Source of the DNA: Ruminococcus sp.
Lineage (GTDB): Bacteria > Bacillota > Clostridia > Oscillospirales > Ruminococcaceae
Assembly: GCA_015066845.1 (NCBI GenBank)
Contig: SVNO01000003.1
Coordinates: 1-64,000, forward strand
DNA: 64,000 nucleotides
Direction of reading: 5' to 3'
Part shown: positions 1 to 64,000 of the stretch, one piece after another
How the letters are laid out: every line of letters starts with the position of its first letter
Position numbering within the stretch: position 1 is the stretch's first letter
The notes under the pieces: generated by a model
The model's database searches: none
What the model saw: only the letters and a program-made list of their open reading frames with translations
Told to the model about the DNA's origin: nothing
Position numbers and translations under genes: made by a program

Positions 1-155
1 CCAACGGGGGAGGGGCTATATTTCGGGGACTTCGCTGTACAGCCCGTCCCCTCTGCTTCACTTCGTTCAGCATCTCCCCACCCCGTGGGGAGTCACCCAA
101 ACCCCTTTTGCGGAGCTATCGCTCCGCATTTGATTTCAGGTTTTTCGACAGACTG
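1..155 (-). repeat. Truncated copy of dispersed multi-hairpin intergenic element, ending in TTTTTCGACAGACTG
   Basis: Reverse complement shares GCGGAGCGATAGCTCCGC, AAGGGGTTTGGG, GAAGTCCCCGAAA and ATAGCCCCTCCCCCGTTGG with the copy at 41400-41562. Confidence 0.75.
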
Positions 156-218
156 AGAGATGCACTGTGATGGTGCACCTCGTTTTTTCAGAAAACACAA
201 TATTTTTTGCATTTTCTC

Positions 219-247
219 TTGAATTCTATCCGGAATTGTGCTATAAT
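219..247 (+). promoter_or_regulatory. Sigma-A-like promoter for the foldase gene
   Basis: TTGAAT (219-224), 17 bp spacer, TATAAT (242-247). Confidence 0.65.
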
Positions 248-437
248 GATAATATTAGTGTCCGATGCACCCTCATCGGATTGCGGCAGCATGAAAATTA
301 CAGTTTTCTGGATTTTTGCTGCCATTACTAACAAATACGCTGTGTGGTGTACAGCAGCTTTCATCTGTACTTCACACCGTATTCACATAGCTCTGTTATA
401 CTGTACCAGAGCTTTCCCCGAAATGGGGAGGAAAGGA

Positions 438-1943
438 ATGAACAATATGAGCGAAGAAATGAACGCAAAAGAACCGCAGGAGGAAGTATACCAGAGTATT
501 CTGGGCGATGAAGTACCGCTGGATGAGGAAAGCAATGATGCAGCGGATACACCTGCGGAGGAACATAAGCCAAAGACTTCCAAGAAAAAGCTGCTGACCA
601 TCGCCGGCGTTTCTGCCGCATCCGTTGCACTGGTCGGATGCCTGACCTTTGCCGGTATCGGCATTTTCAACAAGAACAAGGCAGAACCGGCAGTTACTTC
701 CCCCAATGTCACCCTCGACACCAAGATGATTGCCTGCTACTACCATGACATGATTAACATGTACAAACAGAGCTATTCTGTTGAGGAGCTTCAGACATAC
801 TATCAGCTTGATGTGACAAAATCCCTGAAAACGCAACCCTATCCCTATGACGAGTCTCTCACATGGTATGACGCAATGATGGATTCTGCCAAGAATACCA
901 TCGAGCAGCAGCTTCTCATGTACGAGGCAGCAACGGAAGCCGGCTTTACCATGCCTGAAAAGGATCAGGAAATGGTTGAAGCAGCTCTTGCAGAGGTGGA
1001 CCTTGCGGAATACGGCAACGGCGTTACCATGGATGATGTGCGCAGAACCATGGAAATTCAGGCTCTCAGTACTGCATACTACTACCAGATGATGGAGGAG
1101 CTTAAGCCGTCCGAAGAAGAGATCCGCGCGTTGTATGAGGAGAATCCCAAGAACTACGAAACCTGCGGTCTGGCTGGCTTCCCTGTTTCCTACACTGCTG
1201 ACGAGGAGGGCGAAACACCCCTGACACAGGACGAGGCAAAGAAGATTGCCGATGAGCTTGCCGCAGTCAAGAATGTCAAGGAATTCGAGAAAATGGCATC
1301 CCAGATCCTTCTGGACCATGAGGGCTACACACAGGAAGAAGTGGATGTGAATATCCCGTCCATCTACAATGACGCATACACCTATACGGAAAACAATAAC
1401 CTTGCAGAATGGGCATTCGGCGGCGCAAAGGTGAACGATACCTTTGTACTTGAGGGCTCTGGTGCGTACTATGTTTACATCGTTACCAAGGAACCTGCAC
1501 TGGATGAAACCAATACTGTGAATGTCCGCCACATCCTGTTTATGGAGCAGGAGGACAACCGCGCTGCGGCTGAAGATGCACTCAAGGAATGGGAAAGCGG
1601 CGAAAAGACAGAGGACAGCTTTGCAGAGCTTGCAGAGCAGTATTCCGAGGATGGCGGTTCTTCCAATAACGGCGGTCTGTACGAGGATGTATACCCCGGT
1701 CAGATGGTGACGACTTTCAACGACTGGTGCTTTGATGAAAGCCGTAAGCCGGGCGATACGGGAATTGTAGAAACAGAGTACGGCGTACATGTGATGTACT
1801 TCTCCGCGGTCGGCAGTCCGTTGTGGATGCAGGAAGTTTCCAATACCATGGTACAGCAGACCTACAACGAATGGCACAGCGGTATTACAGAAAAGTATCC
1901 CATCACATTCAATGATGATGTGATGCGTTCCATTGACGGCTGA
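438..1943 (+). CDS. Membrane-anchored PpiC/parvulin-type peptidyl-prolyl isomerase (SurA/PrsA-like foldase)
   Basis: ATG at 438 after GGAGGAAAGG. N-terminal TM segment, then a parvulin domain (VNVRHILF...SFAELAEQYSEDGGSSNNGGLY...GDTGIVETEYGVHVMYF). The track ORF begins too early at 207. Confidence 0.85.
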   Translation: MNNMSEEMNAKEPQEEVYQSILGDEVPLDEESNDAADTPAEEHKPKTSKKKLLTIAGVSAASVALVGCLTFAGIGIFNKNKAEPAVTSPNVTLDTKMIACYYHDMINMYKQSYSVEELQTYYQLDVTKSLKTQPYPYDESLTWYDAMMDSAKNTIEQQLLMYEAATEAGFTMPEKDQEMVEAALAEVDLAEYGNGVTMDDVRRTMEIQALSTAYYYQMMEELKPSEEEIRALYEENPKNYETCGLAGFPVSYTADEEGETPLTQDEAKKIADELAAVKNVKEFEKMASQILLDHEGYTQEEVDVNIPSIYNDAYTYTENNNLAEWAFGGAKVNDTFVLEGSGAYYVYIVTKEPALDETNTVNVRHILFMEQEDNRAAAEDALKEWESGEKTEDSFAELAEQYSEDGGSSNNGGLYEDVYPGQMVTTFNDWCFDESRKPGDTGIVETEYGVHVMYFSAVGSPLWMQEVSNTMVQQTYNEWHSGITEKYPITFNDDVMRSIDG

Positions 1944-1944
1944 T

Positions 1945-2571
1945 ATGACGAAAAAAGAGCGTACGATCGCAGCCTGTACATTGCTGAAAGCGCAATATCC
2001 GGACGCACTGTGTTCTCTGGAATACAAAAAGCCCTATGAGCTGATGATTGCTGTGCGGCTTTCCGCACAGTGTACGGATGCGCGGGTGAACATTGTCACC
2101 AAGACGCTGTTTCAGCAGTTTCCCACCCTTGCAGCCTTTGCGGATGCAGATTTGACGGAGCTGGAAGAAGCTGTCAAGCCCTGCGGTTTTTACAAGACCA
2201 AGGCAAAGAGCATCAAGGAAGCGGCGCAGCTTTTGCTCGAACGCCATGGGGGAGAAGTGCCGCAGACAATGGAGGAACTCCTTGCATTGCCGGGCATCGG
2301 GCGCAAAACAGCCAACCTCCTGCTGGGCGACCTCTACGGTCAGCCGGCTGTGGTGACGGATACGCATTTCATCCGCATCACCGGACGGCTCGGACTGACG
2401 AAGAACACGGAACCGCAGAAGGTGGAAACGGATTTGCGCAAGCTCCTTCCACCGGAGGAATCCTCGGATTTCTGCCACCGGATCGTTCTGTTCGGCAGAG
2501 AATTCTGCAAGGCGCGAAAGCCCGTTTGCAAGGAATGTCCTCTGCGCGGCATCTGTCCGTCAGCGGAGTAA
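1945..2571 (+). CDS. nth: Endonuclease III
   Basis: HhH motif LPGIGRKTANLLLG, VTDTHFIRITGRLGL, and a C-terminal C-X6-C-X2-C-X5-C FeS cluster. Confidence 0.93.
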   Translation: MTKKERTIAACTLLKAQYPDALCSLEYKKPYELMIAVRLSAQCTDARVNIVTKTLFQQFPTLAAFADADLTELEEAVKPCGFYKTKAKSIKEAAQLLLERHGGEVPQTMEELLALPGIGRKTANLLLGDLYGQPAVVTDTHFIRITGRLGLTKNTEPQKVETDLRKLLPPEESSDFCHRIVLFGREFCKARKPVCKECPLRGICPSAE

Positions 2572-2639
2572 AGGTATAGCGGTATCGCCAATATTCTTTG
2601 TTGAATTTTGTGTATAATGTGGGCGATATCCGGCAGCTA

Positions 2640-2668
2640 TTGACAAAAGCGTATAAATAATATAAAAT
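2640..2668 (+). promoter_or_regulatory. Sigma-A-like promoter for secA
   Basis: TTGACA, 17 bp spacer, TAAAAT. Confidence 0.6.
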
Positions 2669-2750
2669 AGAAGTATGTATGGCAAGTCCGCACTGCAAAT
2701 GCAGGGATGTGCGGGAATGCCGCGAGTAAAGAGTAAAGGCGGTAAATAGA

Positions 2751-5486
2751 ATGGGCATTCTGACAACCATTTTTGGTTCGTACAGCGCAAAAGAGCTGAA
2801 GCGAATCGAACCGATTAAAGAAAAAGTGCTGGCACTGGAGGAGGAGTACAAGGCTCTGACAGACGCACAGCTCAAGGAAAAGACGTTTGAATTCCGTGAA
2901 AGACTGAATGAGGGTACTGCTACCCTTGACGATATTCTCCCCGAAGCACTGGCAACCGTGCGCGAGGCTGGTGACCGTGTGCTTGGTAAGCGCGCATATC
3001 CGGTACAGATTATCGGTGCAATCGTTCTGCATCAGGGACGTATTGCCGAGATGAGAACCGGTGAAGGTAAAACCCTCGTTGCTTGTCTGGCTGCGTATCT
3101 GAACGCACTGTCCGGCAAGGGCGTACATGTCGTTACCGTAAACGACTATCTGGCAAAAACACAGTCCGAGGAAATGGGCAAGGTACATCGTTTCCTTGGC
3201 CTGACAGTTGGCTGTATTCTGCATGGTCTGACCAATGCACAGCGTAGAATGGCGTATAACTGCGACATTACCTATGCAACCAACAACGAGCTGGGCTTTG
3301 ACTATCTGCGTGACAACATGGTCATCTACAAGAAGGACATGGTACAGCGCGCCCCCAATTTTGCCATTGTCGATGAGGTGGACTCCATCCTGATCGACGA
3401 AGCAAGAACTCCTCTGATCATTTCCGGTCAGGGCGACAAGTCCACAGAGCTTTACACGATGGTGGATGCATTCGCAAAGACGCTCTCCTCCGTAACTGTT
3501 GTTGAAATTGATGACAAGCAGGATCAGGATGAAGTGAGCGAAACTGCGGACTACATCATTGATGAAAAGGCAAAGACTGCAACCATCACCCGTCTGGGTG
3601 TGAAGAAAGCAGAGGCGCATTTCCATGTGGAGAACCTGATGGCTCCGGAAAATATGACGCTCCTGCACCACATCAATCAGGCACTCAAGGCAATCGGCAT
3701 CATGAAGCCCGATATTGACTACATCGTTGAAGACGGCGAAGTTATCATCATTGATGAATTTACCGGCCGTAAGATGCTCGGCAGACGTTTCAATGACGGT
3801 CTGCATCAGGCAATTGAAGCCAAGGAAGGCGTAAAGGTTGCGCGTGAATCCAAGACGCTGGCAACCATCACATTCCAGAACTACTTCCGTCTGTACGCAA
3901 AGCTCTCCGGTATGACCGGTACAGCGATGACAGAAGAAGACGAGTTCAAGGAAATCTACAAACTCGATGTAATTGCCATCCCGACCAACAAGCCGGTTAT
4001 CCGTGTGGACCATCCCGATCAGGTTTACAGATCTGAAAAGGGTAAGTTCCTCCAGATTATTGAGCAGGTTGTGGAATGCCACGAAAAGGGACAGCCTGTT
4101 CTGGTAGGTACAATTTCCATCGAAAAGTCCGAAATCCTGTCCAAGCTCCTCAAACGCCGCGGCATCAAGCATGAAGTGCTCAATGCGAAGTACCATGCAA
4201 AGGAAGCGGAAATCGTTGCACAGGCAGGTAAGCTCGGTGCAGTTACCATCGCAACCAACATGGCTGGTCGTGGTACTGACATCATCCTCGGCGGTAACGC
4301 AGAATTCTCTGCAAAGGCTGAGATGCGCAAGATGGAATATGATGAAATTGTTATCAACGAAGCCATCGGCTTTGCAGATACAACGGATGAGGAAATCCTT
4401 GCAGCAAGAGCTGTATACCGCGAACTGTATGCAAAGTATGACGCACAGGTCAAGGAAGCTGCTGTGGCAGTTCGTGAGGCAGGCGGTCTGTTCATCATTG
4501 GTACGGAGCGTCATGAATCCAGACGTATTGATAACCAGCTGCGTGGTCGTGCCGGCCGTCAGGGTGACCCCGGCGAGAGCCGTTTCTTCCTCTCTGTAGA
4601 GGATGACCTGATGCGTATTTTCGCAGGCGACCGCATGGAATCCGTCATGCGTTCTCTCAATGTAGAGGAAACCGAGGCAATCGAGAGCAAGTGGCTGACC
4701 AAGATCATTGCATCCTCTCAGAAGAAGGTAGAAGGCAGAAACTTCAGCATCAGAAAGAACGTCCTCAACTACGACGACGTTATGAATACCCAGCGTGAAA
4801 TCATCTACAAGCAGAGAGCACAGGTGCTCGATGGTGAAGACCTGCACGATTCCATCGTCAAGATGATGGAAGAACTGGTAACAACTGTTGCTGGTCAGTA
4901 CATTGCCGAGGAGGAAGTACAGGACGATTGGAACCTCATCGGTCTGAAGGACTACTTCTACGGCTGGCTGCTTGAGGACGGTGATTTGGTATACAGTGAG
5001 GAAGAAATGCTCACCACGACCAAGAGCGACATCATCAGCTTCCTCGTGGACAAAATCAAGGCGAAGTATGCACAGAAGGAAGAAACCTACGGTGCAAACA
5101 TCATTCGCGAGCTGGAGCGCGTGGTAATGCTCAAGGTGGTAGATACCAAGTGGATGGCACATATTGACGATATGGCAGAGCTGAAGCGCGGTATCTCTCT
5201 GAGAAGCTATGGTCAGAAGAATCCCGTTATCGAGTATCGTTACGAGGGCTTTGATATGTTTGATGCGATGGTAGAATCCATTCGTGAGGATACTGTCCGT
5301 ATGCTGCTGACCATCCAGATTCAGCAGAATCAGGCTCCGCAGCGTGAACAGGTGGCAAAGCCCGATGCGCCGAATGCAGGCAGCGTTGAGGCGCGCCAGT
5401 CCATGAAGGTCGGCCCGAACGACCCGTGTCCCTGCGGCAGCGGCAAGAAGTATAAGAAGTGCTGTGCCAGCAAGGAAAATCAGTAA
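2751..5486 (+). CDS. secA: Preprotein translocase subunit SecA
   Basis: MRTGEGKTLVA Walker A, DEVDSILIDEARTPLIISG, NMAGRGTDI, and C-terminal SEC-C zinc motif CPCGSGKKYKKCC. Confidence 0.97.
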   Translation: MGILTTIFGSYSAKELKRIEPIKEKVLALEEEYKALTDAQLKEKTFEFRERLNEGTATLDDILPEALATVREAGDRVLGKRAYPVQIIGAIVLHQGRIAEMRTGEGKTLVACLAAYLNALSGKGVHVVTVNDYLAKTQSEEMGKVHRFLGLTVGCILHGLTNAQRRMAYNCDITYATNNELGFDYLRDNMVIYKKDMVQRAPNFAIVDEVDSILIDEARTPLIISGQGDKSTELYTMVDAFAKTLSSVTVVEIDDKQDQDEVSETADYIIDEKAKTATITRLGVKKAEAHFHVENLMAPENMTLLHHINQALKAIGIMKPDIDYIVEDGEVIIIDEFTGRKMLGRRFNDGLHQAIEAKEGVKVARESKTLATITFQNYFRLYAKLSGMTGTAMTEEDEFKEIYKLDVIAIPTNKPVIRVDHPDQVYRSEKGKFLQIIEQVVECHEKGQPVLVGTISIEKSEILSKLLKRRGIKHEVLNAKYHAKEAEIVAQAGKLGAVTIATNMAGRGTDIILGGNAEFSAKAEMRKMEYDEIVINEAIGFADTTDEEILAARAVYRELYAKYDAQVKEAAVAVREAGGLFIIGTERHESRRIDNQLRGRAGRQGDPGESRFFLSVEDDLMRIFAGDRMESVMRSLNVEETEAIESKWLTKIIASSQKKVEGRNFSIRKNVLNYDDVMNTQREIIYKQRAQVLDGEDLHDSIVKMMEELVTTVAGQYIAEEEVQDDWNLIGLKDYFYGWLLEDGDLVYSEEEMLTTTKSDIISFLVDKIKAKYAQKEETYGANIIRELERVVMLKVVDTKWMAHIDDMAELKRGISLRSYGQKNPVIEYRYEGFDMFDAMVESIREDTVRMLLTIQIQQNQAPQREQVAKPDAPNAGSVEARQSMKVGPNDPCPCGSGKKYKKCCASKENQ

Positions 5487-5533
5487 TTGTATCAGCCCTC
5501 TCCCTTTGGAGGGGGCTGGTTTGATAGGAGGAT

Positions 5534-6154
5534 ATGATGACGGAACAGGAAAAAATGCTTGCGGGCAAGATCTATGATCCTTCCGATGCGGTATTATTGG
5601 AAAAGCGCACCCGTGCGCACAGACTTTGCAGGGATTACAACGACACCTACGAAACCGACGAGGAACGTCGTGCACAGATCCTTGCAGAGCTGATTCCGGA
5701 TATGGGAGAAGGCACCTGCCTGCTCGATCCGATCCGCTTTGATTACGGCGAATTCACAAGCTTCGGCACAAACTGCTTTGCCAACTTCAACCTGACCGTA
5801 CTTGACACCTGTCCGGTATGCATCGGGAATGATGTGTTTTTCGGCCCGAACTGCACGATTGCTACGCCCATCCATCCCTTGCTCCCAACTGAGCGCAATA
5901 TGCGCATCAAGGAGGACGGCACGCCATATGATCTGGAATACGGTGCACCCATCACGATTGGGGACGGCTGCTGGCTGGCATCGAATGTCATTGTCTGCGG
6001 TGGTGTGACCATCGGCGCAGGCACGGTTATCGGGGCTGGCAGTGTGGTGACTCGTGACATTCCGGCAGGCGTGTTCGCGGCGGGCAATCCATGCAGAGTC
6101 ATTCGTCCGATCACGGAACAGGATTCCATCCATCTCAAACAACACCTCTGGTAA
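5534..6154 (+). CDS. Sugar O-acetyltransferase (maltose/galactoside acetyltransferase family)
   Basis: Left-handed beta-helix hexapeptides with the Maa-type N-terminus EKMLAGKIYDPSDA. Confidence 0.9.
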   Translation: MMTEQEKMLAGKIYDPSDAVLLEKRTRAHRLCRDYNDTYETDEERRAQILAELIPDMGEGTCLLDPIRFDYGEFTSFGTNCFANFNLTVLDTCPVCIGNDVFFGPNCTIATPIHPLLPTERNMRIKEDGTPYDLEYGAPITIGDGCWLASNVIVCGGVTIGAGTVIGAGSVVTRDIPAGVFAAGNPCRVIRPITEQDSIHLKQHLW

Positions 6155-6165
6155 GGAGGCGCACT

Positions 6166-6948
6166 ATGAATTACGAGAATTTTGCAGCGTGTTATGACGC
6201 GCTGACGGAGAATGTAGAATACCCCCTGCGCGCGGCAAGACTGCACCATCTGGTAGAGCAGCACATCCGCACAGAGGGCAGAATCCTGCTTGACCTTGCC
6301 TGCGGCAGCGGCTCGATGAGCGAGGAAATGGCGAAGCTTGGGTACGATGTGGTTGCCGTGGACAATTCTCCTTCCATGCTGACAGCGGCAATGGAGAAGA
6401 AATATGAAAGCGGACTGCCCATCCAGTACCTCTGTCAGGACATGCGTGAGCTGGATATGTTCGGGACGATGGACATTACCATCTGTACTCTGGACAGCCT
6501 CAATCATCTCCCTTCTCTGGAGGATGTGCAGCGTGTATTTGCGCGTGTGTCGCTCTTTGCAATGCCCGGCGGACTGTTCCTGTTTGACATGAACACCATT
6601 TACAAGCACCATGCAATCCTCAATGGACAGACCTATGTCTACGATACGGACACGGTGTTCTGCGTGTGGGAGAATCATCTGCGGGAGGGCACAAATATCG
6701 TGGATATGCAGCTGACGTTCTTTGAGCAGGAGGATGGGGTATATTACCGCAGCGAGGAGCAGATTGTGGAAAACGCCTATTCTGTGGAGGAAATCACTGC
6801 TGCCATCGCACAGGCGGGATTGGAGCTTGTGGAAATCCTCGATGCGGATGCACAGCTTTCGCAGCCGGAAGCCACATGCGCTCCCACGGAAACGACACAG
6901 CGGCTCTTGTTTGTGACAAGAAAGCCGGAACTGGAGGAAAAACGATGA
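6166..6948 (+). CDS. Class I SAM-dependent methyltransferase
   Basis: ILLDLACGSGSMSEEMAKLGYDVVAVDNSPSML; ATG after AAGGAGG. Confidence 0.85.
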   Translation: MNYENFAACYDALTENVEYPLRAARLHHLVEQHIRTEGRILLDLACGSGSMSEEMAKLGYDVVAVDNSPSMLTAAMEKKYESGLPIQYLCQDMRELDMFGTMDITICTLDSLNHLPSLEDVQRVFARVSLFAMPGGLFLFDMNTIYKHHAILNGQTYVYDTDTVFCVWENHLREGTNIVDMQLTFFEQEDGVYYRSEEQIVENAYSVEEITAAIAQAGLELVEILDADAQLSQPEATCAPTETTQRLLFVTRKPELEEKR

Positions 6949-7814
6949 GTCTTATTAAACGAGCAATTTCCGCGGATGGCAGTGTAGTTGCCTCCGCGAT
7001 TGACGCAACCGATATGGTGGCAAAGATCGAGCAATACCACAAGCCCTCTGCAGTGGTGACGGCGGCACTGGGCAGACTGACGATTGCGGCATCCCTGATG
7101 GGATACGGATTGAAATCGGCAGATGAATCGCTGACGCTGCGCATTGACGGTGACGGCCCGATTGGCAGCATGGTGGCATGTGCGGATGATTTGGGAAATG
7201 TCAAGTGCTATGCGACCAACTACATTGTGGAAATCCCGCTGAATGCCAAGGGCAAGCTGGATGTGGGCGGTGCTGTGGGAAACGGTACTTTTTCTGTGAT
7301 TAAGGACATGGGACTGAAAGAGCCGTATGTGGGGACAATTCCGCTGGTTTCCGGTGAAATTGCGGAGGATATTGCGAATTATTACGCATCGAGTGAGCAG
7401 ATCCCAACTGTTCTGAGTCTGGGCGTACTGGTTGCGCCGGATTTGTCGGTGCAGTATGCAGGCGGTTTTCTGATTCAGCTGCTGCCGTTTGCGGATGAGG
7501 CATGTATTCCGATTCTGGAGAAGAATGTGGCAGAAATGCCGCATTTCACGGACATGTTGGCAGCCGGCATGACAGCGGAGGATATAGTGATGAAGTGTCT
7601 GGACGGACTGGACGCGAATTTGCTGGATGAAGCGGAATCCGGTTATTTCTGCGATTGCAGCCGTGAGAGAACGGCGCGTGTGCTGACGAGTATCAGCAGA
7701 GATGATTTGCAGGAGCTTGCGGAAAGCAAGGAAAATATTGAGGTATGCTGCCATTTCTGTGATAAGAAGTATCGCTTTACGCCGGAGGAGATTCTGGGGT
7801 TGATTGAGGAATGA
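6945..7814 (+). CDS. hslO: Hsp33 family redox-regulated chaperone
   Basis: C-terminal zinc motif CDCS...CHFC with Hsp33 core residues; ATGA overlap with upstream gene. Confidence 0.93.
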   Translation: MSLIKRAISADGSVVASAIDATDMVAKIEQYHKPSAVVTAALGRLTIAASLMGYGLKSADESLTLRIDGDGPIGSMVACADDLGNVKCYATNYIVEIPLNAKGKLDVGGAVGNGTFSVIKDMGLKEPYVGTIPLVSGEIAEDIANYYASSEQIPTVLSLGVLVAPDLSVQYAGGFLIQLLPFADEACIPILEKNVAEMPHFTDMLAAGMTAEDIVMKCLDGLDANLLDEAESGYFCDCSRERTARVLTSISRDDLQELAESKENIEVCCHFCDKKYRFTPEEILGLIEE

Positions 7815-7849
7815 GGATGCCATGCATTCCGCACTTGTTTTGAAAATAG

Positions 7850-7884
7850 ACTCCCTCTTGTTTGCGCAAGAGGGAGTTTTTTCT
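7850..7884 (+). terminator. Rho-independent terminator
   Basis: ACTCCCTCTTGTTTGCGCAAGAGGGAGTTTTTTC. Confidence 0.85.
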
Positions 7885-8071
7885 ATCGTATTGGATTTAT
7901 GGTACACTGGTAGGGGAGAGGTGGGGAAGTGAATGGATGCTGAAAACCTGCGTTCCTTTGTGACCGGCAGGACGTTTCAATCTTTCATCATCCGCCTGAA
8001 ACTGGATTTAAGGATTTTTTAATAATTTCTATGCTACAATGGAATCACAACGAAGAAAGGCGGTAGAGCAT

Positions 8072-10438
8072 ATGTATCTCACAATTCTGAAAAAGGACCT
8101 CAAACGCAAGAAAACTATGAACATCGTCCTGCTGATGTTTATGATTCTTGCGGTGATGTTTGTAGCAAGCGGACTCAACAACGTAGTTGCTGTTATGAAT
8201 GGAACGGATTATTATCTCGATAAGGCAGAAATAGGCGATTATGTCGTTATCACAATGGGAGATAACTCTACGGGATATGCCGATGACATACTTGATAAAG
8301 CCGATTGCGTAAAGAGTTATAAGCTTGAAGGCTGTATCTTTGGCTCACAGGACAACGTTACGAAAGCTGACGGGACAAGTCTTGAAACGAAAAACACTTC
8401 ACTGTTCCATTCAATATCCGATGTTAAGCTTAAACTCTTTGACGAAAGCAATCAGCCTGTTACCGAGGTAAAACGGGGGGAGGTAAAAATTGCGGGTAAA
8501 TGTATGGAGAACAACGGTCTTAAAATCGGTGATTTTATCCGTATAAAGCTTGGGGATACCGAGCTTGAGTTGAAAATTGCAGGAAAAGTAAAGGACGCTT
8601 TTATGGGCTCTGATTTTATGGGGAATACTCGTTTTCTGCTCAATCAAGCTGATTATAATACATTTCTTTCGGATGAAACTATATTTGCCCATTATCGTGG
8701 CGAGGTTGTTTACATTGAAACCGACGATACAGCTGCTGTAAAAGCAGTTATCTCCGATATACCGGCTCTTGCTTTTGACGGTGCAAGAACCACGCTTGAA
8801 ATGTGCTATGTAATGGAAATGATCGCGGCGTTTATTATACTTGTTTTAAGCGTGTGTCTTATCATTGTATCCTTTGTTGTTCTTCGTTTTTCAATCAACT
8901 TTACAATTTCCGAGGAATACAGAGAAATAGGTGTAATGAAAGCCATAGGTATTAAGAATCACAAAATAAGAGGCTTATACATAGTAAAATATCTGCTTAT
9001 GGCAACAGTCAGCGGTATTATCGGGTTTTTTGCAAGCATTCCGTTTGGAAATATGCTGATTATGTCGGTAAGCGAAAATATGGTGCTTGGCAATAACGCA
9101 GGATTTCTTATCAATCTTCTCAGTGCAGTTGGCACTGCGATTATTATTCTTCTGTTTGCATACAGCTGCACAAGCAAGGTGAAAAAGCTTACTCCTATTG
9201 ACGCTATCCGTTCAGGACAGACGGGTGAACGCTTTACACGAAAGAGCTTTTTACGACTTGAAAAAACAAATGCAAAGCCTGCTTTCTTTATGGCACTTAA
9301 TGACATTTTAAGTGCACCGAAGCGTTTTATGACGGTTATCGTATCATTTTTCATCTGTATGCTTTTTGTACTTATGCTGGTAAATACCGTTGCCACTATG
9401 AAAAGCCCGAACCTTATTACAACCTTCGGAACGGAAAGCGACCTTTATATCACAGATGTTGACGGTGCTATGGAGCTTATGAACGTGAGCGATAAGAATG
9501 GTGTTGCAGATGAAATGAACAAGCTTGCGGATAAAATTACAGACGAGAGTATGCCCTGTGATGTAAGCGTTGATATACAGTATAAATACAGGGTAGTAAC
9601 TTCAGAAAACGAGTTCTCAATAACCTGTGCCCAGAGCGTTAATATTCCTGTAGGCAAATACGATTATTTTGAAGGAACAGCGCCGCAGAGCAGGAATGAA
9701 ATTGCCATAACACCGCAGATTTCCGAAATGATGAATATTAAAATAGGCGATACTGTTACGATTGATTTCGGAACAGAAAAAACCGAATGCATTGTAACGG
9801 CATATTTCCAGACGATGAATCAGCTTGGCGAGCTGATACGACTTCACGACGACGCACCTACAAATATGAGCTATGTTTCGGCTATCAGGCAATATCAGGT
9901 TGACTTTACCGATGATCCATCCGAAACGGAAATTGAAAGCCGAAAGGAAAAAATCAAGGAGCTTCTTGGCATTGAGGACGTAATGAATGCAACAGAATAC
10001 TGCATAGACTGCGTATCGGTTGTACCGACAATGGAGGCTGTTCAGTATCTGCTTTTAGCGATAACGATCACGGTTGTAATTCTTGTAACAGTTCTTGTTG
10101 AACGCTCATTTATTTCCGACGAATACAGTCAGATTGCACTTTTAAAGGCAATCGGTTTCAGAAACAGCGAAATTATAAAATGGCATTCGCTTCGTTTTGG
10201 TATCGTTGCATTCTCGGCGTCGGTTTTGGCAGCGGCAGCTTCAATACCTATGACAAAGCTTTGCATTACACCGATTTTCGGAATGATGGGTGCAACAAAA
10301 ATCGAGTTTCACATTGACCCGTTACAGATATTTCTGATTTACCCTGCAATTATTTTTGCTGTAACGATTATTTCAGCCTTTTTAACCTCCCTCTGCACCA
10401 AAAAAATCAAATCCTCCGACACCGCCAACATTGAGTAA
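8072..10438 (+). CDS. FtsX-domain ABC transporter permease
   Basis: Two FtsX-like domains (EYREIGVMKAIGIKNHKIRGLY; EYSQIALLKAIGFRNSEIIKWHS) and multiple TM segments. Start at 8072 after GAAAGGCGG. Confidence 0.88.
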   Translation: MYLTILKKDLKRKKTMNIVLLMFMILAVMFVASGLNNVVAVMNGTDYYLDKAEIGDYVVITMGDNSTGYADDILDKADCVKSYKLEGCIFGSQDNVTKADGTSLETKNTSLFHSISDVKLKLFDESNQPVTEVKRGEVKIAGKCMENNGLKIGDFIRIKLGDTELELKIAGKVKDAFMGSDFMGNTRFLLNQADYNTFLSDETIFAHYRGEVVYIETDDTAAVKAVISDIPALAFDGARTTLEMCYVMEMIAAFIILVLSVCLIIVSFVVLRFSINFTISEEYREIGVMKAIGIKNHKIRGLYIVKYLLMATVSGIIGFFASIPFGNMLIMSVSENMVLGNNAGFLINLLSAVGTAIIILLFAYSCTSKVKKLTPIDAIRSGQTGERFTRKSFLRLEKTNAKPAFFMALNDILSAPKRFMTVIVSFFICMLFVLMLVNTVATMKSPNLITTFGTESDLYITDVDGAMELMNVSDKNGVADEMNKLADKITDESMPCDVSVDIQYKYRVVTSENEFSITCAQSVNIPVGKYDYFEGTAPQSRNEIAITPQISEMMNIKIGDTVTIDFGTEKTECIVTAYFQTMNQLGELIRLHDDAPTNMSYVSAIRQYQVDFTDDPSETEIESRKEKIKELLGIEDVMNATEYCIDCVSVVPTMEAVQYLLLAITITVVILVTVLVERSFISDEYSQIALLKAIGFRNSEIIKWHSLRFGIVAFSASVLAAAASIPMTKLCITPIFGMMGATKIEFHIDPLQIFLIYPAIIFAVTIISAFLTSLCTKKIKSSDTANIE

Positions 10439-10453
10439 GAAAGGAAAACTGCC

Positions 10454-11218
10454 ATGAATATTTTAGAAGTAAACGACCTCTGCAAAACATATATCGTCAA
10501 CAAGCGTCAGAACAATGTGCTGAAGAATGTCAATTTCAGCATCGCAGAGGGCGAAATGGTCGCCGTTATGGGGCCGTCCGGTTCCGGTAAGTCCACTCTG
10601 CTTTATGCTGTTTCCGGTATGGATACCGTTACAGCCGGCGAAGTTTCTTTCTGCGGCAAGAACATCGCCAAGATGAAGGAGATGGAGCTGGCGGATCTGC
10701 GTCTGGACGAAATGGGCTTTATTTTCCAGCAGATGTATATGCTGAAAAATCTGACCGTGCTTGACAATATCATCCTCCCTGCCTGCCAGTCCAAAAAGAA
10801 CAACGAAACACGCAAGGAAACCGTAGCGCGCGGAGAAGCCCTTATGCGCAAGCTTGGTATTATCGAAATTGCTGACAATGACATCAACGAGGTTTCCGGC
10901 GGTCAGCTCCAGAGAGCCTGCATCTGCCGCAGTATGATCAACAATCCGAAGATGCTCTTTGCCGATGAGCCGACCGGTGCACTGAACCGTACCTCCTCGG
11001 ATGAGGTAATGGAGGAGCTTGCAAAGCTTAATGCTGACGGAACGACCATAATGCTGGTCACACATGATGTCAAAGTTGCAGCAAGATGCACAAAAGTGCT
11101 TTATATTGTTGACGGGAACATCAAAGGGGAGTATAATTTAAGTAGGTATGAAAGCGCATCGCAGATGCGGGAGCGTGAGCGTGCACTGAATAACTGGCTT
11201 ATGGAAATGGGCTGGTAA
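10454..11218 (+). CDS. ABC transporter ATP-binding protein (MacB/LolD-like)
   Basis: GPSGSGKSTLLYAVSG, VSGGQLQRACICRSM, LFADEPTGAL. Confidence 0.93.
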   Translation: MNILEVNDLCKTYIVNKRQNNVLKNVNFSIAEGEMVAVMGPSGSGKSTLLYAVSGMDTVTAGEVSFCGKNIAKMKEMELADLRLDEMGFIFQQMYMLKNLTVLDNIILPACQSKKNNETRKETVARGEALMRKLGIIEIADNDINEVSGGQLQRACICRSMINNPKMLFADEPTGALNRTSSDEVMEELAKLNADGTTIMLVTHDVKVAARCTKVLYIVDGNIKGEYNLSRYESASQMRERERALNNWLMEMGW

Positions 11219-11269
11219 GCACAGAGCCTGCGCTGCTGTTTCGCATTTGAAAAATCAGCTGTAAGGAAT

Positions 11270-11304
11270 GCCTAAGCTCTCACAAGCAGAGAGCTTAGGC
11301 TTTT
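11270..11304 (+). terminator. Hairpin terminator or attenuator between ABC genes and response regulator
   Basis: GCCTAAGCTCT-CACAAGCAG-AGAGCTTAGGC followed by TTTT, then a GGAGG RBS. Confidence 0.65.
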
Positions 11305-11316
11305 GGAGGTAATAGT

Positions 11317-11985
11317 ATGACGGATATTTTGATTGTTGAAGATAACAAAGAGCTTGCCGATCTGCTGTGTGATTTTCTGCGTGCAGAAAATTACACTGTC
11401 AGCATTGCAGATACAGGAGAAAAAGCCTTGTCGCTGTACGAAAAATACGGCGCAAGGCTCATTGTGCTGGATATTATGCTCCCCGGCATAGACGGCTTTG
11501 CGGTGTGCCGGAAGATCCGTGAGGAAAGCAATACCCCCATTCTGATTGTCAGTGCCAAGACGGAAAAGGAGGACAAGCTCAACGGGCTTGTGCTTGGGGC
11601 GGATGATTATATTGAGAAGCCCTATGATATTGACATTATGCTTGCAAAAATCGGTGGCATCTTCAAGCGGAGATACGCACTTGATGAAATTACCGAGGGT
11701 GCGATCCGTATCAACAAGGAGAGCCGCATGGCTTATAAGGATGATGTTCCGCTTGATCTGACTGCAAAGGAATTCGACCTGCTCACACTGCTGATGGAAA
11801 ACAAGGGAAAGACTTTGAGCAAGGAGTATCTGTTTGGTCAGATCTGGGGCAGCGACAGCTTTTCCGAGCAGCAGACCTTGACTGTGCACATCAAGTGGCT
11901 GCGGCAGAAAATCGAGGATGATCCCAAAAAACCGCAAAGAATACAGACAGTCTGGGGCGTGGGGTACAAGTATGAAAGCGTTTAA
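11317..11985 (+). CDS. OmpR/PhoB-family response regulator
   Basis: REC domain (DILIVEDN..., VLDIMLPGIDG) and winged helix (HIKWLRQKIEDDPKKPQRIQTVWGVGYKYE). Confidence 0.93.
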   Translation: MTDILIVEDNKELADLLCDFLRAENYTVSIADTGEKALSLYEKYGARLIVLDIMLPGIDGFAVCRKIREESNTPILIVSAKTEKEDKLNGLVLGADDYIEKPYDIDIMLAKIGGIFKRRYALDEITEGAIRINKESRMAYKDDVPLDLTAKEFDLLTLLMENKGKTLSKEYLFGQIWGSDSFSEQQTLTVHIKWLRQKIEDDPKKPQRIQTVWGVGYKYESV

Positions 11986-13192
11986 CAGAATTTCTGCACT
12001 TGTGATCATGGTGATACTCGCTGTATTCATCGGCGCAAATGCATGGCTGCTGACGGATCACGGTGACAGCGGCAGACCGTACAGAGTCGAGATCAGCCGT
12101 CTTGTCAGAGAGATGGAAAACGGCAGAACCCCTGACCTTTCAGCGTGTGCATATGTGTCGGCAGTTACGGAATATGGCGAGGGTTTTTACAATTCCGACA
12201 GTGATTATGTCATCCATGAGATCGGCGGTGAGCTGTACCGCTTTGACTACTGCACAGGCGGCGATGATAGAACAGGGCTGATCGTTACTGTGAACAGCAT
12301 CCTCGGAATCATGGCAGCGACGATTCTTGTTGTGATGCTGTACGTCAGATTCAAAATTCTCCAGCCGTTTGAAAAGCTCACCGATGTTCCCTATGAGCTT
12401 TCCAAGGGCAATCTGACTGCACCGGTCAAGGAAACGAAAAACCGCTTTTTCGGGCGATTTTTCTGGGGTGTGGATTTGCTTCGTGAAAACATGGAGCAGC
12501 AGAAAGAGCGTGAGCTGGATCTGCAGAGGGACAGAAAAATGCTGCTGCTGTCGCTTTCTCACGATATCAAAACGCCTTTGTCAGCAATCAAGCTTTATGC
12601 AAAGGCATTGTCAAAGGGGCTTTACAAAAGCCCTGAAAAACAGCTTGAAATTGCAGCGAGCATTGGTGCAAAGGCAGACGAGATCGAGGGCTATGTTTCA
12701 CAGATCATCACCGCTTCGAGGGAGGATTTCCTGAGCCTTGATGTGCATATGGGTGAGTTCTATCTGTCGGAGCTTGTGACAAAAATCCGGCAGTATTACA
12801 CGGAAAAGCTGGAGCTGATCAAGACTGATTTTTCCGTTGCCGGATATGCCGATTGTCTGCTGAATGGCGATCTTGACCGAAGTGTTGAGGTTCTCCAGAA
12901 TATTATGGAAAACGCCATCAAATACGGCGACGGAAAGCAGATAGCCATTCAATTTTCCGAGGAGGATGGGTGTATTTTGGTTACGATTCAAAACAGCGGA
13001 TGCAGTCTTGCAGAGACGGATCTGCCGCATATTTTTGATAGCTTCTGGCGAGGTGCAAATGCGGAGCATGAAAAAGGCAGCGGTCTGGGACTGTACATCT
13101 GCCGCCAGCTGATGCACAAAATGAATGGTGAAGTTTTTGCGGAAATCAGGGATGGATTTATGTGCATTACTGCGGTATTTGGGAAAGTGTGA
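11972..13192 (+). CDS. Sensor histidine kinase
   Basis: H-box LLSLSHDIKTPLSAIKLY, N-box NAIKYGDG, G-box KGSGLGLYICRQL; overlaps RR 3' end. Confidence 0.92.
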   Translation: MKAFNRISALVIMVILAVFIGANAWLLTDHGDSGRPYRVEISRLVREMENGRTPDLSACAYVSAVTEYGEGFYNSDSDYVIHEIGGELYRFDYCTGGDDRTGLIVTVNSILGIMAATILVVMLYVRFKILQPFEKLTDVPYELSKGNLTAPVKETKNRFFGRFFWGVDLLRENMEQQKERELDLQRDRKMLLLSLSHDIKTPLSAIKLYAKALSKGLYKSPEKQLEIAASIGAKADEIEGYVSQIITASREDFLSLDVHMGEFYLSELVTKIRQYYTEKLELIKTDFSVAGYADCLLNGDLDRSVEVLQNIMENAIKYGDGKQIAIQFSEEDGCILVTIQNSGCSLAETDLPHIFDSFWRGANAEHEKGSGLGLYICRQLMHKMNGEVFAEIRDGFMCITAVFGKV

Positions 13193-13244
13193 CAGACTTG
13201 CAATAGAAATGCTGCGGCGGCTGAGGAGTGAATGGGGAGAGGAA

Positions 13245-13285
13245 AGCCCCGCATCACTGGTGATTCAGTGGTGCGGGGGTGTTTT
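13245..13285. terminator. Bidirectional-looking hairpin terminator
   Basis: GCCCCGCATCACTGGTGATTCAGTGGTGCGGGGGTGTTTTTATT. Confidence 0.7.
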
Positions 13286-13689
13286 TATTCTTCCTCGACC
13301 ATAACGGTCATACCTGTTTCCTTTGCGTATGCAAGAAAATCGCAGATTAGCCTGTAGCATTCCCGTGACCGTTCATCTTTGTAATGTTCCATTCTTTCCT
13401 TGTAGGTATACAGATCATTCAGGTATTCATCCAGATTTTCGATTGGAATAGGATCAACCTTGAAATCCAATGTTCGCTGAAACTGCTGCCAGTCACGGGT
13501 GAAGCCATACCATTCTGTTTCAGGGAATACGGGAAATACAGGCTCAGAGAATATGTCCATAAAATACGCCTCCCAGAAGGTAATCCTAAATTCCGGCTGT
13601 TCTTTATAGAATAACGCAATATGAGGTTCATCTCCGAACATACCGAGCAGCACATATTCTTCGTTGTTTTTCAGCCTTTCGATATCCAT
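13285..13689 (-). CDS. Hypothetical protein (134 aa)
   Basis: Intact ORF; no family recognised. Confidence 0.6.
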   Translation of the reverse strand: MDIERLKNNEEYVLLGMFGDEPHIALFYKEQPEFRITFWEAYFMDIFSEPVFPVFPETEWYGFTRDWQQFQRTLDFKVDPIPIENLDEYLNDLYTYKERMEHYKDERSRECYRLICDFLAYAKETGMTVMVEEE

Positions 13690-13777
13690 GCAGGTGAGTC
13701 TCCTTTCTGCCTGTCCGCAGTACTGGTGATTCAGTGGTGCGGGGGTGTTTTCATTTCATTATTCACACTTCATTTTG

Positions 13778-14434
13778 TCAGATTTTCTGTTTTTCGGATT
13801 CCGTTGTCTTGATAGCATTATAGTATTCGAGCTGCATCGGAAGTTCAGCCCAAAGCTGCGCTCTGGAATCGTTTGATGTCAGCACATCTATTATCTCTTT
13901 GTCCGGTACAGGATAGACGGTGAAATCGTCTTGTTCGCCCTTATTTGTGCGTATTGGGAAGGCAAGCTGTTCGGTGTCGATGCTATACTGTGCATTCACG
14001 CCCTCTTTGTTTCCTCTTGCATCAAGCCTTATCCATTTATCATGCTCTCTGAGATATACTCCGTTAAGCCCGTGATAGACAAGCTCCGGCACATCGGCAT
14101 CGTCGTTGAGTACGATCTTCTGATAGCAAAAGCCTGCGGGGATGCCCCTGCTGCGGAGTATCGCAGCCAGAAGATGAGATTTTGCAAAGCATATTCCGTG
14201 ACCTGCTTTGAGTACCTGTGATGCCGTGCAGGGCACCTCGTCTGCTCCGATGTCAGCCGAATGTGAGATGTGGTCACGCACATACTCAAAAGCCTTTCTG
14301 ATAAAATCGGTCTCGCCGTTTGACGCGCTATAAAGCTTGTCAGCCAGTTGTGCAACAGACTCGTTGTCAAAGTCAATGATATCACTGCATTGCAGATATT
14401 GGTGGATGTTATTCGTGTACAGTTTCGTTTTCAT
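13778..14434 (-). CDS. Transglutaminase-like domain protein
   Basis: VLKAGHGICFAKSHLLAAILRSRGIPAGFCYQ...YHGLNGVYL...WIRLDARG (Cys/His/Asp layout). Confidence 0.82.
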   Translation of the reverse strand: MKTKLYTNNIHQYLQCSDIIDFDNESVAQLADKLYSASNGETDFIRKAFEYVRDHISHSADIGADEVPCTASQVLKAGHGICFAKSHLLAAILRSRGIPAGFCYQKIVLNDDADVPELVYHGLNGVYLREHDKWIRLDARGNKEGVNAQYSIDTEQLAFPIRTNKGEQDDFTVYPVPDKEIIDVLTSNDSRAQLWAELPMQLEYYNAIKTTESEKQKI

Positions 14435-14769
14435 TTTTTCTCCGCCTTTCTAGTTTTCGGTTTCCGTTCTGGCAGCTCGCTAAACATTTCCGATACCATT
14501 TTTTGTAATAATTCTCTATCATCAATTATCGTTACAGGCAGCATTTCCTTTGCACCATCATACGGCGGGCAAGCAATGCTGTCGGGCATATATTTCCGAC
14601 TGGCTTCTGTTATTTTTACCATAAAGCCAGTTCCGTATATGCCACCGAAAATGCGCTCCCGATAGTAAAAAATATAGCCGCCCATCATAGGTGTTTTACG
14701 GATATCTTCCAATCCCGCAAGCTGTTCTGTTATATATTCAGCAAGCTCTTTAGGTTTTGATTTTTCCAT
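14431..14769 (-). CDS. TfoX/Sxy N-terminal domain protein
   Basis: TPMMGGYIFYYRERIFGGIYGTGFMVKITEASRKYMPDS; start chosen at MEKSKPKE. Confidence 0.75.
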   Translation of the reverse strand: MEKSKPKELAEYITEQLAGLEDIRKTPMMGGYIFYYRERIFGGIYGTGFMVKITEASRKYMPDSIACPPYDGAKEMLPVTIIDDRELLQKMVSEMFSELPERKPKTRKAEKK

Positions 14770-15100
14770 AACAAACACTCCTTTACAACCTTTCCCCACA
14801 CTCAACGCTATTTTGCAAATACTCAAATCGCAACTTTTGGCAAGTCTGTTTTCTGCGATTTTACGCTGCTTTTCAGTGTGACATTCAATCCACACACTGA
14901 AAAATCGGAAAAAGCAGTTTCACGCACCCTAAATCGAGTGCTTGATTTGGCCCACAAAAATCAAAGTGTGCGGATTGGTTGTCAGATGTACCGTGTACGT
15001 CTTTTTGCCCTTTTACCTGTTCCCGCATACAGATTTCGAGTGGGTGAAACTGCGGTTATCGGAAAAGGGCGATGCCGATAAACCGCGTAAATACGCCATT

Positions 15101-16459
15101 TCAGTTTTTTTCTCGTGACAGCAGAACCACGCACTCAACATGCCCCGTCCCCGGAAACAAATCCACCCCACGCACAATCTCTGCCCGATATCCGCGTTCA
15201 TCAAACGCTGCCGCATCCCTTGCAGCGGTGGACGGATTGCAGGAAATCATCACAATGCGTGACGGCTGCATCGCGGCTACCGCTTCAATGCACGGCAGGT
15301 CGCAGCCCTTGCGCGGTGGGTCGAGAATCACCACGTCCGGCGAAAGCCCCTGCTTCTGGAGCATCTGCGCAATCTCTCCTGCATCGCCGCAGTAAAATTC
15401 TGCATTTGCAATGCCGTTGCGCACCGCGTTTTCACGCGCATTTTCCACTGCTTCCGGAATCACCTCCGCGCCAATGACCTTGCCGGCACGGTCTGCCATC
15501 GAAAGTCCGATTGTGCCTGCACCACAGTACAAATCAAGCAGCAGCTCGCCGCCCGATAGCTGCGCGAAATCCTTGGCAATGCCATACAAACGCTCCGCCT
15601 GTGCCGTGTTCACCTGATAGAACGACTGCGGCGAAATGTCAATCGCATTGCCGCACATCCTGTCCGAAATCACCGGCTTTCCGGCAAGAACCTGCACCGT
15701 TTTTCCCATGATTACGTTGGTTTTGTCCGGATTGATGCTCTCAGTAATGCTCACAAGTGCCGGAAATTCTGCCTGCAATGCCGCAAGCATCCCCTGTATC
15801 TTCCGGCGGATGGACTTGCGCACCACAAAGCAAAGCGCGATTTCTCCGCTGTGATAGCCGCGGCGCAGGTAAATATGCCGCAGCAGCCCTGTGTTCGTCT
15901 GCTCGTCATATGCCGAAACACCGGCATTCTGCAACGCCGGCAGAAGATATTCCAGAAGTGCCGTGAATTCTTCCGGCTGGAGCAGACAGCCCGTGAACGG
16001 AATCACGCGATGGCTGTGCCTTGCATAGAAGCCGCAAATCAGCTTTCCATCCTGCATGGCAACCGGATACTGTGCCTTGTTGCGGTAACCACCGCGGCTG
16101 TCGTTGCCGAGAATTGGCTGAAATTCAGGGGAAAGCTTCCCGATGCGCGTGAATGCATCACGCACATGGTTTTCCTTGTACTGCAGCTCCTGCGCATAGT
16201 CCACATGCCTGTACACGCAGCCGCCGCACTGCCGGAACACCGGACAATCCGGCTCGCAGCGTCCCTGCGCAGGTTCGAGCAGCTCTGCAATAATGCCGAA
16301 CGCGTAGCTTTTGAGTACCTTGACAATTTTCACACGCAGCTTGTCGCCGATTGCTGTCATGGGCACAAATACTGCCATGCCGTCAATCCGGCAGACACCG
16401 CTTCCCTCCGTGGTCATGCCGGTAATTTCCGCTTCGTATATTTCATTTTTTTGCAGCAT
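15101..16459 (-). CDS. rlmD: 23S rRNA (uracil-5-)-methyltransferase, RlmD/RumA family
   Basis: TRAM domain, CxxxxxxCGGC FeS motif, LLDLYCGAGTIGLSMA, VILDPPRKGCD. Confidence 0.88.
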   Translation of the reverse strand: MLQKNEIYEAEITGMTTEGSGVCRIDGMAVFVPMTAIGDKLRVKIVKVLKSYAFGIIAELLEPAQGRCEPDCPVFRQCGGCVYRHVDYAQELQYKENHVRDAFTRIGKLSPEFQPILGNDSRGGYRNKAQYPVAMQDGKLICGFYARHSHRVIPFTGCLLQPEEFTALLEYLLPALQNAGVSAYDEQTNTGLLRHIYLRRGYHSGEIALCFVVRKSIRRKIQGMLAALQAEFPALVSITESINPDKTNVIMGKTVQVLAGKPVISDRMCGNAIDISPQSFYQVNTAQAERLYGIAKDFAQLSGGELLLDLYCGAGTIGLSMADRAGKVIGAEVIPEAVENARENAVRNGIANAEFYCGDAGEIAQMLQKQGLSPDVVILDPPRKGCDLPCIEAVAAMQPSRIVMISCNPSTAARDAAAFDERGYRAEIVRGVDLFPGTGHVECVVLLSREKN

Positions 16460-16542
16460 GATTCTGCCTCCTTTGTATTTCACAAAAAACGCCGATGGTT
16501 TTGCATGGGAACGCCGTCAGTGCATCACCCCATGCAGCGACT

Positions 16543-17538
16543 CTACGGATTGATTCTGATATAGCCGGTCTGTGCAATTAGCTCCTGTCCCTCGTCAGAC
16601 AGCAGCCAATCCACCAGAAGCTCGATATTGGCATTTGTATTGTCTTGACGGTAGATTGCATAAAACTGAGCAATGATGGGATATTCTCCGTTCTGGATAT
16701 GCTCCGCATCCGGATATACCCCGTTGAGGGACAGCATTTTCACCGCGCGATTGCCGACAATGCCATCCATATAGTACCGGAACGAAAACCCGATGGATGC
16801 ACCAGTGATGGCTAAGGGGGATTTGGGCGCAATGGGAGTATTCCCCATAAATGCGTCCATTGCCGATTGACTGCCGCTGCCACTCAGACGGGTGACGGGG
16901 TTGATCAGCCGATTTGCACCGCCAAGCTGTGCCCAGTTAGTATACTCTCCGGAATAAATGCCCCTGATTTGTGCCGTGGTGAGATTGTTCACGGGGTTGT
17001 TTTCATTGACAAAGAACACAAACGCCTCCAAACCAACAGGCACATACGTCAGCGTCACGCCCTGTTCTGCTGCATATTGCTTCTGCTCCTCCGAGGGCGC
17101 AGCGCAGAACAGAATGTCCGTTGTACCGTCCACAATTGCCTGATAGCCGCGAACGGTGTTATTGTACTGCATTTTGCTGGAGTCTGCAAAATTCTCCCCA
17201 TAGTAATTGTCATCGGAAAAACTGCCACCCTCAAAGGTCACACTGCCTTCGGGGTAAACATTCTCAATGATGGACGCGTAAACGGGGACAAGTGCTGCCG
17301 CACCATCGAGCACGGGCAGGTCTTGCGTCAGCCTGAACGCAGTATCGACATGCGCAAGCCCCTCGCAACCCTGATGGGGGAGAAACTGCGATACATCAAT
17401 CATTTTTGCTTGTGCAGCACTGCTGAAATTATTGGAAAGCCGCCTTGTCAGCAGCATGTACATACTGAGATTGAACAGTGCAAACAGTGCGAGGATTCCC
17501 ATAAGCACTGCAAGCTGTTTCCCTGTGTTCCGCTGCAT
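16543..17538 (-). CDS. PstS/PBP-like substrate-binding protein, membrane-anchored
   Basis: N-terminal TM, then LPVLDGAAALVPVYASIIENVYP, FCAAPSEEQKQYAAEQGV, RLSGSGSQSAMDAFM, LVDWLLSDEGQELIAQTGYIRI. Confidence 0.78.
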   Translation of the reverse strand: MQRNTGKQLAVLMGILALFALFNLSMYMLLTRRLSNNFSSAAQAKMIDVSQFLPHQGCEGLAHVDTAFRLTQDLPVLDGAAALVPVYASIIENVYPEGSVTFEGGSFSDDNYYGENFADSSKMQYNNTVRGYQAIVDGTTDILFCAAPSEEQKQYAAEQGVTLTYVPVGLEAFVFFVNENNPVNNLTTAQIRGIYSGEYTNWAQLGGANRLINPVTRLSGSGSQSAMDAFMGNTPIAPKSPLAITGASIGFSFRYYMDGIVGNRAVKMLSLNGVYPDAEHIQNGEYPIIAQFYAIYRQDNTNANIELLVDWLLSDEGQELIAQTGYIRINP

Positions 17539-17678
17539 CACCACAACTCCTTTGCAATGAATTCAATGATGGAGCAGTGCTGATACGCATAGATGGCATA
17601 GGCAAAGTGTGCCAGCGTCAGCGCAGAGCACAATCCCAGAACCGAAAAAAGAAGAATTCTGAATGTACGCTCTTTCAT
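17538..17678 (-). CDS. Small membrane protein (46 aa)
   Basis: Not in supplied track. Translates MKERTFRILLFSVLGLCSALTLAHFAYAIYAYQHCSIIEFIAKELW; stop overlaps the next gene's ATG (TGATG). Confidence 0.6.
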   Translation of the reverse strand: MKERTFRILLFSVLGLCSALTLAHFAYAIYAYQHCSIIEFIAKELW

Positions 17679-17686
17679 AGTTTGCC

Positions 17687-17935
17687 TCACATAAACGCAA
17701 CTGCCAGATACAGCAGCGCGATAAAGCCGATGACAACTGCAAGCAATACGCCTGTGATGATTGCCGCAGTAACGAGCATGGCTTTCCGCGTTTGCAGTTC
17801 TTGGGGAGAAAATGTATCGGGGACTTTTTTATTCTGCTTTTTTGCCGATACATAGCGGAAAATACAGATTCCGAGAAATACGAGAATCAGTACGGGAATT
17901 GCAAAAAACAAAATGCCGAAGATCATGCTGGTCAT
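17687..17935 (-). CDS. Small two-TM membrane protein
   Basis: Two hydrophobic segments; directly upstream of the 46 aa ORF and the PBP gene. Confidence 0.65.
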   Translation of the reverse strand: MTSMIFGILFFAIPVLILVFLGICIFRYVSAKKQNKKVPDTFSPQELQTRKAMLVTAAIITGVLLAVVIGFIALLYLAVAFM

Positions 17936-17956
17936 GTGTAGTTCCTCCTTGTCCGG

Positions 17957-19456
17957 TTATGCCATCCTTTGCAGGATTTCCTCAATTTCACGCTTTTTCT
18001 CCATCAGCTTTTCAAAGCGATTGATATATTCATAGGGGAATTTGTAGTTGTGAACGCGCGTGATTTTGCCGTTCGGTTCTACAAGCTTGGTCGAGGCTGC
18101 ACAGCCTGCGCCGAGAATGGTCTGTGTTTCGTCCATAATCAGGATGTTGTACAGATTCTCCTTACCCTCCCTTGCATAGCCGACATTCTCCAGATTTCCC
18201 ACAGTATTTTTCTGACGGTACATATAATACGGTCTGTAGCCATTTGCGGGGAGGAGCTGTGCGGAACGTGCTGCCATCTGTTCCACTGCCGCAATATGCT
18301 GTCCGCTGCCGCTTTCGTACAGGTCGGCAGCGCGTTTGAGCGTCAGCGTGTGCACGGTGATGCTGTCGGGGGCAAGTGTCATCACGCGTTCGAGTGTATC
18401 TGCAAAGCCCTCATAAGTATCGGTCGGCAGTCCTGCAATCAAATCCATGTTGATGTCGTCAAAACCAAGCTCCCTTGCCAGCAGAAAGGCATCAATTGCC
18501 TGCTGTGCACTGTGCCGTCTGCCGATGGCTTCCAGTACGCTGTCCTGCAAGGTCTGGGGGTTGACGGAAATTCTCGTTGCACCCATCTCCTGAATCACAC
18601 GCAGCTTGTCCTCGGTGATGGTGTCGGCTCTGCCTGCCTCCACGGTGTATTCCCGTGCACCTGCAATGTCAATGTGTGTCCGGATCGCCTCCATCACCGT
18701 GCGAAGCTGCTGCGCGGAAATGGAAGTGGGAGTGCCGCCGCCGATGTAGACGGACTGGACATGCAGCCCGTGCCTGCGAATCATTTCGCCAAGTATCGCG
18801 ATTTCCTTGCACAGGTAGGTGATGTAGTCGGGAATCAGCTGCATGGCACTGTCCATTGAATGCGACACGAACGAGCAATAGCTGCACCGTGTCGGACAGA
18901 ACGGAATGGAGATATACAGCCCGATTTCCTTTTTGCTGTGCGGCAGGATGGGGTACTGTACCTTTGCCGTATCCAGTGCAAGCTGGATTTTCTCATCCGA
19001 AATCAAAAACCGGTTTTTGAGGAAATCCCCTGCATCCTCCAGTGCCATGCCATCATCGAGCAGCTGCACGACCTTGCGCACAGGACGAATGCCTGTGAGC
19101 AAGCCCCACGGGGGCGTGTAGCCCGTCATTTCCTGCAATGTTTCGTACAGCAGGCGGCAGAGGCGGTATTCCACCTCGGAATTCTTCGTATCGGGATTTG
19201 CACAGGCTTCACGGTCATGGATGGCTGTACCTGCACAGCGGACAGCACCATTGAGATGAATTTCCACATCACAGTGCACCGTGTCATCGGCGCAGCGGCA
19301 GGCGGTGAGAATATAATTTGGCACATCCTGCGGAATTTCGCCATTTTCGCAAATCAGAAACCGTACATTCGGAATGAACAGTTTCGCCGTTGCCTGCACT
19401 TCGTAGCCGTAGCAGTGGTTTCTGAAAATCAGGGCATATGCGTAGTTCTGTTCCAT
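17957..19456 (-). CDS. hemZ: Radical SAM coproporphyrinogen dehydrogenase-like protein HemZ
   Basis: GLYISIPFCPTRCSYCSFVSHS, YIGGGTPTSISAQQL, INMDLIAGLPTDT. Confidence 0.88.
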   Translation of the reverse strand: MEQNYAYALIFRNHCYGYEVQATAKLFIPNVRFLICENGEIPQDVPNYILTACRCADDTVHCDVEIHLNGAVRCAGTAIHDREACANPDTKNSEVEYRLCRLLYETLQEMTGYTPPWGLLTGIRPVRKVVQLLDDGMALEDAGDFLKNRFLISDEKIQLALDTAKVQYPILPHSKKEIGLYISIPFCPTRCSYCSFVSHSMDSAMQLIPDYITYLCKEIAILGEMIRRHGLHVQSVYIGGGTPTSISAQQLRTVMEAIRTHIDIAGAREYTVEAGRADTITEDKLRVIQEMGATRISVNPQTLQDSVLEAIGRRHSAQQAIDAFLLARELGFDDINMDLIAGLPTDTYEGFADTLERVMTLAPDSITVHTLTLKRAADLYESGSGQHIAAVEQMAARSAQLLPANGYRPYYMYRQKNTVGNLENVGYAREGKENLYNILIMDETQTILGAGCAASTKLVEPNGKITRVHNYKFPYEYINRFEKLMEKKREIEEILQRMA

Positions 19457-20076
19457 TACAAGCTCCTCATATAGGGATTGGTGCGGCGTTCCACGTCGAG
19501 GGAAGTTGCCGCGCCATGACCGGAATACACGTCATAATCGCCGTCAAGCGCACTGAGTTTTTGCAGGGAACTGCGCATCTCCTGCACATTGCCCCCCAAA
19601 TCCGTTCTGCCGATAGAACCGGAGAACAGGGTATCGCCGGAGAACATTGCAGTTTCCGTCAGGTAGCACACGCTGCCGGAAGTATGACCGGGGGTGTGCA
19701 GTACGGTAAAGACGCGCTCCCCGATGGTGAGGGCTTCACCGTCCGTGACAGTACGGTATTCGCGGATGCTGCGGAAGGGGAGGGGGGAGATCTGGTAGGC
19801 GAGATTGCGGCGCACATCACTGAGCATGGGCGCGTCCGCTTCATGGATGTACACCTGCGCGCCTGTTTTTTCGCGCACTGCCTCCACGTCGCCGATATGG
19901 TCAAAATGCCCGTGTGTGAGCAGGATCGCTTTGAGCGTCAGATGGTGGGCATCCAGAAATTGCAGCAGTATTTCCGCATCACCGCCGATGTCCACCGCCG
20001 CACAGACACCGCCGCCGCAGTCAATGATATGGCAATTCGCACCAAGCACACCGAGCTGTAGGGTATCAATTCTCAT
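19456..20076 (-). CDS. MBL-fold hydrolase (glyoxalase II-like)
   Basis: ILLTHGHFDHIGDVEAV, HTPGHTSGSVCYL, FSGDTLFSGSIGRTDL, YSGHG. Confidence 0.9.
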   Translation of the reverse strand: MRIDTLQLGVLGANCHIIDCGGGVCAAVDIGGDAEILLQFLDAHHLTLKAILLTHGHFDHIGDVEAVREKTGAQVYIHEADAPMLSDVRRNLAYQISPLPFRSIREYRTVTDGEALTIGERVFTVLHTPGHTSGSVCYLTETAMFSGDTLFSGSIGRTDLGGNVQEMRSSLQKLSALDGDYDVYSGHGAATSLDVERRTNPYMRSL

Positions 20077-20154
20077 AAAAACTCCTTTCCGTCCTGTGTA
20101 CAGGACAGTGTACAATTCTCTGTTTCTATTATAGCATAAATGGGGGATAAAATC

Positions 20155-20195
20155 AAGGCAATACCGCACAAAGGGCGTGCGTCAGATGTGCAGGC
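20155..20195 (+). repeat. AAGGCAATACCGCAC-family dispersed short repeat
   Basis: Start shared with 56721 (AAGGCAATACTGCACAGAGGACAGTGCATCAG) and 22099 (GCAATACCGCATCAGG). Confidence 0.45.
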
Positions 20196-20203
20196 GTTTT
20201 TCG

Positions 20204-21004
20204 TCAGAGTGAACAATCATCCCGTTTCCGCAGTTCCGCAATTGCTCCGTAATGCTTCACCATAAAGCGTTCCGGCGCAATCTCATGCAAAAGCTGCATA
20301 TGCTCCTGCTCCCATGCAGCAACCTCCTGCGCGGAAAGGGATGCACCAATACCGCGACATGCTTTCATTCTGCCATTCCAACTCTCGCGCGTGAACGGCA
20401 CTTCCAAGGGGTATTCCTCATGATACACAAGCTCGAATTGCTCCTGATAACAATCGGGAATCCAGATGGGATGCACCGTTTCTCCTGCACCACTCCATGC
20501 AGGGCTGTACTTCAATACCAGCTTTTCACTCTCGCCTGCAATTCTGTCCTCTGCCGGCAGCCATGCCATGTACAGAATCAGAATCCTGCCGCCGTCCTTG
20601 AGCATACGGGAAAGCTCCGGCATGATTTTTTCATGGTCAAAATACCAGAAGCACTGGCAGGCAGTAATTACATCGAACGACCGGTCAGGGAATGCCAGAC
20701 TCTCCGCGGATGCTGCATAGTACGCAATATCCATCCCCTTCGAGAGAATTTTTGCCTGTGCGATCTGGTTTTCCGAGATGTCCGTGCCCGTCCAGTCCGC
20801 ACCGTAGGCATACAGATTCCGCGGCAGCACACCCGTACCCGTGCCGAGATCCAGTACCCTCTGCCCTTTGACGCACAGTCCTCTTGCAAGGATTTTTTCG
20901 TAGAATGCCTGCGGATAAATATCGCGGTATTTCGCATAATCCACCGAGGTTTTCCCCCAGTCAAATGCCTTTCCGCCGTCAATGTTTTCGTTTATAATAT
21001 TCAT
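20204..21004 (-). CDS. Class I SAM-dependent methyltransferase
   Basis: VLDLGTGTGVLPRNLYAYGADWTGTDISENQI. Confidence 0.86.
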   Translation of the reverse strand: MNIINENIDGGKAFDWGKTSVDYAKYRDIYPQAFYEKILARGLCVKGQRVLDLGTGTGVLPRNLYAYGADWTGTDISENQIAQAKILSKGMDIAYYAASAESLAFPDRSFDVITACQCFWYFDHEKIMPELSRMLKDGGRILILYMAWLPAEDRIAGESEKLVLKYSPAWSGAGETVHPIWIPDCYQEQFELVYHEEYPLEVPFTRESWNGRMKACRGIGASLSAQEVAAWEQEHMQLLHEIAPERFMVKHYGAIAELRKRDDCSL

Positions 21005-21711
21005 GGTTCGAGCCTCCATCCATTATCGCCGTGATAAATCATTTGTTTTGTCATACCGCCGTCAATGCAAATATTTTCTCCCGTGATAAAGCCTGCCTTA
21101 TCCGAACAGAGGAACAGCACCATATTGGCAATATCCAGCGGATTCCCAACTCTGCCGCAAGGCTGCTGCACGGCATCCGCGCCCTCGTAGACGCTGTATG
21201 CCGTATCGATCCAGCCGGGCGAAATGGAATTGACGCGTACTGTTCCGGCAAGGCTTACTGCCAGCGCATGTGTCAATGCGGCAATACCACCCTTGGCGGC
21301 GGTGTAGCTTTCCGTCTGCGGCTGACTCATGCGGTCGCGCGAGGAAGAAATATTGATGATGGACGCGCCCTGTGAAAAATAGGGCTGAAAGAGCTTTGCA
21401 AGGTAGAATGGCGCAGTCACGCCCACTGCAAGTGCGTACTGGAATTCCTCGTAGCTGCACTCGTCAATGCCTTTCATCAGGGGCAGTGCATTGTTGACGA
21501 GGATGTCCACCCGTCCATGTGTGTTTATCACATGCTGTGCAAATGCATCAAGGACGGATTTTTCGGCGATATCCCCGACAAAATGCGCACCCTCTGCCTT
21601 GTCGATAACGCAGACCTTTGCGCCCTGTTTTTGTAGTTCTTCAGCAATGCACTTGCCGATTCCGTTCGCACCGCCGGTGATGACAGCGATTTTATTATGA
21701 AATGTGGTCAT
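21001..21711 (-). CDS. SDR family oxidoreductase
   Basis: AVITGGANGIGKCIAEEL, NNALP, Y-x3-K (YTAAKGG). Confidence 0.92.
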   Translation of the reverse strand: MTTFHNKIAVITGGANGIGKCIAEELQKQGAKVCVIDKAEGAHFVGDIAEKSVLDAFAQHVINTHGRVDILVNNALPLMKGIDECSYEEFQYALAVGVTAPFYLAKLFQPYFSQGASIINISSSRDRMSQPQTESYTAAKGGIAALTHALAVSLAGTVRVNSISPGWIDTAYSVYEGADAVQQPCGRVGNPLDIANMVLFLCSDKAGFITGENICIDGGMTKQMIYHGDNGWRLEP

Positions 21712-21985
21712 TTGTTTCCTCGCTTTCTATCTCCCGAATCTCCCCCAACAAATCAAACACCCCATCCTGCGACAGCACCCCGCGTTTGAGGTCGTGGGGA
21801 AGTTCTCCGCGTTCATCCGCCTCATAATCCGCAAGCCACTGCCCGCCGGTATAGTATGCATTCAGCTCCGTGAGCATTGCCTGCATGGGCGCATCGCTGA
21901 GCCATGCAGTATTGGACTGCAATGCCTGACGAATGGTATCATAGTACAGCTCCATGCGCATGATCCGGTCAATTCTGTTCTCCAT
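21695..21985 (-). CDS. DUF4298-like protein
   Basis: MENRIDRIMRMELYYDTIRQAL...YYTGGQWLADYEADERGELPHDLKRGVLSQDGVFDLL. Confidence 0.72.
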   Translation of the reverse strand: MENRIDRIMRMELYYDTIRQALQSNTAWLSDAPMQAMLTELNAYYTGGQWLADYEADERGELPHDLKRGVLSQDGVFDLLGEIREIESEETNDHIS

Positions 21986-22063
21986 TGGTATCACTCCTGA
22001 CTTCTGCTTGTATTGAGGTAATACCTTATTATAACACATTTTCTTCAGCACCGCAACCCTCCC

Positions 22064-22092
22064 TTGACAAACCCCCGAAAACCTGCTATAAT
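22064..22092 (+). promoter_or_regulatory. Sigma-A-like promoter of the DUF4317 gene
   Basis: TTGACA, 17 bp spacer, TATAAT upstream of a hairpin leader. Confidence 0.65.
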
Positions 22093-22096
22093 ATTG

Positions 22097-22150
22097 AAGC
22101 AATACCGCATCAGGAATGCCTGACGGTTTCGCAGATGTGCCGTATTGCCT
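22097..22150 (+). repeat. Palindromic GCAATACCGCATC...GATGTGCCGTATTGC leader hairpin
   Basis: Long-armed inverted repeat at the 5' end of the predicted transcript; related to 20155 and 56721. Confidence 0.6.
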
Positions 22151-22219
22151 TGCACGTCTGAAACGCAGATACACGCTCCGCAGGTCGGAGGGTTCTATCA
22201 GGAAAGAGGAGGAATATCC

Positions 22220-23350
22220 ATGAATAAAAAGGATCAGGCAGAGCTGAAAAAACATTTTGTACAGGACGATGACCTGATGACGGTGAAGAAGATTTCCGTC
22301 ACATTTATTGACTCTGAAAAGGAAATGCGCTGCCATACTGTGCGCGGATACCATGAAATCCCCGAAGAAGAACTGTTCTGTCTGTACCAGTCACTCTCCA
22401 AGGTGCTCAAGGGCACATTGGGCAAGTCCCTGATTGAGTACGCGTTCCCGAATGAGATGTACGAGGAGGACAAGAGCCAGAACCTGCTCTGGACGCAGCT
22501 TGAAAACGGTCTGGAGGATGAAGAACAGCTCCAGAAGCTTCTCAGCCATATTTCTGCCAATATGCATTACGCGCTGCCCTATGCGGTTTTCATTGCGGAA
22601 TGTGTGTACACAGTCTTTGAAAAAACCAAAAGCGGCGAGAGGAACAAATTCGACAGCCATGACTATCGTTTCCTGATTGCAGCGATCTGCCCTGTGGAAT
22701 CGCGTGTAGATGGTCTGATTTATGACGAAACCAACAACAGCATCATCCGCAAGACGGAATTTGACCGCGTTGTTGCCGATGCACCCACGGACGGCTTCCT
22801 GTTCCCGACCTTTACTGGCAGAGGACCGGACGTGAACCATGTCATGTACTATACCAAAAAGCCGAAAGACCCCAATGTTTCCTTTGTGGAAGATGTCCTC
22901 GGCTGCCATTTCACCCTCTCTGCACAGGAGGAAAAGGAAACCTTCCGCGCCGTACTGGACAGAGCTGTGGGCGAGGAGCTGAACCTGAATGTCATTGCAA
23001 GCGTGAATGAAAAGATTCAGGATTACGCCAAAACATTCAAGGATGAACCCGAACCGCCCGTTGTCAGCGATATTATGATGCGCGATATTCTGCTCGATTC
23101 CGGCGTGACGCAGGAACGTGCAGAGGCAGCACAGCAGCTCTATAAGGAAACGGCGGACGGCAATTATTTTGCAGCCTCCAACCTGACCGATCCCAAAACC
23201 ACCCTGACTTCTTCCGGCGTGACTGTCAGCATCAGCGGCGATGCGACCGATAAGGTGACAACACGCATGATTGACGGCAGAAAATTCCTCATGATCAGTC
23301 TGGATGATCCGGAAGTGACCGTGAATGGGTTTCAGATGAAGATTCAGTAA
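22220..23350 (+). CDS. DUF4317 family protein
   Basis: MNKKDQAELKKHFVQDDDLMTVKKIS...YRFLIAAICPVESRVDGLIYDE; RBS GAGGAGG. Confidence 0.82.
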   Translation: MNKKDQAELKKHFVQDDDLMTVKKISVTFIDSEKEMRCHTVRGYHEIPEEELFCLYQSLSKVLKGTLGKSLIEYAFPNEMYEEDKSQNLLWTQLENGLEDEEQLQKLLSHISANMHYALPYAVFIAECVYTVFEKTKSGERNKFDSHDYRFLIAAICPVESRVDGLIYDETNNSIIRKTEFDRVVADAPTDGFLFPTFTGRGPDVNHVMYYTKKPKDPNVSFVEDVLGCHFTLSAQEEKETFRAVLDRAVGEELNLNVIASVNEKIQDYAKTFKDEPEPPVVSDIMMRDILLDSGVTQERAEAAQQLYKETADGNYFAASNLTDPKTTLTSSGVTVSISGDATDKVTTRMIDGRKFLMISLDDPEVTVNGFQMKIQ

Positions 23351-23406
23351 GTGGTGAATCGTTGCTGGAAACATAGACAATTAGTTCAACTTCAGAGGTA
23401 AATGCC

Positions 23407-24252
23407 ATGATTGATGTTTCTGAAAAGGAAATTGTATATGAGTTTGATATGCGCAATCCGGAATCGAGTTATACTAAACCGATATTTGGAAAGCGGTCAA
23501 GAATAATCTTAGTATTGATGTTCATTGCAGTACTGGTCATTGCTGCAAACTCCGTTGTTCTGATGACTGTAGATCGCAGTAGTTTGCGTATTTTTTGGTT
23601 GATTGTTCCGATTATGATCGCTTTCGAAGGTGTGAAAGTATTCTTGATATTGCCGCATAACAGAAGAAAGCATTATAAAAAAGTACATGCTGAAAATGAG
23701 GATTTATATTCGTATACATTCTATACAGATTGTGTGAAAATCCAAAGCCCGTCTGTAGACGCTGTGTTGGACTATGATTCAGCAGAGTATTACGCAGAAG
23801 ATGCTGACCGATTAAGAATTGTTTTCTCACTTGGTAGGTCGATAGACATTGATAAAACACAATGCGATGAAGAAAAACTTGCATTTTTCAGGAATATCGT
23901 ATCAAAAGAAAGCCAGAAAAAATTCCAGAAGAACAGCTGTAAGAAACTCATTATACATTTGATAGTTGTGATCTTCGTTGCGGTAATGTACGCCTTTCAG
24001 ATCGCACAGATAGTTAATACCAATAAGCAAACTTATTATTCGGAGTACCAGAATACCACATATGAGTCTTTTGAGGCTTGTCTTAATGAAGGAACAATCA
24101 AGGATGTTGTGATCATCAATGATAAATATGTAGAGTACACGTTTATAAATTATACAGGTGACGAACGATATTATACCGTGTGCCCGGATGAGATTGAGCA
24201 CCTGATTCAAAAGCTGGATGATGCTGATGTAAACTGGGAAAAGAATAGCTGA
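23407..24252 (+). CDS. YcxB-like membrane protein
   Basis: Two N-terminal TMs then a YcxB-type segment (YSYTFYTDCVKIQSPS...DYDSAEYYAEDADRLRIVFS). Confidence 0.55.
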   Translation: MIDVSEKEIVYEFDMRNPESSYTKPIFGKRSRIILVLMFIAVLVIAANSVVLMTVDRSSLRIFWLIVPIMIAFEGVKVFLILPHNRRKHYKKVHAENEDLYSYTFYTDCVKIQSPSVDAVLDYDSAEYYAEDADRLRIVFSLGRSIDIDKTQCDEEKLAFFRNIVSKESQKKFQKNSCKKLIIHLIVVIFVAVMYAFQIAQIVNTNKQTYYSEYQNTTYESFEACLNEGTIKDVVIINDKYVEYTFINYTGDERYYTVCPDEIEHLIQKLDDADVNWEKNS

Positions 24253-24285
24253 TATCATGTAAGATTCTGAGTTATCCCATATTTT

Positions 24286-24325
24286 ATATCCCCCGAATCA
24301 CATATTTTCGGGGGATATCTTTTTG
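24286..24325 (+). terminator. Rho-independent terminator
   Basis: ATATCCCCCGAATCACATATTTTCGGGGGATATCTTTTT. Confidence 0.85.
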
Positions 24326-24347
24326 CCTGTAAAATTTCAAAAACCAC

Positions 24348-24376
24348 TGGACAAACCCTCTCAGATATGGTATAAT
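24348..24376 (+). promoter_or_regulatory. Promoter of the pyrimidine cluster
   Basis: TGGACA, 17 bp spacer, TATAAT. Confidence 0.6.
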
Positions 24377-24490
24377 ATAAATGTGAAACTGAACCACCAC
24401 GCCTGATGCGGAGAACCTGCGTATCACCGTACAACGCTGATCTGTCTGCTGACGGGTTGGCTTTTTTTATGAAGACAGGAGTGAATGCAA

Positions 24491-25756
24491 ATGAAAATTC
24501 TCATTCAGAACGTAAGAGCCGTGGATGTGAATCTCGACACAGTGACCGATATTCTCATCGAAAACGGCAGTATCACACGCATGACAAAGGGTGTTTCCGA
24601 AGCGGCTGACCGTGTGATCGACGGTACGGGACTGACGGCAATGCCGGGACTTTTTGACATGCATGTGCATTTCCGTGACCCCGGACAAACCCACAAGGAG
24701 GACATCCTCACAGGCGCGGCAGCAGCCCTTGCCGGCGGTGTGACAGGTGTGCTTGCCATGCCCAATACCACACCCCCCGTGGATTCCCCTGAAACCATCC
24801 GCTATATCATCGACAAGGCAAAGGAAACCGGCGTTTCCGTGTACCCCGTTGCCTGCATCACAAAGGGTATGGCAGGGGAGGAACTGACCGATTTTGCACA
24901 GCTCAAAGCGGCAGGTGCAGCAGCTCTGTCCGACGACGGCAGACCTGTGAAATCCGCAGAACTCATGCGGCAGGCACTCGCCGAAACCAAGGCGCAGGAT
25001 ATGCTCATCACCTCCCATTGTGAGGATTTGGATATTATCAACGGCGGTATCATGCATAAGGGATGCGTTGCCGAGGAATTGGGTGTCAAGGGCATGGACA
25101 GAGCGTCCGAGGACTATATCACCGCAAGAGAGATCGTCCTTGCCGCTTCCGTTGGCGCAAGGGTGCACATTGCCCATGTCAGTACACAGGGCAGCGTGGA
25201 AATCATCCGCGCCGCAAAGCGTCTGGGCGTTCCGGTAACCTGCGAAACTGCACCGCATTATTTCCTGTTCACGCACGAAAAACTGCGCTCGCGCAATGCC
25301 AACGACCGCATGAATCCGCCCCTGCGTGAGGAATCCGACCGCCTTGCCATTGAAAATGCAGTGCTTGATGGGACAATTGACTGCATCGTCACCGATCATG
25401 CACCGCATACGCAGGAAGAAAAGGCAGATTTTGAGAAAGCTCCCAACGGCATTGTGGGACTGGAAACCTCCCTCGCTGCAACACTGACAGCACTCTACCA
25501 CACCGGAAAGTGCAGCCTTTCGGACATTGTACGCATGATGGCAGTCAAGCCCAGAGAAATTCTCGGCGTACCGCAGGCACAGCTTGCAGAGGGTGCAAAT
25601 GCCGATCTGGTACTGGTGGACACGCAGCGTCAATGGACCGTTGAACCGGAAAAACTGCACGGAAAGTCCTGCAATACGGCATTCCGCGGCATGGAGCTGA
25701 CCGGTAAGGCAGTCATGACCATCACTGATGGCATCATCCGTTATGAGGAAATGTAA
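24491..25756 (+). CDS. pyrC: Dihydroorotase
   Basis: DMHVHFRDPGQTHKEDI, VTCETAPHYFLFTHE, DCIVTDHAPHTQEEK. Start may be 24485 or 24491 (two in-frame ATGs). Confidence 0.93.
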   Translation: MKILIQNVRAVDVNLDTVTDILIENGSITRMTKGVSEAADRVIDGTGLTAMPGLFDMHVHFRDPGQTHKEDILTGAAAALAGGVTGVLAMPNTTPPVDSPETIRYIIDKAKETGVSVYPVACITKGMAGEELTDFAQLKAAGAAALSDDGRPVKSAELMRQALAETKAQDMLITSHCEDLDIINGGIMHKGCVAEELGVKGMDRASEDYITAREIVLAASVGARVHIAHVSTQGSVEIIRAAKRLGVPVTCETAPHYFLFTHEKLRSRNANDRMNPPLREESDRLAIENAVLDGTIDCIVTDHAPHTQEEKADFEKAPNGIVGLETSLAATLTALYHTGKCSLSDIVRMMAVKPREILGVPQAQLAEGANADLVLVDTQRQWTVEPEKLHGKSCNTAFRGMELTGKAVMTITDGIIRYEEM

Positions 25757-25829
25757 GGCGTAAGCCTTTCAGATAGGGGCATTTCCGGATTCCGGCAATC
25801 CCCAAAAACAATCAAAGGAGAAATGAATC

Positions 25830-26753
25830 ATGGGCTTTGACAGACTGATCGAAAAAATCAAGGAAACACGCAACCCGTCCGTAGTAGGACTTGACCCCAA
25901 GCTGGAGTATGTGCCGGAATTCCTTATCAGGAGATTCCAGCAGGAGGACGGCTGTAGTCTGAAAACAGCATCCAGAGCAATTTACGAATTCAACAAGATG
26001 ATCATTGACGAAATCTGCGACATCGTACCGGCAATCAAGCCGCAGGCTGCGTACTATGAAATGTACGGCTACCATGGTGTCAAGGCACTGGAGCGCACCA
26101 TCCGTTATGCAAAGCTCAAGGGCATGTTCGTCATTACCGATGGTAAGAGAAACGACATCGGTGCAACAATGGAAGCCTATACCGCTGCACATCTCGGCAC
26201 TGTGATGGTGGGTGAGAATGAGCTGGAACCGTTCGGCGCAGATGCACTGACCGTAAACGGCTATCTCGGCTCTGACGGTATCAATCCGCTGCTGGGCGCG
26301 TGTAAGGAGCGCGACAAGGGCATTTTCGTTCTGGTCAAGACCTCCAATCCCTCCAGCGGTGAACTACAGGATCAGCTGATGGACGGCGAACCGCTGTATG
26401 CAAAGATGGGCGACCTGTGCGAAAAGTGGGGCGCGGATACCATTGGCAAGTACGGCTATTCCGCAGTCGGCGCAGTTGTAGGTGCGACCTATCCTGAGCA
26501 GCTCAAGGAGCTGAGGGAAAGACTGCCGCACACCTTCTTCCTCGTACCCGGCTACGGTGCACAGGGCGGCGGCGCAGAGGGCGTTGCAGCTGCATTTGAC
26601 GAAAACGGTCTGGGCGGCATTGTCAATTCCTCCAGAGCCATCATGTGCGCATACAAGAAGGAAGGCTGTGACGAGCGCGATTTTGCAAAGGCTGCAAGAC
26701 GCGAAGCCATCCGTATGCGTGATGATATTACAGCGCATATCAATCTCGGCTAA
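25830..26753 (+). CDS. pyrF: Orotidine 5'-phosphate decarboxylase
   Basis: VVGLDPKLEYVPE, FVITDGKRNDIGATMEAY, VPGYGAQGG. Confidence 0.93.
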   Translation: MGFDRLIEKIKETRNPSVVGLDPKLEYVPEFLIRRFQQEDGCSLKTASRAIYEFNKMIIDEICDIVPAIKPQAAYYEMYGYHGVKALERTIRYAKLKGMFVITDGKRNDIGATMEAYTAAHLGTVMVGENELEPFGADALTVNGYLGSDGINPLLGACKERDKGIFVLVKTSNPSSGELQDQLMDGEPLYAKMGDLCEKWGADTIGKYGYSAVGAVVGATYPEQLKELRERLPHTFFLVPGYGAQGGGAEGVAAAFDENGLGGIVNSSRAIMCAYKKEGCDERDFAKAARREAIRMRDDITAHINLG

Positions 26754-26823
26754 CACTCCATCCGGCGGATGTTCCACGCATCCGCCGATTTGAACATATG
26801 TCATAGGAAAAGAGGAAACTGCT

Positions 26824-27597
26824 ATGAAGTACACACAGGGACAATATCCCATCGTAGAAAAGAAAACCCTCGCAAAAGAAATGTACAGCTTCGTGATTTC
26901 CTGCCCCGAAGTGGCAGAAGCAGCGCAGCCGGGACAGTTCGTGCATATCCGCATCGGCAGCTTTACCCTGCGCCGCCCGATTTCCATTTGTGAAATCGAC
27001 AAGGCAAAGGGCACACTGCGCATTGTTTTTGAAGTACGCGGCAAGGGTACGCAGGAAATTGCAGGACTGAACAAGGGCGACCTCATCGACATGCTCGCCC
27101 CCCTCGGTCATGGCTTTACTGTTAATCCGGAGCTGTCCAAGGTCATCTGCATCGGCGGCGGCATCGGTACGCCCCCCATGCTCCCCCTCGCACAGGCATA
27201 CGGTGAAAAGGCGACCGTTATTACAGGTTTCCGCAGTGCCAATGCTGTGATTTTGCAGGAGGATTTCAGAAAAACCGGCGCGGAAACCATCCTGTGCACC
27301 GATGACGGTACTATGGGAGTGCATGGTTTTGTGACGCAGCCGTTGGAGGAATGCCTGAAAAACGGCGGTGTTGACGCAATTTTTGCCTGCGGCCCGATGC
27401 CCATGCTCAAGGGCATTGCAGCACTTGCGGCGCAGTACAATGTACCGCTGTGCGAGGTTTCTTTGGAAGAACGCATGGCTTGCGGCGTTGGCGCATGTCT
27501 GGGTTGTGCATGTAAGGTCAAGAGAAATGACGAGGAATATTTCCTGCATGTCTGCAAGAATGGTCCTGTATTCAATGCTGAGGAGGTAGTTTGGTAA
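26824..27597 (+). CDS. pyrK: Dihydroorotate dehydrogenase electron transfer subunit
   Basis: RRPISICEID, GGGIGTPPMLPLA, 2Fe-2S Cys cluster MACGVGACLGCACK. Confidence 0.93.
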   Translation: MKYTQGQYPIVEKKTLAKEMYSFVISCPEVAEAAQPGQFVHIRIGSFTLRRPISICEIDKAKGTLRIVFEVRGKGTQEIAGLNKGDLIDMLAPLGHGFTVNPELSKVICIGGGIGTPPMLPLAQAYGEKATVITGFRSANAVILQEDFRKTGAETILCTDDGTMGVHGFVTQPLEECLKNGGVDAIFACGPMPMLKGIAALAAQYNVPLCEVSLEERMACGVGACLGCACKVKRNDEEYFLHVCKNGPVFNAEEVVW

Positions 27598-28508
27598 TGG
27601 CTGATCTGTCTGTAAACGTAGCAGGGGTGGAATTCAAGAACCCCATCATTCCGGCATCCGGCGTATTCGGCTACGGCAGAGAGTACGAGGAATTCTATCC
27701 GCTGTCCAAGCTCGGCGGTATTGCCACTAAGGGCACGACCGGCACACTGCGTACCGGTAATTTATCCCCCAGAATTGCCGAAACTCCGGCAGGTATGCTC
27801 AATTCCGTGGGACTGCAAAACCCCGGCATTGACACTTTCATTGAACGTGAGCTGCCCAATCTTCTGACCAAGGACACCGTGATTCTTGCCAATATCGCAG
27901 GCTCTACCCCCGAAGAATGCGCCGAGGTTGCAGCAAAGCTGGACAAGACCGATGTGCATATGATCGAGCTGAATATTTCCTGCCCGAACGTCAAGCAGGG
28001 CGGTGCGGCATTCGGTACATCCTGCACAAGTGCGGAGGCAGTGACCGCGGCAGTGCGCAAGGCAACGAGCAAGCCGCTGGTCGTCAAGCTCTCTCCGAAT
28101 GTGACGAGCATCGTGGAGATTGCCAAGGCAGTGGAATCCGCCGGTGCGGATGCGCTGTCCATGATCAACACGCTCCTCGGCATGAGAATTGACGTGCGTA
28201 CACGCAGACCGGTACTGCACAACAATGTCGGTGGTCTGTCCGGCCCTGCGATTCTCCCCATTGCCGTGCGCATGATCTGGCAGACGGCGAATGCAGTTTC
28301 CATCCCGATCATCGGCATGGGCGGCGTGTCCACGGGTGAGGATGCCATTGAACTGATGATGGCTGGTGCATCCGCTGTGCAGGTTGGTGCGGCGATCTTC
28401 ACAGACCCTTACGCGCCGATTAAAATTGTGGACGAAATGAATGCTTTTCTTGATGAAAATAAGATCGCTTCTGTGAAGGATATTATTGGTACAGTACAGC
28501 CATGGTAA
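27597..28508 (+). CDS. pyrD: Dihydroorotate dehydrogenase (class 1B)
   Basis: NPIIPASGVFGYGREY, ELNISCPNVKQGGAAFG, LSMINTLLGMRID; TAATG overlap with pyrK. Confidence 0.94.
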   Translation: MADLSVNVAGVEFKNPIIPASGVFGYGREYEEFYPLSKLGGIATKGTTGTLRTGNLSPRIAETPAGMLNSVGLQNPGIDTFIERELPNLLTKDTVILANIAGSTPEECAEVAAKLDKTDVHMIELNISCPNVKQGGAAFGTSCTSAEAVTAAVRKATSKPLVVKLSPNVTSIVEIAKAVESAGADALSMINTLLGMRIDVRTRRPVLHNNVGGLSGPAILPIAVRMIWQTANAVSIPIIGMGGVSTGEDAIELMMAGASAVQVGAAIFTDPYAPIKIVDEMNAFLDENKIASVKDIIGTVQPW

Positions 28509-28996
28509 AAATCAAAATTGACTATAACACTGCTTACTATCGGGCGATCAATCGCAACACCTTTATCTGGTGGGTAAATATTTGTGTAACTATTCTTTTA
28601 TGGTGCTTTGCGATCCTGCAAATGACAGGTCTGGTGGCGGATCGTTATTTCTGGATGGTGTTGTTATTTGCGGTATTGTATACAATATCACAGCTGATTC
28701 AATCCGCTTTTTTCACAACTAAAATCCGAAATAGAAATTCTCCCGATCCACAGGCTGTTTGGACATTTGACGAACATGGAATGACTGTTGATTTTTCCAT
28801 CGAGGGCAGAAGATGTCATGAAGAATTTGACTTTTCGCAGGTTGCTGTCATGAAGGAATATAAGGACTATTTTTGCATGAAACTAAAAGAACCGCAGATG
28901 AACATTTTTATGAAACACTGTATCATTGAAGGAACAGCGGACGAATTAAGAGTCCTGTTTCAGAAACAGCTTGGAAATCGGTTTCATCTGAAATAG
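28502..28996 (+). CDS. YcxB-like two-TM protein
   Basis: Two TMs plus YcxB-like C-terminus (WTFDEHGMTVDFSIEGRRCHEEFDFSQV). Start overlaps pyrD stop. Confidence 0.62.
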   Translation: MVKIKIDYNTAYYRAINRNTFIWWVNICVTILLWCFAILQMTGLVADRYFWMVLLFAVLYTISQLIQSAFFTTKIRNRNSPDPQAVWTFDEHGMTVDFSIEGRRCHEEFDFSQVAVMKEYKDYFCMKLKEPQMNIFMKHCIIEGTADELRVLFQKQLGNRFHLK

Positions 28997-29009
28997 AAGG
29001 AGTAACCCC

Positions 29010-30101
29010 ATGAACGAAGAATGCCTCATCTGCAAATCGCCCCTTTCCTATCTCGAAACCGCACAGAGCATGAAATGCGAGCTTTGCGGGAAAACAGAAC
29101 ACAGCAAAACTGCCTGTATCAAGGGGCATTATGTCTGTGACGAATGCCACACAAAGGGCATGGATGCCGTCATCGGCATCTGCCTTGCACAGACGGGCAA
29201 GAATCCCATTGAAATTCTGAATACACTCATGCGTGAACCATTCTGCCATATGCACGGACCGGAGCACCATGTTCTTGTCGGCTCTGCACTTCTGACTGCT
29301 TACAGAAATGCCGGCGGTGCAATCGACCTGATTCCGGCACTCAAAGAGCTGATGCACCGCGGCAAGCAAGTCCCCGGCGGTGCGTGCGGCTTTTGGGGTG
29401 CTTGCGGCGCAGGTGTCAGCACGGGGATGTTTCTGTCCATCATTTCAAAGGCATCGCCCCTCACGGAAATTCCGTGGGGACTTTCCAACCGCATGACGGC
29501 GAAATCCCTCGAAGCCATCGGCAATGTCGGCGGCCCCCGCTGCTGTAAGCGTGATTCCTACCTTGCCATCCTTGAAGCCATTGCCTTTACAAAGGAACAT
29601 TTCGGCATTCAGATGGAAGCCTCCGAAATCGTCTGCGGATTCAGCCACCGGAACAACCAGTGTATCGGCAAACGCTGTCCGTTTTCACCCCTGCACCATA
29701 AGAAAAAGGTCGCATTCCTCTGCGTCCACAATTCCTGCCGCAGCCAGATTGCCGAGGCACTGGGAAAACACCTTGCATCGGATGTCTTTGAAAGCTATTC
29801 GGCAGGCAGTGAGCTGAAACCCCGAATCAACCCCGATGCCGTGCGTCTGATGAAGCAGCTCTACGGCATTGATATGGAAGAAACCCAGCACAGCAAGCTG
29901 TTTGCGGATATTCCCACGCCCGATCTTGTGATTTCCATGGGCTGTGATGTGGGCTGTCCCTACATCGGCAGGGGCTTTGATGACAACTGGAATCTGCCAG
30001 ATCCGACGGGGGAGAGCGATGCGGTGTTTATGGATGTGATCCGCCGCATTGAAGAAAACATTCTGGAGCTTCGTGACCAACTGACAGGAGAACTATCATG
30101 A
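29010..30101 (+). CDS. DUF5714-like domain fused to LMW phosphatase/arsenate reductase-like domain
   Basis: N-term: Cys-rich, GGACGFWGACGAGVSTGMFLSIISKASPL...GGPRCCKRDSYLAILEA. C-term: VAFLCVHNSCRSQIAEALGK...DLVISMGCDVGCPY...NWNLPDPTG. Confidence 0.82.
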   Translation: MNEECLICKSPLSYLETAQSMKCELCGKTEHSKTACIKGHYVCDECHTKGMDAVIGICLAQTGKNPIEILNTLMREPFCHMHGPEHHVLVGSALLTAYRNAGGAIDLIPALKELMHRGKQVPGGACGFWGACGAGVSTGMFLSIISKASPLTEIPWGLSNRMTAKSLEAIGNVGGPRCCKRDSYLAILEAIAFTKEHFGIQMEASEIVCGFSHRNNQCIGKRCPFSPLHHKKKVAFLCVHNSCRSQIAEALGKHLASDVFESYSAGSELKPRINPDAVRLMKQLYGIDMEETQHSKLFADIPTPDLVISMGCDVGCPYIGRGFDDNWNLPDPTGESDAVFMDVIRRIEENILELRDQLTGELS

Positions 30102-30835
30102 GGAACCACACATTTTCCATCATCATCCCCGCCCACAACGAAGAAAACTACATCACCGCCTGTCTGGAATCCATCAAGCTTGCCGAGCAGGAAGTATCCG
30201 GAAACCGCGTGCAGATCATTGTCGCGGCGAATCGCTGCACGGACAAAACCGCTGAAATTGCGAGAAAATTTGGTGCGCAGGTGATCGACAATCAGGATAA
30301 GTGCATCAGCATGATCCGCAATGCCGGTGTCAGAGCCGCAGAGGGCGATATTATTGTAACGATCGACGCAGACAGCCGTATGACAAAAGGCTCTTTGAAA
30401 GAAATCGCAGAAATGCTCGAATCCGGCAAGTATGTTGGCGGCGGCACTCGTTCGAAATTTGAAAGATTGTCCCTCGGCATTCTCTGCTCCGGTGCCTATG
30501 TCGCATTCAATCTCATTCCCATCATGTGGAAGAATAAAGCCGCCCTTTCCGGCGGTATGTTCTGGTGCTATAAGCGCGATTTTGAGAAGATCGGCGGCTT
30601 CGATGAAAGCCTGATCAGTCTGGAGGATATGGATTTTGCCGTAAGACTGAACAAACTCGGCGTGAGCAGGGGACAGAAATACGGCACGCTGAAGAAATCC
30701 TATATCCTCACCTCCAGCCGCAAATTCGATGAATTCGGTGACTGGTACCTGATCAAAAACCGCAAGCTCACCAAACGCATTTTCACAGGAAAGGACAGGG
30801 AAGCGGCGGATGGGTTTTATTATGATGTCAGATAA
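30098..30835 (+). CDS. Family 2 glycosyltransferase
   Basis: FSIIIPAHNEENYITACLESI, IIVTIDADSRM, GGFDESLISLEDMDFAVRL; ATGA overlap with upstream gene. Confidence 0.86.
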   Translation: MRNHTFSIIIPAHNEENYITACLESIKLAEQEVSGNRVQIIVAANRCTDKTAEIARKFGAQVIDNQDKCISMIRNAGVRAAEGDIIVTIDADSRMTKGSLKEIAEMLESGKYVGGGTRSKFERLSLGILCSGAYVAFNLIPIMWKNKAALSGGMFWCYKRDFEKIGGFDESLISLEDMDFAVRLNKLGVSRGQKYGTLKKSYILTSSRKFDEFGDWYLIKNRKLTKRIFTGKDREAADGFYYDVR

Positions 30836-30868
30836 GAAATGCCCCGTACAAGTAAATAGGAGAAAACC

Positions 30869-31552
30869 ATGAATTTTTTTTCGAAAAAAAGCGAATTGCT
30901 CACGCAACTGGAACAGGTACTTCCAAGTGGAATGCAGGTGCCGGCGGAAATCAAAAAGCTGTACCAGTACATCGAAAAAAATGCTCTTTATATTGATGCA
31001 AACGGTTATCGTTACGGAATGTTGTATCCGGAAAATCAGTTGAAAGCCAGCATCACGGACAGCGGCAGAGATGGCGGCACAAAAATCACATTCTATGCAG
31101 GCGGCACAGAAAACCTGAAATACTGGTTCGGCGGCGAGGATAATCCTGAAATTACCAGCAGACTGTGTGTATTTGCACAGAGCGGCGGAGATGGTTCAGA
31201 ATGTGCATTCTGGCTCACGGATGACAATGAACTGAAAATTGTGCATATGGGCTCAGGATGCGGTTCAACGCTCTGCTGTGTTCTTGCAGATAATGCACTT
31301 GATTTTATCAGATTGATTGCAATTGGCTATGATGAAATCTGCTGGGACGAGGATTTTTCCTATCCCCCGAATGAAAGACCCGGGGTGGATGTGTTTGTTA
31401 AACCAAATGCTGAATTTCAGGAATGGGTACAGCAGACTTTTTCTACTGGAATTCCCCGGACAGCACTGGAAATTGTCAAGCATCCTGCAAGTATGGATGA
31501 TGACACATCGGAAGATGCTTTCTTCCAGTGGGTACAAAAACACCTCAGCTGA
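30869..31552 (+). CDS. SMI1/KNR4 (SUKH)-like protein
   Basis: ADNALDFIRLIAIGYDEICWDEDFSYPPNE...FQEWVQQTF resembles SUKH-type immunity proteins; family call tentative. Confidence 0.5.
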   Translation: MNFFSKKSELLTQLEQVLPSGMQVPAEIKKLYQYIEKNALYIDANGYRYGMLYPENQLKASITDSGRDGGTKITFYAGGTENLKYWFGGEDNPEITSRLCVFAQSGGDGSECAFWLTDDNELKIVHMGSGCGSTLCCVLADNALDFIRLIAIGYDEICWDEDFSYPPNERPGVDVFVKPNAEFQEWVQQTFSTGIPRTALEIVKHPASMDDDTSEDAFFQWVQKHLS

Positions 31553-31659
31553 TCGAAAGTTGGAATGCAATCATTATCCCCCGATCAGATCAGCCAGGAG
31601 ATCAAGACATATATTGAGACACTTACAGACCGTTCTTGATGAAATAAGGAGAGAAAACT

Positions 31660-32319
31660 ATGAAAACACCACAGGAACGCAAAGCACTTTCCGAACAGAA
31701 AATCAGGGCTAAAGGCATTGGTGTATTTGAGGGACTGCCCTGTATCGAATCCGCCGATACTGTGACGCTGAAAAGCATGGATGCCATCTGCAAAAGAGCC
31801 ATCACAGCACTGCTTTCCACGCAGATTGCGTGTGATATTTCCGAACAGCAGTACGGCAATGTGAAATTCTTCATTGACCTGATGAAAAAATACGGAGTGT
31901 ACGACGGACTCAATGAAAAAGAAAAGCACCTTGTCAACGGCATGTTTGACCAGCAGGATGTTGTGGATGTTGTCTGGGAATACGAATGCTTCTGGGCACT
32001 TGCATGGGCACTTGGACTTGTGGAGGATATTGCGGATGCAAGCCAGATCTGCGACTGCCAGAAAGCAGTCCATCTGGTTTCGGACTGCGATTGCTTCGAA
32101 GCATTCTGCGGGAACTGCAAACCCCGTGATATCGAAGAAATCCTCGATATGCTGGATCTCTACTATCGTTATCACTGGGCATGTGTCCAGAACATGCACG
32201 TTGACAAAACACTCCCCATCGGTGATCTGAATATGGAGGTCGTGTTTGAACGCCGGAGAGGTCTGGAATGGCTGATCTCGCAGGAAAACGATTGGCATGA
32301 GATCGCGCTGCATACCTGA
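31660..32319 (+). CDS. DUF4272 family protein
   Basis: RKALSEQKIRAKGIGVFEGLPCIESADTVTLKSMDAICKRAITALL...WEYECFWALAWALG. Confidence 0.72.
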   Translation: MKTPQERKALSEQKIRAKGIGVFEGLPCIESADTVTLKSMDAICKRAITALLSTQIACDISEQQYGNVKFFIDLMKKYGVYDGLNEKEKHLVNGMFDQQDVVDVVWEYECFWALAWALGLVEDIADASQICDCQKAVHLVSDCDCFEAFCGNCKPRDIEEILDMLDLYYRYHWACVQNMHVDKTLPIGDLNMEVVFERRRGLEWLISQENDWHEIALHT

Positions 32320-32366
32320 TGAAGAAAAAGGTCGCAGAAGTGCTGCTGTAAATGAAAGGTTATACT

Positions 32367-32789
32367 ATGAAAATTCTGTCCGTAGACTTTGGCGATGCCC
32401 GCACAGGGCTTGCCATCTGCGACAAATCAGAATTCCTCGCATCCCCTGTGTGCGTTGTGCAGGAGCGTCATTTTGAACGCTGTGCCGATGCCGTTGCTGC
32501 AAAGGCAAAGGAATTGGGGGCGGAGCTGATTGTCGTGGGCTACCCGAAAAATATGAATAACACCATCGGCGAACGTGCCGAAAAATGCATGAATTTTGCA
32601 AAGCTTCTGGAGGAGAAAACCGGTTTGGAAACCGTGATGTGGGATGAACGCAGCACCACCGTTTCCGCCCACAACTATCTCAATGTCACCAATACCAGAG
32701 GCAAAAAGCGCAAGGCAGTGGTGGACGCGGTTGCAGCCGTGATTATTCTGGAAAGCTATCTTGCTTATCGGAAGAATTGCGCGCAATAA
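32367..32789 (+). CDS. ruvX: Holliday junction resolvase RuvX (YqgF family)
   Basis: ILSVDFGDARTGLAICD, VVGYPKNMNNTIGERAEKC, WDERSTTVSA. Confidence 0.92.
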   Translation: MKILSVDFGDARTGLAICDKSEFLASPVCVVQERHFERCADAVAAKAKELGAELIVVGYPKNMNNTIGERAEKCMNFAKLLEEKTGLETVMWDERSTTVSAHNYLNVTNTRGKKRKAVVDAVAAVIILESYLAYRKNCAQ

Positions 32790-32812
32790 AAAAGCCGCCA
32801 GATGGCGGCTTG
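32789..32812. terminator. Hairpin between convergent genes
   Basis: AAAAGCCGCCAGATGGCGGCTT. Confidence 0.7.
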
Positions 32813-32816
32813 GAAT

Positions 32817-32990
32817 TCAGTGCATCATCGACGTAATATCATCTACAACGCAGCCGGCAGCATGAAGTGCCTGCTCCGCATGTCGCTTGATGCGGTGCTT
32901 CTTGCGGTCGGATGTTTTCGACAGATAATAACAGGCAGTTCCGGCTGCTGCGCCGAGTGCCATGCCTTTGATAAGTGTACTGATTTTCAT
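32817..32990 (-). CDS. Small YtxH-like protein (57 aa)
   Basis: Not in track. MKISTLIKGMALGAAAGTACYYLSKTSDRKKHRIKRHAEQALHAAGCVVDDITSMMH. Confidence 0.6.
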   Translation of the reverse strand: MKISTLIKGMALGAAAGTACYYLSKTSDRKKHRIKRHAEQALHAAGCVVDDITSMMH

Positions 32991-33080
32991 ATGCTATCCC
33001 TCCTTTTCAGAGATAGTATATGAAATAGTTCTTTCAAAATCAATGGAAAATGCTGATATGAAGCAAAAAGGAGTTTTCCC

Positions 33081-33584
33081 ATGTCATTACATATTGTTCT
33101 CTGTGAGCCGCAGATTCCACAGAATACCGGCAATATCTCCCGAACCTGCGCTGTAACCGGCGCAAAGCTGCATCTGATTCATCCGTTCGGCTTTACCATT
33201 ACCGACAAACAGCTCAAACGTGCAGGACTTGATTATTGGGATAAGCTCGACATTACCGAATACGAAAGTCTTGACCAGTTCATGCAGCTGCATGAACAGG
33301 ATGCCCTCTATTTTTTTACTACAAAGGGAAGAAACCGCCATTGTGATGTGCAGTATCCTGCCAACAAGGATGTCTATCTGATGTTCGGCAGGGAGGACGC
33401 GGGATTGCCGGAACAGCTTTTGTTTGTCCATCCCGACACCTGTGTGCGCATCCCCATGCGCCCGACCTTGAGAAGCCTGAACCTGTCCAATTCCGTTGCC
33501 ATTGCCGCGTATGAAGTACTGCGGCAGTGGGATTTTCCGGAGCTGGAGGCAACGGGCGAGCTGACACAATTTGAATGGGAATAA
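33081..33584 (+). CDS. trmL: tRNA (cytidine(34)-2'-O)-methyltransferase TrmL (SPOUT)
   Basis: HIVLCEPQIPQNTGNISRTCAVTGAKLHLI, LMFGREDAGLPE, RIPMRPTLRSLNLSNSVAIAAYE. Confidence 0.93.
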   Translation: MSLHIVLCEPQIPQNTGNISRTCAVTGAKLHLIHPFGFTITDKQLKRAGLDYWDKLDITEYESLDQFMQLHEQDALYFFTTKGRNRHCDVQYPANKDVYLMFGREDAGLPEQLLFVHPDTCVRIPMRPTLRSLNLSNSVAIAAYEVLRQWDFPELEATGELTQFEWE

Positions 33585-33604
33585 TCCCCGAAAAGGAGAA
33601 AATT

Positions 33605-34471
33605 ATGGAAAAAATCAAATTGATAACCGACTCGACCAGTGATATTCCGCTGCCAGTGGCTGAAGCACTGGGCATTGACGTGATGAGCATTATGCTCAGC
33701 GTGAACGGCGGCTCTTATGCGGAGCAGCGTGATTTGTCCACTGATGAATTCTATGAATTGCTCATTCAGTCCGATGAACTGCCGACAACTTCCCAGATTA
33801 CGGCATTTGCCTACGAGGAAAAATTCAAGGAATACCTCGATGCAGGCTATACCGATGTCATCTGTGTGACGATCAACAGCAAAGGCTCTGCCACCTACCA
33901 GAATGCATTGATGGCAAGAAATACCATTTATGAGAATTATCCCATGGCAGTTGAGCAGATGCGCATTCATGTGCTTGACTCGAAGTGCTACACTGCCGTG
34001 TATGGCTTTGCAGTGCAGCAGGCAGCCCATATGGCTGCAAGGGGTATCAGTGTTGACGAAATTCTGGGATTTCTGACGGACTGGTTTGAAAAGGCAGTCG
34101 TGTACGTCATCCCCTCCACGCTGAAATATGCCAAGAAATCCGGACGAGTTTCCGCAGCCGCTGCATTTGCAGGTGACCTGCTGGGACTTAAGCCTGTGAT
34201 TCGTTTTGCAGACGGTGATAATATCGTGATTGAGAAAATCCGCGGTGAAAAGAAAATTGTACCTACACTTGTGGAAAAGGCAGAGCAGATGCCCAAGGGT
34301 GCTCCCTATCTTGTGCTGCGCGGCATGAACAGCGAGCTGCCAGAGGAGCTTGCACAGGCATTGACAGAAAAACTTGGCTATCCGCCGGAGGATATTGTGA
34401 AAATCGGCGCGGCTGTGTCCATTAACATCGGACCGGAAATTACCGCGATCCTCATGCTGGAAGACCGTTAA
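33605..34471 (+). CDS. DegV family (fatty-acid binding) protein
   Basis: KLITDSTSDIPLPVAEALGIDVM, TSQITAFAYEEKF, GPEITAILML. Confidence 0.92.
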   Translation: MEKIKLITDSTSDIPLPVAEALGIDVMSIMLSVNGGSYAEQRDLSTDEFYELLIQSDELPTTSQITAFAYEEKFKEYLDAGYTDVICVTINSKGSATYQNALMARNTIYENYPMAVEQMRIHVLDSKCYTAVYGFAVQQAAHMAARGISVDEILGFLTDWFEKAVVYVIPSTLKYAKKSGRVSAAAAFAGDLLGLKPVIRFADGDNIVIEKIRGEKKIVPTLVEKAEQMPKGAPYLVLRGMNSELPEELAQALTEKLGYPPEDIVKIGAAVSINIGPEITAILMLEDR

Positions 34472-34476
34472 GCTCC

Positions 34477-35697
34477 ATGGAATACCAGCTCATCATCATT
34501 GGCGGCGGCGCATCCGGACTTGCCGCGGCACTGACAGCGGCATCCTACGGCATGGAGCGCGTTGCCGTACTGGAACGCCAGCCCCGCGTAGGGAAAAAAA
34601 TCCTTGCCACGGGAAATGGCAGGTGCAATCTCAGCCATATGCCCATTGCGCCGGAGGATTTTTCGGGAAGTGTTCCGGTTGCAGACATTCTCGCAGAATT
34701 CGGCGATGCTTCACTGTTTTTTGAATCCCTTGGTCTTTGCTGCCGCACGGATGCACAGGGGAGAGTCTACCCGTACAGCATGACTGCCGGCGCGGTGCTC
34801 GATGCACTGCGCAGTGCATGTGAACGCTGTGGCGTGGAGGAGCACTGCAATACCTGCGTGACCTCCCTCACCCCTTGTGGTTCGCGTTGGCGCGTTGGCA
34901 CGGAGCAGGGAGAATTCCTCGCAGATGCGGTCATTTTCGCCGCCGGAGGCTATGCTGCACCGCAGCTTGGCACGGACGGCAGCGCGTGGGAGCTTCTGCG
35001 CAAACTCAGCATCCCCCTTGCTGCGCCCAAGCCCATTCTCTGTCCCATCCGTTCGGATGCCGACTGCCTGCGCCCGTTGAAGGGACTGCGCGCTCGTGCA
35101 GAAGTGACGCTGTATGACCGTAATCACGCGGTTTCTACCACACAGGGGGAAGTCCAGTTCACAGAAACAGCCCTCTCCGGCATTTGTTTGTTCGATTTGT
35201 CAGGGCTTGTGGATGTGTCGCGCTGCGGGGATTTCCGGATTGCCCTCAACCTCTGTCCGGAACGCAGTGAGGGAGAAATCACTGCCATGCTCTACGCATT
35301 TCAGGCGGTTCGTTTCGGGGCAGACTGTGAAGCAATGCTCTCCGGCATTGTGCAAAAGCCCCTTGCACGGCGTATCCTCAAGGAATGCGGCATTCGTGCA
35401 GCTACGCCATGCGACCAGCTTGACGGCAAAAAAATTGCCGCAATTTCGCAGAAACTTCATTGCCTGCAATTCCCCGTCACCGGACTTGCCGACTGGAAAC
35501 AGGCGCAAGCCACTGCCGGCGGTGTGATGGGCAGTGCGTTGGATGCGCATTTGCAGGTCAAGGTGCACCCGAACCTCTATATTACCGGAGAAGCTGCCGA
35601 TGTGCATAGCATCTGCGGCGGTTATCACCTGCACTGGAGCTGGGCAAGCGGTGTGTGGGCAGCAAAGCATATCGCAGAAAGGAGCTTGTGCCCATGA
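34477..35697 (+). CDS. HI0933/BaiN-family flavoprotein
   Basis: IIIGGGASGLAAALTAA, RVGKKILATGNGRCNLSH, CGGYHLHWSWASGVWAA. Confidence 0.9.
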   Translation: MEYQLIIIGGGASGLAAALTAASYGMERVAVLERQPRVGKKILATGNGRCNLSHMPIAPEDFSGSVPVADILAEFGDASLFFESLGLCCRTDAQGRVYPYSMTAGAVLDALRSACERCGVEEHCNTCVTSLTPCGSRWRVGTEQGEFLADAVIFAAGGYAAPQLGTDGSAWELLRKLSIPLAAPKPILCPIRSDADCLRPLKGLRARAEVTLYDRNHAVSTTQGEVQFTETALSGICLFDLSGLVDVSRCGDFRIALNLCPERSEGEITAMLYAFQAVRFGADCEAMLSGIVQKPLARRILKECGIRAATPCDQLDGKKIAAISQKLHCLQFPVTGLADWKQAQATAGGVMGSALDAHLQVKVHPNLYITGEAADVHSICGGYHLHWSWASGVWAAKHIAERSLCP

Positions 35698-37307
35698 TTC
35701 GTCTACAGAATATCCGGATGCCGCTGGATTATACCGAACGGGATTTGTACCATGCAGCGGCAAAAAAACTGCGCATTTCAGCCGAATCCATCCAAAAGCT
35801 CCAAGTACGCCGCCGTTCTGTGGATGCCCGTAAGCGCGGCACAGTGTCGTTTCTCTTCTCTCTGGATGTGCAAACACCGCAGGAATCCCGACTGCTTCAG
35901 CAATTCTCCAAGGATAATGACATTTTCCCCGTCACCGATATTCCCTACACAGTCGCACCCCATTCCATGCAGACGCGCCCTGTTGTGGTCGGTTTCGGGC
36001 CTGCCGGAATGTTCGCTGCCTATGTACTGGCATTGGCAGGTACGCGCCCGATAGTCCTCGAACGCGGCTGCGCGGTTGAGAAACGCATGGAAAAAGTGCG
36101 GAAATTCAGGGAAAATGCCATCCTTGACACAGAATGCAACATCCAGTTCGGAGAGGGCGGCGCAGGTACTTTTTCCGATGGCAAGCTCCATACGGGCATC
36201 AAGGATGTCCGCATCCGCTTTGTACTGGAAACTTTTGCCAAATGCGGTGCACCTGAGGAAATTCTCTGGCAGGCGAAGCCCCACATCGGCACGGATAAGC
36301 TGATGGAAACTGTGCGGAATCTGCGCAATAAGATTCTTTCCCTCGGCGGTGAGGTGCATTTTTCCGCAAAGCTCACTGGCTTTACCCAAACGGACGGGGC
36401 ACTGACGGCTGTGCAGTATGTGCAGGATGGCAGGGAATACGAAATTCCCACAAACCACGCCATTTTTGCTCTCGGTCACAGCGCGCGCGACACCATGGAA
36501 TACCTCTGTGAACGTGGATTGCCGCTGGCGCAGAAGCCCTTTGCCATGGGTGTGCGCGTGGAGCATCTCCAAGCGGACATGAACCGTGCGCTCTACGGCG
36601 CAGCTGCACAGCATCATGCATTGGGGGCAGCGGATTATAAGCTCGCAGTGCACCTGCCCAACGGCAGAAGTCTGTACACGTTCTGTATGTGTCCCGGCGG
36701 CGAAGTGGTGGCGGCGGCATCGGAGGAGGGAATGCTTGCTGTCAACGGCATGAGCCATTTTGCAAGAGCCGGAACCAATGCCAATTCCGCGCTCCTCGTG
36801 GGACTGACACCGGAGGATTTCGGCAGCGAGCATCCGCTTGCCGGTATGCAGTTGCAGAGAAAGCTTGAAAAAGCGGCATTTCTTGCAGGCGGCGGAAACT
36901 ATGCTGCACCCGTTGTCCGTGTGGGGGATTTTCTTGCCCACCGTGAATCCGACCGGTTCGGCAAGGTCATGCCCACCTATATTCCGTCCACCACCTTTGC
37001 ATCCCCCGACCGCTATCTTCCCGATTTTATGTGCGAAACACTGCGCCTTGGCATTGCAGCAATGGACAAGAAGCTCCACGGTTTTGCACATCCGGACGCA
37101 ATTCTGACAGGCGTGGAATCGAGAAGCTCCTCGCCTGTGCGAATCCTTCGCGATGAAAATTATCGGAGTATCGCAGTAAAAGGACTCTACCCCTGCGGTG
37201 AGGGCGCAGGATATGCAGGCGGCATCACCTCTGCCGCTGTGGATGGAATCCGCTGTGCGGAGGCTGTACTCAAAGAAACAGGAGGAACAAATTCATGCAA
37301 AACCTGA
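35694..37307 (+). CDS. FAD-dependent oxidoreductase
   Basis: PVVVGFGPAGMFAAYVLALAGTRPIVLERG, GEGGAGTFSDGKLHTGIKD, GLYPCGEGAGYAGGITSAAVDGI. Confidence 0.88.
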   Translation: MIRLQNIRMPLDYTERDLYHAAAKKLRISAESIQKLQVRRRSVDARKRGTVSFLFSLDVQTPQESRLLQQFSKDNDIFPVTDIPYTVAPHSMQTRPVVVGFGPAGMFAAYVLALAGTRPIVLERGCAVEKRMEKVRKFRENAILDTECNIQFGEGGAGTFSDGKLHTGIKDVRIRFVLETFAKCGAPEEILWQAKPHIGTDKLMETVRNLRNKILSLGGEVHFSAKLTGFTQTDGALTAVQYVQDGREYEIPTNHAIFALGHSARDTMEYLCERGLPLAQKPFAMGVRVEHLQADMNRALYGAAAQHHALGAADYKLAVHLPNGRSLYTFCMCPGGEVVAAASEEGMLAVNGMSHFARAGTNANSALLVGLTPEDFGSEHPLAGMQLQRKLEKAAFLAGGGNYAAPVVRVGDFLAHRESDRFGKVMPTYIPSTTFASPDRYLPDFMCETLRLGIAAMDKKLHGFAHPDAILTGVESRSSSPVRILRDENYRSIAVKGLYPCGEGAGYAGGITSAAVDGIRCAEAVLKETGGTNSCKT

Positions 37308-38152
37308 CAGATATTGGCTATGTCAAGAGCCTGTTGGAACGTCATGGCTTTCATTTTTCCAAGGCACTCGGACAGAATTTTCTCATCAACCCCAGCGTTT
37401 GTCCGCGGATTGCAGAGCTTGGCAATGCCGCACAGGGTTTCGGCGTACTGGAAATCGGTACGGGCGTGGGAACGCTCACTGCGGAGCTTGCAAAACGTGC
37501 GGAAAAGGTGAGAGCCGTGGAACTGGACGACCGCCTGTTCCCGATTTTAGACGAAACATTGGCTGAATTTGACAATGTAAAAGTCATTCACGGGGATGCG
37601 ATGAAATACGACCTTGCCGCGCTCATTGCCGAAGAATTTCAGGGCTTGCGCGTGGCAGTCTGCGCGAATCTCCCATACTATATCACATCCCCCCTCATTA
37701 TGCGCCTGCTGGAGGAAAAGCTGCCCATCGAAACCATTACCGTCATGGTGCAGAAAGAAGCCGCACAGCGACTCTGCGCCCCCATCGGCAGCCGTGAGGC
37801 AGGTGCAGTGTCCGTGGCAGTTGCGTTTTACGGCACGGCGAAAACCCTGTTTCAGGTGTCACGCGGCAGTTTCATGCCTGCGCCGAATGTGGATTCCGCG
37901 GTTATTCAGATTACCCTGCACAAGGAAAAGCCATGGCAGGTAGTGGATGAAGCACTCTTTTTCCGCATGGTCAAGGTTGGCTTTTCACAGCGCAGAAAGC
38001 AGCTCTCCGGTGTGCTTGCCGGTGGTCTGGGCATTCCGAAAGCGCGGATTCAGGAACTTTTTGCACAAGCCGGCATTCCAGTGACCGCCCGTATTGAGTC
38101 GCTGACCATGCAGGAACTTGTCACGCTCTCAAATGTGCTTGTCAATGCGTGA
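37295..38152 (+). CDS. rsmA: 16S rRNA (adenine(1518)-N(6)/adenine(1519)-N(6))-dimethyltransferase
   Basis: LGQNFLINPSVCPRI, VLEIGTGVGTLTAEL, ANLPYYITSPLIM. Confidence 0.95.
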   Translation: MQNLTDIGYVKSLLERHGFHFSKALGQNFLINPSVCPRIAELGNAAQGFGVLEIGTGVGTLTAELAKRAEKVRAVELDDRLFPILDETLAEFDNVKVIHGDAMKYDLAALIAEEFQGLRVAVCANLPYYITSPLIMRLLEEKLPIETITVMVQKEAAQRLCAPIGSREAGAVSVAVAFYGTAKTLFQVSRGSFMPAPNVDSAVIQITLHKEKPWQVVDEALFFRMVKVGFSQRRKQLSGVLAGGLGIPKARIQELFAQAGIPVTARIESLTMQELVTLSNVLVNA

Positions 38153-38160
38153 GGTGAAGT

Positions 38161-38862
38161 ATGCGGATTGCGATTTGTGATGATTTACCCGAATGCCTCC
38201 AGCAGGCAGTGCAAGCCATCAGGGAATGCACACAGAGTCTTGATATACTGATTGATACCTTTGCATCCTCGAACGAGTGCTTGCAGGCATTCCGGAAGCA
38301 TCCCTATGACCTGATGTTTCTCGACATTGAGATGCCGGAGCTTGATGGCATCTCCCTCGCGCGGAAGCTGCGCGAATGCAGTCAGGATGTCCCCGTTGTC
38401 TTTCTGACCACCCATATCGAATACGCCCTCGACGGCTACGAAGTCAATGCACTGCGCTATCTGACCAAGCCCATCCGTCCGGAAAAGCTCAGCGAGGTGC
38501 TTGTGTACGTCCAGCGGCAGCTGGAGAATCAGCGCACACTCTGGCTGAAACTCCAGACGGGGGAAGTCTGTGTTCCGGTGCCGGACATTCTGTGCATGGA
38601 GGCGCAGAACCAGAATATTATGATATATACCGCACAGCAGTCCTACTCTGTGCGCTACAACCTCGGCGACTATGAAAATGAACTTGCAAAGGACGGCTTT
38701 TTCCGCATCCACAGGGGCTATCTGGTATCCCTGCGCCATGTGAAAAGTCTGGGCAAGCATGATTTGACGCTCGACAACGACATTGTTCTTCCCGTGAGCC
38801 GGACAAAAGAAAAAGCACTGAAAGACGCGCTTTTCCAGTATATCCGAGAGGAGGCACTCTGA
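38161..38862 (+). CDS. LytTR-family response regulator (AgrA-like)
   Basis: REC (MIRIAICDD-like start, MFLDIEMPELDGISLA) plus LytTR (FFRIHRGYLVSLRHVKSLGKHDLTLDNDIVLPVSRTKEKAL). Confidence 0.92.
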   Translation: MRIAICDDLPECLQQAVQAIRECTQSLDILIDTFASSNECLQAFRKHPYDLMFLDIEMPELDGISLARKLRECSQDVPVVFLTTHIEYALDGYEVNALRYLTKPIRPEKLSEVLVYVQRQLENQRTLWLKLQTGEVCVPVPDILCMEAQNQNIMIYTAQQSYSVRYNLGDYENELAKDGFFRIHRGYLVSLRHVKSLGKHDLTLDNDIVLPVSRTKEKALKDALFQYIREEAL

Positions 38863-40196
38863 TGGAGCTGGCAATTGAAATTTTACAGTATGTGGTTTAC
38901 CCATTTGCGACGTTTTACATGTTTGCTGCAACCCTCCTTTTTCTCATTTGCTTTTGCGATTCGGGGTTTTTCTGGAGCAGGAAAAAAACGATCCTGCTTA
39001 TTGCATTTACCTTTGTTGATATTTTCATACAGGAGCTTACTAACGAAAATTATTTTGTAGTTCTTATCATACAGCTTCTTTACATCGTTATCATTGTTTA
39101 TGACTGCAAGGAAAAACACATCCGCAGATTCCTGCTGTTTTTCTTTGCTCATACTATTAATGCCAATATCATCAGTACAGTTGCAATCATCGGAATGTAT
39201 TGTCTGCTTCCTGAGAGTAACGTAGAAAACATGTTATTTACCGATGGTGAGAATCTGTTTGTGACGGTTATCGTTACGCTTACCTGTGCTTTCATTTACC
39301 ATTACTTATACCATCGACTCTACCGCAAGCGTATTTTTATTCCGTGTACCAAACGCGAGTGGTTGTTTATGTTCGGTTATCTCCTATTCATTACTGCGCT
39401 GCTCATTCTGATATTGCTTTCCGAAAGGAATGGTGCTGCCACATTTGTTGTGATGGCCTTTTCTGTCATGCTCCTGACGATCATCATTCCGCTATTTGTT
39501 TTCTATAACAAAATCCACAATTATTACCGTGAACGTGTCGAGTTTCAGGAAACCTATCTGCAAGCCGAGCTTGCACATTTTCAGCAGTACAAACGCGCAC
39601 AGGAGGAAACAAGGCGGTTTCGTCACGACATCCGCAACAACCTGCTGTGCCTCAATGAAATGCTGCATGACGGCAGAACGGACGAAGCCACGAACTATTT
39701 GCAGGAGCTTCTGGAGGGTGTGCAGAGTCTTTCTTCGCGCTATGTCAGCGGCGATGAAGTACTCGACTGCATTCTCTCCGCTAAGACCGGTGAGATGCAG
39801 CAAAAGCAGATCGCCTTCCATCTCAACGGCGTACTGGCTGGCGGTTTGCCGTGGAAACCGATTGACATCTGCAATGTCTTTGCAAACGCGCTGGACAATG
39901 CCATTGAAGCCTGCGACAAGCTGGAGGATGAAAAGTGCACCATTACCATGACGCTCAAAGCAACGCCGCAGTACTGGTTTGTCCGCATTGAAAACCCCGT
40001 TGCACAGGATGTGGATGTCAGCCAGATTTTTCAGGAAAGAGGCGGTTATACGTCAAAACCCAATGCCGCACAGCACGGACTGGGCACTTACAACATCAAG
40101 CGTACCGTGGAATCCTATGACGGTATCGTCAAGGCTGAATGCAAAGACCAATGGTTTGCACTGGAATTGATGATTGACAAGAGCTGTACTGCATAA
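38862..40196 (+). CDS. GHKL sensor histidine kinase (AgrC-like)
   Basis: Multiple TMs, RRFRHDIRNNLLCLNEML, NALDNAIEACDKLED, HGLGTYNIKRTVESYDG. Confidence 0.9.
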   Translation: MELAIEILQYVVYPFATFYMFAATLLFLICFCDSGFFWSRKKTILLIAFTFVDIFIQELTNENYFVVLIIQLLYIVIIVYDCKEKHIRRFLLFFFAHTINANIISTVAIIGMYCLLPESNVENMLFTDGENLFVTVIVTLTCAFIYHYLYHRLYRKRIFIPCTKREWLFMFGYLLFITALLILILLSERNGAATFVVMAFSVMLLTIIIPLFVFYNKIHNYYRERVEFQETYLQAELAHFQQYKRAQEETRRFRHDIRNNLLCLNEMLHDGRTDEATNYLQELLEGVQSLSSRYVSGDEVLDCILSAKTGEMQQKQIAFHLNGVLAGGLPWKPIDICNVFANALDNAIEACDKLEDEKCTITMTLKATPQYWFVRIENPVAQDVDVSQIFQERGGYTSKPNAAQHGLGTYNIKRTVESYDGIVKAECKDQWFALELMIDKSCTA

Positions 40197-40201
40197 AGCA
40201 G

Positions 40202-40230
40202 TTTCCCCTCCCGCTGGGAGGGGATTTTTG
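40202..40230 (+). terminator. Rho-independent terminator
   Basis: CCCCTCCCGCTGGGAGGGGATTTTT. Confidence 0.8.
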
Positions 40231-40233
40231 CAG

Positions 40234-40297
40234 TTCACGACAGAAATCATACAATTTACGACAGATTTGTGCAGACAGGAAAAATTTGTGGTATGAT
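40234..40297 (+). promoter_or_regulatory. Phased direct repeat plus -10 box upstream of CPBP protease gene
   Basis: TTCACGACAG (40234-40243) and TTTACGACAG (40255-40264), 21 bp apart; TATGAT at 40292-40297; no good -35. Confidence 0.65.
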
Positions 40298-40349
40298 AGA
40301 CACATCAAGAGAACGCAAAGCGTTCCAAATTACAATGGAGGTCATACTT

Positions 40350-41369
40350 ATGCAAGAATCACTCACAATGGAAAACGTGCCTGTTACACGGCACAGCGTC
40401 AAGAAGGACGGAAACCACACCGGTTTCTCATTGGTGTTCTACGCCGTCATGCAGTTCATACTCACCATTTTCTGGACACTTGGTGAAGCATTCGGCAGGG
40501 TTGCGGTGCAGCTCCAGGATGTCACGGATGAAGCGGAAATGCAAACGCGATTCGCTGCATTGTTCAAGGAAGCCATTGGGGATATCGTCACAAATTCAGG
40601 CACTGGCATGATTGCTGCAACATGTATCGCCCTTTTCCTGCTGTTCCTCAAGCTGCGCAAGGACGAATGCAGAACAAGGATCATGCACAGCGAAAAGCCG
40701 ATGACGCTGAAAGCCTTTTTGGGTATCCTCTGCGTATTTATGGGTGCACAGCTTGTATTCAATGGCGTTTATGCTGTGCTCGAAGCAGGTCTGAACTGCA
40801 TCGGACTGACTGCAGAAGCTGCCATGGAAACTGCTTCCGGCGGTCATGATTCACTGTCCATGTTGATTTACGTCGGCATTGTCGCTCCGGTTATCGAGGA
40901 GCTTGTGTATCGTGGATTTGCCCTGCGCCTGCTCGAACGTCACGGAAAGATGGCTGCCATTATTGCATCCTCCATTCTCTTTGGTGTGATGCACGCCAAC
41001 CTGCCGCAGAGCATGTTTGCATGTGGCATCGGACTGGTGCTTGGCTATGTAGCAGTGGAATACTCCATCCGCTGGAGCATTCTCCTGCACATGATCAACA
41101 ATCTGGTATTTTCTGAGCTGTTGACCAAGGCACTGAGTGGTCTGAACGAATCGACACAGGAGATCATTTCCAATTCCATCTTCGGTGTATTCCTCCTCAT
41201 TGGCATTGTCGTGCTCATTATCAATCGCAAGGCGATTGGTACGTTCATCCGTGAAAACATGTGGGAAAAGCCCAGACTGCGTTGGATTCTGACATCTGCC
41301 GGAATGCTGCTGTTCATCATCGGCGGTTTCGTCTTGGGACTGCTTATGCTGCAGCCTCTCGCACAATAA
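40350..41369 (+). CDS. CPBP-family intramembrane metalloprotease
   Basis: APVIEELVYRGFALRLLERHG, ASSILFGVMHANLPQSMFACGIGLVLGY; start at 40350 after ATGGAGG. Confidence 0.9.
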   Translation: MQESLTMENVPVTRHSVKKDGNHTGFSLVFYAVMQFILTIFWTLGEAFGRVAVQLQDVTDEAEMQTRFAALFKEAIGDIVTNSGTGMIAATCIALFLLFLKLRKDECRTRIMHSEKPMTLKAFLGILCVFMGAQLVFNGVYAVLEAGLNCIGLTAEAAMETASGGHDSLSMLIYVGIVAPVIEELVYRGFALRLLERHGKMAAIIASSILFGVMHANLPQSMFACGIGLVLGYVAVEYSIRWSILLHMINNLVFSELLTKALSGLNESTQEIISNSIFGVFLLIGIVVLIINRKAIGTFIRENMWEKPRLRWILTSAGMLLFIIGGFVLGLLMLQPLAQ

Positions 41370-41372
41370 AAC

Positions 41373-41400
41373 GAAAGCCCTCCATCATAGGAGGGCTTTC
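41373..41400 (+). terminator. Terminator (copy 1)
   Basis: GAAAGCCCTCCATCATAGGAGGGCTTTC. Confidence 0.75.
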
Positions 41401-41562
41401 AGTCTGTCAAAAAACCTAAGAATAAACGCGGAGCGATAGCTCCGCACAAGGGGTTTGGGGACGAAGTCCCCGAAAAATAGCCCCTCCCCCGTTGGGGGAG
41501 GGGTTGGGGTGGGGGCAGTTACAGGGGTGCTAACCCCAGAAAAAGACTTTTTCGACAAGCTG
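41400..41562 (+). repeat. Dispersed multi-hairpin element with terminal inverted repeats
   Basis: Starts CAGTCTGTCAAAAAACC, ends CTTTTTCGACAAGCTG. Contains GCGGAGCGATAGCTCCGC, GGGGACGAAGTCCCC, CCCCTCCCCCGTTGGGGGAGGGG and GGGGTGCTAACCCC. Flanked by two copies of the same terminator. Confidence 0.75.
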
Positions 41563-41592
41563 AAAGCCCTCCATCATAGGAGGGCTTTTTTA
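41562..41592. terminator. Terminator (copy 2)
   Basis: GAAAGCCCTCCATCATAGGAGGGCTTTTTTATC; direct repeat of 41373-41399. Confidence 0.75.
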
Positions 41593-43047
41593 TCAATGCA
41601 CATTCGCCGCAAGCGAAATGCCGGAAAATTGTTTTTGCTGGACATGTGTTCCCATATCCGCAGTGACTGTAATGCTGCACGGCTCTGTGGTATTGCAAAA
41701 CGCACTGTCAAGCCACAGGGAGAAGCCATTGTCCCGTACCTCGTCATCGCCCAGAAGTTCCGCTTCGTAGCAGTTGTAGGCAAGGTAGGTGGTGGATGTA
41801 CCGGCGGCATCCGTGAGCGTGACATAATAGCGCGGTGCCTGTTGCGCATCGGAAAACTCCATCGTTCCGTAAAGATGCAGGTATTTTGTACCATCATTGA
41901 CCACATACAGCGTACCCTCGCATTCCCTGTCCGCTGCCGGAACTTCTGCCGCAGTCAGCGCATGGTGCTTGGGTGCTTCCTTTTGCAGCCAGCTGATGTT
42001 GCGCTCCACGATCTCTGCAATCACAAGGTCATACTGCATATTTTCCAGATGATGCATCGGATAGGGACGTGCTCTGGAATATTTCGCCGTGGCGAAATGC
42101 TCCGATAAATAGGGGATGATCGCTTCGCCGAACGAGTCACGGAACATCAGCAGTGCGCCGTTGCCCGTTGGCTGCATCGTGTCAATGTTCAAATCGTCCG
42201 CGTCCTTGTAACGACCGAGATAGCGGTAGGTAAAGGAAATCGGATAGACATGCTGCACGTCGAGTTCCGTTGACTGCGGGAACAGCATCCGCTGCAAATC
42301 CCCCTCCCAGACATTGGATTCCTCAAATGCCAGGTCGGCATAGGTTGTATGCGTAATTCCGGCAGCGTCAAGCAATGCGCGGTAGCCGTAGAGTGCACCG
42401 GTATTGTTCCAATGACTGTCATGCTTGTGGTAGAGCTGCACGTCCGCCGCAGAAGCCGTGAGAGCCTGTGCCATGTCGCAGTAGGGGAGACCTGCGTCCG
42501 CGATTGCCTGTGTCAGGCGCGTGAGATTGTTGTCCACACCGGACGGCTTGTAGTTTGCAGGCATGTACTGTGGATAGACCGTGCTTTTGTTCGGTACAAC
42601 CGTCACCAGAAGGTGGCTGTTCATCTGTGCGGCATAGTCTTGCATCAGCTCCAGATTCCGGCAGATATTGGCAATGCCAAGGTCTGAAACCGTAGGATTT
42701 CCGAGGTAATCCTGTACAGTCGGCGTGTAGTACAGCCAGCCGTCTTTGCCGATGATGACATCCTCCTCCGCAGAGGTGTGCAGCAGCTTGGCTTTTAATG
42801 TGCTGTCGGCAGTGACAAGTGCGGAACGAAATCCAAAATGGTCGGATACATAGGACTGCACCTGACTGCTCCACGCCTCATTGAAACCGCCGTCCTCCTT
42901 GAGCAGCGAGGGAACTGCCGCAAGTTCGCGGTTTTCCGTGTTCTCCTCCTGTGTGTTTACTGCAAAGAGCATTGCACCGGGGAGTGCGCAGATGCAGAAA
43001 AACAAAAGGCAATAGCAAAAAAGTGCGATTTTCTGTAGTTTTTTCAT
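41593..43047 (-). CDS. DHHW/AlgX-J-like SGNH-type acetylation protein
   Basis: Signal/TM, NTENRELAAVPSL, VSDHFGFRSALV, IGKDGWLYY, YHKHDSHWNNTGALYGYRALLDA, LLMFRDSFGEAIIPYLSEHF. Confidence 0.85.
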   Translation of the reverse strand: MKKLQKIALFCYCLLFFCICALPGAMLFAVNTQEENTENRELAAVPSLLKEDGGFNEAWSSQVQSYVSDHFGFRSALVTADSTLKAKLLHTSAEEDVIIGKDGWLYYTPTVQDYLGNPTVSDLGIANICRNLELMQDYAAQMNSHLLVTVVPNKSTVYPQYMPANYKPSGVDNNLTRLTQAIADAGLPYCDMAQALTASAADVQLYHKHDSHWNNTGALYGYRALLDAAGITHTTYADLAFEESNVWEGDLQRMLFPQSTELDVQHVYPISFTYRYLGRYKDADDLNIDTMQPTGNGALLMFRDSFGEAIIPYLSEHFATAKYSRARPYPMHHLENMQYDLVIAEIVERNISWLQKEAPKHHALTAAEVPAADRECEGTLYVVNDGTKYLHLYGTMEFSDAQQAPRYYVTLTDAAGTSTTYLAYNCYEAELLGDDEVRDNGFSLWLDSAFCNTTEPCSITVTADMGTHVQQKQFSGISLAANVH

Positions 43048-43062
43048 ATCTCTGCACCTCCC

Positions 43063-44502
43063 TTAGAAATTCAGATAGATGAACGGACTATATGTACCCG
43101 TGGACAGATAGAGCATACACAGCAGAAGCAGAACCATGCTCGTGCAGTAACCGCACACCTGTGCGGCAGTCTGTACCGCCCTGCTGCGTGTCAGCAGCCA
43201 CGCTTCCAGTCCACGCTTGACAGGCATTGACAGGACAATTGCCACGGCGAATGTCACCAGCAGCAGGGGAGTGCAGTGCTGCCAGAACTGGCTCATGGAA
43301 ACGGCAGTCTGTGCAGCGGAAAGTCCACCGCCAATGAACATTGTTCTGAGGAAGTAGAAGCCCTGCGTGAGGGAATCTGCACGGAAAATGGTAAAGCAGC
43401 AAACAACGGCTGCAAGTGTGTAGATATGGCTCAACACACGCAGAATCGGGTGTTTCTTCATTTTGTCAACGGGGATAATGCCGAAGTATTCGAGCATCAG
43501 CAGTGCACCATTGAGCAGTCCCCAGACCACAAAGGTAGCAGCTGCGCCATGCCACAGACCTGTGAAAAAGAACACGATCCACTTGTTGAGGATGGTACGC
43601 GCCTTCCCCTTGCGGTTGCCGCCAAGGGGGATGTAGAGGTATTCCTTGAACCATGTCGAAACGGAAATATGCCATCTTCTCCAGAATTCTGTGATACTTG
43701 CGGAGATGTAGGGGTAGTTGAAATTCTCCTTGAATGTGAAGCCGAACATATGCCCCAGACCGATTGCCATATCACTGTAGCCGGAGAAATCGAAATAAAT
43801 CTGCAAGGTGTAGCAAATCGCGCCCATCCATGCCAGCGGCAGAATCAATTCATCACGTTCCATTGCAAAAATGCTGTCCACGACCACGCTGACAGTATCG
43901 GCAATGAGTACTTTTTTGGAAAGACCGCAGAGAAAACGGCGGATGCCCTGTGCGACTTCCGGCAGGTGCATGGGACGTTCTGTCAGCTGTGCTTCGATGT
44001 CCTTGTACTTGACGATCGGGCCTGCGATCAGCTGCGGAAAGCAGACGATGTAGAGCGTGAGCTTTGCAAGATTTTTCTGTACGGGAATATCCCCCCGATA
44101 CACGTCAATGACGTAGGACATTGCCTGAAAGGTGAAAAAGGAAATGCCGATGGGCAGTGCAATGTGCGGCACAGGAATGTTCACAAGGGGGAGCAGATTG
44201 AGCGTTTCCGCGAAAAATCCGGCATATTTGAATACGCCGAGCATTCCGAGATTGACGACAATGGACGCAATCAGCCCGACGTGCCGCAGCCGTTCCCCCC
44301 TGTCCATGAGCCTGCCGAACAGGTAATTCCAGAGAATGGAAAGGAGCATCAGAAAGACCACGAACGGTTCACCGAACGCATAGAATGCAAGGCTTGCCAG
44401 AATCAGCAGCCCATTGCGCAGGTGGCGATGCGGCAGAATGCAGTATAGCCCGAATACGACCGGCAGGAAAACAAATAAAAATACAGTACTGCTGAAAACC
44501 AT
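43063..44502 (-). CDS. MBOAT family O-acyltransferase (AlgI/DltB-like)
   Basis: MVFSSTVFLFVFLPVV, YFDFSGYSDMAIGLGHMFGF, FWRRWHISVSTWFKEYLYIPLGGNRKG, FFFTGLWHGAAATFVVWGLLNG. Confidence 0.93.
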   Translation of the reverse strand: MVFSSTVFLFVFLPVVFGLYCILPHRHLRNGLLILASLAFYAFGEPFVVFLMLLSILWNYLFGRLMDRGERLRHVGLIASIVVNLGMLGVFKYAGFFAETLNLLPLVNIPVPHIALPIGISFFTFQAMSYVIDVYRGDIPVQKNLAKLTLYIVCFPQLIAGPIVKYKDIEAQLTERPMHLPEVAQGIRRFLCGLSKKVLIADTVSVVVDSIFAMERDELILPLAWMGAICYTLQIYFDFSGYSDMAIGLGHMFGFTFKENFNYPYISASITEFWRRWHISVSTWFKEYLYIPLGGNRKGKARTILNKWIVFFFTGLWHGAAATFVVWGLLNGALLMLEYFGIIPVDKMKKHPILRVLSHIYTLAAVVCCFTIFRADSLTQGFYFLRTMFIGGGLSAAQTAVSMSQFWQHCTPLLLVTFAVAIVLSMPVKRGLEAWLLTRSRAVQTAAQVCGYCTSMVLLLLCMLYLSTGTYSPFIYLNF

Positions 44503-44560
44503 AGAATTCCTCCTGAGGAATGCAAAGCGGAGGCACTTCATAGTCCGCTATCATCCCGAA

Positions 44561-44587
44561 AAGCCCCTCCCCCAACGGGGAGGGGCA
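44561..44587. repeat. CCCCTCCCCCAACGGGGAGGGG hairpin (fragment of multi-hairpin element)
   Basis: Matches the core hairpin of the 41400-41562 element. Confidence 0.45.
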
Positions 44588-44621
44588 GGATGGACGGACT
44601 GTGCAGAGTCACAGCTCCACT

Positions 44622-45413
44622 TTACAGATTATAATTGTAGCTGATGCAGACAACCTTGTCACCGGAAATGGTGAAGCGCAGGTTGGAATTGCCGCTGGTG
44701 TAGACATAATCAGGGCCTTCCACCGTGTACCCTGTGCCATAGGCATTTTCCACATCTGCAAGGCTCGCGCCAATGCCGATGCCCTTGGAGGTGGTCAGGC
44801 TGCCGCCGGTAATGTCAATGCCGTAGGTCAGCTGTGTGCCGTTGCTGTCCCAGATGTACAGGGTGTAGTCGGTGTAATAATAGTTCACATCGTTGCCGTT
44901 CCCGTAACAGCTCGGCGCGGATTCCACGCTGTCCGCCGGAACTGCCGCAACAAATCCGGCAGCGTCCTGTCCGACAGTCAGGGAGCTGCCGCCTGCCGTG
45001 AACACAAGGTCAGCCTCAGTAAAGCTTGCTGGCGGCTGTGTCGGTTCTGTTGTTGGCGGTTCGGTCGGCTGTGCATCTTCAGACGGCTCTGTCGGAGCTT
45101 CCGTGGCTTCTTCCGTTGTCGGAGCTTCCGTTTCCGTGGCTGCGGACGATTCTGTAGTATCGGTCGTTTCCGTCGTTTCCGTTGTTTCTGTTGTTTCCGT
45201 TTCTTCTGTGGCAGCCGTCACCTGTGTGGTAGCTGCCGCCTTGGTGGTTGCTTTTTCCGTGGTGGTTGTGGATTCCGTTTCCGTTGCAGGTGCAGTGGTC
45301 GTGGTCTGCTCCGGTGTGGAAGTCACTTCTTCGGTCTGACTGCCGCAGCCAGCAAGGGCAGCGGACATGGCAAGTGTGCACAAAAGGCACAGAAATACGT
45401 TCTTTTTCATCAT
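44622..45413 (-). CDS. Lipoprotein with Thr/Glu-rich linker
   Basis: Lipobox MSAALAGCGS, ~100 aa T/E/P-rich stretch, C-terminal globular domain (GIGIGASLADVENAYGTGYTVEGPDYVYTSGNSNLRFTISGDKVVCISYNYNL). Confidence 0.8.
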   Translation of the reverse strand: MMKKNVFLCLLCTLAMSAALAGCGSQTEEVTSTPEQTTTTAPATETESTTTTEKATTKAAATTQVTAATEETETTETTETTETTDTTESSAATETEAPTTEEATEAPTEPSEDAQPTEPPTTEPTQPPASFTEADLVFTAGGSSLTVGQDAAGFVAAVPADSVESAPSCYGNGNDVNYYYTDYTLYIWDSNGTQLTYGIDITGGSLTTSKGIGIGASLADVENAYGTGYTVEGPDYVYTSGNSNLRFTISGDKVVCISYNYNL

Positions 45414-45424
45414 AATACACATCC

Positions 45425-47290
45425 TTATTTGTATTCAGGGATAAGATAGCCGAGCACGATATAATCTCCGGCAGAAATCATCGCATTCCAGCCATAGGCT
45501 TTGTAACCGTTGGTACAGTCATAATTCACCCATGTACCATTGACAAGCACCTGATTCCAGTAATGGTCGCCCGTGCCGTGGGTTGCATGGACAACGCGGC
45601 AGGTGTAGCCTGCCTCACGCAGGAGGAAATCCATCTTCGCTGCCTCATAATAGCATACCACATAATAATGGTCCATGGAATAGGAAACGAAATGCGTCCA
45701 GCCGATTTCCTCGATCTGTTCAAGCGTCTTGGTCGATTCGATCTTCTTGTAACGGTTGGTCGAACGAACATAGTTGTAAATATCCTTGATGCCAGAACCG
45801 TTCTGCTTGAGAATGTCATGTGCTCTTGCTGTAATATCTGCCAATTCCTGTGACATGGCAACGCCATCTGCATCAATGACATAGCCATCCACAGTCTGGT
45901 TTGTCACCATGATACCGTCCTCGCCGAAGTAACGCCGCACATTGTCGATCGTCTGCCAGCCAACAGCCATCAATCCGTCCTCATTGAAGCAATAGGTTTT
46001 TTCTTCAATGACCTGCCATCCGGTCAGCAGTACGCCCTCCGGTGTAAAATACCGCGTGCCATCGGACATTTTGACAAAGCCCCTGTACATCAGACCATTG
46101 GCGTTGAAATGGTAACGCTTTCCGTCAAGCGTCAGCCAGCCCGAATGCATCACGCCATTCTCATCAAAGTAACGCGTTCCGTCCTGCATGACCTGCCAGC
46201 CGGTGAGGAAGATACCGTCCTTATCAAAATAATAGCGGCTGCCGTCAATCGTCTGCCATTCCTGCGCTCTCGCGCCGGTTTCCGTGAAATAGTAATCCTG
46301 CCCGTCAATGGTCAGCCATTGTGCACATACCGTGCAGCCCGTTTCATCAAAACAGTAGGTATTTCCGCCAATCTGCGCGGTTTCATCCGACAGCATCACA
46401 TTGTCCTCGTTGTAGTAACGCGTTCCGTCCTCAAGCTTCAGCCATCCGGTCAGCAGGGTGTAATTTTCCTGTGCGTAGTACTGCAAGCCATCTTCATCCG
46501 TAACCTGTCCGCGCTGCAAAATGCCGTTTTCATCGGCAAAATATGCCGCATATCCAAGCGGCTTAACCGGCAGATTCGAGCCGATTGCCGCTGCATACTG
46601 CAAAATGATTGCCGCATCCGCCGCGTCAATGACGGAATCCGCGTTGACATCCGCGTGACGGCGGACAATTTCCACCGAGGAAAGCAGGGGATTACCTGCG
46701 GAAAGTACTTCTTCGGCGGTCTGTGTTCCCGAACCTGCAATTGCGGCAGCAATGAGAAGGCTTGCTGCATCCGTACTGCTCACAGCGTCATCACCCTCAA
46801 TATCGCCCACGATCCCATCCGGTACAATGTCGAATTTCCCGTACTGTTTTTCTCCGTTATCATAATAGGAATGTGTACCGTCCGGATTTTCCATAATGCC
46901 ATTCTGCGGCACGGTCGTGTCTGTGTCCTCCTCCGGCTCATCCTCCGTAGGTTCTGTTGCATCCTGCGGCGCATCCTCTGTAGGTTCTGTTGCATCCTGC
47001 GGCGCATCCTCTGTAGGTTCTGTTGCATCCTCCGGCGCATCCTCCGTAGGTTCTGTTGCATCCTGCGGCACATCCTCCGTAGGTTCTGTTGCATCCTCCG
47101 TAGGCTCTGTTTTCTCCTCCGGCTGTGTTGCATCCGGTGCAGTTGGTTCTGCCGTATCCGCCAGGCTTTGCACAAGCAATGCATCATCCGCAGCCAATGC
47201 ATTGGCAGAAGCTCCGATGACCTGCAAGCAAGTGCAAAGGAGCATACCAGCGGTAAGGGAACTGAGCATTTTCAATTCATTCCGTTTCAT
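45425..47290 (-). CDS. Secreted protein: signal peptide, E/D/P/T repeats, dockerin, cell-wall-binding-type repeats, transglutaminase-like domain
   Basis: ~11-aa repeats EDAPQDATEPT; dockerin-like GDIEGDDAVSSTDAASLLIA...ADVNADSVIDAADAAIILQYA; ~20-aa repeats (GWQVMQDGTRYFDENGVMHSGWLTLDGKRYHFNANGLM); C-term DFLLREAGYTCRVVHATHGTGDHYWNQVLVNGTWVNYDCTNG. Start at 47290. Confidence 0.85.
   Translation of the reverse strand: MKRNELKMLSSLTAGMLLCTCLQVIGASANALAADDALLVQSLADTAEPTAPDATQPEEKTEPTEDATEPTEDVPQDATEPTEDAPEDATEPTEDAPQDATEPTEDAPQDATEPTEDEPEEDTDTTVPQNGIMENPDGTHSYYDNGEKQYGKFDIVPDGIVGDIEGDDAVSSTDAASLLIAAAIAGSGTQTAEEVLSAGNPLLSSVEIVRRHADVNADSVIDAADAAIILQYAAAIGSNLPVKPLGYAAYFADENGILQRGQVTDEDGLQYYAQENYTLLTGWLKLEDGTRYYNEDNVMLSDETAQIGGNTYCFDETGCTVCAQWLTIDGQDYYFTETGARAQEWQTIDGSRYYFDKDGIFLTGWQVMQDGTRYFDENGVMHSGWLTLDGKRYHFNANGLMYRGFVKMSDGTRYFTPEGVLLTGWQVIEEKTYCFNEDGLMAVGWQTIDNVRRYFGEDGIMVTNQTVDGYVIDADGVAMSQELADITARAHDILKQNGSGIKDIYNYVRSTNRYKKIESTKTLEQIEEIGWTHFVSYSMDHYYVVCYYEAAKMDFLLREAGYTCRVVHATHGTGDHYWNQVLVNGTWVNYDCTNGYKAYGWNAMISAGDYIVLGYLIPEYK
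46930..47110 (-). repeat. 33-bp-period in-frame tandem repeat
   Basis: Repeats of GGTTCTGTTGCATCCTGCGGCGCATCCTCTGTA encoding EDAPxDATEPT. Confidence 0.9.
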
Positions 47291-47453
47291 TGATAGCACC
47301 CTCTTTTCTGAAAATTCCGGCAGCTGCAAAAGGTCTGCATCCTGCCGCGCGTCCATACATGGAGAGTAGGGAAGTGCTGTTTCAGAAACAGCGATTTTTG
47401 CGAAAATGCGCAAAATTCTGCCCATTTTGCATGATGAACACGGTGATACTATC

Positions 47454-47482
47454 ATTATACACTATTTGACAGCAAAAGTCAA
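47454..47482 (-). promoter_or_regulatory. Sigma-A-like promoter
   Basis: TTGACT, 17 bp spacer, TATAAT on the minus strand. Confidence 0.65.
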
Positions 47483-47598
47483 TATTTCTTTTTTTTGAGG
47501 AAACAATTCCCTCCTCTGAAAGTGATTTCTTTCTCTCCGTCCGATGCTCCTCATCAATCCTTTGTTTCCAATCTGCGCAAAGCTTTCCAAATAAGAAA

Positions 47599-47632
47599 CA
47601 CCCCCGAAACGCTTTGTGCATTTCGGGGGTGA
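47599..47632 (-). terminator. Terminator of paralog 1
   Basis: CACCCCCGAAATGCACAAAGCGTTTCGGGGGTG followed by TTTCTTATTT (minus strand). Confidence 0.75.
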
Positions 47633-47661
47633 GTTTTGGTTTTGTAGGCTATGAAAGGTGA

Positions 47662-50600
47662 TTATTTTTTGAGAATCATCTTCATGAGAACAGCCAGGTC
47701 GAATGCGTCAATTCTGCCGTCGATACAGAAGTCAGCATTCTTGGGTGCTTCTGTTGCAGTAGTGGACTTGAGATACTTCTGCAGTGCAATGACATCAAGA
47801 ACAGTCAGTTCATTGTCGCCATTGAGGTCACCGTATGTTTCCTCATCCACAGAACCATTCACTGTCGGTGCAAAGCAGCCGGGTGTTTTCAGGTTCGGAG
47901 TGTTGGGGAGAATCGGAGCTGCGAGATTCTCGCACTTATCAAATACATTGTCGCCAGCAGTGGTCAGGCTGCAGCTGCCATCCTTGCCTGCGATGCGGAA
48001 TACCTTGAGACTTGTGCAACCGGAGAATGCATAGTTTTCAATGGTTTCTACAGAGGAAGGAAGTGTGATAGCTACAAGCTTATCACATCCAGCGAATGCA
48101 CTGTTTTTAATCGTCTTAAGCTGGGAATTCGGTGCAAAGGTGATGGAAGTCAGGTTGCAGCCAGAACCAAATGCATAGCCTTCGATGGATGTAACAGTTG
48201 CCGGAATGACAACGGACTTCATCATGCCATACATGTTTTTGCGTGCACCTTTGCATTCTGTGTTCATCTGTACAACCGTGTAAACTGTGCCATCCTCTGC
48301 CTTTACAGTTTCCGGAATGACATAGCTTGTAACATTCTTGTCAAATACACCTGTGAATGCAACGGTCTTATCCTCCTTGCTCAGGATGGTGTACATGCCA
48401 TTGTCTACGATAAAGTCATTGCTGCCAACATTGCTCTTGTACTGATACTCGATGGTAACATTTTTGTTCAGGATATGGCCATCAGTTGTGGTACAATTCA
48501 TGAATTCTACCAGTGCAGCTTCATCTCTTTCATCCAGTACACGGTCGCCGTTGATATCGAATTCCTTGTCGCTGTAATTTGCAGGTATTGTACCGTTTAC
48601 GAGGAACGTGCTCTTGAAGAAGTCGTAATCATCGCTGTCGATTCTGCCGTCCAGGTCAAAGTCACCCTGCAGTACAGGACGCTCAACAAAGACTGCATTT
48701 TCTCTCAGGAAGTCAGCCGTTACCTTTACGTCACCGTCAGTTGTTACGGAGTTGTCAGCCAGTACCTTGTACTTGTAAACGGTATCTGTCCAACGAATCT
48801 GGCAGCTGTTCATATCGCCGTTGCACTCTGCAACTGTAATATCGTCACCATTGATGGATGCAATGAACAGGCTGTGACCTGCTGTCGGAGCATTCGGGTC
48901 GGATTCCAGCTCAGAACCATCGGAATACAGACGAATCTGGTCGCCAACCTGCGGTACATATTCCTCAGGCTTGGAATCAGCGGTACGGGTAATCATACCA
49001 TCTTCAATGTAGTAGCGTACAAAGGACTCTGTGCCCCAGATGTCCTCTGCAACCTTTCTTGCAAAACCGCAGCACTGCGGCAGGGACTTGATGGTGCAGT
49101 TGAAATCACCCTTCTTGTCAACGCTGTGTGAGCAGTCATAGTAGCTGTGCCATTTTCTTCCTTCATCAATGGATGCGCTTGTCATAGACAGCTTATGGTC
49201 AAGAGAGAGGCAGTATTCCTTCTTGTTCTTGGAGTGGTCGCAGGGAACAGAAGTTGTGCTGTCCTCAGAACCGTTTGCTTCCATTGCATTCCAGTATTCG
49301 CCATCGGGGAACTTGCTCATTTCAGCAGCAATGCGGTCTTCCCATTCAGAAAGAACAGTGGTGTACTTCACAGCTCTACGCTCATCGCTTACATACTGCA
49401 TTGCCAGTTCCTGCAGATAGGTCGGTGTCTTTGTACCAATAACGAATTCATTGTACAGTGCGGTGTCTGTGCTGTTGAATACGCCATCAAAGTTCATATC
49501 ATTTTCAACAGTGTACATGTACTTGGAGGTATCATTACCGAGGAACTGTACATACTGGGGCTGTTTATCAATACGCTGTACCTTGATACGATCCGTCCAG
49601 CCCTTGATGGTCTGGCTTGTGGAAAGACCTTCACCAGCCAGTACTCTCTGTGTGGGTGTCAGGAACTCGCCATCTCTGAAATAACCGCCCAGCAGTTTTC
49701 TGTCCTCAATACCGAGTACGCCATCCATATTGAGGTCACCGAGATAATAGGACGGGCTGCCACTCATCAGGTTGTAGACATCCTTATCCACTGTGTCACA
49801 CCAACCAATGGTGTAAGCAGTCAGATCACTGATATCCGTACCACCGCCTATCATCAGCTCGGTAGTATCCTCATAGTATGCATTGCAGTACATTTTGAAG
49901 GTGTGGGAATTGCTGTAAATTTCAGTTTCTTTACCGGATTCATTCAGACCATCGTCGTAGTAATCCTTTGCACCATACAGATGTGCGATCTCATGCATGA
50001 GTGTATTGGATCTGTTGTTGTAAACAATTGTATACTCATTTGCATTATTATGGAATTCTGTTTCAGGATTGGATACGATAGCATAGCTTCTGCCGACAGG
50101 AGCATTGAGGTGGAACAGAACCATAACGCCATCTGCATCATACTGTTCCATCAGCTTCTCTGCATAGGGAGACATTTCTGCATCAGCTGCCTTCATCAAG
50201 TCAATTTCGCCATTGGATGCGTTCTTGATCTGCTCCATTACATTGGCAGCGTTACTGCCGGTTCCATCAGGAGATGCGCCCTGATTGTCATCAGCAGTGG
50301 GCATGATGGATATTCTCTTGCCGTTAATGAGGTTCTTATAAGGTTCAACACCCTGGAACAGGATTTCATGCACATCGTCATTCCATGCATTGTATGTGAA
50401 ATAAATGTTCAGGGAGGGATCCGTTACAAATTCCAGATCTGTCACATTGTACTTCTCAGCATTTTCTTCAAAGTTTTTGAGGGACTTTTGGATGCTGCTC
50501 AGACGCTGTGCCATCATATCGGAATAAACGTACTTGCCATGGAAGTCTCCGGTTGTCGGAATAACGTTTGTTTCACCGTTTTTCTTGAAATAGTTGATAT

Positions 50601-51393
50601 AGTCTACATTGTCAAAGGAAACAGCGGTTGCATTGGATGCATCTACTTCCTTGAAGCCCTGCTCCCATGTGGAGTTGAAGGTAACGTCAAGTTCTGTCTT
50701 CGGAATGGAATAAACCTTTGTATAGAAGAAATCGTAATAATTATTCTCCAGGTCATAACTGTCGAAGTCCTTCTTCTCCTCATCACTAAGCTTTGTCCAC
50801 TGGTCAACCTCTGTTTCCAGATCCGGAAGGGATGCGCTTACTTCGTTGAGGAAGATGTTCACAACCACCTGCTTACCGCGCATTTCGCCGGCAGAACCAT
50901 AATGCATGTAGGGGAGAGTTTCATCTGTGAGATAGGTTTCTTCATATTTGGTATCTCTGAAAGCACTATCACGGATTACTCTGGTCGTGGGAGTCATAAA
51001 AACATTTTCCAGATTTGTACAGCCGCCAAAAGCACCATCCTTGATGATTTCTACAGAATCCGGAATTGTTACTGTTGTGAGGTTGGGCAAATTGGAAAAC
51101 GCATTACAGCTGATGTTGGTAACGCCATCCAAGATAGTTACTTTTTTTACAGCTCTTTCAAAAGTGTATGTGTATTTCCAAGGTGCTTTGTGCTGTGCAA
51201 AGTTGTCCATAACGCCGCTTCCGTAAATGGTCAGCTCACCATTGGGATTGAATGCCCAGTAAATGTCTTCACCGCATGAACCGGACTGCGCTGCAGCAGA
51301 TGCAGTCAGCATATTCACCGGCAGTGCGCTGCTGATCGCCATGAGAGAAGCCAGAGAAACAGTCAGTGCTCTCTTGATCATGTTTTTCTTCAT
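47662..51393 (-). CDS. Paralog 1: secreted LRR_5 / HExxH metalloprotease-like / papain-like Cys domain / dockerin protein (1243 aa)
   Basis: Signal peptide. LRR_5 at both ends (AFSNLPNLTTVTIPDSVEIIKDGAFGGCTNL). LMHEIAHLYGAKDYYDDG (codons 49981-49995). QCCGFARKVAEDIWG...GHSLFIASINGDDITVAEC. C-terminal dockerin GDLNGDNELTVLDVIALQKYL...ADFCIDGRIDAFDLAVLMKMIL. Confidence 0.85.
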   Translation of the reverse strand: MKKNMIKRALTVSLASLMAISSALPVNMLTASAAAQSGSCGEDIYWAFNPNGELTIYGSGVMDNFAQHKAPWKYTYTFERAVKKVTILDGVTNISCNAFSNLPNLTTVTIPDSVEIIKDGAFGGCTNLENVFMTPTTRVIRDSAFRDTKYEETYLTDETLPYMHYGSAGEMRGKQVVVNIFLNEVSASLPDLETEVDQWTKLSDEEKKDFDSYDLENNYYDFFYTKVYSIPKTELDVTFNSTWEQGFKEVDASNATAVSFDNVDYINYFKKNGETNVIPTTGDFHGKYVYSDMMAQRLSSIQKSLKNFEENAEKYNVTDLEFVTDPSLNIYFTYNAWNDDVHEILFQGVEPYKNLINGKRISIMPTADDNQGASPDGTGSNAANVMEQIKNASNGEIDLMKAADAEMSPYAEKLMEQYDADGVMVLFHLNAPVGRSYAIVSNPETEFHNNANEYTIVYNNRSNTLMHEIAHLYGAKDYYDDGLNESGKETEIYSNSHTFKMYCNAYYEDTTELMIGGGTDISDLTAYTIGWCDTVDKDVYNLMSGSPSYYLGDLNMDGVLGIEDRKLLGGYFRDGEFLTPTQRVLAGEGLSTSQTIKGWTDRIKVQRIDKQPQYVQFLGNDTSKYMYTVENDMNFDGVFNSTDTALYNEFVIGTKTPTYLQELAMQYVSDERRAVKYTTVLSEWEDRIAAEMSKFPDGEYWNAMEANGSEDSTTSVPCDHSKNKKEYCLSLDHKLSMTSASIDEGRKWHSYYDCSHSVDKKGDFNCTIKSLPQCCGFARKVAEDIWGTESFVRYYIEDGMITRTADSKPEEYVPQVGDQIRLYSDGSELESDPNAPTAGHSLFIASINGDDITVAECNGDMNSCQIRWTDTVYKYKVLADNSVTTDGDVKVTADFLRENAVFVERPVLQGDFDLDGRIDSDDYDFFKSTFLVNGTIPANYSDKEFDINGDRVLDERDEAALVEFMNCTTTDGHILNKNVTIEYQYKSNVGSNDFIVDNGMYTILSKEDKTVAFTGVFDKNVTSYVIPETVKAEDGTVYTVVQMNTECKGARKNMYGMMKSVVIPATVTSIEGYAFGSGCNLTSITFAPNSQLKTIKNSAFAGCDKLVAITLPSSVETIENYAFSGCTSLKVFRIAGKDGSCSLTTAGDNVFDKCENLAAPILPNTPNLKTPGCFAPTVNGSVDEETYGDLNGDNELTVLDVIALQKYLKSTTATEAPKNADFCIDGRIDAFDLAVLMKMILKK

Positions 51394-51685
51394 AATTCTA
51401 CTCCTTTTTTTCTTTTTGACATTTACAATTCAGTTTGCGTGTTTTCAAAGCTTTCTGTGTACCAGTGTGCTGTACATCGGTGCTTAGCGTTCCGGTTCTG
51501 CATGATATCCTGCTGCTGTTCAGCAAAGAAACCCTCCTTCCCCCCTCATGCAGCTGGTTGTATACCGGATTTGTGTTATCATTCTTTCTTGGTAAACTTG
51601 AAACCACGATGTGAGTACGTTTCATTTTTGATTTGTTCAAGAAAAATTCACGGGATTGTTCCTAAAATGTAAATGCCTATTATCA

Positions 51686-51714
51686 ATTTTATCACATTTA
51701 GTTCAAAATGTCAA
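51686..51714 (-). promoter_or_regulatory. Promoter of paralog 1
   Basis: Minus-strand TTGACA, 17 bp spacer, TAAAAT. Confidence 0.7.
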
Positions 51715-52044
51715 TAGATTTTAATCAATTTACATATAGTAAATAAACGAAAAGTGCAAAATTCCATTTTTCTCTCTTTGCAACTGGAAAATATTGCGTT
51801 AACTCTGTTCCGATAATTATCAGGATTTCTCCCTGTGGTAAAAACATGTCGAAGAATTCGGAACACATTATTTTCCCTGAATTGCACATATAATAGAGCT
51901 TTCACCATTGCGCAGCCATCCCTGAATGATGACAAAATGAAAAAATATTGCTATTTTTAAGCATAAAATTGACTGCCACAGTTGATGGAAATCAAGTCTA
52001 AAAAGTGCTATCGGCACATTTTTTTGAACGCTTTTCAAGAATGT

Positions 52045-52117
52045 GTCTAAATTGTTAAAAATATTACGAAATGTAGAAAAATGTTCAGAATGATTATTTT
52101 TTCAAATTCTGCTGACA
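52045..52117 (+). promoter_or_regulatory. Truncated plus-strand promoter-like region lacking a -10 and a downstream gene
   Basis: GTCTAAATTGTTAAAAATATTAC, then 45 bp later TTCAAATTCTGCTGACAAATG, matching upstream regions of the 56854 and 60408 genes; homology stops after the -35. Confidence 0.6.
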
Positions 52118-52163
52118 AATGCAGATCTCCCGATTTGAACGCAAAGCCTTCCAAATAAGAACC

Positions 52164-52200
52164 CCCCGAAACACTATGTGCATTTCGGGGGGTGATTTTT
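52164..52200 (-). terminator. Terminator of paralog 2
   Basis: CCCCCCGAAACACTATGTGCATTTCGGGGGG hairpin; homologue of 47599-47632. Confidence 0.7.
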
Positions 52201-52223
52201 GGTTTGTAGGCTATGAAAGGTGA

Positions 52224-55200
52224 TTATCTTTTGAGAATCATCTTCATGAGAACAGCCAGGTCGAACGCGTCAATTCTGCCATCGATACAGAAGTCAGCAT
52301 TCTTGGGTGCTGCTGTTGCAGTAGTGGATTTGAGATACTTTTGCAGTGCAATGACATCAAGAACAGTCAGTTCTTTGTCGTCATTGAGGTCGCCGTATAC
52401 TTCCTCATCCTTGGAACCATTCACTGTCGGTGCAAAGCAGCCAGGTGTTTTCAGGTTCGGAGTTTTGGGGAGAATCGGAGTTGAGAGATTCTCGCACTTA
52501 TCAAATACATTGTCGCCAGCTGTGGTCAGGTTGCAGCTGCCGTCCTTGCCTTCAATGCGGAAAATCTTGAGGCTTGTGCAGCCGGAGAACGCATAGTTTT
52601 CGATAGTTTCTACGGTATGCGGGAGAGAGATGCTTACCAGCTTATCGCATCCAGAGAATGCACCGTTTTTAATTGTCTTAAGCCGGGAATTCGGTGCAAA
52701 GGTGATGGAAGTCAGGTTGCAGCCGGAACCGAATGCATAGCCTTCGATGGATGTAACAGTTGCCGGAATGACAACGGACTTCATCTTGCCATACATGCTA
52801 TTGCGCGCGCCTCTGCATTCTGTGTTCATCTGTACAACCGTGTAAACTTTGCCATCCTCTGCCTTTACAGCTTCCGGAATGACATAGCTTGTAACATTCT
52901 TGTCAAATACACCTGTGAATGCAACGGTCTTATCCTCCTTGCTCAGGATGGTGTACATGCCATTGTCTACGATAAAGTCATTGCCGCCCACAAGGCTTCT
53001 GTACTGGTACTTGATGGTGACATTTTTGTTCAGAATATAGCCATCAGCTGTGGATTGCTTCATAAATGCCTGCAGTGCAGCTTCATCCTTCTCATCCAGT
53101 ACGAAGTCGCCGTTGACATCGAATTCCTTGTCGCTGTAATTTGCAGGTGTTGTACCGTTTACGAGGAACGAGCTCTTGAAGAAGTCGTAATCATCGCTGT
53201 CGATCTTGCCGTCCAGGTCAAAGTCACCCTGCAGTACAGGACGCTCAACAAAGACTGCATTTTCTCTCAGGAAGTCAGCTGTTACCTTTACTTCACCGTC
53301 AGTTGTTACGGAGTTGTCAGCCAGTACCTTGTACTTGTAAACGGTATCTGTCCAACGAATCTGGCAGGTGTTCATATCGCCATTGCACTCTGCAACTGTA
53401 ATATCGTCACCATTGATGGATGCAATGAACAGGCTGTGACCTGCTGCCGGAGCATTCGGGTCGGATTCCAGCTCAGAACCATCGGAGTACAGACGAATCT
53501 GGTCACCAACCTGCGGTACATATTCCTCAGGCTTGGAATCAGCGGTAGGGGTAATCATACCATCTTCAATGTAGTAGCGTACAAAGGACTCTGTACCCCA
53601 GATATCCTCTGCAACCTTTCTTGCAAAACCGCAGCACTGCGGATACTTGCCAATTGTGCAGTTGAAATTACCCTTCGGGTCAATGCTGTGAGAGCAGTCA
53701 TAGCGGCTGTGCCATACTCTGCTTTCATTGATGGATGCGCTTGTCATGGACAGCTTATGGTCAAGGGACAGGCAGTATTCTTTCTTGTTCTTGGAGTGGT
53801 CGCAGGGAACAGAAGTTGTGCCGTCCTCAGAACCGTTTTCTTCCATTGCATTCCAGTATTCGCCATCGGGGAACTTTCTCATTTCAGCAGCAATGCGGTC
53901 TTCCCATTCAGAAAGAACAGTGCTGTACTTCACAGCTCTATGCTCATCACTTACATACTGCATTGCCAGTTCCTGCAGGTAGCTCGGAGTCTGTGTGCCT
54001 GTCACGAAAGCGTCATACAGTGCAGTGTCCTTGGAATTGAAAACGCCGTCAAAGTTCATGTCGTTCTCAATGGTGTACATGTACTTGGAAGTATCATCAC
54101 CTTGGAACTGTACATACTGGGGCTGATTTTCAATACGCTTTGCGGAGATGTGGTTTGTCCATGCCTTGATAGTCTGGCTTGTGGAAAGACCTTCACCAGC
54201 CAGTACTCTCTGCATAGGTGTCAGGAATGCATCGCCATTGTAGTAAGCACCAAGCAGCTTTCTGTCAGGAATACCAACTGTACCGTCCATGTCGATGTCA
54301 CCGAGGTAATAAGGTGTTGCGCCGTTCATCTGATCGAAAACATCCTTCTCTACTGAATCGATCCAGCCGAGTGTATAAGCGGTCAGAGCATTGAACTTAT
54401 TTGTGTTGTCCGTCATCATATCCGGGCAATTTCTGAAATAAGTGTCGCAGTACATCTTAAAGGTGGGAGAACCGGAAGTGATTTTTCCGTTGACATTGGA
54501 GTTCTTCAGACCATCGTCATAATAGTCCTTCGCACCGTATACATGGCAGATTTCGTGCATGATGGTGTCGATAGAATTGTTATACAGCATAACGAATTCT
54601 TCGCCGTTGCTCTGTTTCTCCTTCATTGTCTGAATTGCATAGGATCTGCCCCAGTAGCATTCATCCAGATGGACAAGCACAATTACGCCATCTGCATTGT
54701 ACATGTCCTTCACCTTCTGTGCATAAGGAGACATTTCAGCATCATCTGCTTTCAGCAGGTCGATTTCGCCGTTGGTTGCATTATAAATCTGCTCAAAAAC
54801 ATTACGAGTACCGCTTCCTTTTCCAGAGAGGGGAGAAGACTTATCACTGGAGGAAGGCATGAGTGCATTATCCTGTGTGGGAATAATGGAAGGATGGGTG
54901 TCATTTAGGCGATGCTGATAGGTTACACCATCTCTGCCGATGGCTTCGCGTGTGCCATCATCCCACGTATTGTATGTGAAATGGAAGTTGAGAGAAGGTT
55001 CTGTAATGAAGTCCAGATCATTGATACCGTAGGATCTTGCGGATTCTTCCAGCTTTGTCAGTGCGGTGTTCAATCTGATGGAGTGTTCCTCCATTTTGTC
55101 GGAGCGAACGTAAGTGCCATAGAAGCCCTCATTCTGAGGAAGAACGGAGGTGTCGGACTTTACATAGGCAGGATAGTTTGTCGGATTGAGGGAAACAGCC

Positions 55201-55967
55201 ATTGCTGTTTCGTCATTGACAGCTTTGTAACCCTGCTGCCATGCAGAAGTATAATTCTGGAAAGCAAGCTTATTCTTTTCAATGCGGTAAGTTTCAGTAG
55301 CGTCATGATAAGAATCATAATAATACTTATCCAGGTCGTAGCTGTCAAAATCCAGTTCCTCATCGCCCGTGATCTTGGTCCATTCAGCACGTCCGTCAGC
55401 TGAGTCCAGACTCGGCAGACCAATGGAAAGCTCATCAAGGAAGATATTCACAACCACCTGCTTACCGCGCATTTCGCGGGCAGAACCGTAGTTCATATAC
55501 GACAGTTCTTCTGTTGTGAGATAGGTTTCTGCATACTTTGTACCAGCAAAAGCACCATCAATAATGACTCTGTCCGTGGGTGTCATGTAGACGTACTCCA
55601 GATTTGTGGAATCTCTAAATGCATTAAGACCGATCATTTCTACAGAATCCGGAATTGTTACTGTGGTAAGAGCTGTGAAATCGTAGAATGCAACTGCACT
55701 GATGTTAGTAACACCATCAGCAATCGTGATTTTGGTTACAGCATTACTGAGCTTTTGCCATGGTCTCATATGATGCAGATAGTTGTCCATAACACCATTA
55801 CCAGCAATTGTCAGCTCACCGCTTGGATCATACGACCAGTACACACCATCACCGCATGAACCACCCTGAGCCGCAGAAGCAGTCAGCAAATTGAACGGCA
55901 GTGCGCTGGCAGCTACGAGAGAAGCGAGAGAAACAGTCAGTGTTCTCTTTATCATGTTTTTCTTCAT
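52224..55967 (-). CDS. Paralog 2: same architecture as paralog 1
   Basis: MKKNMIKRTLTVSLASLVAASALPFNLLTASA signal. IMHEICHVYGAKDYYDDG (54543-54557). QCCGFARKV...GHSLFIASINGDDITVAEC. C-terminal dockerin. Start 55967 after AAAAAGGAGTAG. Confidence 0.85.
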   Translation of the reverse strand: MKKNMIKRTLTVSLASLVAASALPFNLLTASAAQGGSCGDGVYWSYDPSGELTIAGNGVMDNYLHHMRPWQKLSNAVTKITIADGVTNISAVAFYDFTALTTVTIPDSVEMIGLNAFRDSTNLEYVYMTPTDRVIIDGAFAGTKYAETYLTTEELSYMNYGSAREMRGKQVVVNIFLDELSIGLPSLDSADGRAEWTKITGDEELDFDSYDLDKYYYDSYHDATETYRIEKNKLAFQNYTSAWQQGYKAVNDETAMAVSLNPTNYPAYVKSDTSVLPQNEGFYGTYVRSDKMEEHSIRLNTALTKLEESARSYGINDLDFITEPSLNFHFTYNTWDDGTREAIGRDGVTYQHRLNDTHPSIIPTQDNALMPSSSDKSSPLSGKGSGTRNVFEQIYNATNGEIDLLKADDAEMSPYAQKVKDMYNADGVIVLVHLDECYWGRSYAIQTMKEKQSNGEEFVMLYNNSIDTIMHEICHVYGAKDYYDDGLKNSNVNGKITSGSPTFKMYCDTYFRNCPDMMTDNTNKFNALTAYTLGWIDSVEKDVFDQMNGATPYYLGDIDMDGTVGIPDRKLLGAYYNGDAFLTPMQRVLAGEGLSTSQTIKAWTNHISAKRIENQPQYVQFQGDDTSKYMYTIENDMNFDGVFNSKDTALYDAFVTGTQTPSYLQELAMQYVSDEHRAVKYSTVLSEWEDRIAAEMRKFPDGEYWNAMEENGSEDGTTSVPCDHSKNKKEYCLSLDHKLSMTSASINESRVWHSRYDCSHSIDPKGNFNCTIGKYPQCCGFARKVAEDIWGTESFVRYYIEDGMITPTADSKPEEYVPQVGDQIRLYSDGSELESDPNAPAAGHSLFIASINGDDITVAECNGDMNTCQIRWTDTVYKYKVLADNSVTTDGEVKVTADFLRENAVFVERPVLQGDFDLDGKIDSDDYDFFKSSFLVNGTTPANYSDKEFDVNGDFVLDEKDEAALQAFMKQSTADGYILNKNVTIKYQYRSLVGGNDFIVDNGMYTILSKEDKTVAFTGVFDKNVTSYVIPEAVKAEDGKVYTVVQMNTECRGARNSMYGKMKSVVIPATVTSIEGYAFGSGCNLTSITFAPNSRLKTIKNGAFSGCDKLVSISLPHTVETIENYAFSGCTSLKIFRIEGKDGSCNLTTAGDNVFDKCENLSTPILPKTPNLKTPGCFAPTVNGSKDEEVYGDLNDDKELTVLDVIALQKYLKSTTATAAPKNADFCIDGRIDAFDLAVLMKMILKR

Positions 55968-56263
55968 AATTCTACTCCTTTTTTCTTTTTGACATTTACG
56001 ATTCAGTTTGCGTGTTTTCAAAGCTTGCTGTGTACCATTGCCATTGCTGCAGGTCATCGGTGTTCAGTGTTTCGGTTCTGCATGACATCCTGCTGCTGTT
56101 CAGCAAAGAAACCCTCCTTCCCCCCTCATGCAGTTGGTTGTATACCGTATTTGCGTCCTCATTTTCTCTTATACCTCTGAACCTCCGATGTGAGTGCATT
56201 TCATCTTTGATTTGTTCAAGAAAGAATATGGAATCACTTCTGAAATGTAAATGCTTATCACCA

Positions 56264-56292
56264 ATTGTACCACATTTTGCCTAAAATGTCAA
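56264..56292 (-). promoter_or_regulatory. Promoter of paralog 2
   Basis: Minus-strand TTGACA, 17 bp spacer, TACAAT. Confidence 0.7.
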
Positions 56293-56690
56293 TAGGTTTT
56301 AATCGATTTACATATAGTAAATGGAAAGCAAGCGAAACTGCCCCATTATTTCCTGATCTTCTGGAAAATATTGCGTTTATTGTATTGGAGCAATTTCCGA
56401 CCATTCCTGCGGACACATCAATATGCTGAAAAAAACAGGAAAGCTGTGTGATTCGGAAATTGCGTGAATAATTCAGTTTTTGATTTTGATTATCCATCTC
56501 TGAAGTCCTGTCGGAATATCAATATCTTGCTGGTTTCCGCACAAAATTGACTTAAAAAGCATACAAAATCCAGTCTAAATAGTGCTAACGAAGAATGGCT
56601 TGACTGTAATTTCTAAATTTTGTCTGAAATATTAAGAATATTACAGTCAGTAAAGAGAAAAGCTCTAATTTATGATTCGTTCAAATTCTA

Positions 56691-56719
56691 TTGACAAATG
56701 AAGAAAAAAATGCTATGCT
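56691..56719 (+). promoter_or_regulatory. Promoter of paralog 3
   Basis: TTGACA, 17 bp spacer, TATGCT; GTCTGAAATATTAAGAATATTAC element at 56622-56644. Confidence 0.6.
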
Positions 56720-56720
56720 T

Positions 56721-56760
56721 AAGGCAATACTGCACAGAGGACAGTGCATCAGCGATGTAT
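56721..56760 (+). repeat. AAGGCAATACTGCAC-family short repeat inside the paralog 3 leader
   Basis: Similar to 20155 and 22099. Confidence 0.4.
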
Positions 56761-56853
56761 CCGCGACTGCCAGCACTCGCTGGGCATCTGCTTCATATTT
56801 GCTGTGGATTGTAAGTTCAGTATAAAAATACAATTATAACAAGGAGTAGTACA

Positions 56854-59800
56854 ATGAAAAGAAATACAATGAAACAGACAATTGCCGTCTTTCTCGCTTC
56901 GCTCATGGCGGTTCAGGCTGGCGGCAGTTATCGGTTTCCATTGAGCGCGTTCGCAGAGGAAGTGCCGTATACAGGCACATGCGGCGAGTCACTTGAATGG
57001 CTCGTCTTGGGTAACGGGGTACTGAAAATCACGGGAAAGGGCAATATGCCGGACTATACGCAGCAGGATGCGCCGTGGGAAATGCACAGGGAAACAATCC
57101 GTGAGGTGCATCTCGGTGACGGCGTGGCATCCATCGGCGCGGATGCCTTTTCGCAGTGCACAGCTCTTGAGCGTGTGCAGATTCCCGATTCTACGCAAAA
57201 AATCGGTGCAAATGCATTCAAGGACTGCCAGTCCCTGCGATATGTGCTGATGAACCAGACAAGCAGGGTGATTGTGGAAAATGCATTCGAGGGCACGCCG
57301 TTTTTACAGTACTACACCACCGAGCAACTGAAAGGCATGGACAAGGGCGCGGCTGGTCTGATGCGCGGAAAACAGCTTGTTGTCAACATTTTTGTGGATG
57401 AAGTAACGAAAACTGAGGATGATTCCTTAGTGATTGCAGATTCATGGCAGCCCGAACCGGATGCCGGCAATGAACATGCTCCCGTACTGCTCGACTGTGA
57501 TAATTTCTATGCCTATCTCCGCACAGATGATACGGACAAAACCGTTTTGCCGCAGGATTCCACGGATGCTGCAGGACAGCCCGTGTCCTCCGAAGCCATT
57601 GCCGGACGGCTTGCGGCGTTGGAGCATGTACTGACAGAATTTGAAACGCAGTCAGAGGAATTCCGGACGGATCCCGATACAAAGCTGCTGGAATTTGTCG
57701 AAGGTCCGAACTATTTTTTCACCTATCAGGCAACGGACGGCGCGGTGAGTATTGCCGGCGATTCACTCATGATCGGCGGAACATACAGCAATGGTGCGGA
57801 ACTGATGCGGCAGCTCACAGAGGTGTCCGGTCAGCAGGTCGATCTGCGTACACGAACGGACAGTGAGATGAATTACAGGGAAATGCTCATGGAGGAGTAC
57901 GATGCCGATGGTGTACTGTTTCTGTTCCATCATAACGCACCAACTGGTAAAACCATAGTGTTCCCAGAAGATTCCTACGAAGAATGTGCCATGCTCTGCA
58001 CGGACGAGGAAGCAGTGCTTGCGGAACAAATTCTGACGATGTACAGCGCGAACGAAACGGAATACGGCATTCCGGCAATTGCCGCACCAATCGAAAATGG
58101 CGAAAAACCGTATACATTGATGCTCTGCAACGGTTCACTTCTCAATTCTGATGTACCGGATGGGCAAGTCAGTCCGCTGTCTGCCTATGTCCGCGGCTGG
58201 AATCGCACGATTGAATCGTCCGTGTATTTCATGCTTGGCAGCGGAAAGAACTATCCACTCTTTGATGTGAATCTGGACAGTACGTACAATGAGGATGATG
58301 CTGAACTGATTTCCGGCTATTTCAAGGGAGAATATCATTATGAACCTGCCGACATCTACGGTACGGAGAACAGCTGTTATCTGCCCCCGTTGAAGCGTAT
58401 GTTTGCAGGTTACGGCATTTCGGGTGTCTATACCGGCATTGAGGGTTGGACGAATGATGTGAATATTGAAAGCTATGGGGATGCTGGATTATTGAAAATT
58501 TCCAATGCCAAACACCCCGGCAGCATCCTGCGCCCCTGCAACGATGTGAATTTTGACGGACTGGTCACAACGGGTGATAAGGACTTACATGATTCCTATC
58601 CGTTCCATGACGGCTGGGCAGATGTCAACTATCTGCAAGCTGTAATGATTCTCAAATCGAAGTCAAGCAAATTCCCGCAGCCCTTTACCATTGGCAGGGA
58701 TACATGGTATTTTGCTAATGATAAGAGCTTTTTCGGCGAAACGTACTCCATGAAGAAGGGACATAAGAAGCTTCTGGAATCGATTTCTTCAGAAATTGGA
58801 CAATGGAACAGCAACCGCTTTTTGCATGAAGACCAATTCGCTGGCTCGTGCTACGGCATGTGTGCAACGACATTGCTGACATATTACGGACTGGTTCTGC
58901 CGCAGCAGCTCGATGAGGACGCAAAAACGCTCCATGATGTGGGTACGGGAAAGAACAGCGAGGCAGAATCCATTGAATCCTATATCAATTATTACCATGT
59001 TTCCCAGCGTTTCAAAACACAGCGCAGCAATCTGTTTGCCTATCCGGATTTGCCCCCGATTGCATCCATTCTTGCCTGTCTGGACGATGGCTCTCCCACC
59101 ATTGTTTCCTACAAATACGCAAAGGGTGAACATGCGGTTATTGCGTATGGTGTCACTTACGGCAGATACATGGTCAACAATCTCACCTATGACGGGAAAA
59201 TCCAGATTTATGACCCCGACCATCCGGACGGTGACGATACATGGTGCATTTATTTCAAAAGCTTTGCACCATCGGAATACTGCATCCCTGGTCGAAACGC
59301 ATTTTCTCAGGACGAAACCCTGACCATTCTCGGCGCGCAGGACAAGCTCTCCGTTATTAATGACGAGGTACTCGTTGAGGGAAAAGTTTCCCTGCACCCC
59401 GAAAAACGCTTCAATGCATCCGTGAGAGCTGCGGATATGATCACGGACTATGCGTTCGGAAAGGGGACTACCCTCCCTGACGTAGTAAAGAACACTGAAA
59501 TCGGCAGTGATATCATTGTCCCTGCGCAGATTGCAGGTATGGGCGAGTCCGTGTATTTCATGATGGACGCAAAATCGCCCTATTTCCTGAAGCTGGAAAC
59601 CCCTAATGAGTTTGACGTACAATTGAATTATCCCGACTGCAAACTCCATGCCTACAGCATAAACAGCACGTCCGTTATCTTCTATCACAAAGGGAAAATC
59701 GAAATGCAGGCAAGGGGAACAAGCTACGAATTCTGCATGGAGGAGGAAACCAGTGTCACCGATTGGGAAAGCATCACTGTCAAGGATGAGAAAACCGGCG

Positions 59801-60204
59801 ACGCGGCATTGGAACGTGCGGAGGATGGCTACCTGCTGACTTCCTCGGACATGGCAGATGTCAACGTGATTTGCACAGCACCGGGTATCTGTGCGGAGGT
59901 CACCTTTACAACGGACTACGAGAAAGTATTCCTCTATGAAATTGACAAGTACACCATCGGTGTTGCTGTGGATGCGGACGGTGACGGCACATTTGAAACT
60001 CCCATCGCCCAGAGTGACGAGGGAACAGCAGGCGACCTGAACAACGACAAGGCTTTTACTGTGCTCGATTTAGTTGCAATGAAACGTTGGCTGCTTTCCG
60101 GCAATGTAAAGCTTATCAACAGCAGAAATGCCGATTTTACGAAGGATGACGTTCTGGATGGATTCGATTTTGCCATTATGAAGCGCAAGCTTCTGGAAAG
60201 CTGA
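56854..60204 (+). CDS. Paralog 3: secreted LRR_5 / degenerate protease-like / C39-like Cys domain / dockerin protein (1116 aa)
   Basis: Signal peptide. LRR_5 (AFSQCTALERVQIPDSTQKIGANAFKDCQSL). GSCYGMCATTLLTYYGL...GEHAVIAYGVTYG. Dockerin GDLNNDKAFTVLDLVAMKRWL...ADFTKDDVLDGFDFAIMKRKLL. Confidence 0.85.
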   Translation: MKRNTMKQTIAVFLASLMAVQAGGSYRFPLSAFAEEVPYTGTCGESLEWLVLGNGVLKITGKGNMPDYTQQDAPWEMHRETIREVHLGDGVASIGADAFSQCTALERVQIPDSTQKIGANAFKDCQSLRYVLMNQTSRVIVENAFEGTPFLQYYTTEQLKGMDKGAAGLMRGKQLVVNIFVDEVTKTEDDSLVIADSWQPEPDAGNEHAPVLLDCDNFYAYLRTDDTDKTVLPQDSTDAAGQPVSSEAIAGRLAALEHVLTEFETQSEEFRTDPDTKLLEFVEGPNYFFTYQATDGAVSIAGDSLMIGGTYSNGAELMRQLTEVSGQQVDLRTRTDSEMNYREMLMEEYDADGVLFLFHHNAPTGKTIVFPEDSYEECAMLCTDEEAVLAEQILTMYSANETEYGIPAIAAPIENGEKPYTLMLCNGSLLNSDVPDGQVSPLSAYVRGWNRTIESSVYFMLGSGKNYPLFDVNLDSTYNEDDAELISGYFKGEYHYEPADIYGTENSCYLPPLKRMFAGYGISGVYTGIEGWTNDVNIESYGDAGLLKISNAKHPGSILRPCNDVNFDGLVTTGDKDLHDSYPFHDGWADVNYLQAVMILKSKSSKFPQPFTIGRDTWYFANDKSFFGETYSMKKGHKKLLESISSEIGQWNSNRFLHEDQFAGSCYGMCATTLLTYYGLVLPQQLDEDAKTLHDVGTGKNSEAESIESYINYYHVSQRFKTQRSNLFAYPDLPPIASILACLDDGSPTIVSYKYAKGEHAVIAYGVTYGRYMVNNLTYDGKIQIYDPDHPDGDDTWCIYFKSFAPSEYCIPGRNAFSQDETLTILGAQDKLSVINDEVLVEGKVSLHPEKRFNASVRAADMITDYAFGKGTTLPDVVKNTEIGSDIIVPAQIAGMGESVYFMMDAKSPYFLKLETPNEFDVQLNYPDCKLHAYSINSTSVIFYHKGKIEMQARGTSYEFCMEEETSVTDWESITVKDEKTGDAALERAEDGYLLTSSDMADVNVICTAPGICAEVTFTTDYEKVFLYEIDKYTIGVAVDADGDGTFETPIAQSDEGTAGDLNNDKAFTVLDLVAMKRWLLSGNVKLINSRNADFTKDDVLDGFDFAIMKRKLLES

Positions 60205-60316
60205 GTACACTCGACTGCTCTGCAATTTTCAGTCTGTAATTTTTGTGTGTCTGAACTGTTAATAATATTACAAACGGTAAAATCAACGATTTAATTTATT
60301 TTTTGTTCAAAATCTC

Positions 60317-60345
60317 TTGACAAATCAGAAATAAGATGCTATGAT
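60317..60345 (+). promoter_or_regulatory. Promoter of paralog 4
   Basis: TTGACA, 17 bp spacer, TATGAT; upstream element GTCTGAACTGTTAATAATATTAC at 60249-60271. Confidence 0.7.
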
Positions 60346-60407
60346 AGTAATAGGCATTTACTTTTTTTGGGAAACTTGCCTGAAAAATATGCAAAAGGAG
60401 TAGTATT

Positions 60408-63400
60408 ATGAAAAAAAGACCAATGCGAAAGACAATCATTGCCTGCCTTGCTGCGCTTTTGGCTGTCAATGCTGCATTGCCTGCGCAATATATTGACTTG
60501 CGCGCAAATGCAGAAATGTCAAGCTTTGAGAGCGAGGTGCTGGATAAGGGTTCTACCGGTGAATCCGTCATCTGGACCCTTGACGAGAATGGTGTCATGG
60601 AGATCAGCGGTAATGGCGATATGGGTAATTACAACCCCGATGGTATTCCGTGGCTGCTGTACAGAGAAATGATCAAGGAAGTTGTGATCCGTGAAGGCGT
60701 AACAGGCGTAGGTGATAATACCTTTGCTGAGTGTGAAGCACTTGAACGTGTGTATATTGCTGATTCTGTAAAAAGAATCGGTCAGAGTGCGTTTGCAGGC
60801 TGTACAAATCTGACGGAAGTGACTATGAACCCGACCGACAGAATCATTATCGAAAATGCGTTTGAGGGTACGGAGTTCTACAAGGATTATTACACAACTG
60901 CGACTCTTCCGGGAATGAATAAGGGCGCAGCCGGTACGATGCGCGGAAAGCAGCTGGTTATCAACGTATTCGTTGACGAGGTTGTCGGAGAAAACGGCGG
61001 CGAGTTTACCATCAGCAATTCCTGGCAGCCCGACACAGCCGGTGCATCCAAGAATAATCCTGTACTGCTCGACCGTAACAACGTTTACAAGTACCTTACC
61101 GCAAGCACTACGGACAAGACCTATCTGCCGCAGAATCCTGACGATTCCGTCACAGATAAGCCCGTCACCTCCATTGCAATCGAGCAGCGTCTGACTGCAC
61201 TGAACAATGTGTTCGCAAAGCTGGAAAAAGAAGCAGACGCTTTCAAAACGGATGATGAAACAACAATGCTCGAATTTGTCAATGGCCCGAGCTATTTCTT
61301 CACCTATCAGGCAGTAAATGGTGCGGCAAGTCTTATGGATGAAAATGGTGCGGAAACAGTTATTTCCCCCAGCCAGACTGGCGCATCTTTCATGGATCAG
61401 CTCCTGCAGCTGTCCTCTGGTCAAACATTCAACCTGAAAATTGACCAGAACACCAAGAAGTCCCAGCTTATGGATAAACTTCTGAAAGAGCATGAGTGCG
61501 ACGGCGTACTGTTTCTGTTCCATCATAACGCACCGGATGGTACATCCACGGTATTTGCAGAGGAAACATACGAGGAAGTTTCCGTGCTCTACAGCAGCGA
61601 TGAAGCGGACATTGAAAAGCAGATTCTGGGCGCATATGGTGCAGCTGAGGATGAAAGCGGTATTCCGACCGCTGTACCGGACGGCGACCACAATGCATTG
61701 AAAATGTACAATGGTGCTTTGAGAAACCCTTCCGGTCCGAAGGACCATGTCAGACCGTTGACAGCCTTTGTTCGTGGTTGGAACACCCAGATTGAAAAGG
61801 ATGTTTTCAATCTGATGAAGTCCGGTACGAATGTTTCGCTTCTGGATATGAATATGGATGGTACTCTCAGCACGGAGGACGAAAAGATTATTACCGCATA
61901 TATCAAGCGGGAAGAAGGTGCAAAGGATTCAATTACTTACTTCACTCCTTTCAAAAGAATGCTGTTTGGCAGCGGGCTTACTGTATTGGATTCTGATATT
62001 CAAGGCTGGACAGACCAGATTTCCGTTGAAAGATGGATGTATGATCCGGCTGATGATTATCATGAGGATGGGGTGAAACGGTCCTATCTTGTAGATAATC
62101 GTAAGGATGATTTCAACTGCGTTAAATTTATCAATAAGGCAGATGGCAGCTGCATCATGCGTCCCTGCAACGATTTGAATTTTGACGGATTAGTTACCAC
62201 TGGTGACCAGGAGATTTATGGCAGTTTTTCATCTGTTGACGGTAATAACTTTGTGCAGTGCATGATGTTTTATCATTATAATCCCAGAGAAGACAAAGCT
62301 CCGAGACCGTACAAAATTGGTGTGGATACATGGCGTTTTGAGAATGATGATTATTCTTTTGGCAGTACCTACACAATGACTGACGAGCATGCAGCTGCCG
62401 CAAAGGAATTATACAGAGGCGATGCCGATTACCGTGAAGTTTATACTGGGAATGGGCCTTTTGGCGGTTCCTGTTATGGAATGTGTGTTACCTCCATTCT
62501 GAGTTATTATGGGATTATCAGTCCTTCCATTCTCGATTCGAGTGCTGTTACTGCATATCAAGTGAACCAAAACAATGGCCTCGCTTTGCCTAAAGACCTT
62601 GAATCTTTCATCAATTATTATCAAACGTCGCAATACTTCTATGTACAGCTTGAAAACAGACACACTTATTCTGGAATAAAAGATGATGAAAGTGTTCGCG
62701 GAATCCTTGAATGTCTTGAGGATGGTTCACCCACAGTTGTTGGAACTATACATTATACTTACTATACAGATCGTAAAAAGGACTATTATCCGGGCCATGC
62801 AGTTGTTGCGTACGACGTTGAATACGGTATTGAATACAAGGAGCCCAAAAGGCCAGATGTAGTATTCGATGCAAGAATTCTGGTTTACGACCCGAAATAC
62901 AGGTACTTCAAGGATGAATGCTGTATTTATTTCTGCAGCGATGATCCGACAAAATTCTGCATTCCGGCTCAAGAAATCTATTATGATACAAATCCCGATG
63001 ATATATACGATGTCATTAAGTTTACAGAAATAATGGATGATCTGTCTGTATTGAACAGCAATGGTCTTGTGGACGGCACAATGGGCTTCCGTTATAAAGC
63101 ACCGAAAGCCTCTATCGAATCCATGAGCATGTCGTCTGACTATTTAATCGGCAAGGGGACAAACATCACCTCTGATAACACCATCAACCCCGACAACATC
63201 ACAACCGATGACAGCTCCATTTACTACATGGAGGACGGTGACGCATCCTACTACCTTCAGAATGCAACTCCCAACCCCTTTAACGTACAGATGAACTACG
63301 AGAACTGCACACTCAAGGCAAATGCAAGCAATGGCTCATCCGTTGTATTCTCTCCCAAGGGTAAAATCGAGCTTTCCGGTAAGAACACTGACTTTGAGCT

Positions 63401-63878
63401 GGAAATGGACCTGAATCCGGAGACAAAGGTAACCGACTGGAACACCATGACCATCAAGGGCAAGAAGTCAGGTGGTGCAGTATTTGAAAAGGTTGACGGC
63501 GGTTATCTGCTGACATGTTCGAATCTCTCCGACATTGAAGTTATCTGCACCAGCCTTGGCATCAGCGCAGATGTAAACTTTACAACGGATTACGACAAGG
63601 TATTCCTCCACGAAATCGACAAGTACACCATTGGTGTATCCGTGGATAAGGATGGCGACGGTGAATTTGAAACCCTCATCGCCAAGAGTGCCGAGGGCGT
63701 AACAGGCGACCTGAACAACGACAAGGAATTCACTGTACTCGACTTGGTTGCAATGAATCAGTGGCTGCTTTCCGGTGATGGAATGCTCATCAACAGCGAA
63801 TATGGTGACATTACAAAGGACGGCGTACTGGACGGTTTCGACCTTGCGGCTATGAAGCGCATGATTCTGACAAAGTAA
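60408..63878 (+). CDS. Paralog 4: same architecture as paralog 3 (1156 aa)
   Basis: LRR_5 (TFAECEALERVYIADSVKRIGQSAFAGCTNL). GGSCYGMCVTSILSYYGI...GHAVVAYDVEYG. Dockerin GDLNNDKEFTVLDLVAMNQWL...GDITKDGVLDGFDLAAMKRMIL. Confidence 0.85.
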   Translation: MKKRPMRKTIIACLAALLAVNAALPAQYIDLRANAEMSSFESEVLDKGSTGESVIWTLDENGVMEISGNGDMGNYNPDGIPWLLYREMIKEVVIREGVTGVGDNTFAECEALERVYIADSVKRIGQSAFAGCTNLTEVTMNPTDRIIIENAFEGTEFYKDYYTTATLPGMNKGAAGTMRGKQLVINVFVDEVVGENGGEFTISNSWQPDTAGASKNNPVLLDRNNVYKYLTASTTDKTYLPQNPDDSVTDKPVTSIAIEQRLTALNNVFAKLEKEADAFKTDDETTMLEFVNGPSYFFTYQAVNGAASLMDENGAETVISPSQTGASFMDQLLQLSSGQTFNLKIDQNTKKSQLMDKLLKEHECDGVLFLFHHNAPDGTSTVFAEETYEEVSVLYSSDEADIEKQILGAYGAAEDESGIPTAVPDGDHNALKMYNGALRNPSGPKDHVRPLTAFVRGWNTQIEKDVFNLMKSGTNVSLLDMNMDGTLSTEDEKIITAYIKREEGAKDSITYFTPFKRMLFGSGLTVLDSDIQGWTDQISVERWMYDPADDYHEDGVKRSYLVDNRKDDFNCVKFINKADGSCIMRPCNDLNFDGLVTTGDQEIYGSFSSVDGNNFVQCMMFYHYNPREDKAPRPYKIGVDTWRFENDDYSFGSTYTMTDEHAAAAKELYRGDADYREVYTGNGPFGGSCYGMCVTSILSYYGIISPSILDSSAVTAYQVNQNNGLALPKDLESFINYYQTSQYFYVQLENRHTYSGIKDDESVRGILECLEDGSPTVVGTIHYTYYTDRKKDYYPGHAVVAYDVEYGIEYKEPKRPDVVFDARILVYDPKYRYFKDECCIYFCSDDPTKFCIPAQEIYYDTNPDDIYDVIKFTEIMDDLSVLNSNGLVDGTMGFRYKAPKASIESMSMSSDYLIGKGTNITSDNTINPDNITTDDSSIYYMEDGDASYYLQNATPNPFNVQMNYENCTLKANASNGSSVVFSPKGKIELSGKNTDFELEMDLNPETKVTDWNTMTIKGKKSGGAVFEKVDGGYLLTCSNLSDIEVICTSLGISADVNFTTDYDKVFLHEIDKYTIGVSVDKDGDGEFETLIAKSAEGVTGDLNNDKEFTVLDLVAMNQWLLSGDGMLINSEYGDITKDGVLDGFDLAAMKRMILTK

Positions 63879-63887
63879 TTCCTTTCA

Positions 63888-63924
63888 CCCCAAAACACCC
63901 CGATTTTTCAAGTAAATCGGGGTG
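63888..63924 (+). terminator. Terminator-like hairpin after paralog 4
   Basis: ACACCCCGATTTTTCAAGTAAATCGGGGTGT. Confidence 0.7.
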
Positions 63925-64000
63925 TCAGTCTGTCAAAAAACCTTATAAGGTTCAAAGGAAGGAGTCCTTTGGCGGGTTAGAGTGTACGCAGTACCCTCGC
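63925..64000 (+). repeat. Start of another AGTCTGTCAAAAAACC-bounded element, truncated by window end
   Basis: CAGTCTGTCAAAAAACC matches the boundary at 41400; interior differs (CCTTATAAGG, AAAGGAAGGAGTCCTTT). Confidence 0.5.

Follow-up and report, generated by a model that had tools for sequence, protein, structure and literature searches.

The window analysed here, 64,000 nucleotides from the genome of a gut bacterium, Ruminococcus sp., carries an island of four paralogous genes (M1, M2, P1 and P2) whose open reading frames encode secreted-type proteins of 1116-1247 amino acids. Each protein joins an LRR block, a metallopeptidase-like core, a Cys/His module and a C-terminal dockerin. With moderate confidence, we read the island as a family of secreted proteins that has expanded within one lineage and would bring proteolysis to the cell surface or to a cellulosome of Ruminococcus type, the surface complex that digests plant fibre. 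The source genome is a draft of 2.21 Mb in 106 contigs, 93% complete, and the window lies on a contig (C35) of 64,107 bp.

Four paralogous genes in two tandem pairs

The genes form two tandem pairs placed back to back, M1/M2 on the minus strand and P1/P2 on the plus strand (Table 1). Pairwise protein alignment gives 71% identity for M1 and M2 and 42% for P1 and P2. The M proteins align with the P proteins at 26-29% identity across the first ~650-720 residues, with E down to 4e-70, and beyond that only in dockerin and LRR stretches. Common ancestry is clear from these alignments, and the signal-like N-termini suggest that all four proteins are secreted, much as a sequence-only reading of this DNA had proposed. 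Its description of the two ends held as well: LRR_5 exceeds the Pfam cut-off in all four proteins (E 4e-12 to 3e-37), as does the dockerin discussed below, and the internal EF-hand motifs that it listed were located as a split pair in each. M1 and M2 also have a second LRR block and internal dockerin-like matches in Pfam, and a shared core of ~300-390 aa is present in all four proteins. The adjacent gene, T, which had been called dockerin/transglutaminase-like, indeed has Transglut_core and a dockerin; it is part of the setting and stands outside the paralogue family.

The start of the 1277-aa M2 open reading frame falls inside the 5' leader, and we place the start at MKKNMIK instead; M1 and M2 both begin with these residues, after an identical GGAG-containing stretch. 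Promoter-like sites lie upstream of all four genes and terminator-like hairpins downstream of M1 and M2, all of them consensus matches only. No Rfam family was found in the window.

M1 and M2 are 39-66% identical in amino acid sequence up to residue 570 and 85-96% identical past residue 650. In the core their synonymous sites are at or close to saturation, dS past residue 650 is 0.06-0.35, and identity at fourfold sites steps up near M1 residue 657, from 0.59 to 0.89 (lnL -219.2 to -194.3). The leaders are 84-88% identical to each other, with only a weak 42-bp match elsewhere in the genome. Because the ends of the two genes are homogenised around a diverged core, their 3' halves look as if they have undergone gene conversion; had the core simply diversified, the synonymous divergence of the tail would not have been lowered.

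Table 1. Features of the island and its neighbour in the 64,000-nucleotide window.
Feature	Coordinates	Strand	Remarks
M1	47662..51393	-	1243 aa; SP-LRR-metallopeptidase-like (intact zinc motif)-split EF hands-CHAP/NlpC-like-internal dockerin-LRR-dockerin
M2	52224..55967	-	1247 aa; architecture as M1; start at MKKNMIK
P1	56854..60204	+	1116 aa; SP-LRR-pseudo-metallopeptidase-split EF hands-C39-like-beta domain-dockerin
P2	60408..63878	+	1156 aa; architecture as P1
T, neighbour gene	45425..47455	-	Transglut_core (transglutaminase-like), dockerin, choline-binding repeats
M1 promoter-like site TTGACA-17-TAAAAT	51686..51714	-	consensus match only
M2 promoter-like site TTGACA-17-TACAAT	56264..56292	-	consensus match only
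M1 terminator-like hairpin	47599-47631		consensus match only
M2 terminator-like hairpin	52161-52193		consensus match only
M1 metallopeptidase-like core	49744..50883	-	homology to standalone HEXXHXXGAXD family; AF2 model
M2 metallopeptidase-like core	54306..55472	-	homology to standalone HEXXHXXGAXD family
P1 pseudo-metallopeptidase core	57361..58254	+	zinc position AEQILTMYSAN at 58021-58053
P2 pseudo-metallopeptidase core	60939..61835	+	zinc position EKQILGAYGAA at 61614-61646
M1 zinc motif HEIAHLYGAKD	49963..49995	-	M1 residues 467-477
M2 zinc motif HEICHVYGAKD	54525..54557	-	M2 residues 470-480
M1 split EF-hand pair	49441..49743	-
M2 split EF-hand pair	54003-54305	-
P1 split EF-hand pair	58258-58605	+
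P2 split EF-hand pair	61839-62234	+
M1 CHAP/NlpC-like Cys module	48673..49242	-	QCCGFA...GHSLF...AECNGD; motif level
M2 CHAP/NlpC-like Cys module	53235..53804	-	motif level
P1 C39-like Cys module	58693..59283	+	GSCYGM...HAVIAY...YDP; motif level
P2 C39-like Cys module	62319..62960	+	Peptidase_C39_2 E 0.024, below cut-off
M1 C-terminal dockerin	47665..47835	-
M2 C-terminal dockerin	52227..52397	-
P1 C-terminal dockerin	60028..60201	+
P2 C-terminal dockerin	63702..63875	+

A metallopeptidase-like core

The MRGKQ and YDADGV segments singled out by the sequence-only reading are conserved, and we now place both in one metallopeptidase-like domain. Its zinc motif, the Asp-type metzincin pattern HEXXHXXGXXD, is present in M1 and M2 and absent from P1 and P2. 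As Met-turn candidates, M1 has ELM and M2 has MM where relatives read DIM, a placement made by eye, with MAFFT putting another Met there. An AF2 model of the M1 core built with 46 sequences reached a pTM of 0.70, with pLDDT of 80-95 in the main elements. Foldseek returned no significant match to this model, its best matches, headed by ADAM17/TACE and including astacin types, having E >= 0.2 and TM <= 0.34. The core sequences had no meaningful match among PDB chains, and no named peptidase family in Pfam or NCBIfam (M6, M12, M64 and others) scored over its cut-off; the closest were Reprolysin_5 (23.0 bits vs a cut-off of 27) and M6dom (14 vs 110.8). Because the Foldseek matches include zinc peptidases among the best, none of them significant, we call this predicted fold metzincin-like only as its best reading. 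The core resembles the Asp-ligand metzincins (snapalysins, thuringilysins and igalysins; PMC12237041) in the HEXXHXXGXXD motif of M1, M2 and relatives and in a downstream Met conserved in the relatives, but differs from them in its sub-threshold Pfam and NCBIfam scores and non-significant fold match. Membership of M64, the igalysins, was not adopted because the motif spacing differs, igalysins having an extra residue before the Gly (PMC12237041).

When 398 family-level genomes, which are a sample, were searched with a profile, the full core turned up in one further protein, L053 (genome G258), composed of LRR, a core with HEMLHLYGVYD and EF hands; the search also gave two distant standalone proteins. 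None of the 38 genus-level genomes had a full core beyond the window's own, and this absence from sister genomes may be due in part to incomplete assemblies. A match in genome G405 was rejected as a core relative, being to the dockerin only. Once the standalone proteins were included, the profile had matches in 46 of the 396 order-level genomes. Standalone relatives are mostly 270-530 aa long and share the pattern G-S-A...V..F..D, GRSYA, HEXLHLFGAxD, P-N-D-I-M and TAYxxGW. A first scan of genome collections with the window core as query found no relatives, and a later one built on the standalone relatives succeeded; the GTDB scan confirmed 288 relatives, the best 80 of which are spread over Clostridia, Bacteroidales, Spirochaetes, Planctomycetes and other groups. 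Some relatives of the core are fused to SLH, MORN or LRR_5, and none of those tested reached a Pfam or NCBIfam cut-off for the core domain. By these comparisons, the core represents a widespread predicted family, mostly of standalone secreted proteins, for which neither Pfam nor NCBIfam gave a model.

Loss of the zinc motif in P1 and P2

The core of P1 and P2 aligns with that of M1 and M2 at an hhalign E of 1.6e-28 and matches the standalone family with no need of the M proteins as intermediary (probability 93.5, E 2.4e-7); at this level of profile similarity, we regard its homology to the metallopeptidase domain as secure. In an ML tree, the four window cores and L053 form a clade (100/99) that contains M1 with M2 (99/97) and P1 with P2 on a long branch (100/100), and the grouping of M with P against L053 is weak (81/36). 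As the zinc motif is intact in L053 and in the tree's other relatives, the simplest reading is that it was lost once, before the P1/P2 duplication. P1 and P2 would thus be pseudo-peptidases in this domain, their catalytic residues missing through a loss common by descent.

As an alternative, the missing zinc residues in both proteins might mark P1 and P2 as decaying copies that have no function. We give this very little credence, as both genes have full-length open frames and promoter-like sites, the loss is older than the P1/P2 split, and identity per 80-aa block is 40-53% in the zinc-less core as against 31-45% in the C39-like module. Synonymous sites between P1 and P2 are saturated, so there is no clean dN/dS for the zinc-less core. 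The domain is, by comparison, still ordered and conserved, and we retain the reading of P1 and P2 as pseudo-peptidases.

Two kinds of Cys/His module

A single papain-like Cys module in all four proteins, as previously suggested, did not hold up. M1 and M2 have a CHAP/NlpC-like module followed by a dockerin-like pair, and P1 and P2 have a C39-like module with the motif SCYGM...HAV(I/V)AY...YDP. These "-like" assignments are drawn from the order of a Cys, a His and an acidic or polar residue, seen at motif level only in both kinds and also kept in the relatives examined. Neither kind has a Pfam family over cut-off or a meaningful PDB chain match; the closest scores were Peptidase_C39_2 on P2 (15.7 vs 24 bits) and Peptidase_C70 on a relative (E 0.084), and AF2 gave no usable model of the P2 module (pLDDT 36). 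The C39-like module has relatives in 18 of 299 family genomes, and in the relatives examined a similar beta-domain and dockerin tail follows, with LRR or cohesin-like heads; two further proteins with this module and such a tail are encoded in the same genome. The CHAP/NlpC-like module has relatives in 4 of the 299 genomes, with eight matches in one of them (G297).

The Cys modules might be hydrolases of peptidoglycan or peptide crosslinks, acting on the cell's own or rival envelopes, and not general proteases. Those NlpC/P60-type modules whose function has been proven are gamma-glutamyl endopeptidases; R. flavefaciens has an NlpC/P60-like module on a dockerin-bearing protein (PMC3573020), and the neighbour T has choline-binding repeats. 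We hold this to be improbable, however, given the lack of Pfam and PDB matches just described and a separate metallopeptidase domain that points to protein substrates. RflaF_05439, with tandem NlpC/P60-like modules and an X-dockerin (PMC3573020), is likewise a Cys/His protein that carries a dockerin and belongs to a Ruminococcus cellulosome, and it is linked to ScaE, but it lacks both LRR and a metallopeptidase core, and the window's Cys modules have no PDB sequence match to it.

Dockerins and candidate cohesins

Dockerin_1 scores in the four proteins are 62.9, 61.7, 34.7 and 35.2 bits against a cut-off of 22.9 (E 2e-8 to 3e-17), which places all four among the type I dockerins, a class defined by paired Ca-binding loops. 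The genome has 118 Dockerin_1 matches, many on GH5, GH9, GH10 and GH48 enzymes. The Pfam cohesin model gave one partial match only, and a profile seeded from a PDB-matched cohesin found four full domains: in a protein with a C-terminal wall-anchor-like tail (C68), in a lipoprotein-like protein (C74), and in cohesin-dockerin (C73) and cohesin-C39-dockerin (C10) proteins. A predicted docking system exists in this genome, because it has both these dockerin matches and four full cohesin domains, and cohesins occur in it together with dockerin-bearing plant-wall enzymes, the combination that marks cellulosome components. Scaffold attachment, an earlier idea that depended on finding cohesins in the genome, is supported by the dockerin scores and by these domains, the wall-anchor-like, lipoprotein and adaptor forms included.

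The 109 dockerin places outside the window were sorted by hand-made patterns into three types. One type (30 proteins) is found mainly on GH5, GH9, GH10, GH48 and similar enzymes. The window's type occurs in 40 other proteins, a mixed set of LRR, GDSL, transglutaminase-like, GH43, GH26 and GH18 proteins; the view, taken from 10 proteins, that it marks non-carbohydrate proteins only was dropped, as the 40 include GH43, GH26 and GH9. In R. flavefaciens, according to PMC5301203, dockerin groups differ in their cohesin partner, and group-4 dockerins, including that of a peptidase, bind surface-anchored ScaE.

PMC5301203 also reports that most dockerins of LRR proteins in R. flavefaciens bound no tested cohesin, an observation that counts against a docking reading.

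Discussion

Surface-docked proteolysis, its activity predicted, is the most likely role of the island, with P1 and P2 as cysteine-peptidase or binding partners. After secretion, the dockerins would attach to cohesins that are fixed either to the cell or to an adaptor. M1 and M2 would hydrolyse protein with their zinc and CHAP/NlpC-like sites, and P1 and P2 would act via the C39-like site, with the zinc-less domain as a binding or regulatory module. The likely target would be plant-wall protein, or protein on surfaces of the host or of neighbours. The Cys/His module, which differs between the M and P proteins, has been swapped in behind their common LRR / metallopeptidase-like / EF-hand front end. 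Among the roles first suggested, proteolysis is supported by motif for M1 and M2 (HEXXHXXGXXD and the Cys/His module) and for P1 and P2 through the Cys module only; adhesion or crosslinking has no direct support beyond the LRR blocks and one transglutaminase-like neighbour.

The proteins might instead be mainly adhesins or a substrate-binding display, with the LRR blocks and the peptidase domains, dead or slow, serving to bind protein ligands and any proteolysis being a side effect. The LRR_5 blocks of the four proteins and the second block of M1 and M2 would suit such a role, as would the P1/P2 domain kept after loss of its zinc site and the commonness of LRR-dockerin proteins in R. flavefaciens, for which PMC2930009 gives 28 LRR modules. 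We consider it unlikely, however, as the whole zinc motif is retained in M1 and M2, and both kinds of Cys module retain the Cys, His and acidic or polar residue in the relatives examined. Returning to proteolysis, we suggest tentatively that a widespread but uncatalogued family of zinc peptidases, secreted and of the Asp type, may have been recruited to the cellulosome via LRR and dockerin, one branch becoming pseudo-peptidases that would serve as a regulatory or targeting partner of the active pair on the same scaffold.

Peptidases, LRR proteins and transglutaminase-like proteins with dockerins have been described before (PMC2930009, PMC3573020, PMC5590126). R. flavefaciens FD-1 likewise has secreted non-carbohydrate dockerin proteins, including LRR, peptidase and transglutaminase-like ones, and a clustered set with conserved C-termini and variable N-termini; however, the available parts of the FD-1 accounts (PMC2930009, PMC5301203) describe neither the combination of LRR, HEXXHXXGAXD core, EF hands and Cys module nor a pseudo-metallopeptidase. 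ScaO and ScaP of C. alkalicellulosi and A. cellulolyticus (PMC6780208) unite peptidase, cohesin and dockerin in one protein, comparable to the C10 protein of the present genome, but have module sets of their own (PPC, Rhs and galactose oxidase). We found nothing relevant on cellulosome pseudoenzymes or pseudopeptidases in the open-access papers searched. What is new here is the module combination, the use of an uncatalogued putative metallopeptidase domain in dockerin proteins, and the predicted split into active and pseudo forms.

Proposed roles for cellulosomal peptidases are the removal of biomass-embedded protein and nitrogen supply (PMC6780208), and the role of peptidases in cellulosomes is without experimental definition (PMC5590126). 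The locus points to a putative metallopeptidase family, seen in Clostridia, Bacteroidales, Spirochaetes and Planctomycetes, without a Pfam or NCBIfam model. It is also a convenient test case, with one domain in two copies predicted to be active and two predicted to be dead, all dockerin-bearing, together with four candidate cohesins.

We also identified four proteins in the organism's own genome that carry one cohesin each, none of them detected by the Pfam Cohesin model, and one of these (L036) has a cohesin-C39-dockerin architecture. A sister species encodes three C39-like genes on a single contig (G140:C7); both of the two that were read, L203 and L212, end in a C-terminal dockerin and differ in their heads, one having a cohesin-like domain and the other LRR. 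An additional C39-like protein with an LRR head (L186) is encoded on a separate contig, C40.

In the uncatalogued metallopeptidase family to which the M1 and M2 cores belong, we observed fusions to S-layer homology in L107 and L166, the latter with MORN repeats as well, and by eye L096 appears to combine a dockerin-like head with MORN-like repeats.

The 5' leaders of M1 and M2 (about 290 nt) are 84-88% identical, with a promoter-like site inside the conserved stretch. Nothing in Rfam matched them, and no further strong copy was found in the rest of the genome.

Features and cohesin proteins discussed in the text
Feature	Location	Strand	Basis
M1 leader region	51394-51760	-	M1-M2 leader comparison
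M2 leader region	55968-56322	-	M1-M2 leader comparison
Predicted SGNH/AlgJ-like and MBOAT-like gene pair	41593-44541	-	by eye
Predicted LytTR-type response regulator, GHKL-type sensor kinase, then CPBP-type membrane protease	38161-41369	+	by eye
Single-cohesin protein L036	G000:C10		
Single-cohesin protein L066	G000:C68		
Single-cohesin protein L067	G000:C74		
Single-cohesin protein L068	G000:C73		

Close to the dockerin/transglutaminase gene, the predicted SGNH/AlgJ-like and MBOAT-like pair resembles, by eye, the gene pairing of cell-wall polysaccharide O-acetylation. The predicted regulator, kinase and protease set similarly appears to resemble an Agr-like module.

Follow-up and report, generated by a model that had tools for sequence, protein, structure and literature searches.

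Loss of the zinc site in the metzincin-type domain of two dockerin-bearing secreted proteins from a gut-type Ruminococcaceae bacterium

Four related secreted proteins, encoded side by side in a gene cluster of about 16 kb, share a metzincin-type domain whose zinc motif is kept in one pair (P1 and P2, minus strand) and gone from the other (P3 and P4, plus strand). The account we favour, with moderate confidence, is that an ancestral gene was duplicated, that the P3/P4 branch lost its zinc site, and that the dead domain was kept there as a binding module.

The cluster lies in a 64,000-nucleotide stretch of one contig (the window), which belongs to a draft assembly of 106 contigs that is 93% complete. 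Its carrier is a gut-type Ruminococcaceae bacterium. The proteins are about 1,100-1,250 aa long and have in common a signal peptide, a BspA-type LRR, the metzincin-type domain and a split EF-hand pair, all within one continuous alignment (Table 1). The LRR (PF13306) scores 127.7, 121.8, 50.4 and 46.7 bits from P1 to P4, above the cut-off of 27.7 in every case, and a type I dockerin (PF00404, cut-off 22.9) closes each C-terminus at 48.6, 45.8, 41.5 and 38.8 bits. An NCBIfam search of the four returned matches limited to LRR and dockerin carry-over. For P2, the ribosome-binding site and homology to P1 point to the ATG at 55967, not 56057, as the likely start.

Table 1. Coordinates of the four genes, their modules and upstream regions in the window
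Feature	Position	Strand	Basis or remark
P1	47662..51393	-	secreted LRR + metzincin + papain-like + LRR + dockerin, 1243 aa
P1 promoter and leader	51394..51760	-	near-identical to P2 promoter/leader
P1 metzincin-type domain	49759..50916	-	alignment; Reprolysin_5 below cut-off; AF2 model + VIA-align
P1 zinc motif HEIAH (HEIAHLYGAKD)	49981..49995	-	read from sequence
P1 papain-like module (NlpC/P60- or CHAP-like), QCCGFA / GHSLFI / AECN	48679..49296	-	motifs; Pfam none
P1 internal dockerin	48508..48666	-	PF00404
P1 C-terminal dockerin	47671..47835	-	PF00404
P2	52224..55967	-	P1 paralog
P2 promoter and leader	55968..56330	-	comparison with P1
P2 metzincin-type domain	54321..55505	-	alignment + Pfam comparison
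P2 zinc motif HEICH (HEICHVYGAKD)	54543..54557	-	read from sequence; its 18-mer 54510-54563
P2 papain-like module (NlpC/P60- or CHAP-like)	53238..53855	-	motifs
P2 internal dockerin	53070..53228	-	PF00404
P2 C-terminal dockerin	52233..52397	-	PF00404
P3	56854..60204	+	secreted LRR + pseudo-metzincin + C39-like + dockerin, 1116 aa
P3 upstream block AATATTAC..TTCAAA	56637..56685	+	precedes TTGACA / TATGCT
P3 pseudo-metzincin domain	57331..58251	+	alignment, tree, BLASTP
P3 degenerate motif LAEQILTMYSANETEYG	58018..58068	+	E, Q, T, E in place of His, Glu, His, Asp
P3 C39-like module, GSCYGMC / GEHAVIAY / YDP	58621..59343	+	motifs
P3 C-terminal dockerin	60028..60195	+	PF00404
P4	60408..63878	+	P3 paralog, 1156 aa
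P4 upstream block AATATTAC..TTCAAA	60264..60311	+	precedes TTGACA / TATGAT
P4 pseudo-metzincin domain	60906..61841	+	alignment, tree, BLASTP, model
P4 degenerate motif IEKQILGAYGAAEDESG	61611..61661	+	K, Q, G, E in place of His, Glu, His, Asp
P4 C39-like module	62235..62987	+	Peptidase_C39_2 15.4 bits, below cut-off
P4 C-terminal dockerin	63705..63869	+	PF00404

The metzincin-clan motif HExxHxxGxxH/D is present in P1 and P2 and absent from P3 and P4. In the alignment the minus pair reads HEIAHxxGAKD and HEICHxxGAKD (the 18-mer around HEIAH in P1 is LMHEIAHLYGAKDYYDDG, 49948-50001, minus strand), whereas the plus pair reads EQILTxxSANE and KQILGxxGAAE: the two zinc His have been replaced, the catalytic Glu has become Gln in each protein, and Glu stands at the position of the third zinc ligand, Asp, in both. 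These segments are homologous, since BLASTP alignments run uninterrupted through the motif, starting in the signal peptide or LRR and ending near residue 650 (P1 against P3, E 6e-70; P1 against P4, E 7e-65), and the landmarks MRGKQ..N.F..E upstream and A[YF]..GW downstream flank it in all four. At the Met-turn, where relatives carry [ED][IL]M, P1 (ELM) and P2 (DMM) align and the alignment of P3 and P4 is ambiguous. Judged by residue conservation rather than model geometry, P3 and P4 are classed as pseudo-metzincins, not metzincin peptidases, because of the E-Q-T-E and K-Q-G-E at the four motif positions; they combine homology to an active family with loss of catalytic and metal-binding residues, as pseudopeptidases do. 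The zinc-protease domains of P1 and P2 apparently work. An earlier note on this DNA had placed HEIAH and HEICH exactly where they lie and had judged HExxH to be apparently lost in the plus pair, at approximate positions that prove only a few bases off; its picture of two active metalloproteases next to two pseudoproteases is supported by the motif state in the homologous alignment.

Could the plus-pair domain still be catalytic, through another mechanism or a displaced metal site? The Glu at the third-ligand position could be read that way, as could an HH dyad and several acidic residues common to P3 and P4. Against it, the zinc His pair and the Glu base are lost, a scan over the whole of P3 and P4 found no HExxH, so that the motif has not been relocated within them, and the domain yielded no replacement His/Cys zinc set conserved between the two. 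The HH dyad is the sole His/Cys feature they share in the domain, and P1 and P2 already have one His of it. We regard alternative catalysis as very improbable, and the displaced zinc site that the earlier note had considered finds no counterpart in these residues. An artefact of sequencing, assembly or frame, conceivable in a draft of so many contigs, is hardly credible: P3 and P4 are full-length open frames that differ at about 54% of residues yet agree on the loss, and the same kind of loss occurs in other genomes.

Models of P1 and P4 predict a metzincin fold for the domain. The AlphaFold model of the P1 domain is matched best by ADAM17, OgpA, adamalysins and fragilysin (top row Z 9.8, 168 residues, 3.5 Å), that of P4 by TACE, ADAM22 and OgpA (top row Z 7.4, 169 residues, 4.2 Å), with the elements in the same order in the two models. 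Confidence in the P4 model is intermediate (pLDDT 67.9, pTM 0.74) and a Z of 7.4 is in a range reachable by unrelated folds, and it is homology to P1 at the sequence level that supports the P4 assignment. Foldseek gave no significant match for either model (E 0.25-0.26). Pfam Reprolysin_5 (PF13688, curated cut-off 27) scored 23.1 bits for P1 and 14.6 for P2, and P3 and P4 were unmatched. Against solved chains, a 34-row profile returned noise only; the match of the four-domain alignment to FACT Pob3 (E 0.1) was likewise rejected as noise.

A first scan of genome contigs with the four window domains alone recovered no relatives. Homologs of the domain, with profile E-values down to 1e-90, belong to a family with an intact motif; 45 relatives from the same order were compared, and a tree was built with the zinc-motif columns left out. 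This motif-blind tree unites P1-P4 (support 100/99), P3 with P4 (100/99) and P1 with P2 (98/92); most simply, the zinc site of the plus pair was lost once, ahead of the duplication that gave P3 and P4. The motif is also lost in three further lineages among the 45: the genus g191 (5/5 species), g196 (3/3) and L101. A single clade of all dead members including P3/P4 is rejected (AU p=1e-5), as is one of the dead members without P3/P4 (AU p 5e-52). The motif has been lost at least three to four times, where P3/P4 with g196, or g191 with g196, may each be one union.

The recurrence bears on the possibility that P3 and P4 regulate, cap or decoy P1 and P2, for instance by pairing via the LRR-metzincin half that all four share, or by sequestering an inhibitor. 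Such roles would suit four adjacent copies, two active and two dead, with a common N-terminal half, and a review describes pseudopeptidases that regulate active cousins (PMC11266112). However, each g191 and g196 genome gave a single match, the dead copy, with no active copy found there, so regulating or decoying an active sibling is not a general rule. Moreover, the promoter types of the two pairs differ, and joint expression is therefore not evident. We consider regulation or decoying unlikely in P3 and P4. Among the roles that the earlier note had suggested for one pair, regulator and decoy lose ground on the g191 and g196 evidence, and substrate binder would be the best of the three. Rfam had no match over 44000-64000, and the leader conserved between P1 and P2 therefore belongs to no known RNA family.

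In g191 the dead domain is demonstrably held by purifying selection: its dN/dS is 0.09-0.13, lower than the 0.16-0.29 of the remaining protein and similar to the 0.12-0.27 of active relatives. For P3 and P4, maintenance by selection is no more than suggested, because dS is saturated (mostly 1.5-3.5, with dN about 0.2-0.8) and selection is only crudely visible. The moderate identity of the P3 and P4 domains (about 46%, no higher than in neighbouring modules) would fit a remnant that only spaces the LRR from the C39-like module or helps folding, with no partner of its own. Yet GxA, [MRGKQ]..N.F and A[YF]..GW, landmarks at the core of the active family, survive in both; the g191 domain exceeds the remainder of its protein in conservation; and C39-like modules within the family also occur where this domain is missing. 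The spacer reading seems to us quite unlikely.

Beyond the shared half the pairs diverge. Their C-terminal modules are not alignable and are of different kinds, with motif sets QCCGFA...GHSLFI...AECN in P1/P2 and GSCYGMC...GHAV.AY...YDP in P3/P4, so the earlier claim that the Cys-protease-like module remains in the plus pair was wrong in its detail. Pfam at E up to 10 left the P1/P2 module unmatched, its Cys..His..polar order merely resembling NlpC/P60 or CHAP, and the P1 module had no sequence match among solved chains. The P3/P4 module is called only C39-like because it falls below the cut-off of Peptidase_C39_2 (PF13529, 24 bits; P4 15.4, P3 none), though the Cys, His and Asp motifs are present in both. 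Within the family, the combination of C39-like module and dockerin commonly occurs where the metzincin-type domain is missing. Genome-wide, 118 dockerin matches accompany one partial cohesin match at 27.7 bits in this draft, 93% complete genome.

In the account we favour, the ancestor would have been a secreted protein with signal peptide, BspA-type LRR, zinc-active metzincin, split EF-hand pair and terminal dockerin. After duplication, the P1/P2 branch would have retained the zinc site and carried the NlpC/P60- or CHAP-like module; the P3/P4 branch would have given up the two zinc His along with the catalytic Glu and the third ligand, and carries a C39-like module whose Cys, His and Asp motifs are intact. 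The dead domain, its metzincin scaffold retained, would most likely act as a binding module together with the LRR, gripping a target protein or glycoprotein with the former substrate cleft or with loops at its surface; for a pseudoenzyme of any kind, binding is what one would guess by default. P1 and P2 and the papain-like modules would be the proteolytic parts, and any chemistry of P3 and P4 would fall to the C39-like module. The dockerin would attach all four, by docking to a cohesin, to the cell's dockerin-based surface complexes.

Metzincin-type pseudopeptidases have been described mainly in animals, as ADAMs, and our literature search found no bacterial family of them. ADAM11, ADAM22, ADAM23 and other family M12 members resemble P3 and P4 in retaining the scaffold without the zinc motif, and ADAM22 is among the top structural matches of the P4 model. 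Unlike P3 and P4 they are animal transmembrane proteins without LRR_5, papain-like module or dockerin, and no sequence relation between the two was found. The catalytic Glu of ADAM22 is replaced (motif QSLAHNIGIISD), and the same review has it assembling complexes through surface loops (PMC11266112). OgpA (Akkermansia) and fragilysin (Bacteroides fragilis), gut bacterial metzincins, count among the solved folds that come closest to the P1 model; this likeness is uninformative on substrate because their Z is tied with that of animal ADAMs, and the domain profile showed no detectable sequence relation to them. True homologs of the domain are the standalone secreted or lipoprotein-like metzincins of Ruminococcaceae and Lachnospiraceae (Gemmiger, Subdoligranulum, Butyrivibrio; YAHExLHxFGAxDLY), about 250-500 aa long with the motif mostly intact, a family with no name in Pfam; those examined had no LRR, dockerin or papain-like module. 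RflaF_05439 of the cellulosome-forming Ruminococcus flavefaciens (PMC3573020), an NlpC/P60 protein bearing a dockerin, likewise mounts papain-like peptidase modules on a dockerin, but consists of tandem NlpC/P60 and X-dockerin only, without metzincin or LRR.

On balance we lean, if narrowly, towards a wider view, in which a metzincin family of gut Clostridia repeatedly becomes conserved pseudopeptidases, in some genera without an active copy in the genome concerned, and the dead module is here built into dockerin-borne LRR and C39-like proteins. If so, the binding function of the scaffold would be primary and separable from cleavage. With dead domains fixed across genera and one under strong constraint, the non-cutting role of a protease fold becomes testable in small secreted bacterial proteins, and P1 and P2 are built-in controls for P3 and P4. 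The non-carbohydrate cargo of dockerin systems would now extend to predicted proteases and pseudoproteases. Since relatives show that the zinc site was lost repeatedly and that selection can maintain a dead domain, the dead copies probably bind rather than cut.

Four large secreted proteins, P1–P4, occupy 47662–63878 (Table), and each carries a signal peptide (by inspection), a BspA-type leucine-rich repeat (LRR; PF13306) and a C-terminal type I dockerin (PF00404), the last two above the Pfam cut-off in all four. All four also hold two dockerin-like EF-hand repeats lying about 60 residues apart (aa 551–568 and 630–648 in P1), an arrangement resembling a dockerin interrupted by an inserted segment. 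P1 aligns with P3 and with P4 in a single unbroken BLASTP alignment each (E 6e-70 and 7e-65), spanning the signal peptide or LRR, the metzincin-type domain and the split EF-hand pair, after which nothing substantial aligns before the final dockerin. Within this alignment, the H-E-x-x-H-x-x-G-x-x-D motif of P1 and P2 lies opposite E-Q-x-x-T-x-x-S-x-x-E in P3 and K-Q-x-x-G-x-x-G-x-x-E in P4; the positions proposed in the earlier note were exact for P1 and P2 and a few bases off for P3 and P4. Within the domain, P3 and P4 share no His/Cys positions apart from an HH dyad, whose first His is also present in P1 and P2. Because the motif is replaced and only this dyad is shared, P3 and P4 have no canonical or obvious displaced zinc site, and we are highly confident that their domains are not zinc peptidases.

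Table. Coordinates of the cluster, its upstream elements and its neighbours
Feature	Position	Strand	Remark
P1	47662–51393	-	
P2	52224–55967	-	likely start, ATG at 55967
P3	56854–60204	+	
P4	60408–63878	+	
EF-hand repeats of P1	about 49690–49743, 49450–49506		
Promoter and leader	51394–51760		P1
Promoter and leader	55968–56330		P2
AATATTAC-N-TTCAAA before TTGACA-like hexamer	56637–56685		upstream of P3
AATATTAC-N-TTCAAA before TTGACA-like hexamer	60264–60311		upstream of P4
AATATTAC-N-TTCAAA before TTGACA-like hexamer	52060–52106	+	P1–P2 gap
Secreted protein	45425–47332		adjoins the cluster
Regulator, kinase and protease genes	38161–41369		near the cluster

AlphaFold2 models of the P1 and P4 domains, built on a 34-row alignment (pLDDT 76.6 and 67.9; pTM 0.79 and 0.74), predict strands and helices that follow each other alike in both, among them the former zinc helix (P4 domain residues 233–243). 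The top VIA-align matches were metzincins: ADAM17, OgpA, adamalysins and fragilysin for P1 (Z up to 9.8), and TACE, ADAM22 and OgpA for P4 (Z up to 7.4). Foldseek E-values were not significant for either model; hence the predicted fold of P4 rests mainly on sequence homology.

Pfam returned only sub-threshold Reprolysin_5 matches. The domain was not found in the 37 other genomes of the genus. A profile of the four window domains gave faint relatives in the family, and once six of these were added, clear homologs emerged in 19 of the 396 genomes of the family and 28 of the 295 of the order, both counts including the window's own genome. They are 250–500 aa long, secreted or lipoprotein-like, and bear the signature YAHE[IML]LHxFGAxDLY..[ED]IM..SPLTAYxxGW; among named taxa, the intact form occurs in Gemmiger, Subdoligranulum, Butyrivibrio, Pseudobutyrivibrio and relatives. 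HExxH is missing from 7 of the 45 surveyed relatives, namely four loci of genus g191 (L097, L099, L110 and L111; YVYMLLQLCGAEKLYG and variants at the motif), two of genus g196 (L103 and L112; LTKNILSLFGAQ and LARNILSVFGAQ) and L101 of taxon f21 (VVLTTLCLYGAESL). As the profile was built mostly from motif-bearing members, losses are undercounted, if anything. Genus searches placed this dead form in all five g191 and all three g196 genomes. A maximum-likelihood tree, inferred with the motif columns left out, unites P1–P4 (support 100/99), and P3 with P4 within them (100/99), and requires four changes of motif state, three of them forced by starred branches. A single clade of all dead members was rejected (AU p 1e-5).

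The g191 dead domain evolves at dN/dS 0.09–0.13, below the remainder of the same protein (0.16–0.29) and within or below the range of the putatively active relatives (0.12–0.27). P3 and P4 (dN about 0.2–0.8, dS mostly 1.5–3.5) are too diverged for a firm dN/dS. The earlier note had suggested that, with an active pair beside a pseudoprotease pair, one pair might act as regulator, decoy or substrate binder. A decoy or regulator of the sibling is opposed, as a general explanation, chiefly by the g191 and g196 genomes, where the dead copy stands alone as the only profile match, so that an active paralog is not required for keeping the dead domain. Pseudopeptidases are well known, metzincin ones (ADAMs) included (PMC11266112); in a literature search lying mostly outside subscription journals, we found no family of bacterial metzincins in which loss recurred and was maintained by selection.

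The C-terminal halves of P1 and P2 are almost identical (dS about 0.05–0.2 across most of aa 670–1243), whereas dS is saturated along much of their metzincin half, the pattern that gene conversion sparing the protease domain leaves behind. P1 and P2 have one type of promoter and leader in common, the leader being about 270 bases long, highly alike close to the gene and matched by no Rfam family. P3 and P4 share another promoter type, with the block AATATTAC..TTCAAA; besides its three copies in the cluster, the genome has one more on a different contig, where the spacer is quite unlike. The block in the P1–P2 gap, followed by no clear -10 hexamer or gene, may be what is left of a lost member's promoter, or may serve as an antisense start reading into P2.

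The papain-like modules of the two pairs are of different kinds, and neither reaches the Pfam cut-off. That of P1 and P2 (QCCGFA..GHSLFI..AECN) has its profile-level relatives mainly in one other genome, G328 (about nine loci), where it also stands without a metalloprotease in L052 and behind a thermolysin-like HEFTH/HELTH domain in L059 and L062. The latter two, from another genus, are a second instance of a metalloprotease combined with a papain-like module on a dockerin-like tail. The P3 and P4 module (GSCYGMC..GHAV.AY..YDP) is C39-like and dockerin-borne, and elsewhere in the family follows varied N-termini (LRR, cohesin-like, Thr-rich). A dockerin-borne NlpC/P60 protein of R. flavefaciens has a solved structure (PMC3573020).

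Adjoining the cluster is a secreted protein that combines choline-binding repeats with a transglutaminase-like core and a weak dockerin. Nearby, a LytTR response regulator, a GHKL-type (AgrC-like) sensor kinase and, as judged by its sequence, a CPBP-type membrane protease form a quorum-sensing-like unit. Genome-wide, Pfam finds 118 dockerin matches and one, partial, cohesin match; the scaffoldins may rely on types of cohesin not captured by Pfam.

The sequence relations, the tree and the selection in relatives are direct results, and the fold, the enzyme activities, binding and docking are inferred. P1 and P2 would most likely combine zinc endopeptidase and papain-like enzyme on one dockerin-bearing chain. 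In P3 and P4, the metzincin scaffold would have been converted to a binding module, a reading we consider somewhat favored, seated between the LRR and a C39-like candidate peptidase with the dockerin on the same protein.
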